Shown here: positions 1-32,615 of the stretch, piece after piece
Numbering within the stretch: position 1 is the first letter of the stretch
Layout of the letters: the number at the start of each line of letters is the position of its first letter
Assembly: GCA_013821605.1 (NCBI GenBank)
Contig: JACDGP010000025.1
Coordinates: forward strand, 18,785 to 51,399
DNA from: Herpetosiphonaceae bacterium
GTDB lineage: Bacteria > Chloroflexota > Chloroflexia > Chloroflexales > Kallotenuaceae
Direction of reading: 5' to 3'
DNA length: 32,615 bases
Notes under the pieces: generated by a model
What the model was told of the DNA's origin: nothing
The model's database searches: none
Seen by the model: the letters and a program-made list of their open reading frames with translations, nothing else
Position numbers and translations under genes: made by a program

Positions 1-1
1 T

Positions 2-1624
2 GAGCTCATCTTTGTGTTGGGACAGGGCAGCGGGCTGGCGGAGGCGCAACAGCTCATCGCGCGCTATTGCCGTCCCGAGGAGGTTGCCACAGCCTATACC
101 CAGACGATCGACGGTTGGCATGCGCGCTTGACGACCATACAGGTGCGCACACCCGAGCCGGCCTGGGATGTGCTGGTCAACGGCTGGCTGCTATATCAGG
201 CACTAGCCTGCCGTTTCTGGGGACGCTCGGCCTTCTACCAATCTGGCGGTGCGTACGGCTTCCGCGATCAGTTGCAGGATGTGATGGCGCTCGCTTATGC
301 TGCACCAGAGCTGATACGTGCGCATCTGCTGCGAGCCGCGTCGCGTCAATTCGTCGAAGGCGATGTGCAGCATTGGTGGCATCCCCCGGCGGGCCGCGGT
401 ATCCGCACGCGCTTCTCGGATGACTATCTGTGGCTACCATTCGTGACCAGCTTTTATATTATGATCACCGGCGATCAAGCGGTGCTTGATGAGCGCATCC
501 CGTTTCTGGAGGGACGACCGTTGGCAGCCGGCGAGGATGAATACTACGATCTGCCCACAGTCTCGACGCAGGTGGCCTCACTCTACGACCACGGTGTACG
601 CGCGATAGAATACAGCTTGGGACGCATGGGTTCGCATGGCTTGCCTCTCATGGGCACCGGTGACTGGAACGACGGGATGAACCTAGTCGGCGCGGGTGGC
701 AAGGGCGAAAGTGTTTGGGTGGCGTGGTTCCTGTATCTCAACCTCCAGCAGTTCGCCAGCCTAGCCAGCGGGCAGGGTGACGACGCACGTGCGGCGCGAT
801 ACCATGCCCGCGCACAAGCGCTGCAACGTGCAGTAGAAGCACATGGCTGGGATGGAGCTTGGTATTTGCGTGCTTTCTTCGATGACGGCACACCCCTCGG
901 CTCGCAGCACAGTGATGAGTGCCAGATTGACTCAATCGTCCAATCCTGGTCTGTTATCTCCGGCGGTGGCGATCACGGCCGGGCACGACAGGGCATGGAC
1001 GCAGTCGAGCAGCATCTGGTCGATGAACAGGCCGGGCTGATCAAGCTCTTTGCGCCACCGTTCGATCATAGCGCGCATGACCCGGGCTATATCAAAGGCT
1101 ACCTACCTGGCGTGCGGGAGAATGGGGGCCAGTACACCCATGCCGCGTTATGGTTCATCTGGGCGCATGCTCTGCTCGGTGATGGTGACCGCGCAGCGCA
1201 GCTCTTTACGCTGATCAATCCGGTCCGGCACGCGCAGGCAGACGCCGAGCTCTATAAAGTTGAGCCGTATGTGATTGCAGCAGACGTCTACGCTGTAGCA
1301 CCACATACCGGCCGGGGTGGCTGGAGTTGGTACACCGGCTCGGCGAGCTGGATGTACCGCTTGGGCGTTGAAATGCTGTTGGGCCTACGTAAGAACGGTG
1401 AGTGGCTCACGATCACGCCATGCATCCCGCACAGCTGGCCGGGCTATGAACTCACCTATCGGCATGGCAAAACCACCTATCATATTGTCATCGAGAATCC
1501 GGCCGGCGTCTCGACCGGCGTTGCGCTGGTTGAGATTGCAGGACAGCCGGTCGAGGATGGTCGCATCCAGCTCGTGGACGATGGAGCGACGTATGAGGTA
1601 CGTGTAGTGCTAGGGCATCATTAG
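2..1624 (+). CDS. GH94 domain, C-terminal part of a cyclic beta-glucan synthase-like protein (5' truncated)
   Basis: The reading frame is open from base 2, so the gene starts outside the window; about 540 residues are visible. The sequence has the hallmarks of glycoside hydrolase family 94: NGWLLYQ and FWGRSAFYQSGGAYGFRDQ early on, then GTGDWNDGMN with the presumed general acid Asp at about residue 224 of the visible part, and the late motif PGYIKGYLPGVRENGGQYTHAALW (seen as separate blocks), which is typical of the C-terminal phosphorylase domain of NdvB-type cyclic beta-1,2-glucan synthases. In that family this domain trims or phosphorolyses beta-glucan chains. A stand-alone cello- or chitobiose phosphorylase is less likely, because the GESVWVAWFLY block following DWND matches the NdvB branch better. 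It is followed by a hairpin and then by a convergent lipoprotein gene. Whether the synthase (GT84) part exists upstream cannot be seen. Confidence 0.85.
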   Translation, partial: ELIFVLGQGSGLAEAQQLIARYCRPEEVATAYTQTIDGWHARLTTIQVRTPEPAWDVLVNGWLLYQALACRFWGRSAFYQSGGAYGFRDQLQDVMALAYAAPELIRAHLLRAASRQFVEGDVQHWWHPPAGRGIRTRFSDDYLWLPFVTSFYIMITGDQAVLDERIPFLEGRPLAAGEDEYYDLPTVSTQVASLYDHGVRAIEYSLGRMGSHGLPLMGTGDWNDGMNLVGAGGKGESVWVAWFLYLNLQQFASLASGQGDDARAARYHARAQALQRAVEAHGWDGAWYLRAFFDDGTPLGSQHSDECQIDSIVQSWSVISGGGDHGRARQGMDAVEQHLVDEQAGLIKLFAPPFDHSAHDPGYIKGYLPGVRENGGQYTHAALWFIWAHALLGDGDRAAQLFTLINPVRHAQADAELYKVEPYVIAADVYAVAPHTGRGGWSWYTGSASWMYRLGVEMLLGLRKNGEWLTITPCIPHSWPGYELTYRHGKTTYHIVIENPAGVSTGVALVEIAGQPVEDGRIQLVDDGATYEVRVVLGHH

Positions 1625-1629
1625 GACGA

Positions 1630-1646
1630 GAGCACCAACGGTGCTC
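1630..1646. terminator. Hairpin between convergent genes
   Basis: GAGCACC and GGTGCTC form a perfect 7-bp stem with the three-base loop AAC, six bases after the GH94 stop codon and eleven bases before the end of the facing lipoprotein gene. The place suits a bidirectional terminator. There is no T-tract on either side, so the function is inferred from position. Confidence 0.5.
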
Positions 1647-1656
1647 ACTACCATCA

Positions 1657-2886
1657 TCAGCCAGGTGCCGCCTGTAAGCTGCCGGGCGACCATGGCACGT
1701 TCGTCAGGAGCACGTTTGTGAGCGGTAGTGGTGTGCCCTGTGCCCCATGCATCACATAACGCTGAATACTGAGGCCGTTGGTGCTGACGCACATCGTAAA
1801 AACTGCTCCGGGCCGGTCGATATAGATCGGTCGAAGTGTAGGACGACAACCGCGCTGATCGATCTGCAACGTCCCCATCAGATCGCCGCCGAGACTATAG
1901 CGCCGGACTTCGTCTAAGCCATTTACGTTCGCAACAACATATGGCTCCATGCCCTGGTTAATATCCAGGAATTGAACCTGTTCTTGTGACTTCCCGATCA
2001 CGAACTTCGGCTGCTGCCCGGTGCCGATCTGCAGAACCTGCCGTACAGATTCTTTGACGAGCGCGAAGCTGGCGTTGGAGCGCACGGTGAACAGCCCATC
2101 TTGCACGGCATGCATCTGTTCTTCCGGTGGTAGTGGGCCGCCGGGCGTGATCAGTAGGTAGCTTTTGTTCTGGGCCAGACCGAAGATACGGCCATCGGCG
2201 GTTAGTGCAATCGTTGAGAACAAGCCTTTGGTAGCAGGGCTCAGTGGAATGTTATGCAGCTCTTTGCCGTTGATTGCCAGATGATCGATGGTCCAGCCAC
2301 CCCCATCCAGGACATATAAATCGCCTTTGCCCGTGACGACAAAGTCGGTTGGACGCTGCAGAAACGAGAGATTGATCGTTTGTTCAAGCTTGCCACTCGT
2401 TCCATTGAAGAAAAGCAGCCGCTTGTTGATGGTATCCATGATGCGGATCGAGCCATCTGCCGCAATTCGAAAGGTGGTCGGTCCATCAGTATTCGTCACA
2501 CCCACTTGTCCAGCTGCACTCCCTGCCGCGAGCCGTAGCACCGTCGTTCCAGCTGCAGGCGAACCGGCCGACGGGGGGGTGGTCGCGGTAGTCCGGATCG
2601 GCGTAGCCGTCGCGGGCAGTGGTGTTGCCACAGCTGTAGAGGCTACTGATGGGATGGCCGTGGGACTTGAAGCCAGCGTTGGGACCAGCGTTGGAATATT
2701 GGTTGGTGGGTCGGCTGGACTCACCGCCGGGCTGCTCGCCGCCGGCCTCGTTGGGGAGGGCAGAGTAATCGTCGTCTCCGTCGTACGTGGCACATCCGTC
2801 GGAACTTGCGCGACCGGTGTAGCCCCACAACTAGCCAGGATGATAGATAAACCTATGAGCGCACCTATTTTACGAAGCTGTGACAT
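1657..2886 (-). CDS. Lipoprotein with Pro/Thr/Ser linker and beta-propeller-like domain, function unknown
   Basis: A 409-aa protein. The N-terminus MSQLRKIGALIGLSIILASC is a type II signal peptide with lipobox LASC, so the mature protein should be anchored to the outer face of the membrane. A low-complexity stretch of about 80 residues rich in Pro, Thr, Ser and Ala follows and looks like a flexible spacer. The remaining 280 or so residues contain repeated short beta-strand units (for example FRIAADGSIRIMDTINKRLLFF and FVVTGKGDLYVLDGGG, overlapping in style with NHL/SMP-30 propellers). The start at ATG 2886 is chosen over GTG 2892 because AAGG lies five bases before it. It is divergent from manA and shares a 100-bp upstream region. 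No enzymatic motif was recognised; a role as an extracellular binding or structural protein is a guess. Confidence 0.75.
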   Translation of the reverse strand: MSQLRKIGALIGLSIILASCGATPVAQVPTDVPRTTETTITLPSPTRPAASSPAVSPADPPTNIPTLVPTLASSPTAIPSVASTAVATPLPATATPIRTTATTPPSAGSPAAGTTVLRLAAGSAAGQVGVTNTDGPTTFRIAADGSIRIMDTINKRLLFFNGTSGKLEQTINLSFLQRPTDFVVTGKGDLYVLDGGGWTIDHLAINGKELHNIPLSPATKGLFSTIALTADGRIFGLAQNKSYLLITPGGPLPPEEQMHAVQDGLFTVRSNASFALVKESVRQVLQIGTGQQPKFVIGKSQEQVQFLDINQGMEPYVVANVNGLDEVRRYSLGGDLMGTLQIDQRGCRPTLRPIYIDRPGAVFTMCVSTNGLSIQRYVMHGAQGTPLPLTNVLLTNVPWSPGSLQAAPG

Positions 2887-2987
2887 AGACACCTTGACGA
2901 AGTAGTATCATGGGACGAGCATAATATACATCCGGCCCAGCACAGCAGCAATTACGTGTTGGTGATAGCTCGGTGAAGGAGTACAGC

Positions 2988-4064
2988 ATGAGTCAATCGC
3001 CCCTATATCCATTAATGACCAAACGCCGAATCGTGGAGCCGCTGTGGGGTGGGAGCCGGCTGGCTGCATGGCTTGACCTCCCTGCACCACAACCCGAGCG
3101 CATCGGCGAAACGTGGCAAGTATATGATACCAATCCAATCTTGAATGGCCCGTTGGCTGGGCGTACGCTGGCGGAGATCACGCAGCAATACGGCGCGGCG
3201 TTGGTCGGCAACCGTTCGACTGAGCAGTATGGTGCCGACTTTCCGCTCCTGGCGAAATTCATAGATGCTGCAGCGCCACTCTCGATCCAGGTGCACCCGG
3301 ATGATGCCTATGCCCACGAGCACGAAGCAAAGACCGGTTTTCATGGCAAAACCGAGGCCTGGTATATCCTAGACGCCCAGCCGGGTGCTAGCGTTGTGTA
3401 TGGCTTGGAGCGCCCTATCGGGCGTACCGACTTTGCTGCGGCTATTGCGGATGGCACGGTCGAGGGGCTGCTCCATCGCATCCCCGTCAAGGCCGGTGAT
3501 GTGGTCTTCGTGCCGGCGGGCACCGTGCATGCGATTGATGCTGGTACGATGCTGTTCGAGATTCAACAAAAGTCCGACCTGACCTATCGCGTCTATGATT
3601 ATGGTCGTCGTGATGCCAAAACCGGACAGCCACGCGATCTGCATATCGCCAAGGCCCTGGATGTTAGCGAACTCGCGCCCGCACCGCGTGCGGCACTCCC
3701 CCCGCTCCCGATGAGCCCTGAACGCACATTATTGATCGCGTGTCGCTCCTTTGCGCTTGAGCGCTGGACGCTCGACAATACCCATACGGCAGCGACTAAT
3801 CCCGGCTCCTTTGAAATCTTGACCTTAATCGAAGGCAGTGGGACCCTCCAGTGGGCTGATAGTTCACTCCCGTTACGACGTGGCGACTCGGTCGTCCTGC
3901 CTGCAGCATTGGGCAACTATACGTTGCTCCCCACACCACCATCTGCCGCGCCCGATTTGGAGATCCTGCGAGTCTACGTTCCAGATTTGGAACAAGACAT
4001 CATCACACCGTTACGGGCTCAAGGTATTGATGAGGCCCAAATCGCGCGGAACGTCGTACAGTAA
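2988..4064 (+). CDS. manA: Mannose-6-phosphate isomerase, class I
   Basis: A 358-aa zinc enzyme that interconverts mannose 6-phosphate and fructose 6-phosphate in the cytoplasm. Family motifs are clear: WGGSRL near the N-terminus, SIQVHPDD giving zinc ligands Gln101 and His103, KTEAWYIL giving Glu123, and PAGTVHAI giving His181. A second cupin half (FEILTLIEGSGTLQWADSS) completes the type I fold. The start is ATG 2988, with AAGGAG six bases upstream; a GTG at 2973 lies before that site and is unlikely. The gene precedes a sugar ABC transporter and a beta-mannosidase on the same strand, so a catabolic role feeding mannose into glycolysis fits well, although a biosynthetic role (GDP-mannose) cannot be excluded. 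No hexokinase or mannokinase is visible nearby. Confidence 0.93.
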   Translation: MSQSPLYPLMTKRRIVEPLWGGSRLAAWLDLPAPQPERIGETWQVYDTNPILNGPLAGRTLAEITQQYGAALVGNRSTEQYGADFPLLAKFIDAAAPLSIQVHPDDAYAHEHEAKTGFHGKTEAWYILDAQPGASVVYGLERPIGRTDFAAAIADGTVEGLLHRIPVKAGDVVFVPAGTVHAIDAGTMLFEIQQKSDLTYRVYDYGRRDAKTGQPRDLHIAKALDVSELAPAPRAALPPLPMSPERTLLIACRSFALERWTLDNTHTAATNPGSFEILTLIEGSGTLQWADSSLPLRRGDSVVLPAALGNYTLLPTPPSAAPDLEILRVYVPDLEQDIITPLRAQGIDEAQIARNVVQ

Positions 4065-4103
4065 CGCTCGGTTGCTCACCCGCTGATATGCAATAATCAT
4101 CTA

Positions 4104-4132
4104 TTGACGATGAGCTGAGCGCAGTGTAGAGT
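4104..4132 (+). promoter_or_regulatory. Sigma-70-like promoter of the sugar transporter operon
   Basis: TTGACG at 4104-4109 and TAGAGT at 4127-4132 are separated by 17 bases. The predicted start of transcription is near 4139, which would exclude the GTG at 4137 and supports ATG 4179 as the start of the first permease gene. The -35 is five of six to consensus and the -10 is four of six. Confidence 0.5.
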
Positions 4133-4178
4133 AGACGTGCGCAAACGATTACATAAACTATTCGTAGGGGGCACGCTG

Positions 4179-5174
4179 ATGGCCGCCATTGACCACAACG
4201 ACAGTGGTATTCCGCTCGCCCGCACACTTCCGCCCCCCAGTTCAAGTCGTGCCCGTAAAAATTTGCAGTACCTCAAGGAAAACTGGCTTTTGTTCGTGCT
4301 CGGCGGTCCGGGGCTCATCTTCATCCTGCTCTTCAATTATCTGCCGCTCATGGGCAACGTTATCGCCTTTCAAGACTATAGCCCCCGCACGCTCTTTGCG
4401 AGCCCATGGGTCGGCTTCCGCAACTTTCGATTGTTGACAGAAACACCAATTGCGCGACGATTGATCGTTAACACGCTTGGCCTCAATATCTTGTTCATTG
4501 CTGCCGAAACCTTCTGCGGCGTCACGCTGGCTCTCTTCCTAAACGAAGTTAAAGGGAAATATTTCCGGCGCATCGCACAGTCGTTTATGTTTCTGCCGTA
4601 CTTCATGGGCTGGACCGTCGTCGCGATGGTGTTGTTTGGCTTCATCGATTACCAGGTCGGCACCATTAATGCCGTCTTAGCGCGGCTTGGTATGGAACGC
4701 GTTGCGCTTACCACGCAGCCGGCGATCTGGCCATTGCTGCTGACGTTGATCAGAGTTTGGAAGAACGCCGGTGCCTCCTGCATTATCTATCTTGCGGCGC
4801 TCACGAGCATTGATGCCTCACTCTATGAAGCTGCGGCCGTTGACGGTGCGAGTCGTTGGCAGCGCATGCGCTTTATTAGCTTACCGGCCCTCACCGGTAT
4901 CGTTATTCTGCTGATGCTTTTAGCTATTGGCAAAATCTTTTATGGCGACGTCGGCATGATCTACGCGCTGATTGGCAGTCAGGCCCAACTGTATCCCACC
5001 ACCGATGTCATCGATACGTACCTGTTGCGTGCGCTGCAAGTCAACTCTAACTACGGCTTTAGCGCCGCGATTGGCCTGCTGCAATCATTCCTCGGGCTAC
5101 TCTGCGTTTTTGGTTCTAACTGGCTGGCGAAAAAGTTCTCGCAACGGCAGGGCGAAGAGTACGGGCTGTTCTAA
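4179..5174 (+). CDS. Sugar ABC transporter permease, LplB/CUT1 type
   Basis: A 331-aa inner-membrane protein with six predicted transmembrane helices, beginning with the typical NWLLFVLGGPGLIFILLFNYLP segment. The cytoplasmic EAA loop (EAAAVDGASRWQRMRFISLP) that contacts the ATPase is present around residues 214-233. The N-terminal RYLKE-type helix and PLMGNVIAFQDYSP block place it with LplB-like permeases of oligosaccharide transporters. AGGGGG at 4166-4171 precedes ATG 4179. The second permease and the binding protein follow directly. No ATPase gene is found in the window; CUT1 systems often share a housekeeping MsmX-type ATPase encoded elsewhere. The substrate is inferred from the neighbouring beta-mannosidase. 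Confidence 0.9.
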   Translation: MAAIDHNDSGIPLARTLPPPSSSRARKNLQYLKENWLLFVLGGPGLIFILLFNYLPLMGNVIAFQDYSPRTLFASPWVGFRNFRLLTETPIARRLIVNTLGLNILFIAAETFCGVTLALFLNEVKGKYFRRIAQSFMFLPYFMGWTVVAMVLFGFIDYQVGTINAVLARLGMERVALTTQPAIWPLLLTLIRVWKNAGASCIIYLAALTSIDASLYEAAAVDGASRWQRMRFISLPALTGIVILLMLLAIGKIFYGDVGMIYALIGSQAQLYPTTDVIDTYLLRALQVNSNYGFSAAIGLLQSFLGLLCVFGSNWLAKKFSQRQGEEYGLF

Positions 5175-5218
5175 GCATCGGTCTTGGCGTTACTACTCGT
5201 GCCGAAAGGGGTGTAAGG

Positions 5219-6112
5219 ATGATTGAGAAAAGCAACTGGGGCGACAGGCTTCTGGCATTCGTATCCTATGTAGTCGTCGCCGGCTTTGCTGTCATGTGCA
5301 TCTTTCCATTCTGGATCATGGTCGTGGCATCGCTGACCAATGAGAATTCGTTGACACTCAACGGCTATTTGCCCTGGACCACCGATTGGTCGTTGAGCGC
5401 CTACAAATGGGTGCTAGCCGGCAAAGAGATACAGGCCAGTTACTTGGCCTCGCTCGCCCGGACTGTGATCGGAACGACCGGCTCGTTGTTAGTCATGTCT
5501 GGTCTGGCGTACATGATGGCGGCCAAGCGCTTTAAGTGGCGCGGCATAGTGGCAATGTACACGTTTTTCGCGATCATCTTTGTGCCAAGCATCATTCCGT
5601 GGTTCATCACCACACGCAACGTTTTGCGCCTCTACGATAGTCTGCCGGCCTTGATGCTACCGATGATGGTGCAGCCTTTCTGGGTCTTCGTCCTGCGCAA
5701 CTTCTTTGCTCAGCTCCCCGCAGAGCTTAGTGACGCCGCGTATATCGACGGCGCGTCGGATGTTACGATCCTGTTTCGCATCGTTCTCCCGTTATCGGGA
5801 CCCGTGTTGGCGACAGTCGGACTTTTTATGGCCGTCACCTACTGGAATGACTGGTTCTTGCCGGTGATGTTGATCGACCGTGCCACGCAGCTTCGTCCTT
5901 TGCCCGTCATCATCCTCCGCATGGTCAACAACATGCAAGCGATTGCCGAAGCGATGAAACAACCCGGCACCTTTGTGCCGTTGGCACAGTTGCCAGCCAA
6001 CGCCATTCGGATGGCTACAGCGTGCGTGATCATCGGTCCAATCGTCTTTGTGTATCCTTTTGTCCAACGCTATTTTGTCAAAGGGCTGACCATGGGTTCC
6101 GTCAAAGGCTAA
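5219..6112 (+). CDS. Sugar ABC transporter permease, LplC/CUT1 type
   Basis: A 297-aa inner-membrane permease, the partner of the preceding gene. It has six hydrophobic segments, the start VVAGFAVMCIFPFWIMVVASLTNE typical of the second CUT1 permease, an EAA loop variant (SDAAYIDGASDVTILFRIVLP, 169-189 region) and the C-terminal ending KGLTMGSVKG that is almost invariant in LplC-like proteins. GAAAGGGG lies seven bases before ATG 5219. The 44-base gap to the first permease and the downstream binding-protein gene indicate one operon. The pair should form the heterodimeric channel for an imported oligosaccharide. Confidence 0.9.
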   Translation: MIEKSNWGDRLLAFVSYVVVAGFAVMCIFPFWIMVVASLTNENSLTLNGYLPWTTDWSLSAYKWVLAGKEIQASYLASLARTVIGTTGSLLVMSGLAYMMAAKRFKWRGIVAMYTFFAIIFVPSIIPWFITTRNVLRLYDSLPALMLPMMVQPFWVFVLRNFFAQLPAELSDAAYIDGASDVTILFRIVLPLSGPVLATVGLFMAVTYWNDWFLPVMLIDRATQLRPLPVIILRMVNNMQAIAEAMKQPGTFVPLAQLPANAIRMATACVIIGPIVFVYPFVQRYFVKGLTMGSVKG

Positions 6113-6200
6113 TGTACATACTCGCTGCGGAAGGAGGTACGTGATTACCCCCACTTAACCACACATGTTGTTCGATGTCGTACTCACAAAGAGGTGTATT

Positions 6201-7895
6201 ATGGCCAAGCTCACGCGCCGCCAAATGCTCAAGGCTACCGCCACCATGACGATCGGCGGCGTTCTGGCCGCCTGTGGTTCTACACCGGCCGCACCGGCGG
6301 CGGACCAGACGTCTGCCACGGGTTCGACCGCATCCTCGGCTAATCCAGCGACAGCTGCACCCGCTGCGGCCACGACCTCAGCAGCAACCGAGGTAGCTAC
6401 GACTGCGCCCCCGGCTGCGGCTATAACCGTTGCACCCGCCGCTTCAACCGGTAAACTGGTGAAGATTACGCTGGTGGAAAGTTGGTTCGGTCTGCCGCAA
6501 TACGCGGAAAGTATCGCCCCAGTAACCAAGGCCATCTCCGAAAAAATGCAGAAAGAAGGGCTGAACATCGAGCTTGAGTCGTTGGTTCTCGATGATCATG
6601 CGACCAAATATCCCGTCTTGTATTCCTCCGGGGCTGATTTCACAATGGCCTTTGATGCGCCCTGGTACAAGATGGACACGCTGCGTGCTCAACGGGCGCT
6701 GGTACCACTCGAAGACCTAGTCGCCCAGTATGGTCCCAAGCTCAAGGCGGAGATCACCGATAAGATTTACCAAGCCAATCTGATGGAAGGTCACCTATAC
6801 GGCATTCCGGTGGTCTTCTATTACGGTGCCAGCTCGGGCGTCATCTTACGGGATGATTTACGTCAGAAATACAAGGCTCCGGAACCGACTAGCGAAGGTG
6901 GTTGGCCCACCCTCCAGCCCTATCTCGAGGCGATCAAGGCGAATCAGCCGCAGACGATACCCTGGGCCAACATCCCTAACTACACGATTACCGATATCGT
7001 GGGCGGCCATTCCTGGAATGTCGGGGTCAAAGGGATGATTATTCCCGACGCGACTAAGGAGCTCACCTTGGTCGATTATGAGTCGTGGCCGGCATTCGTT
7101 GACCGCGCCCGACTGCTACGTAGCTGGTGGGAAAAGGGGCTGATTAATAAGACCGACCTGAACATGTCCGGCACGAGCCAGACCGTCGAGCCGGACTACA
7201 TTTTCCCCGGCAAGGCCGCATCCTGCATTGAAAACGAGCCCGACTACAAATTCATCGATTTTACCAAGGCAATGAAGTCCTCCAACCCCGACGCCTCGCT
7301 GATGGGCTATGACATGAAGGGTATCTACTCGACGAAAACACGCAGCTTTGGCGGGCTCAAAGCCGGCAACTTCATGGTCTTCAACGCCAGCGCCCCCAAA
7401 GAGCAACAGGTCGCCGGCATCCAGTTCTTCAACTGGCTGGTCAGCAGCCAGGACAACATGGATCTCTGGCTCATGGGCATTGAGGGTGTTAATTACAAAA
7501 AAGAAGCCAACTTGCGCTTCTCCGAGGTACCTGGCGTGGATGCGGCCCGCAACTACCGTCGCCAGTGGTATGTTTCGGGTGTCTCCGGTCGCTTCCAGCG
7601 GCAGCCGGTTGATCTGCCCAAGGCAGCGGCCGATGCCCTGACCTTCTTCAGTACCGAGTCCAACTGGGATTTCAATCCGCACGAACAATTTCAGATCGAT
7701 TCGAAGGCGCTCGAAGTGGACATCGCCAAGCTTAACGGCGTGTATGACGAGGCCATGCACGGGTTGGTGACCGGCCAGGAACCCACTGACACGGCAATCT
7801 CGAAAGCCAAGAAGTTGCTGGACGATGCTGGGCGCCAGCAGCTTAAGCAGAAAGTGCAAGCAGAGTTGAATGACTACCTTGCCAAACATCCATAA
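6201..7895 (+). CDS. Extracellular sugar-binding lipoprotein of the ABC transporter
   Basis: A 564-aa binding protein. The signal is MAKLTRRQMLKATATMTIGG followed by lipobox LAAC: a twin-arginine TRRQMLK motif plus a lipid-attachment cysteine, so a Tat-exported lipoprotein is likely. A spacer of about 60 residues rich in Ala, Thr and Pro follows, then an extracellular solute-binding domain of family 1 (LplA-like, with WNVGVKGM, DFTKAM and FGGLKAGNFMVFN regions). ATG 6201 has GAGGTG four bases upstream; the longer in-frame start at 6165 would put a non-signal extension in front and lacks a ribosome site. Upstream, AAGGAGG at 6131 sits before a five-codon GTG frame of unknown meaning. The substrate is probably a mannoside, judged only from neighbours. 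Confidence 0.88.
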   Translation: MAKLTRRQMLKATATMTIGGVLAACGSTPAAPAADQTSATGSTASSANPATAAPAAATTSAATEVATTAPPAAAITVAPAASTGKLVKITLVESWFGLPQYAESIAPVTKAISEKMQKEGLNIELESLVLDDHATKYPVLYSSGADFTMAFDAPWYKMDTLRAQRALVPLEDLVAQYGPKLKAEITDKIYQANLMEGHLYGIPVVFYYGASSGVILRDDLRQKYKAPEPTSEGGWPTLQPYLEAIKANQPQTIPWANIPNYTITDIVGGHSWNVGVKGMIIPDATKELTLVDYESWPAFVDRARLLRSWWEKGLINKTDLNMSGTSQTVEPDYIFPGKAASCIENEPDYKFIDFTKAMKSSNPDASLMGYDMKGIYSTKTRSFGGLKAGNFMVFNASAPKEQQVAGIQFFNWLVSSQDNMDLWLMGIEGVNYKKEANLRFSEVPGVDAARNYRRQWYVSGVSGRFQRQPVDLPKAAADALTFFSTESNWDFNPHEQFQIDSKALEVDIAKLNGVYDEAMHGLVTGQEPTDTAISKAKKLLDDAGRQQLKQKVQAELNDYLAKHP

Positions 7896-7919
7896 GGACT
7901 AGTTTAAGGAGGCCAAGAA

Positions 7920-8774
7920 ATGATTAGTGATCAGACACGGACGAATGCAGACGGTCAAACGGCTGCAGCTACCGCTACGCATCCCGAGCTTATGCCCATC
8001 TCCCAACCGGGGGCGATGACCGAGATGGATCACTTTGTCTTTGAATGCTTCGGCTACCTCATTATCCCCGATGTCCTCAGCGAGGAAGAGTGCGACGAGG
8101 CCTTGGAGGCTGCCAAGCGCGTCCACGGCAGCCGCCCGGCGGAGAAGTTTCTCCAAATCGGCAAGGGCTTCGAGCACGAGCCGGTGCTGGAGCGACTGAT
8201 CGACCATCCTGCCGTCTTGCCGAAAGTGCGTGCGCTGCTGGGTGACCGCTTCGTCCTACAGGCTGCTTGGTGCACGGTGCTACCGGCCAACGCCGGTGCC
8301 GTCGGCTGGCACCAGGATGGCTCCGGTGCCTATGATTTTAAGCAATTGGGCTATCCGGTGCCGCTGCTCCAACTACGCGCCAGCTACAGCTTGACCGACC
8401 AGTCAGAAGAGAACATGGGCAACATGATCATGATTCCGGGTAGTCATCGCAGTCCGGTACCGTTGCCCAAAGAGGTCCGTAAGGAAGCCTATGCCAGCCC
8501 GATCCAGCACATCGTCCGGGCCAAACGCGGCTCCGTCCTCCTCTTCCACAACGGCGTCTGGCACTCACCGATGCCGAGCCATCTAGACTATGATCGCTAT
8601 AATATGCACTATATCTATAGCCCACCCTGGCTGCGCCGCTCGGACCGCGATGCGACCGATCCAGAGTTTCTCCAACAGACGACGCCCCGGCTACGCGCGC
8701 TGATGGGCGACTATGACCGGCCCGACGTGCCCTTTGCCGGAGGCTTCCCGCCGATCCCCTTCGACGACGTCTAA
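7920..8774 (+). CDS. Phytanoyl-CoA dioxygenase (PhyH) family protein
   Basis: A 284-aa Fe(II)/2-oxoglutarate-dependent oxygenase homologue. The iron-binding facial triad is visible: His131 and Asp133 in GWHQDGSG, and the distal His215 in GVWHSPMPSH, followed by an Arg in YDRYNMHY that suits 2-oxoglutarate binding. The N-terminal block YLIIPDVLSEEECDEALEAA is typical of the family. A strong TAAGGAGG lies seven bases before ATG 7920, and the gene begins 24 bases after the binding-protein gene, so it is in the transporter operon. Family members hydroxylate many small molecules; the true substrate is not predictable. Its position between a sugar transporter and a beta-mannosidase suggests it acts on a modified sugar, glycoside or lipid-linked substrate. 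Confidence 0.88.
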   Translation: MISDQTRTNADGQTAAATATHPELMPISQPGAMTEMDHFVFECFGYLIIPDVLSEEECDEALEAAKRVHGSRPAEKFLQIGKGFEHEPVLERLIDHPAVLPKVRALLGDRFVLQAAWCTVLPANAGAVGWHQDGSGAYDFKQLGYPVPLLQLRASYSLTDQSEENMGNMIMIPGSHRSPVPLPKEVRKEAYASPIQHIVRAKRGSVLLFHNGVWHSPMPSHLDYDRYNMHYIYSPPWLRRSDRDATDPEFLQQTTPRLRALMGDYDRPDVPFAGGFPPIPFDDV

Positions 8775-8799
8775 GGCAACGCTGTTCAAATCAACACAC

Positions 8800-8844
8800 G
8801 GGGTCCATGTGAGCGCTGCACCTCGCAGTTGCTCATGTGACCCC
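8800..8844 (+). other. Interrupted hairpin between PhyH and beta-mannosidase genes
   Basis: GGGGTC/GACCCC (8800-8805 with 8839-8844), TGAGC/GCTCA (8810-8814 with 8831-8835) and CTGC/GCAG (8816-8819 with 8825-8828) stack into one long imperfect hairpin of about 15 pairs. It lies in the 108-base gap before the beta-mannosidase. It has no T-tract, so it may be an RNA-processing or partial termination site that sets the ratio of the two products. Confidence 0.45.
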
Positions 8845-8882
8845 TTACTGATTCTAGATATCATCAGGAGACCAAAAGCTTC

Positions 8883-11351
8883 ATGCAACGCTTGTCACTC
8901 AATGGGGTCTGGCAGTTTCGCCAGCAGGGTACGGAGGAGTTTCATCCTGCGCAGGTGCCGGGCTGTGTTCATACGGACTTACGGAGCAATGATCTGATTC
9001 CTGATCCGTTCTGGGGCTCGAATGAGCTTGACCTGCAATGGATCGAAGAGGCTGACTGGGAGTATGTCACCGACTTCGATGTGGCCGACGACCTATTGGC
9101 GCGGGAGCACGTGGATCTGGTAGCCGACTGCTTGGATACGCTCGCGACCATCACGCTCAACGGCCACGAAGTCGCACGCACGGAAAATATGTTTGTCGGC
9201 TATCGCTTCCCGGTCCGCGAGTGGCTGCAGCCGGGTCACAACACGTTGCGAATCCAGTTCGCCAACCCGATGGGCTATATTCGTGCCCGCCTCCCGCTGC
9301 ATCATTTTGCCGAATGGAACGATCCGGTCGGGGGATCGTCCAATATCCGTAAAGAGCCGTGTTCATTTGGCTGGGACTGGGGGCCGCGCTTTGCAACCTC
9401 AGGCATTTACAAAAATATCGAGTTGCAGGGCTGGGATAGTAATCGCATCACGCGTGTGCATGCCAAGCAACAGCACGGCGACGGCACGGTCCATCTGGCG
9501 GTTGATGTGCAGTTGGCACACTCCGATCCCAACGCCCGCCTACGCTGCCGCCTCGTTCTCAATGAGCAGCTTGTAGCGCAAGCCGAAGGCAGCGGTGAGC
9601 TCGCCTTGCGCGTCGAACAGCCTCAGCTATGGTGGCCGAACGGTCTGGGCGCGCAGCCGCTGTATGATCTCCATGTCGAGCTGCTGCAAGCTGACGACGG
9701 GCTCGACCAGTGGCAGCAGCGCATCGGCTTCCGCACCATCGAACTAGATCGCCATCCCGACGAGTGGGGCGAAAGTTTTCAATTCGTGGTCAACGGCTTG
9801 CCGGTTTTTGCAAAAGGTGCTAATTGGATTCCGGCGCACAGCTTCCTCCCATCATTCACACGGGACGACTACGAGAATGTGCTCATTTCAGCGACCGAAG
9901 CCAACATGAACATGCTGCGTGTGTGGGGCGGCGGCATTTATGAGATGGATGATTTTTATGACCTGTGTGATGAACTGGGGTTGATGATATGGCAGGATTT
10001 CATGTTCGCCTGCTCGCTATATCCGGGCGATGACCATTTTCTTGATCTGGTGCGGCAGGAAGCAGCGTATCAGGTGCCGCGGTTGGCTAACCATGCGTGC
10101 ATGGCATTGTGGTGTGGCAACAACGAGATCGAGCAAATGGCACCACAGATTACTGCAACGCCCGAACGCAAAGCCGCCTATGAACGGGTGTTTTACGACA
10201 TTCTGCCTGCGGCCGTGGCACAGTACGATGCCGTGACCCCTTATTGGCCCGGTTCGCCCCATAATCCCGAGGGCTATGAAAAAGGTCATAACAACGAGCG
10301 CGCTGGCGACTGCCACTTTTGGGATGTATGGCACGCGCGCTATCCGGTGAAGCGCTATGAAGAAATGAAGTTTCGCTTCTGCTCCGAGTTTGGTATGCAA
10401 TCGTATAGTTCGCCGGTCGTGGCAGCAACCTTCTGCCCGCCGGAAGAAATGAACGTGTTTGGTCCAGCCATGGAAAATCATCAGAAAAATGCCGCAGGCA
10501 ATCAGATTATTTCTGATTATGTCTCGCGGCGCTATCGTTACGCCAAAGATTATGCTGCATTAGCCTATTTATCGCAGCTCAATCAGGCGTATTGTATGCA
10601 AGTGGGTGTTGAGCACTTCCGGCGCTCGATGCCACGGACCATGGGTGCCTTGTACTGGCAGATCAACGACTGCTGGCCCGTGTTTTCGTGGAGCAGCCTG
10701 GAGTTCGGCGGGCGCTGGAAGGCCCTACACTACGAAGCACGGCGCTTCTTTGCACCTGCGCTGGTTTCGGCGCAAGTGCCGGGGGACGAAAAAGCAGGCA
10801 TCGGCAACTACATCAGCAGCACAATCCACGACATCAACGTCTACACTGTGTATGAGGGTAGAGCACCGCAGAGTGGCATGCTACGCTGGACGCTGTATAC
10901 CTTGGATGATGCGATCATAGATGAAGGCAAGCAGGAGGTTGAGTTGCGGTACGGGGAAGCCGTGCAGCAAACAACACTTGATTTTGCCGACGCCATCGAG
11001 CAACATGGTAGGCGGCAGCTGTACCTGCGGCTGTGGCTTGAAATCGATAACGCGATGGTCTCGGAGCAGACGGTGTTTTTCACGGCACCACGCTTTTTGA
11101 ACCTGCGGCGCGCTTCCGTCCAAACCAGCATACAGCTAAGCCAAGATGGCAGCGTTGAGATCGAGTTCCGGTCAGCGGTGTTTCAGCACCGCGTGGAATT
11201 TGATATACCGGGAATGGATTACCGCGCATCCGACAATTTCTTCGATCTGTACCCCGGCGTGCCCCACCGCATCCGAGTGCGGGCGGAGAAGCTGCACGAA
11301 GCAGATGTGGCGGGTCGCTTGACCACACGCTCGTTGGTCGATAGTTACTAA
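8883..11351 (+). CDS. Beta-mannosidase, glycoside hydrolase family 2
   Basis: An 822-aa retaining exo-glycosidase, the usual length of the family, that removes beta-linked mannose from the non-reducing end of mannosides. The order is an N-terminal jelly roll (LNGVWQFRQQG, VPGCVHTDL), the immunoglobulin-like domain, then the TIM barrel. The acid/base Glu415 lies in WCGNNEIEQ and the nucleophile Glu502 in FCSEFGMQSY; the block GSSNIRKEPCSFGWDWGPR is diagnostic for GH2 beta-mannosidases rather than beta-galactosidases. No signal peptide is seen, so it acts in the cytoplasm on imported sugar. CAGGAG lies twelve bases before ATG 8883. Together with the transporter and ManA it makes a mannoside-use locus. 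Confidence 0.93.
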   Translation: MQRLSLNGVWQFRQQGTEEFHPAQVPGCVHTDLRSNDLIPDPFWGSNELDLQWIEEADWEYVTDFDVADDLLAREHVDLVADCLDTLATITLNGHEVARTENMFVGYRFPVREWLQPGHNTLRIQFANPMGYIRARLPLHHFAEWNDPVGGSSNIRKEPCSFGWDWGPRFATSGIYKNIELQGWDSNRITRVHAKQQHGDGTVHLAVDVQLAHSDPNARLRCRLVLNEQLVAQAEGSGELALRVEQPQLWWPNGLGAQPLYDLHVELLQADDGLDQWQQRIGFRTIELDRHPDEWGESFQFVVNGLPVFAKGANWIPAHSFLPSFTRDDYENVLISATEANMNMLRVWGGGIYEMDDFYDLCDELGLMIWQDFMFACSLYPGDDHFLDLVRQEAAYQVPRLANHACMALWCGNNEIEQMAPQITATPERKAAYERVFYDILPAAVAQYDAVTPYWPGSPHNPEGYEKGHNNERAGDCHFWDVWHARYPVKRYEEMKFRFCSEFGMQSYSSPVVAATFCPPEEMNVFGPAMENHQKNAAGNQIISDYVSRRYRYAKDYAALAYLSQLNQAYCMQVGVEHFRRSMPRTMGALYWQINDCWPVFSWSSLEFGGRWKALHYEARRFFAPALVSAQVPGDEKAGIGNYISSTIHDINVYTVYEGRAPQSGMLRWTLYTLDDAIIDEGKQEVELRYGEAVQQTTLDFADAIEQHGRRQLYLRLWLEIDNAMVSEQTVFFTAPRFLNLRRASVQTSIQLSQDGSVEIEFRSAVFQHRVEFDIPGMDYRASDNFFDLYPGVPHRIRVRAEKLHEADVAGRLTTRSLVDSY

Positions 11352-11374
11352 CTGCACATCGTCGCTGACGACAC

Positions 11375-11406
11375 CTATGGATGGGGACGACCTGCCTCAT
11401 CCATAG
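11375..11406. terminator. Hairpin between convergent genes
   Basis: CTATGGATG (11375-11383) and CATCCATAG (11398-11406) pair perfectly over nine bases with a 14-base loop. It covers the stop codon of the minus-strand nucleotidyltransferase and lies 24 bases after the beta-mannosidase stop. No T-tract follows on either strand; terminator function is inferred from location. Confidence 0.4.
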
Positions 11407-12202
11407 CACGCTCATCCTGCTGACTGCGTACCATCGTATAGCGTATAAACTGGAGCGTTTCGTTTAAATCCTCGGGGGCAGGGGGCATGTCGGGATGATG
11501 CCGTCCCTCCCATGCGCGCTCGATCAACGGCGCCCAGCGCCCATCCAAGCTGGCCTGTGCCCAGCGTGCGGCAACTCGCTTCGATGCAACGGTTCCAGAG
11601 TCTAGCGTATACAGAATGCGGCACTGCGCGAGGACGACATAGGATTGGTAGCCGCGGCTACCGATCTCTGATGGGTTCGCCAGTAGATTGGCTGCCCATC
11701 CATGCACAACACCGAGCATGGCGCGCCGTAAATCCTGGGGCGAGACAGGCTCAATAAGGGTTTGCGGAGCAGGTCCGACCAGCGTTATCCCCCGTTCGCG
11801 TAAGATAGCGAGGTGAACGAGCCAAGCATCACCGTGGTCCGCCATTTTAAGCCGCTCACCCGGCCCACGCTCAATATTGGGGTGTAGCGCGTGGGTTGGG
11901 TCATAGCGCCGTAGTGCCTGCTGCGAAAGATAGGAGCCTTCTAGCTGAATGGCCCACGGCGAGTCAAGGGTCCCAAGGCGATCATGCATCGTCTGCAACC
12001 CAACAAAAAGCTCGGACGAGATGTCCTCGTCGCTGACGACCACAAAATCAATATCGCTATCTTGGTCGAAATCACTGCCAGTCAGCGAGCCGTCCAGGTA
12101 CATGCCGATAAAATGCGCCCCTAAAATAGCTTGCACGCTCACTAATAGTTCTTGGAGGATAGCATTAACGTCGGGATACGGTGTCGGCTGTGCCTTGTTC
12201 AT
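11375..12202 (-). CDS. Nucleotidyltransferase with AadA-like/DUF4111 C-terminal domain
   Basis: A 275-aa protein. The N-terminal nucleotidyltransferase motif GSLTGSDFDQDSDIDFVVV (Gly-Ser, then Asp-x-Asp binding metal and NTP) occurs at about residues 43-61, followed by the helical domain of aminoglycoside 3''-adenylyltransferases (DLRRAMLGVVHGWAANLL, YVVLAQCRILYTLDSGTVASK). Family members transfer AMP to aminoglycosides, but many chromosomal relatives have no proven resistance role, so the substrate is open. Its ATG at 12202 follows the amidase stop by a single base (TAG-G-ATG), which predicts translational coupling. A longer in-frame start inside the amidase gene (12340) is rejected because of that arrangement and because the added residues do not match the family. 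Confidence 0.8.
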   Translation of the reverse strand: MNKAQPTPYPDVNAILQELLVSVQAILGAHFIGMYLDGSLTGSDFDQDSDIDFVVVSDEDISSELFVGLQTMHDRLGTLDSPWAIQLEGSYLSQQALRRYDPTHALHPNIERGPGERLKMADHGDAWLVHLAILRERGITLVGPAPQTLIEPVSPQDLRRAMLGVVHGWAANLLANPSEIGSRGYQSYVVLAQCRILYTLDSGTVASKRVAARWAQASLDGRWAPLIERAWEGRHHPDMPPAPEDLNETLQFIRYTMVRSQQDERAMDEAGRPHP

Positions 12203-12203
12203 C

Positions 12204-13790
12204 CTAAAACCCCGTTGGATGCTGCCGGTGAAAGTCCGTCGCCTCCTGATAGGCCTGCGCGACTTGCAAGATCGTCGCTTCGTCATACAAGCGACCGGTG
12301 AAGGTGATACTGGCCGAACTACCCTCGCTATCGACCCCATGCGGAATGACGACCGCCGGTTGACCCGTGAAATTGGTGATCACCAAGCTCGGTCCGACCA
12401 GTGATGGTCCAACATACAGATCGACGTTGGTCATGAGCTCGGCCATGGACTGCATCAGTAGGGTCCGAACGCGATTGGCCTGGATATATTCAACGGCTGG
12501 AATCAACCGTGCTTTGCGGAACGAGGTCGGCCAGGCATCCTCGGTCTGGCGAACCAGCAGATCATCCTGGTTGGAGCGGGTTAACTCGTCGAAGGCCGCC
12601 GCACCCTCGGCATATAGGATGGTCTGCAGTGCATCCAACGGGTAGTCCGGTAGCTTGAGCGGCACGAGCGTCGCGCCGAAGCCACGCAGCACCTTGAGGA
12701 TATCGTCATAGGCGAGGTCCTTCGCATCCTCGGATACAAAATCCTCTTCGAGGTAGCCGATGCACAGCGCACTCATATCAAGGGCCGGCGGCCAGGGGAA
12801 GGGGCGGTCGACGGTCGTCAGGTCCCGGCTATCCGAGCCGTGAAGCGCCTGGAAGATCAGCCCCAAATCCTCGACGGTGCGGGCCATTGGTCCGATCTTG
12901 TCCATACTCCAACTCAAAGCCATCGCCCCATAACGACTGACGCGTCCGAAGGTCGGTCGCAAGCCGGAGACGCGGCAGCGGGTCGCAGGCGAAACGATCG
13001 AGCCGAGTGTTTCGGTCCCAATGGCAAAGCCAACCAGTCCTGCGGCAGTTGCCGCGCCAGAGCCGGCCGACGAGCCGCTTGAGCCTTCCTGCAGATTCCA
13101 AGGATTCTTGGTTTGGCCGCCAAACCAAATGTCGTCCCAGGCCAGTTCGCCTACGGTCAGTTTGGCCAGCAGCACCGCACCGGCCGCCTCAAGCCGGTCA
13201 ACCACCGCCGCGTTGGTCGCCGGGATCTGCTCCTTGTACGGCGCTGCGCCCCAGGTCGTCCGAATCCCTTTGGTCGCCAGCAAATCCTTCGCCCCCCACG
13301 GAATACCATGCAGTGGTCCGCGACATGTCCCGGCCGCCAGCTCCGCGTCGGCAGCTTTAGCTTGACTGCGCGCTAGCTCTTCGGTCATGGTGACTACACA
13401 TGTGAACTGCGGATCAAAGCGCTGCAAACGATCAAGATACAGATCGGTCAATTCAACCGAACTCACCTGCCGCGCCTTGATCAGTTGCGACAGCACAGCT
13501 ACTGATGCGAATGCCAAGTCATCCTGATCGGCCAGCTTTTGGATCGGTGCCGCCGGCACCCGTGGGACGTCCGCCACTGCCACGGGCTGCGGCATAGGGC
13601 GAATATCCGGCTGGAAGATCAACGCCAGTGGCACCTCGTTCGATAACGGCAACGCGCGCAGTTGCTCATAGACATCAACCCGCTCCTGGACCCCTTTCAG
13701 CATCAGGGCTCGCTCCTCAGGGGTGAATGTCAGTCCCGCGATCGCTGTCGCTGATACCAGTATTTCGTCGGTTAGCGGAGATGTATTCAT
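12204..13790 (-). CDS. Amidase (amidase signature family, GatA-like)
   Basis: A 528-aa hydrolase of amide bonds. The Ser-cisSer-Lys triad can be assigned: Lys168 in GIPWGAKDLL, the cis-Ser at about 240 in EGSSGSSAGSG, and the nucleophile Ser264 in TETLGSIVSPA. About 90 residues before the catalytic domain form a helical region (TPEERALMLKGVQERVDVYEQ) resembling the GatC-like extension of some stand-alone amidases. ATG 13790 has TGAGG nine bases upstream and is preferred over GTG 13844. Because GatB and GatC are absent nearby, a small-molecule amidase is likelier than tRNA amidotransferase. It is co-transcribed with the nucleotidyltransferase, and a decayed copy of its 5' end lies 600 bp upstream. 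Confidence 0.88.
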   Translation of the reverse strand: MNTSPLTDEILVSATAIAGLTFTPEERALMLKGVQERVDVYEQLRALPLSNEVPLALIFQPDIRPMPQPVAVADVPRVPAAPIQKLADQDDLAFASVAVLSQLIKARQVSSVELTDLYLDRLQRFDPQFTCVVTMTEELARSQAKAADAELAAGTCRGPLHGIPWGAKDLLATKGIRTTWGAAPYKEQIPATNAAVVDRLEAAGAVLLAKLTVGELAWDDIWFGGQTKNPWNLQEGSSGSSAGSGAATAAGLVGFAIGTETLGSIVSPATRCRVSGLRPTFGRVSRYGAMALSWSMDKIGPMARTVEDLGLIFQALHGSDSRDLTTVDRPFPWPPALDMSALCIGYLEEDFVSEDAKDLAYDDILKVLRGFGATLVPLKLPDYPLDALQTILYAEGAAAFDELTRSNQDDLLVRQTEDAWPTSFRKARLIPAVEYIQANRVRTLLMQSMAELMTNVDLYVGPSLVGPSLVITNFTGQPAVVIPHGVDSEGSSASITFTGRLYDEATILQVAQAYQEATDFHRQHPTGF

Positions 13791-13862
13791 GTTCAATGCC
13801 TCATTAAGCACGGGCAGCTTATCAGCGATTTCGGCAGGACCCACAGCATCCAGGCCTGCACC

Positions 13863-14102
13863 TCAATCAGTAGGCAAATTATGGATGGCTTCTGGAGCGA
13901 GATCAGCCTCATTCGGCCATACTACTGTACCAAGCACTGGATCAACAACGACTCGTGCAAAATATGCCGGATCATGCAGTGGAGCAAACACTGGACCATC
14001 TAGTAGCGGTACAAGGTTAACGCGCTTATGGGTTCCATTATTAAAAGTTACTTCTAAACTGTGCGGCCCACATACTTCGGCTTGAATAATATGCAAAATC
14101 AT
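13863..14102 (-). CDS. DUF2442 domain protein
   Basis: A 79-aa protein beginning MILHIIQAEVCGPHSLEVTF, with the VNLVPLL and PAYFARVVVDPVLGTVVWPNEADLAPE blocks characteristic of DUF2442. AAAGGAA lies six bases before ATG 14102. It starts 16 bases after the DUF4160 gene. These two domain families are very often adjacent and have been proposed as a toxin-antitoxin-like module, but the activity of neither is firmly established. The stop TGA is followed in the same frame by 24 open codons leading to the amidase start. Confidence 0.85.
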   Translation of the reverse strand: MILHIIQAEVCGPHSLEVTFNNGTHKRVNLVPLLDGPVFAPLHDPAYFARVVVDPVLGTVVWPNEADLAPEAIHNLPTD

Positions 14103-14118
14103 GATCGTTCCTTTATCC

Positions 14119-14379
14119 TTATTCTAACGGCGGGATGCGCTTAAGTGGCTGTTTGGCTCGCGCCAACTCCCAATCTTCACGAAGTTCATTTTGGTAGAGA
14201 GCGGCCCATTCAATGACCAGTGATTGCACGCGACGAGGCAATTGCCCATTAAGCACCCGTATCGGGTCAATCCCGACGATTGCTTCATATTGACCATATA
14301 CTGCATGAAAATGTGGTGGAACATGGTCGTTATAGAACATACTGATGACAAGCCCCAGGAACTCCGAAATCCTCGGCAT
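14119..14379 (-). CDS. DUF4160 domain protein
   Basis: An 86-aa protein: MPRISEFLGLVISMFYNDHVPPHFHA is the conserved DUF4160 start, with the paired histidines of PPHFHA, followed by the RVLNGQLPRRVQSLVIEWA helix. A perfect AAGGAGG site lies eight bases before ATG 14379, stronger than that of the neighbours. It is the first gene of a two-gene unit with DUF2442. A toxin-antitoxin-like or stress-related role is suggested only by the usual pairing of the two families. Confidence 0.85.
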   Translation of the reverse strand: MPRISEFLGLVISMFYNDHVPPHFHAVYGQYEAIVGIDPIRVLNGQLPRRVQSLVIEWAALYQNELREDWELARAKQPLKRIPPLE

Positions 14380-14406
14380 CTGCTAGACCTCCTTATGACG
14401 ATCATA

Positions 14407-14527
14407 CTACGTTGGGCAACGGCCCGCGCGCAACTGCTCATAGACCTCAACGCGCTCCTGGACCACTATAGTGAAGCATTAGTGTAATTATTGCTGTCGC
14501 TTCGACTTCAGCATACGGATAATTCAT
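14407..14527 (-). pseudogene. Decayed 5' fragment of a second amidase gene
   Basis: Read on the minus strand from ATG 14527, the fragment gives MNYPYAEVEATAI, then TLML, and in another frame VQERVEVYEQLRA, matching in order the first 60 residues of the intact amidase (MNTSPLTDEILVSATAI, ALMLKG, VQERVDVYEQLRA). About eight codons corresponding to TFTPEERA are missing and at least two frameshifts are needed; the sequence then continues as GPLPNVV, comparable to ALPLSNEV. At the DNA level about 38 bases at 14427-14464 are nearly identical to 13657-13694. It is a remnant of a duplicated amidase and lies directly upstream of the DUF4160/DUF2442 pair. Confidence 0.75.
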
Positions 14528-14552
14528 CTCATCATCGCTTTGACTATCCGTC

Positions 14553-15719
14553 TCATCTGCCACAACCCGGTTGGGTCGCGAGCCAGCGTAAGGCGGCGGC
14601 CACGACCGGATCGTCGGCCCGCCCGGTAACGACCGCCGGTGGAACCGCCTCATCGGGCGTAATCGGCCCCATGTAGCTCTGACCGCTGCGGTCCACATCG
14701 AGCGCCTCTGTCACAGCCACTTGTGCGCCGTCGCTCAACGTATAGTAGCCCGGTGCTGTCGGCACTCCTGCCGTCGGCTGACCGAAGCTTCGCGTATGTG
14801 GTCGCCCGCGAAAGGCGACTACGATTGCCTCGGCTGCACTAGCCGTCATGTCCCCCGTCAGTACAGCGACCGGCGGCACTGGATGGTGCACCTCATAAAC
14901 CGGTGCCTGGCTTAGGACTTGGTCATCGAGCAATGCTTGGCCGTGCCGGTAGGACCAAATCGACTTGTTGCCTGCCATATCGATAAAGGTACCAACCTGA
15001 CCCTCGCCCAGGATCGGGCCGACTACGTCAAGCATAGGCCACACGGCGCCGCCATTATCATTGCGCAGGTCAATGATCCAGCCGCATACACCCTGTTGAT
15101 CCAGCATCTTGACAGCCGCTACCCCTTGTTCGGCATACGGATCATGGGTTGATGACACGAAGAGGTGGGTGGGCAAGCTTAGGTAACCTACTGCTCCGGG
15201 GAGGCGCGTACCATACGGAGCCGGTTGGTTCGTGGCCATCTCCTGCTGCTGCTTAAGGTCATCGGGTGTGAGGAAGCGGCTATGAGGATCGTGCAGCAGA
15301 GACAGCGCGAGGCGGCTGGTTGAGTAGGTATCTGCTGGGACGCGTGCCCCCGCAGCATCGGAGAAGGCCAGGCGCCGAATCTCTGACCAGTCGAGTGATC
15401 GGCTAAGGATGTAATGCTGCTGCATATCATCCAGCGTGCTCGTTAGATAGGTACGGGCCACTGAGGACATAGCAACGGGCGTTTCCGCTGGAGGTGTAGT
15501 CGCTGGCGGCGCAGCCATAAGGGTCGCCATCAAGTCGGCATCCGACTCGCCGTGGGACGCTGGCGTACGGGTGCTCGCCGTAGCCTGTACGAGCGGAGGT
15601 GCCGAAGATGGGAGGGGCACTGTAGAAGCCGTGACCTGCGCCAACTCAGTGCTTGAGCTACAACTCGGCAGGAGGAGCAGCAGCCCGCAGATGATCAATA
15701 GCCGCGACAGCCGTAACAT
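14553..15719 (-). CDS. S41-family peptidase-like lipoprotein
   Basis: A 388-aa protein. The signal MLRLSRLLIICGLLLLLPSC ends in a lipobox with Cys20, followed by about 60 residues of Ser/Thr/Pro/Ala spacer. The C-terminal half is a tail-specific protease (S41) domain: VGYLSLPTHLF, GWIIDLRNDNGGAVWPML, and TGDMTASAAEAIVVAF containing the presumed nucleophile Ser. The lysine of classical C-terminal processing proteases is missing; the matching region reads SFGQPTAGVPTA, as in the IRBP/tricorn-like S41 branch. No PDZ domain is evident. It should be attached to the membrane exterior. It lies 63 bases downstream of the small membrane protein gene and may be co-transcribed with it. Confidence 0.82.
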   Translation of the reverse strand: MLRLSRLLIICGLLLLLPSCSSSTELAQVTASTVPLPSSAPPLVQATASTRTPASHGESDADLMATLMAAPPATTPPAETPVAMSSVARTYLTSTLDDMQQHYILSRSLDWSEIRRLAFSDAAGARVPADTYSTSRLALSLLHDPHSRFLTPDDLKQQQEMATNQPAPYGTRLPGAVGYLSLPTHLFVSSTHDPYAEQGVAAVKMLDQQGVCGWIIDLRNDNGGAVWPMLDVVGPILGEGQVGTFIDMAGNKSIWSYRHGQALLDDQVLSQAPVYEVHHPVPPVAVLTGDMTASAAEAIVVAFRGRPHTRSFGQPTAGVPTAPGYYTLSDGAQVAVTEALDVDRSGQSYMGPITPDEAVPPAVVTGRADDPVVAAALRWLATQPGCGR

Positions 15720-15782
15720 AACAGCATCTCTTTCAGTTCACATAACGTTGAACGAGTGAAGCTACACCGGACACGCTATATG

Positions 15783-16157
15783 TTAATGAGTGGCATTCAC
15801 TAAGCTTGTGATGGCCCATCCACGCAGGAGTTCGGCAAGGACCACAGCACTGATGAGTGGCACTGCAAACTGAAGAAAGCGGTGCTGGAGTTGCCGCTGC
15901 GCTATGCCATGTACAAGATACGGCTCGGCTGCCATGCAGATCACAAACAACACGAGCCCTAGTAAGGTCAGGGGGCCGAAGTACAGTAGACTATTCACAC
16001 TGCTTGCGTCCAGCATAGCCGTGATCAACACGACGGCAGTTCCCTGCCAGACGAAGAAAACGGCGAGCGCAAGCAGCAGCACGACGAATACCAGGCTGTA
16101 GCACGCCATGTAGTCCAGCACGCGCCGCCAGCGTACAGAAGTTTTAGATTGCATCAT
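15783..16157 (-). CDS. Small membrane protein of unknown function
   Basis: A 124-aa protein with three to four hydrophobic segments (roughly residues 17-45, 56-75 and 99-118) and a basic N-terminus, so the N-terminal end is probably cytoplasmic. AAAGGAG lies seven bases before ATG 16157; a second ATG follows at 16154 and could also serve. No family was recognised. It lies upstream of the S41 lipoprotein on the same strand and is divergent from the XRE/NB-ARC regulator. Confidence 0.65.
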   Translation of the reverse strand: MMQSKTSVRWRRVLDYMACYSLVFVVLLLALAVFFVWQGTAVVLITAMLDASSVNSLLYFGPLTLLGLVLFVICMAAEPYLVHGIAQRQLQHRFLQFAVPLISAVVLAELLRGWAITSLVNATH

Positions 16158-16303
16158 GATCGCATCTCCTTTAGCCTTGCAACATTAACGCAGGGCAGAA
16201 CATGCCCGACCATTGGTTCCATGCGGGTCGTGGCACATGCCTCAACCTGTATGGACCGGTCGGCGCGTTATGGTCTATTGAAGCACTCTGCGGGCAGTTT
16301 GTG

Positions 16304-16320
16304 GTCACCATGAGGGTGAC
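16304..16320. promoter_or_regulatory. Palindrome GTCACC-N5-GGTGAC, candidate operator
   Basis: A perfect 6+6 inverted repeat with a five-base centre, 64 bases upstream of the XRE/NB-ARC gene. It overlaps GTGACA (16316-16321), which with TACAAT (16341-16346, spacing 19) could be a weak promoter. Such placement would fit repression or autoregulation by the XRE domain encoded downstream. Confidence 0.45.
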
Positions 16321-16383
16321 AACGAGCGTGACACAAGTGCTACAATTTGCGCGTCCCGCTGCATGGTACCCCGGAGGACGGTC

Positions 16384-19201
16384 ATGGAAGAGGACAGCTC
16401 GTTTGGGCACTGGCTGCATCGACGTCGCACAGCTTTGGGCTTGACCCAGGAGCAACTAGGTCAGTGCGTAGGGTGTGCGCGTGCGACCATCCGCAAGATC
16501 GAAGCGGATGAACGGCGACCATCCCGTGAGATTGCTGAACGCCTCGCTATCCATCTCCGTGTCGCCGCCGAAGAACTCGCGGACTTCGTGCGCTTCGCGC
16601 GGGGTGAAATATCCACACAGCCGCCTCCGCTCCAACCGCCTCCTGAGCACAGTCCCTGGCAGCATCGGTCAGCCATGCGTACGAACCTCCCATTTCGGCG
16701 GAGTACGCTCCTTGGTCGCGAACAGGAGGTACGCAAAGTCAAGGCCCTGCTCCGCCGTGACGATGTAGGCCCGGTTACATTGACTGGGGCGGGGGGCATC
16801 GGTAAGACCCGCCTCGCACTCCAAATCGCTACGGAACTCGCGGACGATTTCAGCGATGGCGTCTGGTTTGTTGACCTGGCACCGATCAGTGATGTGAACT
16901 TAGTGCTTCCTATTACTGCGCAGGTGCTAGGCATCAAGAAAACGGCCGGAGCGTCGCTCATTGAGACATTCAAGGCTTACCTCTGTGACAAGCGATTGCT
17001 GCTCCTGCTCGACAACTTCGAACAGGTAGTTGACGCGGCACCTGCTCTGACCGACCTCCTGCAATCCGTGCCTGGACTGAAGCTGCTGGTCACCAGCCGC
17101 TTCGTACTCCATGTGTCGGATGAATACGAGTATCTGGTACGTCCGCTCCCGCTGCCCGATCTCAGCCAGCAGCCGTCACTGGAACTGCTTTCACAAAATG
17201 CTGCGGTACAACTCTTTATCCAGCGGGCACAGGCCGTCAATCCGGATTTCGACAGCACCAACGCCACTTTACTGACCGTGGCCGAGATTTGTGTGCGGCT
17301 TGACGGGGTGCCGCTCGCGATCGAGCTCGCCGCCGCACGCAGCAAGCTTTTTGCGCCCGCCGCGCTCCTCAAGCGATTGGACAATCGCCTTCGCACCTTG
17401 ACCGATGGTTTCCGCGACTTTGCCGAGCGCCATCAGACGCTACGCGGCACGATGGAGTGGAGCTATCATTGGCTTGCTTCCGCAGAGCAGATCCTTTTCC
17501 TGCGTCTCGCGATATTTGTCGGCGGCTGGACCATCGAGTCTGCGGAAGCGATCTGTAACTCCGAAAGCGACTTGGGGCTGGAGGTGCTGGAGGGCCTCAC
17601 GGAGCTGGTGGACAAGAGCCTGATCCAGCGAGTTGCAGGCGTAGATGGGAATCCACGCTTTATCATGCTCGAAACGATCCGGGAGTATTGCCTCGATCAC
17701 TTGACTACGACCGGGCAGCTTCCTGTCTTAGAGCAGCAGCATGCGACCTACTTCCTCACCTTAGCCGAGGAGGCCGAACGATCATGGTGGGGACACGAGT
17801 CCGCACACTGGCTTTCGCTGTTCGATCAGGAGCACGATAATCTTCGCGCTGTCGGCGGCTGGCTGATTCAGCAGGGCGATATTGCTGCCATGGTCGCGTT
17901 TGGTTCGGCGATGTTTGGCTTCTGGGCCATTCACGACCATATGCGCGAAGGATTGCGTTGGATGGAACAAGTCCTGCCGCAGACCGTCACTGCCGCTCCC
18001 GCAGTGCGCGCAAAAGCACTACGTGTCACTGGCTTTCTTATGGTCGAGGTGGGTGACGGTACCGATCCCGCTGCAGTACAAGCGATCTTCGAAGAGTGTC
18101 TGCGTTTGGATCTTGAGCTACACGACGATATGGGCGCGAGTTATGGATACCAGTACCTCGGCAATTTGGCATTGGCGCGCGGCGATCTGCTGCAGGCGCA
18201 GTTGCACTTCGAAAGATGCCTTACCCTCCGTCGCAGACTTGAGACACTCGACGGCTTGGCTCATGCGCTGTATCGCCTTGGTGACCTTGAACTCACGCGG
18301 GGTGATGTGCAGCGCGCTCGCACCTATTTTGATGAGGCGCTAACGCTGGCGCGGCAGATTGATGACCACATCGACATGGGCTTTGCGCTTTGGTGGCTGG
18401 GCTGCTGTGCGCTGGCTGCCGGCGAGTACGCCGGTGCAGAGCACTATCTTATGGAAGCCCACAGCATAGCGTGTGAGCTAGACGATCCTACTACGACCAT
18501 CGGACTGTTATGTTCTTGCCGGTTCCATTGCACTAGCGAAGAACGAGCTAGCCCTTGCACGGAGCGAGCTAGAGCAAGCTCTGGTGTGCTGCCGATCGCT
18601 GGAAGCTGGCCCATCAGCAGAAGGTCACGTGCTGCCTGTGCTTGGTGGTCTAGCCTGGGCTGAGGGGAATGTGCAGGCTGCTACTGCACAATTCGAGCAG
18701 AGCTTAGCATCAGCAAGAAAAAGTAACTCACGAGATGCCATTGCCGAATGCCTTGCGCTTCTTGGGATGCTCGCAGTGGAGCAAGGTGATCCACAGCAAG
18801 CGCGAACGTTGCTCGAAGAAAGCTTAGAGGTAGCGAGCGAATCGGGCTACCTTCTCTTGATCGCAAGAGGTCTCGAAGGTTTCGCGATGCTTGCCACTCA
18901 CGAAGGTGAGCCCCTACGCGCTGCCCGTCTGTTCGGTGCAGCGGAGCAACTTCGTCATGCAACGGGAACGATTGTGCCGGCTGCCGAACGCGCTGCATAC
19001 GATGCAGCCATCGCTGCCCTGCATGTTCAGTCCGATCCATTCGCTTTCAGAAGCGCTTGGGCTGATGGGGGTGCCATGTCGCGCGAACAGGCCGTTGCCT
19101 ATGCGCTGAATAGTACCTCTGCGCAGTTCACACCAATTGACCTGCAACGTGGGCTGTGCCGCCCACACCGGGAGGGTAGTGGCAAAAGGGAATATCCATA
19201 A
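16384..19201 (+). pseudogene. XRE-family HTH / NB-ARC ATPase / TPR regulator, frameshifted
   Basis: The N-terminus (MEEDSSFGHWLHRRRTALGL) is an XRE helix-turn-helix over residues 1-65. An STAND-type ATPase follows: Walker A GAGGIGKTR near residue 145, Walker B LLLLDNFEQV, and the LDGVPLAIELAAAR motif of NB-ARC/AfsR proteins. Tetratricopeptide repeats then run to the end. The first frame stops at 18663, after about 50 residues of nonsense; homologous TPR sequence resumes in the +1 frame, recognisable from about 18506 (CYVLAGSIALAKNELALARS) through the conserved tail AARLFGAAEQLRHATG to TAA 19201. One surplus base at about 18502-18512 explains it. GGAGG lies six bases before ATG 16384. It could be a sequencing error, a recent mutation, or two polypeptides; intact relatives are about 930 residues long. 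Confidence 0.82.
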
Positions 19202-19269
19202 GGAAAACTGCTGCCGAAGGCCCTTGGTAGCTGGCTGCACTTGCAGCAATGCTCATTGTGAAGTGAGCG

Positions 19270-20268
19270 TTAGTAGCCGTTGAACACCGTGACGGTATTG
19301 CTCTCCGAGTTCGTCACGTAGACCCGGTTGTAGCCGCGGTCCACCGCGATGTAGAGCGGGACAGCCCCAACATCGACCGTCGCAATGACGGCGTTGGTCG
19401 TCGTGTCAAGCACCGATACCGTGTTACTCCCGTAGGCGTCGGCCAGAAAGGCCAGGTGTGTCGATGGGTTGAGTGCGACGCCATTGGGATCCGTTCCGAC
19501 CGGAGACACTTGGTCAATGATCGTATTGGTGGTTGTATCGAGCACCAATACCGTAGTGGCCAGACCGGTCGTGACAAAGGCGCGGTGCGTGAACAGGTTC
19601 AAGGCGATGCTATTGAGAAGGAGCCCGAAGGGCGTCCGGATCGTGGTAACAACGGTATTGGTGGTCGTGTCGATCACGGAGATCATGGTGTTACTATCGG
19701 TGACATAGACGCGGTTGGCGAACGGATCGATCGCCACATGCGTCGGTGCAAGCCCAGCCGGAATGGTGGCAATGACGGTGTTAGTGGCTAGATCAAGCAC
19801 GGTCACGCTGTTGGTAGAGTTATCATCGTTCGCAACATAGGCACGATTGGTGAACAGGTTGACCACGATCCCGAGGGGATATGCATTCGTCCGAATGGTG
19901 GTAACGACCTTGTTGGTGAGCGTGTTGATCGCCAACACCGACCTAGTAATGAAGAGCGTCGCATAGAGGCGGTTGGTGGCCGGGTTGACCGCGAGCTCGT
20001 AGGCTGGACTGGGAACGGGAATATCCGCAACGACGGCGTTGGTGGTGGTATTGATGACCGAGATCGTGCTCTGGTTCGCGACATAGGCGCGATGGGTGGA
20101 GGCGTTGACCGCGATGCCAGCGGAACGAGCACTAACCGGAATGGTGGCAATCACAGCGAAGGGTGTGCGGGCGGAGGCATGGCCAAGGGGGAGCGTGCTC
20201 CCGAGTGCCAAGCCGACCAAGAGTAGGACGCGGGGGAATGTGAGCCGAGAACGTCGAACGGCGGACAT
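19270..20268 (-). CDS. Secreted YVTN-family beta-propeller protein
   Basis: A 332-aa protein. A Sec signal peptide covers the first 35 or so residues (VLLLVGLALGSTLPLGHASA), with likely cleavage after ASA. The rest is seven to eight repeats of about 42 residues built on the pattern AVNPxTNRxYVxNxxxNTVSVIDTTTNxVxATI, the YVTN/lactonase-like beta-propeller. AAGGAGG lies five bases before ATG 20268; the longer frame to 20502 runs into the formate dehydrogenase leader and is rejected. Members are surface proteins of unclear function. It is divergent from the formate dehydrogenase gene. The repeats are also visible in the DNA as recurring ACCACCAAC-type blocks. Confidence 0.85.
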   Translation of the reverse strand: MSAVRRSRLTFPRVLLLVGLALGSTLPLGHASARTPFAVIATIPVSARSAGIAVNASTHRAYVANQSTISVINTTTNAVVADIPVPSPAYELAVNPATNRLYATLFITRSVLAINTLTNKVVTTIRTNAYPLGIVVNLFTNRAYVANDDNSTNSVTVLDLATNTVIATIPAGLAPTHVAIDPFANRVYVTDSNTMISVIDTTTNTVVTTIRTPFGLLLNSIALNLFTHRAFVTTGLATTVLVLDTTTNTIIDQVSPVGTDPNGVALNPSTHLAFLADAYGSNTVSVLDTTTNAVIATVDVGAVPLYIAVDRGYNRVYVTNSESNTVTVFNGY

Positions 20269-20351
20269 AGCGGCCTCCTTGCGAAACGAGTGGGTGCTCA
20301 TTAAGCATAACGCTGCTGTCAATTCGCATGGCTGCGTAGTGCGTTCACCAA

Positions 20352-20376
20352 CCTCGGCACGTGTTCTGCTCCGAGG
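20352..20376 (+). other. Leader hairpin before the formate dehydrogenase gene
   Basis: CCTCGG and CCGAGG (20352-20357 with 20371-20376) pair over six bases with a 13-base loop, nine bases before the GGAG ribosome site at 20385. It may affect translation or RNA stability. No known riboswitch was recognised. Confidence 0.25.
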
Positions 20377-20395
20377 CACAGCATGGAGAAGACGC

Positions 20396-23300
20396 ATGAA
20401 GATTTTCAACCAACTCAAAGACCATATCGGCTTGGTGCCCAACCCCATCAGCGACAAGACCCGCCAGATCCATGCCCGCATCAATGATGCATCGATGAGC
20501 ATAAGCGTGTGCCCCTACTGTGCAGTTGGCTGCTCGCAACTCGTGTATACCAAAGATGGCAAGATTATCGACATCGAGGGGAATTACGAGAGCCCGATCA
20601 ACGGTGGAACGCTCTGCCCGAAAGGCGCGGCGACGTGGGGCTTGCTCCATAGTCCCACGCGCATCACAACCGTCAAATACCGCGCACCCTATAGCGATCA
20701 TTGGGAGGAGCGTTCGCTCGACTGGGCCATGGAGCGGATCGCCCAACGTGTCAAGCAGACGCGCGATGCTCATTACGAAGAGCGGGACGAGCATGGCATG
20801 ACCGTTAATCGCACCCTGGCGATCGGCCATTTTGGTGGCGCGACCCTCGATAATGAAGAGAATTACCTGATCAAGAAGCTGTTTACCGCCGGTCTAGGCA
20901 TCGTCGCCGTCGAGAACCAAGCGCGCATTTGACACTCCTCTTCAGTGCCCGGTCTGGGCGCTCGACTTGGTAGGGGGGCGGCGACGACGACCCAAGAAAG
21001 CTTGGTCGACAGCGACTGCATCATCATTATGGGCGCCAACATGGCGGAGAACCATCCGGTCGGTTTTCGCTTCGTCATGCAGGCCAAGGAGCGCGGCGCG
21101 AAGCTGATTCATATCGATCCGCGCTTTTCGCGCACGTCGGCCATGGCTGACCTGCATGTCGCGCTGCGCGCCGGTAGTGACCTGATCTTGCTCGGAGCGC
21201 TGATCAATTATGTGATGAGCAGTGAGCACTGGAATAGAGATCCGTTCTTCCAGGAATACCTCACGCACTATACGAATGCGGCGACGCTAATTAATCCAGA
21301 TTTCAAGGATACCGAGGATCTTGCGGGCATCTTCTCGGGCTATGATCCGGAGGAGCGCAAGTATGATCCGGAGGCGTGGCGCTATGCGGGACAGCAAGGA
21401 AAATCCTCCGCCAACCAACATCACGAGTCGCAAGACGCCATGGCGCGTACCGAAATCGTCGGCCAGCAGGACTCGATCCCGGAGTACGACTTCACACTCC
21501 AGGATCCGCATTGTGCCTTTCAAATCATGAAGCGCCACTTTGCCCGCTATACACCGGAGATGGTCGAGCAAGCCTGTGGCGTGCCGCAAGCCGTGTTTCT
21601 CCAGGTGGCCGAGGCTATCCTTACCAATTCTGGCCGCGACCGGACAACGTCCTTTGCCTATGCTGTCGCCTGGACGCAGCACTCTATCGGTACGCAGATC
21701 ATTAGCTGCTGCGCCTTGTTACAGTTACTGCTGGGCAACATCGGCCGCCCTGGCGGCGGTATCCTCGCGCTGCGTGGCCATGCCACGATCCAGGGCAGTA
21801 CCGATATTCCCACCCTATACAACCTGCTACCTGGCTACCTGCCGATGCCCAACGCAACCCAGCAGCACGGCTCGCTGGCGGACTACCTGGAGCAAGAGCG
21901 CCCCCAAAAGGGTGCCTGGTACACCATGCCCAACTACGTAGTCAGCCTGCTCAAAGCCTACTACGGCGATGCTGCGATCCCGGCCAACGGCTTCGCTTAC
22001 GATCTGCTGCCGAAGATCAGTGCAGATTACTCCTTCCAGCCGATGCTCCTCATGATGAAGGACGGCAACCTGCGTGGCCTCTTTTGCATGGGCCAGAACC
22101 CGGCAGTCGGCGGGCAGAATGCAGTCCTGGCTCGCCAGGCGCTGGCCAATCTTGATTGGCTCGTCGTGCGCGATATTCATGAGATCGAAACCGCTGCGTT
22201 CTGGTATGACGCGCCCGAGGTGCGGCGTGGCGATCTCCGCCCGCAAGATATTGGGACCGAGATTTTCTTGATGCCGGCGGCGCTGGCTGCCGAAAAAGAA
22301 GGTTCGTATACCAACACGGAGCGCTTGATACAGTGGCATGACAAGGCGGTGGAGCCGCGCGGTGACTGTCGCTCCGAGTCCTGGTTCGTGTACCACCTTG
22401 GCAAAAGACTCAAGCAGTTATACCAGGGCGATACAAGCCCGCGTGGTCGCCAAATCGAGGCAGTAACCTGGGATTATCCCACCGCAGGTGCTACCCAAGA
22501 TCCTGATCTCGACATGGTCGTTAAGGAGATCAACGGCTACACGGTGGCTGACGGGAAACCTATCAAGAACGGTACCGCTCTCAAAGATGACGGCTCAACC
22601 GCCTGCGGCTGCTGGCTTTATAGCGGCATCATGACCGAAGACGGCCACAACCGGGCGCGCAACCGCAAGGGCGACGAGCGAGCATCCCTCGGATGGGGCT
22701 TTTCATGGCCATCCAACCAGCGCATCATGTATAACCGCGCCTCGGCCGACCCCGCTGGTAAGCCCTGGAGTGAGCGTAAAAAGTGGATCTGGTGGGATGC
22801 GGAAAAGGAGGAATGGACGGGCTATGACGTGCCGGACTTTCCCGAGCATAAGCAGCCCAACTACCAGCCGGCCCCCGACGCCAAGGGTCTGGATGCGATC
22901 GCGGGTGACGCACCCTTCGTTAACATGGCCGATGGGCGCGGCTGGTTGTTTGCTGCCTCAGGCCTCCGTGACGGTCCGCTGCCGACGCACTACGAACCGG
23001 TCGAAACACCGGTTTCCAATCTGCTCTACCCCGGCCAGCTGCACAGTCCCACCGTGAAGCTGTTCCACCGCTCCGACAACCCGTATCATGAGATGGCCGA
23101 TCCGCGTTTTCCTTATGTGATCACCACCTACCGGCTCACCGAGCAGTACACGGCGGGTGGCATGAGTCGCTGGGTACCCTGGCTGGCCGAGCTACAACCG
23201 CACGGCTTTATCGAAATCAGCCCCGAGCTGGCCGCCGAGCACGGTATTACCAATGGCGACTGGGTGACCGTTTGGACGCTGCGCGGCGAGGCTGAAGCCT

Positions 23301-23533
23301 TGGCCCTGGTAACCGAACGCTTGCAGCCCCTCATGATCGATGGTCGGACGATACACCAAGTTGGCATGCCCTGGCACTTCGGCTTTGGCGGCCTGGCGCA
23401 GGGCGGTATTGCCAACGACTTGAGCGCACTGGTGGAGGATCCCAACTCGTTGATCCATGAGGCCAAGGCTTTCACCTGCAATCTGCGCAAGGGCCGCATC
23501 GCGGGACAGTCTCAAGGAGCGCGACCGTTATGA
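20396..23533 (+). CDS. fdh: Formate dehydrogenase catalytic subunit, selenocysteine-containing
   Basis: A 1045-aa molybdenum/tungsten bis-MGD enzyme that oxidises formate to CO2. One continuous protein results when the TGA at 20930-20932 is read as selenocysteine (Sec179): the context NQARI-U-HSSSVPGLG matches the active-site stretch of known Sec formate dehydrogenases (NQARV-U-H in E. coli FdnG). Cys residues of CPYCAVGC and LCPKG near the N-terminus bind a [4Fe-4S] cluster; His180 follows the Sec as in the family. The C-terminal molybdopterin-dinucleotide-binding domain lies around residues 880-1030. ATG 20396 has GGAG seven bases upstream. There is no twin-arginine signal, so the enzyme is probably cytoplasmic, as in the actinobacterial type. 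The stop overlaps the next gene by ATGA. Automatic gene calling would split it into two frames at the TGA. Confidence 0.95.
20930..20932 (+). other. In-frame UGA selenocysteine codon
   Basis: TGA interrupts the formate dehydrogenase frame exactly at the catalytic Sec/Cys position, with homologous sequence continuing in the same frame on both sides. The SECIS hairpin follows at the correct distance and a tRNA-Sec gene lies in the same window. Confidence 0.95.
20944..20962 (+). promoter_or_regulatory. Bacterial SECIS element
   Basis: AGTGCCC (20944-20950) and GGGCGCT (20956-20962) form a seven-pair stem, with one U-G pair, closing the loop GGTCT. The loop begins 18 bases after the UGA. The same loop sequence and the same 18-base distance occur in the E. 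coli fdhF SECIS that binds SelB. The U at 20946 could act as the bulged U known from that element. Confidence 0.9.
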
Positions 23534-24378
23534 GCGCAACAATCCCATTGATCGACAAGACAATGGTCGGACAGCATGGTGCGCGGCCAGGCGCCATGGG
23601 CTTTTTGACCGATACGACGCTGTGTATTGGTTGCAAGGCCTGTGAGGTCGCCTGCAAGCAGTGGAATCAGTTGCCCATGGACAACTTCGGCTTCACCGGC
23701 CATAGTTACGACAATACTGGAGACCTGGCGGCTGCGACCTGGCGCCATGTCGTCTTTGTTGAACAGATCAGCGACAGCACCGGTCAGCGCGCTACGGCCA
23801 TGGCACCCTTCCAGAGTAACTGGCTGATGATGAGCGATGTCTGCAAGCACTGCGTCAACGCTGGCTGTCTTGAAGCCTGCCCGACCGGCGCGATCATTCG
23901 TACCGAGTTCGATACAGTGGTGATTCAGCAGGACATTTGTAATGGTTGTGGCTACTGTATTCCCGCTTGCCCCTATGGTGTGCCGGAACTGAGCGCCACC
24001 GATCACCAAGCTCATAAATGCACCCTCTGCTATGATCGACTAGACTCTGGCCTTGAACCGGCCTGTGCCAAAGCCTGTCCAACCGACTCGATCCAGTTTG
24101 GACCGGTAACGGCGTTAATGGAGCACGCACAGACCCGTGTGGCCGACCTGCAGAGCCGCGGTGTGGATAGCGCCTATATTTATGGCGACCGGGCAATCGG
24201 CGGCACCGGCGGCATCGACGGCAATAACGCCTTCTTTATTCTCACCGCCGAACCCGAGGTCTACAACCTGCCGGCCTATCCGGAGTTGCCGCAGGATAAG
24301 GTGGGCCGGGCCTTTCTCACAACCTTTGGTGCGGCATTGGCGCTGGGTGTTGCCGCAGTCGTAGCCTTGCGCGGCTAA
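23530..24378 (+). CDS. Formate dehydrogenase iron-sulfur subunit
   Basis: A 282-aa ferredoxin-type electron-transfer subunit with four cysteine clusters suitable for four [4Fe-4S] centres: CIGCKACEVAC, CKHCVNAGCLEACP, CNGCGYCIPACP and CTLCYDRL with CAKACP. It takes electrons from the catalytic subunit and passes them to the membrane subunit. The last 22 or so residues (FLTTFGAALALGVAAVVAL) form a single hydrophobic helix, comparable to the C-terminal anchor of FdnH. ATG 23530 overlaps the stop of the catalytic gene (ATGA), so the two are translationally coupled. The NrfD gene follows after 30 bases. Confidence 0.93.
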   Translation: MSATIPLIDKTMVGQHGARPGAMGFLTDTTLCIGCKACEVACKQWNQLPMDNFGFTGHSYDNTGDLAAATWRHVVFVEQISDSTGQRATAMAPFQSNWLMMSDVCKHCVNAGCLEACPTGAIIRTEFDTVVIQQDICNGCGYCIPACPYGVPELSATDHQAHKCTLCYDRLDSGLEPACAKACPTDSIQFGPVTALMEHAQTRVADLQSRGVDSAYIYGDRAIGGTGGIDGNNAFFILTAEPEVYNLPAYPELPQDKVGRAFLTTFGAALALGVAAVVALRG

Positions 24379-24408
24379 CCATCAACCCCAGAGAGCGAGG
24401 AGTGACGC

Positions 24409-25425
24409 GTGGACATATCGTACAAGCGGCAATGGGAGACGCGGGGTAGTCGTCGTCGCGCGGTGCCGGCAGAGGCACCTACCAGCTACTACAACCTGCC
24501 CGTGATTCACAAGGCCCACTGGGGTTGGTTGGTCATCATATACTTTTTTCTCGGCGGCATCTCGGCCGGCAGTTATGTTATTGCCACAGTCGCTGACCTG
24601 TTTGGTGGCCCTGACGCGCGCCGTATTCGCCAGGTCGGGCGCTATCTCGCCCTCGGGGCGCTCTTGCCTAGTCCTGTCCTATTGATTCTCGATCTAGGCC
24701 GTCCCGAGCGCTTCTACCGTATGCTACGGGTGCTCAAGCTGCGCTCGCCCATGTCTGTCGGGACATGGGGCCTGACCATTTTTGGCGGCTTTTGTGGCCT
24801 CTCCGCGTTAATTCAAACCGCCGAGGACGGGCTGTTTGGCTCATTCACGCTCCCGCGCCGGTTTCTGTTGGCGCTGCCCTCCAAACCTATTGGCGTGCTC
24901 GGTACGCTCTTCGGCTTCCTTGTTGGTGGCTATACCGGCGTCTTACTCGCCGCGACCGCCGTTCCGCTCTGGGCTAAGAATTATTTGTTGCTAGGGCCGC
25001 TCTTTCTCACATCAGCGATGTCTACGGCCAGCGCCGCGATTGTGCTCGTGCTGGTATCGATCCGTAGTACCAGTCACCGCACGCTCAAGCGTCTGGAACG
25101 CCTCGATCTGATTGCGATCGTGCTTGAGCTTGTGCTGCTCCTGGCGGCAAAGGCGAACCTCGGGCCGATCATTGCGCGGCCACTACAGGTGGGCAAGCTC
25201 GCCCGCGTCTACCGCTGGGGCGTGCTCGGAGCCGGCATCACCCTGCCGTTAACACTTCTATCCGTCACCATGCTTTGGCGCAAAGCACCCGCTCGCCTCC
25301 TCGGGGCGCTCTCCTCGCTGCTGGTGTTGGTGGGCGGTCTTCTGCTACGCTATGTCATGGTTGAGGCTGGTCATGCCTCTGCAGACGATCCCCAGGCCAC
25401 CTTCGCTTTCGCCCGCAAGCCGTAA
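24409..25425 (+). CDS. nrfD: NrfD/PsrC-like membrane subunit of the formate dehydrogenase complex
   Basis: A 338-aa integral membrane protein with eight or nine hydrophobic helices. The motif HWGWLVIIYFFLGGISAGSYV early on and LDLGRPERFYRMLRV are characteristic of NrfD-like quinone-interacting subunits. Such subunits accept electrons from an iron-sulfur partner and reduce the quinone pool, in place of the cytochrome b subunit FdnI. The start is GTG 24409, with GAGGAG seven bases upstream. The N-terminal 30 residues are hydrophilic and basic, which favours a cytoplasmic N-terminus. Its position makes it the membrane anchor of the Sec-enzyme. Confidence 0.9.
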   Translation: MDISYKRQWETRGSRRRAVPAEAPTSYYNLPVIHKAHWGWLVIIYFFLGGISAGSYVIATVADLFGGPDARRIRQVGRYLALGALLPSPVLLILDLGRPERFYRMLRVLKLRSPMSVGTWGLTIFGGFCGLSALIQTAEDGLFGSFTLPRRFLLALPSKPIGVLGTLFGFLVGGYTGVLLAATAVPLWAKNYLLLGPLFLTSAMSTASAAIVLVLVSIRSTSHRTLKRLERLDLIAIVLELVLLLAAKANLGPIIARPLQVGKLARVYRWGVLGAGITLPLTLLSVTMLWRKAPARLLGALSSLLVLVGGLLLRYVMVEAGHASADDPQATFAFARKP

Positions 25426-25464
25426 TTGTGGTAATAACTTCGGTGACTTTATCAGTACTGCCTC

Positions 25465-25473
25465 TGCTATACT
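25465..25473 (+). promoter_or_regulatory. Extended -10 promoter candidate before the small membrane gene
   Basis: TGC directly precedes TATACT (25468-25473), giving an extended -10 element with five of six bases. Only a weak -35 (TGACTT at 25444, spacing 18) is seen. The predicted start is near 25480, about 39 bases before the small ORF. Confidence 0.35.
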
Positions 25474-25518
25474 ATCTCCACAGCTTGAATTCCCTCGCTG
25501 TCAGTGACGGAGCGTAAG

Positions 25519-25674
25519 ATGGGCAGCATCCTGTACACCATCGCGGTCATCCTCGTCGTCCTCTGGGTCATCGGCTTGGTCTTTCATATTGCCGGCGGTC
25601 TTATTCATCTGTTACTGGTACTTGCGATCATTGTGCTCGCCTACCAGTTCCTTACTGGCAGGCGCCGCGTATAA
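25519..25674 (+). CDS. lmo0937-family small membrane protein
   Basis: A 51-aa protein starting MGSILYTIAVILVVLWVIGL, with two closely spaced hydrophobic segments separated by HIAGGLIH and a basic RRRV tail. Length and pattern match the widespread lmo0937 family of tiny membrane proteins of unknown function. It is followed by a strong hairpin. It is the only gene on this strand between NrfD and that hairpin; its own promoter candidate suggests it may also be expressed alone. Confidence 0.85.
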   Translation: MGSILYTIAVILVVLWVIGLVFHIAGGLIHLLLVLAIIVLAYQFLTGRRRV

Positions 25675-25710
25675 CGTCACAGCCTGTCGGCGGCTCGCTG
25701 CATAACGACG

Positions 25711-25741
25711 AAGAACGGATGCCTACTAGGCATCCGTTCTT
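25711..25741. terminator. Rho-independent terminator-like hairpin after the small membrane gene
   Basis: AAGAACGGATGCC (25711-25723) and GGCATCCGTTCTT (25729-25741) form a perfect 13-pair stem with the five-base loop TACTA, 37 bases after the stop codon. The 3' arm ends TTCTTGTTCC, a modest T-rich tail. A reverse-strand A-tract before the stem makes it possibly bidirectional. Confidence 0.75.
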
Positions 25742-25958
25742 GTTCCTCCGGCAATTGCTGCCCTCGTTTGAACGTGCGATGATTGCCTCCGCCGGAATCG
25801 AAGGCATTCCAGTCGCTTCGTGGCAACGCGACGACACTTGGCGCGGCGCTTGGGTTGGCCAGATTATTCAGCTTCACGATATACTGTAGGAAACGCTTGG
25901 GGATGCATTGATTGGTCGGCGTGAAGAATAGATGATGACGAGATTAGGAGGGTTGATC

Positions 25959-26055
25959 TGGCGCGAGTGCGTGGGAGTCGAACCCACCGGCGACGTTCGT
26001 CACGCCGTCCACACATTTTGAAGACGTGGGCCACCACCGGACAGCATCCACCCGC
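25959..26055 (-). tRNA. selC: Selenocysteine tRNA, anticodon UCA
   Basis: On the minus strand the 97-nt sequence folds as a bacterial tRNA-Sec: 5' acceptor strand GCGGGTGG with 3' strand GCACTCGC (seven pairs, the eighth position G-G), a six-pair D stem GCTGTC/GGTGGC with loop CGGT, anticodon arm CACGT-CTTCAAA-ATGTG with anticodon TCA at 26019-26021, a long extra arm with stem CGGCG/CGCCG, T arm GTGGG-TTCGACT-CCCAC, discriminator G and an encoded CCA. The extended acceptor plus T stack and the long extra arm set it apart from a suppressor or serine tRNA. It is needed to decode the UGA of the formate dehydrogenase 5 kb away. Confidence 0.95.
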
Positions 26056-26061
26056 GCACCT

Positions 26062-26091
26062 ATCTTAGCCGCACGCCATGAGCTATGTCAA
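26062..26091 (-). promoter_or_regulatory. Sigma-70 promoter of tRNA-Sec
   Basis: Reading the minus strand, TTGACA (26091-26086) and TAAGAT (26067-26062) are 18 bases apart. Transcription would start about seven bases after the -10, which is the first base of the tRNA or within one base of it. Confidence 0.75.
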
Positions 26092-26219
26092 ACGGCAGCT
26101 TCGTGCTTTCGTGCTAGTATTATCTTTAGCACTCAAGCGCCATCTGTTGAGCATCGATCCAACCTTACACCCTCTCAAAGCTCAGTCATGGCACGGCAAT
26201 CATAGATTAGGAGTAGATA

Positions 26220-27167
26220 ATGACGACACATGCACAATTTGCCCCTACCACATCGATTCACCCCGCGACGACGGTAGGTCTGCTTGCCCTGACCGTTGCC
26301 GATCTCTCGTGCTCGCTCGCCTACTATACGGACGCACTCGGCTTTGCCATCCTCGATCAGACCGCCGAAACAGCTACCCTCGGCGCTGCCGGAACACCGC
26401 TGCTCTTGTTGGGTTCACTTGCTGGCGCTCGCCCGTGGCCACGTGGTGGCACGAGCTATACCGGCTTGTACCACTTCGCCATCCTCTTACCGACGCGGGC
26501 CGACCTCGGGCGCTGGCTGCGGCATTGGATGGATTTGCGCATGCCGCTCCCAGGGCAGGGCGATCACCTGGTCAGCGAAGCACTATATCTCGAAGACCCC
26601 GACGGTCACGGCATCGAAATCTACCGCGACCGGCCACGCAGTGAGTGGCACTGGATTAATGGGAAGGTCCAGATGGGTGCTGACTCGGTCGATCTGCGCG
26701 GTCTGGTGGCCGATGCGGAGCGTGAAGGCCGCCCATGGCAGGGCTTGCCTGCAGGCACGCGTCTCGGGCACATCCATTTACAGGTCGGTGACATTCCGCA
26801 GGCGGCGGCATTTTACCGCGACTTACTCGGCTTTGACATCGTGGCCCAGATGCCCAGTGCGCTCTTCGTCTCGGCGGGCGGCTACCACCACCACATCGGC
26901 ATGAACACCTGGCACAGCCGTGGCGCTACCCCAGGCCCTGCCGGCACGGTCGGTCTGCGCTTCTTCACCATCGATCTGCCCGACGAAGCAGCCCGCCAGA
27001 CCGTCATTGCCCGTGTCGCTGCCGCCGGTCTCCCTTACACCGAGACCCCGCACGCCGTTCTCGTCCAGGACCCCTGGCAGAACACCATCCTCCTCCAGAT
27101 CGGCTCTGCCTCAGACACCGAGACTGCAGCAAGGCTCGCGACGGCAGCAGCCGGTACGATCAGCTAA
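26220..27167 (+). CDS. VOC-superfamily protein with two modules, CatE-like
   Basis: A 315-aa protein with two vicinal-oxygen-chelate units. The first runs from GLLALTVADLSCSLAYYTDALGF to SEALYLEDPDGHGIEIYRDRP and carries His in YHFAILLP and Glu in GIEIYRDRP; the second begins GHIHLQVGDIPQAAAFYRDLLGF, with His in YHHHIGMNTW. The order resembles catechol 2,3-dioxygenase-like CatE of Bacillus. The metal-binding set His, His, Glu appears present, but the second module ends in NTILLQI, without a clear metal Glu. Extradiol dioxygenase activity is possible; the substrate is unknown. AGGAG lies seven bases before ATG 26220. It is transcribed away from the divergent tRNA-Sec gene. Confidence 0.85.
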   Translation: MTTHAQFAPTTSIHPATTVGLLALTVADLSCSLAYYTDALGFAILDQTAETATLGAAGTPLLLLGSLAGARPWPRGGTSYTGLYHFAILLPTRADLGRWLRHWMDLRMPLPGQGDHLVSEALYLEDPDGHGIEIYRDRPRSEWHWINGKVQMGADSVDLRGLVADAEREGRPWQGLPAGTRLGHIHLQVGDIPQAAAFYRDLLGFDIVAQMPSALFVSAGGYHHHIGMNTWHSRGATPGPAGTVGLRFFTIDLPDEAARQTVIARVAAAGLPYTETPHAVLVQDPWQNTILLQIGSASDTETAARLATAAAGTIS

Positions 27168-27180
27168 TCATCTGGTCAAA

Positions 27181-27203
27181 AGCGACCGTCATTGACGGTC
27201 GCT
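27181..27203. terminator. Hairpin after the VOC gene
   Basis: AGCGACCGTC (27181-27190) and GACGGTCGCT (27194-27203) form a perfect ten-pair stem with loop ATT, beginning 14 bases after the VOC stop codon. There is no T-tract on the plus strand. The loop and 3' arm contain the -35 of the next promoter. Confidence 0.6.
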
Positions 27204-27221
27204 CGACGGCAGGTTTATAAT
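27192..27221 (+). promoter_or_regulatory. Consensus sigma-70 promoter of the exporter leader
   Basis: TTGACG (27192-27197) and a perfect TATAAT (27216-27221) are 18 bases apart. The predicted start is near 27228, about 42 bases before the micro-ORF and 278 bases before the first exporter gene. It is the best consensus promoter in the window. Confidence 0.75.
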
Positions 27222-27269
27222 TACAATGAGTGACCGAGGTCGGCTTTTCAGTCTTGTAAGGAGATGCAC

Positions 27270-27398
27270 ATGCCACTCTTCCGTCGTCCAATAATCCGTC
27301 CACTCGTTCGGCCAATACTCCGTCCGCTCGTTCTTCCACCAACCCACCCAGTGCGCCGGTTAATCCGAGCCGCTCGGGTCTTGCGCCGACGGCCGTAG
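27270..27398 (+). CDS. 42-aa Arg/Pro-rich micro-ORF, putative leader peptide
   Basis: The product has 12 Arg, 9 Pro and 7 Leu and no acidic or Lys residue; it begins MPLFRRPIIRPLVRPILRPL and ends LRRRP. AAGGAG stands six bases before ATG 27270, a better site than that of the following exporter genes, and a consensus promoter lies 50 bases upstream. The core is a tandem repeat RPIIRPLV/RPILRPLV. A hairpin overlaps the stop codon TAG (27396-27398). Two readings are possible: a regulatory leader peptide controlling the ABC exporter by ribosome stalling, as for bmrB before bmrCD in Bacillus, or a proline-rich, ribosome-binding peptide. No homologue is recognised; the RNA might also be non-coding. 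Confidence 0.55.
   Translation: MPLFRRPIIRPLVRPILRPLVLPPTHPVRRLIRAARVLRRRP
27285..27332 (+). repeat. Two 24-base tandem repeats within the micro-ORF
   Basis: Bases 27285-27308 and 27309-27332 agree at 21 of 24 positions and each encode eight residues, RPIIRPLV and RPILRPLV. Two of the three differences are silent, which fits selection on the peptide but is too little for proof. Confidence 0.75.
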
Positions 27399-27404
27399 CG
27401 GCTC
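27367..27404 (+). promoter_or_regulatory. Hairpin spanning the micro-ORF stop, attenuator candidate
   Basis: GAGCCGCTCGG (27367-27377) pairs with CCGTAGCGGCTC (27393-27404) over eleven bases with one bulged T. It covers the last codons and stop of the micro-ORF, so a ribosome there would melt it. A second stem, CTCTCGT/ACGAGGG (27427-27433 with 27441-27447), follows before the exporter. No long T-tract is adjacent. Confidence 0.5.
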
Positions 27405-27505
27405 CTACGCTAAGTTCCTCTCAAACCTCTCGTGGACGCGACGAGGGCAGGTAGCAACGCGTTCGTTTCCTTATTTGTGTCGTCATTCAACAAGGTCGAC
27501 GCGTC

Positions 27506-29254
27506 ATGCATCCGCCACGTACGCACTACGGCTCACTCCTGCGCGACTATGTCTGGCCCCAACGGCAACGGGTGGTCTTGCTTTCCGGTGCGCTCCTCAC
27601 CTCGATTGCGCTGCAGATTGCCAATCCGCAGGTCCTGCGCTATTTCATTGATACTGCGCAGCAGAACGCACCCACCCATCTCTTAATCGCTGCGGCGCTC
27701 TTGTTCCTGTGTGGCGCACTGCTCAATCAAGTTGCGACGGTCGCCGCGACCTACTTCAGCGAACTCGTTGGCTGGACGGCGACCAACAATCTCCGAACGC
27801 AGCTGTTGGATCACGTCCTGCATCTTGATCGCTCCTTCCATGCCGACCGCACACCGGGCGAGCTGATTGAGCGCATCGACGGCGATGTTGCCGCCCTCGC
27901 GAACTTTTTTTCGCAGTTCGTGATCCAGATCGTGGGCAACCTCCTATTATGCGCGGGCGTGATCGTAGTCGTCGGCGTGATCGACGGCTGGATCGCCCTC
28001 GCACTTGCGGCGACCTCCGTGGTCATGTTTACGCTCCTCCTGCGGCTGCAGCGGATCGCGGTGCCTGCCCGCCTTGCGGGGCGCCAATCCAGTGCCGACC
28101 TGTTCGGCTTCATCGAAGAACGACTCGGCGGCACCGAGGATCTCCGCTCAAATGGCGCGATTCCCTATACCATGCTGCGGCTGTATCAGCTGATGCGACG
28201 CCGGCTCCACCTGGAACGCAGAGCCGCTGTGCGGGGAGCCGGAGCCTTCACCACAACGACCGTGTTCAGCGCCGTCTACGTCGCCATCGCCTTCATCCTG
28301 ATCAAACGCCACGTCCTGCTCGGCACAATGACGATCGGCACTGCCTACCTGATTTTTTTCTATACGCAGACCCTGATGCATCCGATTACATTGATCTCAC
28401 GCCAGCTTGAAGATTTTCAGAAGGCCGCAGCGGGCATTCTGCGCATTGATGAGCTGCTCCAGATTCACAGCGCCCTCAGCGTCGGACCGGGCGTCCCACT
28501 GCCGGACGGACCGTTGTCGGTCGAGTTCGATAACGTGAGCTTCGGCTATGACACGGATGACGCGGTGCTGACGTCGATCGGGCTCAGCGTGGGGGCAGGA
28601 CGTGTGCTCGGCATCCTCGGTCGCACCGGCTCTGGCAAGACAACGCTGACGCGCCTGCTGTTTCGTCTGTATGACCCCACCGCCGGTGCCCTGCGGCTCG
28701 GTGGGGTCGACCTGCGCGATGCCAGTCTGGCCGAGCTCCGCGAACGGGTCGGCGTCGTGACGCAGGAGGTCCAGCTGTTCCATGCGACGATCCGCGAAAA
28801 TCTGACGTTCTTTGACGACACAATCTCCGATCGGCGCATCCTTGCCGTCCTCGATCGCCTGGGATTACAGGCGTGGTACGCACGCTTATCCCATGGACTC
28901 GATACGATGCTGGCATCAGGAAGCAGCGGCGGACTCTCGGCTGGCGAGGCTCAGGTGCTGGCGCTGGTGCGGGTCTTTCTGAAGGACCCGGGATTGGTGA
29001 TCCTGGATGAAGCCTCGTCGCGGCTTGATCCAGCGACCGAACAGCTGGTTGAACAGGCTGTTGATGCGTTGCTCACGGGCCGTACCGGGCTCGTGATTGC
29101 CCATCGCTTACAAACCGTGCTGCGCGCTGACGATATCTTGATCCTCGAAAACGGTGGTAAGGCCGAATACGGCCGGCGCACCGCTCTCCAGGACGACCCC
29201 ACGTCGCGCTTTTCGCACCTGCTCCGGGTCGGGCTTGACGAGGTGCTGGTTTGA
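27506..29254 (+). CDS. ABC exporter half-transporter (heterodimer subunit 1)
   Basis: A 582-aa fusion of a six-helix type IV exporter membrane domain (about residues 20-310) and an ATPase domain (about 335-570). Walker A is GRTGSGKTT with Lys378, Walker B is VILDEAS with the catalytic Glu502, and the H-loop is IAHR. The signature is degenerate: GGLSAGE at residues 475-481 instead of LSGGQ. AAGG lies nine bases before ATG 27506. The second half-transporter begins 11 bases after the stop. Homologues export drugs, lipids or peptides; no C39 peptidase domain is present, so leader-peptide cleavage is not expected. The preceding 278-base leader holds a micro-ORF that may control it. Confidence 0.92.
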   Translation: MHPPRTHYGSLLRDYVWPQRQRVVLLSGALLTSIALQIANPQVLRYFIDTAQQNAPTHLLIAAALLFLCGALLNQVATVAATYFSELVGWTATNNLRTQLLDHVLHLDRSFHADRTPGELIERIDGDVAALANFFSQFVIQIVGNLLLCAGVIVVVGVIDGWIALALAATSVVMFTLLLRLQRIAVPARLAGRQSSADLFGFIEERLGGTEDLRSNGAIPYTMLRLYQLMRRRLHLERRAAVRGAGAFTTTTVFSAVYVAIAFILIKRHVLLGTMTIGTAYLIFFYTQTLMHPITLISRQLEDFQKAAAGILRIDELLQIHSALSVGPGVPLPDGPLSVEFDNVSFGYDTDDAVLTSIGLSVGAGRVLGILGRTGSGKTTLTRLLFRLYDPTAGALRLGGVDLRDASLAELRERVGVVTQEVQLFHATIRENLTFFDDTISDRRILAVLDRLGLQAWYARLSHGLDTMLASGSSGGLSAGEAQVLALVRVFLKDPGLVILDEASSRLDPATEQLVEQAVDALLTGRTGLVIAHRLQTVLRADDILILENGGKAEYGRRTALQDDPTSRFSHLLRVGLDEVLV

Positions 29255-29265
29255 GGAATCGGCCC

Positions 29266-31074
29266 ATGAACACCTTCTATTATTACCGGCGTCTGATCGG
29301 CTCTGCGCCCTGGAGCTGGTGCGGCGACCTCGGGGGCATCACGCTGTCGGTGTTGTTTGAGACAATTCCCGGTTTGTTGGCCCGTGAGTTTTTCAACGGC
29401 TTGAGCGGTGCGGCACCAGCGCGTCTGAACCTGTCAACGATTATCGTGCTGCTCGTGCTGCTACGGCTGCCCTGGGTGCTGTCCATCGTCGCCCTTTCCA
29501 TGACCAGCACGACCTTTGTGTATACGGCGGGCGCGCTGCTACGGACCAACATGTTCCGGCATATCCTGCACCGGCCGGGCGCACAGGCGCTCCCTGCATC
29601 GCCGGGCGAGGCGATCAGCCGCTTTCGTGAGGATGTCGACGAGACCCTCTGGGATCTGATCAGATTCAATGATCTTGTGTCATTTATGGTCTTTGCGATA
29701 GTCGGCTTTGCCATTATGGTACGCACCAACATCCTAATCACCATTGCCGTCTTCCTGCCGCTGGTCCTGGTCACACTCCTTACACAACAGGTACGCCGCC
29801 GACTGGAGAGCTATCGTGCTGCCAGTCGCGCATCGACCGGCGACGTCACCGGCTTTCTGGGCGAGATCCTCGGCGCAGCGCAGGCAGTACAGGTTGCCGG
29901 CAAGGAAGACAGCGTGGTGCGTCGTTTCAGCCACTTGAGCGAGCAGCGACGCACCGCGGGCCTCCGTGACAAGCTGTTCAGTCAGCTCCTGGAATCGATC
30001 TCCACGAATACCGTCAACCTCGGCACTGCCGTCATTCTGCTGTTCGCCGCTCAGCAGATGAAGACCGGTCGCTTCACTGTCGGTGATTTCGCCCTCTTCG
30101 TCTATTACCTCGGACGAATTAGTGATTTCACCTCGTTGTTTGGGGTCTTGCTCGCGCGCTACCGGCAGGCCGGCATCTCCTTCGCTCGCATGGTCACGCT
30201 CCTGAAAGGGGCATTCCCGGGGGATCTGGTTGCTGCCCGCCCCGTCTACACACGCGGCCCCTTTCCCACGATCCCCCAGCCGGTCCGGGTGCCGCACGAA
30301 CAACTCCAACGCCTTGAGGTGCTGGGCTTGAGCTTTCACTATCCGTCCAGCGGACATGGTATCGATGACGTGGACCTCGACCTCCCCGCCGGCAGCTTTA
30401 CCGTGATCACCGGTCGCATCGGTTCCGGCAAAACCACCTTCCTGCGCACCCTCCTTGGCCTCTTGCCCGCCGAGCGCGGCCACATCCGCTGGAATGACCA
30501 ACCCGTCAGCGACCCCGCCACCTTCTTTGTCCCGCCGCACAGTGCCTATACGCCCCAGGTCCCCCGTCTCTTCAGCGATACCCTCAAAGACAACCTCCTC
30601 CTCGGCCTCGACGAAACCGGAGTCGACCTCCAGCAGGCCCTTTCCTTGGCCGTGCTCGAGGATGACCTTCGCCAGATGCCGGCAGGGCTCGATACCGTAG
30701 TCGGGACACGGGGCGTACGCCTCTCCGGCGGGCAGATCCAGCGCGCGGCTGCGGCCCGCATGTTCGTGCGTGACGCCGAGCTCCTGGTGTTCGATGACCT
30801 CTCGAGTGCCCTGGATGTGGAGGTGGAGGCGCAGCTCTGGGAACGCCTCTTCGCCCGCCACCACCAGGTGCCCGTCACATGTCTGGTGGTCTCGCACCGA
30901 CGGGCCGCGCTGCGGCGAGCCGACCAAATCATTGTGCTGCGGGACGGACGAGTGGTCGCCCGTGGGCGACTCGACGACCTGCTTGCTTCCTCCCTCGATA
31001 TGCAACAGCTCTGGGCAAGCGGGGATCGTCATGCAGGCGCCGAGCAACAGCAGGCTGAACATGAAAATCTTTAA
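29266..31074 (+). CDS. ABC exporter half-transporter (heterodimer subunit 2)
   Basis: A 602-aa membrane-ATPase fusion. Walker A is GRIGSGKTT with Lys389 and the signature is canonical (LSGGQ, residues 486-490), but the Walker B end is LLVFDD: Asp511 replaces the catalytic Glu. The H-loop is VSHR. Together with subunit 1 this gives one complete and one degenerate ATP site, as in BmrCD and TM287/288. A linker of about 40 residues rich in Pro (YTRGPFPTIPQPVRVPHEQ) precedes the ATPase domain. The start is ATG 29266, with GAGG nine bases upstream, overlapping the stop of subunit 1; the TTG at 29251 is rejected. Confidence 0.92.
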   Translation: MNTFYYYRRLIGSAPWSWCGDLGGITLSVLFETIPGLLAREFFNGLSGAAPARLNLSTIIVLLVLLRLPWVLSIVALSMTSTTFVYTAGALLRTNMFRHILHRPGAQALPASPGEAISRFREDVDETLWDLIRFNDLVSFMVFAIVGFAIMVRTNILITIAVFLPLVLVTLLTQQVRRRLESYRAASRASTGDVTGFLGEILGAAQAVQVAGKEDSVVRRFSHLSEQRRTAGLRDKLFSQLLESISTNTVNLGTAVILLFAAQQMKTGRFTVGDFALFVYYLGRISDFTSLFGVLLARYRQAGISFARMVTLLKGAFPGDLVAARPVYTRGPFPTIPQPVRVPHEQLQRLEVLGLSFHYPSSGHGIDDVDLDLPAGSFTVITGRIGSGKTTFLRTLLGLLPAERGHIRWNDQPVSDPATFFVPPHSAYTPQVPRLFSDTLKDNLLLGLDETGVDLQQALSLAVLEDDLRQMPAGLDTVVGTRGVRLSGGQIQRAAAARMFVRDAELLVFDDLSSALDVEVEAQLWERLFARHHQVPVTCLVVSHRRAALRRADQIIVLRDGRVVARGRLDDLLASSLDMQQLWASGDRHAGAEQQQAEHENL

Positions 31075-31185
31075 CACGTCTTCTGGCAACCATCCTCCCG
31101 TCTTTGATCATAATATGTAGAAAACCGCGTAGGATCTTGGGCTCATAGCGCGATATGTGTATGATGAATGAGGAAAGGGGCCGTA

Positions 31186-32337
31186 GTGGTCGTACACAGC
31201 GCACATGCGACGAATGCACAACTCCTCAACGAGACGGACCGGCAGCGACTGGTACGGCTATGCGGCAAACTGTCCGGCAGCTACGACGCAGCCGAGGACC
31301 TGGCCCAGGAGACGCTGCTGGAGGCATGGCGACACCTGGAGAAGCTGGAGGATCCGCAAGGGTACTGGCAGTGGCTTACGGCGATAGCCCGCAATGTTTG
31401 CCTGCGTTGGGACCGCCAGCAAGGCCAAGAATCAGCACGACAACGGCAAACTGCCGCTTGGGATGAGCTAGCCTGGGATGAGGAGGAGCAGCTTGCGGAT
31501 GGTGCCGACTTCGAGCTTGAACTGGAACGCGAGGAACTCGTCATCTTGCTGGACCGTGCGATGGCCCTACTTCCACCCGAGACTCGCACTGTTCTTGTTG
31601 ATAAATACATCGAAGAGTTTCCTCAGTCCGAGATCGCCGAGCGCTTGCGGCTTAGCGAGGGCGCGGTGGAGGCGCGGCTGCATCGCGGCAAGCTCATGCT
31701 CCGGAAGCTGCTCAGCACCGACCTGCGCCAGGAAGCGGAAAGTCTGGGCATCCTGTTACCGGAAGAGCCCTATTGGCACGCGACCCGTATCTGGTGTACA
31801 TTTTGCGGTACGAACCACCTGCTGGCGTACATCGACCGCACCACAGGGCAGATGCATTACCGCTGCTCAGGCGAGTGCATCCCCACCGGTACGATCATGG
31901 GCGGTAATATACTCGGACCACACGGCGACCTGAAGAGTCTCAAGGCGATCCTCACACGCGAACTGCTAGCACTCCACGAGCACTACGAGCAGGCCAGCAT
32001 AGCGGGCGGCAAGCACTGTAGCCAGTGCGGATGTGCCATGCCGTTGAAGCGGTGCACGGAGCAAGAACTGGGCTACGCCTGTGGTATCGCTATGCTCTGC
32101 CCCATCTGCGGCGAGGCAGATGGGGCCTCGCTCTGGCACCTGGCGCTCGATACCTCGGCGGCCCAGCGCTTCTGGCGACGGCATCCCCGCATGCTGGCGC
32201 TCCCCAACAGCGAGCTAGAGCACGAGGGCCGGCCGGTCGTGCTGGGCGGATTTGCAAGCCTGGATGGAACCGCCCGGCTGGATGTTCTGATTGATGCCAA
32301 CACCTACCGCGTGCTCCACACCGGAGGTGAGCAATGA
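31186..32337 (+). CDS. ECF-type sigma factor fused to a cysteine-rich C-terminal domain
   Basis: A 383-aa protein. Sigma region 2 lies in about residues 15-75 (YDAAEDLAQETLLEAWRHL, YWQWLTAIARNVCLRW), and region 4 in about 120-175 (LLPPETRTVLVDKYIEEF, SEIAERLRLSEGAVEARLHRG). The remaining 200 residues carry Cys204-x2-Cys207 with Cys227-x3-Cys231, and Cys278-x2-Cys281 with Cys305-x2-Cys308, which look like two zinc ribbons, then a beta-rich end (ARLDVLIDANTYRVLHTGG). No anti-sigma gene is adjacent, so the tail may itself sense a signal. GTG 31186 is preferred because GAGGAAAGGGG lies just before it; ATG 31168 would add six residues without a ribosome site. The stop overlaps the MFS start (ATGA). 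Confidence 0.85.
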   Translation: MVVHSAHATNAQLLNETDRQRLVRLCGKLSGSYDAAEDLAQETLLEAWRHLEKLEDPQGYWQWLTAIARNVCLRWDRQQGQESARQRQTAAWDELAWDEEEQLADGADFELELEREELVILLDRAMALLPPETRTVLVDKYIEEFPQSEIAERLRLSEGAVEARLHRGKLMLRKLLSTDLRQEAESLGILLPEEPYWHATRIWCTFCGTNHLLAYIDRTTGQMHYRCSGECIPTGTIMGGNILGPHGDLKSLKAILTRELLALHEHYEQASIAGGKHCSQCGCAMPLKRCTEQELGYACGIAMLCPICGEADGASLWHLALDTSAAQRFWRRHPRMLALPNSELEHEGRPVVLGGFASLDGTARLDVLIDANTYRVLHTGGEQ

Positions 32338-32615
32338 TCGCAACACTACGTAGGCGCGACTTCGCGCTGGTCTGGCTTGCCGGCCTGATCTCGATGATGG
32401 GTAACTGGGTCCTTTATATCGCCTTGCCCATCTATATCTACCAACTCACCGGCTCGGCACTCGCGACCAGTGCCATGTTTGTCGCGGAGATGGTACCGGC
32501 CCTGCTCCTCGGCTCGGTCGCGGGGGTCTTCGTGGATCGCTGGGATCGCAAACGCACGATGGTCGTTGCGAATCTCCTGCTCACCCTCGGCCTCCTGCCA
32601 CTGCTGCTGGTGCAC
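32334..32615 (+). CDS. MFS transporter, N-terminal part (3' truncated by the window)
   Basis: The first 94 residues are visible: MIATLRRRDFALVWLAGLIS, then hydrophobic helices and the loop 2-3 motif GVFVDRWDRKRTMV of major facilitator proteins, of the type found in macrolide and metal efflux carriers (MFS_3). ATG 32334 overlaps the stop of the sigma factor gene, so the two are translationally coupled and probably form a regulated efflux unit. The substrate is unknown. Confidence 0.88.
   Translation, partial: MIATLRRRDFALVWLAGLISMMGNWVLYIALPIYIYQLTGSALATSAMFVAEMVPALLLGSVAGVFVDRWDRKRTMVVANLLLTLGLLPLLLVH

Follow-up and report, generated by a model that had tools for sequence, protein, structure and literature searches.

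An in-frame UGA at the catalytic site of a Chloroflexota formate dehydrogenase gene is predicted to be decoded as selenocysteine

Two open reading frames in the same phase (20096..20932 and 20945..23533 under translation table 11), with a single TGA between them, raise the question of whether this locus carries two broken genes or one gene encoding a selenoprotein. The locus was examined within a window of 32,615 nucleotides, which is the whole stretch of DNA that was analysed. The original prediction had described it as a formate dehydrogenase split by a TGA at the active-site position, and the arrangement of the two frames is as described there. Reading through the TGA yields one continuous product from the ATG at 20396, in which the UGA at codon 179 is the sole internal stop and a second TGA (23531-23533) is the terminal one. 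This start is supported by homologs that align from residue 1 and by a GGAG upstream. On the comparisons given below, the locus almost certainly encodes a selenocysteine (Sec)-containing formate dehydrogenase from the FdhG/FdnG family, with Mo- or W-bisPGD, in a Chloroflexota host, the UGA being decoded as Sec (Table 1).

Table 1. Coordinates of the features of the formate dehydrogenase locus within the window.
Feature	Position	Strand	Basis
Formate dehydrogenase alpha subunit, predicted selenoprotein (Sec179), 1045 aa	20396..23533	+	NF041513, TIGR01553, FdnG alignment
In-frame UGA, predicted to be read as selenocysteine	20930..20932	+	Opposite Sec196 of FdnG; TGA in 46/46 relatives
SECIS-type hairpin, 7-bp stem, loop GGUCU (20951-20955)	20944..20962	+	18 nt after UGA
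Iron-sulfur beta subunit, 4Fe-4S dicluster domains	23530..24378	+	TIGR01582, PF13247
NrfD-type membrane subunit	24409..25425	+	PF03916 122.1 bits
tRNA-Sec gene, anticodon UCA, encoded CCA	25959..26055	-	ARAGORN; Rfam RF01852

The joined alpha protein matches its family over the full length, exceeding the cut-offs of both the curated NCBI model NF041513 (formate_DH_Act; 1506.5 bits, cut-off 1400) and TIGR01553 (formate dehydrogenase-N alpha; 966 bits, cut-off 814.2). Among solved structures, its top PDB match is 1kqf (E=2.5e-216), and it shares 39% identity with Escherichia coli FdnG over 1027 aligned columns. With E. coli FdnGHI (formate dehydrogenase N, PDB 1KQF), the locus has in common the alpha family, the position of the UGA and an iron-sulfur beta subunit. 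Rubrobacter and other actinobacterial records share the Sec codon and hairpin, whereas the host here, as judged by its relatives, belongs to the Chloroflexota. The expectation that default gene calling would produce two broken genes holds for pipelines that ignore Sec but not otherwise, since the curated model NF041513 exists. Reading the locus as one enzyme rather than two broken genes corrects a likely mis-annotation.

In the protein alignment, codon 179 falls opposite Sec196 of FdnG, that is, at the catalytic Sec position, and is followed by His (RI-U-H here, RV-U196-H in FdnG), which bears out the proposed active-site placement. Conservation of the codon was assessed in 48 related loci from named genomes, mostly Chloroflexota (Thermomicrobiales, Sphaerobacter) together with Rubrobacter, other actinobacterial records and Eremiobacterota; 46 of these loci cover the UGA codon. 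A TGA that arose in a Cys enzyme as a nonsense mutation or an assembly error would likewise break the frame at codon 179 under table 11. However, TGA stands at this same codon in all 46 covering relatives, which come from many assemblies, where Cys codons would have favoured a pseudogene; the remainder of the frame is intact, and the synonymous sites just downstream of the TGA are under selection (see below). A pseudogene is therefore extremely improbable, and the TGA, which relatives carry independently, is genuine. Further copies with either codon were seen among the sampled genomes: one that is 93% complete and has no selA match (G086) carries TGC at the site and lacks the GGTCT hairpin, and in another (G034), which does have selA, a more distant copy has TGC. 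In two genomes of 86% and 64% completeness (G121 and G134, respectively), a TGA-bearing copy was found and no selA match.

If the UGA is read as Sec, a SECIS element would be expected to direct the decoding, and the hairpin directly 3' of the codon was examined for loop and spacing, synonymous constraint and covariation, all of which support it. GGTCT begins 18 nt past the TGA and is flanked by AGTGCCC and GGGCGCT. The claimed likeness to E. coli fdhF held up when that gene was fetched as a control, its TGA at codon 140 also being followed by GGTCT after 18 nt. While loop and spacing are the same, the E. coli stem has a bulged U, whereas the stem in the window differs in sequence and pairs without a bulge. 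Among the 46 relatives covering the codon, 44 have GGTCT at +18 and the remaining two have AGTCT or GGGCT. Folding energy by itself was unremarkable (z = -1.26, with 22 of 200 shuffles as good) and, not being significant, was dropped as evidence in favour of synonymous-site and covariation tests.

The synonymous-site test covered 234 fourfold-degenerate sites in 52 sequences that were left after thinning at 90% nucleotide identity. The four lowest-entropy sites of the gene are those of codons 183-186, and when synonymous conservation is ranked over runs of five codons, the top five runs of the alpha gene all fall within codons 180-188. Whereas 12.6% of Gly codons elsewhere end in T, GGT is used at codon 186 in 98% of cases. 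Furthermore, the 7-bp stem is paired in 96.4% of cells, and changes on both sides occur at three of its pairs: the one that closes the loop (C-G to G-C) and column pairs 18-30 and 15-33 (both G-C to C-G). None of 500 shuffles gave as many doubly changed cells as were observed; the shuffles ignore the relatedness of the sequences, so that covariation is supportive and synonymous constraint is the main evidence for the hairpin; the covariation signal was lost when the partner was slid by 1-3 columns. Because codons 183-186 hold the least variable fourfold sites and the stem shows compensatory changes, the hairpin is, on these comparative grounds, a real RNA element under RNA-level selection. The bulge-less, GC-rich and strongly conserved stem with the loop GGUCU spans Chloroflexota, Actinomycetota and Eremiobacterota. 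It might represent a lineage-specific SECIS type, which the SelB of these groups would read somewhat unlike E. coli SelB, an idea that we put forward tentatively and consider rather unlikely.

The genome (5.88 Mb, 259 contigs, 99.57% complete) contains selA, selB, selC and selD together, in agreement with the claim that the organism uses Sec. SelA (544.5 bits), SelB (320 bits, 630 aa) and SelD (376.6 bits) all score over their cut-offs, and one copy of fdhD is present as well. A second SelB-like match (L003) was rejected as an EF-Tu-like ORF. These genes also bear on a general change of the code, in which UGA would stand for another amino acid such as Trp: the frame stays open whatever residue the TGA encodes, but the 1045 codons include a single internal TGA, located at the catalytic Sec/Cys position, the genome has a dedicated tRNA-Sec(UCA) along with selA, selB and selD, and the alpha gene itself terminates in a TGA that overlaps the beta start. 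Such a reassignment is hardly credible. For decoding as Sec, SelA and SelD would supply Sec-tRNA, and SelB with Sec-tRNA(Sec) would read UGA codon 179, directed by the hairpin just downstream.

The tRNA-Sec gene, which the original prediction had missed, lies within the window itself and scores 59.9 bits against Rfam RF01852 (gathering score 47). Its architecture matches that in relatives. Because the Rfam alignment leaves a gap in the acceptor stem, a defective tRNA (window 25963-26055, minus strand) was considered; the eighth acceptor-stem pair is a G-G mismatch. This candidate explanation was rejected, since three same-family relatives (G098, G121 and G129) have the identical mismatch, and the tRNA was therefore taken as the normal 8+5 type. 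The gene sits 0.5 kb past the NrfD gene of the formate dehydrogenase operon. No tRNA-Sec was found in the fetched flanks (≤6.5 kb) of 40 related formate dehydrogenase loci, and in those genomes of the same family that were compared, it is either on a different contig from the formate dehydrogenase or over 1 Mb away from it. Since this closeness is absent from the compared relatives, a functional linkage was rejected, and the proximity is probably due to chance.

Further candidates for Sec-encoding genes were identified in the same genome. selD (L010:1480-2523, G000:C92) itself encodes a selenoprotein: its active-site codon is UGA (SCAG-U-AAK), and the GC-rich stem-loop that comes after it has a loop other than GGUCU. 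A second operon for a Sec-containing formate dehydrogenase (G000:C29; TGA at L091:5612-5614) shows TGA and GGUCU with identical spacing and hairpin, and also holds genes for an iron-sulfur protein, an NrfD protein and an FdhE-like protein. Upstream of this second operon lie genes for sulfite reductase and PAPS reductase. The SelW-like Rdx gene in the genome contains no UGA. Judging by these genes, the bacterium would have at least three selenoprotein genes, for two formate dehydrogenases and SelD, and a complete Sec system.

Returning to the locus in the window, the alpha gene of the operon is followed by those for the iron-sulfur beta subunit and then the NrfD-type membrane protein, with the start of the beta gene overlapping the alpha stop. 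The beta subunit scores 85.6 bits against PF13247 and 189.7 bits against TIGR01582, the latter being under the cut-off (334.7). A cytochrome b gamma subunit is not encoded in the operon, the third gene being of the NrfD type (PF03916). By inspection, the alpha N-terminus MKIFNQLKDHIGLVPN has no twin arginine, in contrast to that of E. coli FdnG (MDVSRRQFFK), and since a Tat signal is absent, the enzyme probably faces the cytoplasm, with the NrfD-type subunit as its anchor. FdnGHI is periplasmic and has a cytochrome b, whereas the complex encoded here has an NrfD-type membrane subunit instead. Gene order and the missing twin-arginine signal together suggest a membrane-bound, cytoplasm-facing complex that passes electrons to quinone. 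In such a complex, Sec would be a metal ligand in mature alpha, which would oxidise formate (or reduce CO2), and electrons would flow from alpha via the iron-sulfur beta subunit to the NrfD-type membrane subunit and from there probably to quinone at the cytoplasmic face. The replacement of cytochrome b by an NrfD-type subunit and the absence of a Tat signal would also suit a Sec enzyme that acts mainly as a CO2 reductase or has a partner other than quinone. However, alpha and beta match the respiratory-type family, even though direction is not readable from sequence, and we consider this alternative rather improbable.

The Sec trait was originally called patchy in the likely phylum of the host. 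Our sample of 150 genomes from the class shows otherwise: 116 of them have a selA match above the cut-off, and Sec use is thus the norm among them. FdhA and SelD are reported to be the most widespread bacterial selenoproteins; among 75 organisms that use Sec, 67 have FdhA, and five selenoproteins are listed for Rubrobacter xylanophilus (PMC1794560). Furthermore, the phyla with the Sec trait include the Chloroflexi (PMC5322559). Since FdhA and SelD are widespread (PMC1794560) and the trait has already been reported for the Chloroflexi (PMC5322559), the Sec-containing formate dehydrogenase described here is genuine but ordinary, and its kind is already well known. A complete Sec system is confirmed in this bacterium, and no general view is altered.

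Elsewhere in the window, positions 1-11351 hold a probable sugar-use cluster with a GH94 protein, a phosphomannose-isomerase-like protein, two ABC permeases, a DUF3502 protein, PhyH and a GH2 mannosidase-like protein. An ORF on the minus strand (11375-12340) contains the C-terminal domain of aminoglycoside adenylyltransferases (PF13427, 54.1 bits).
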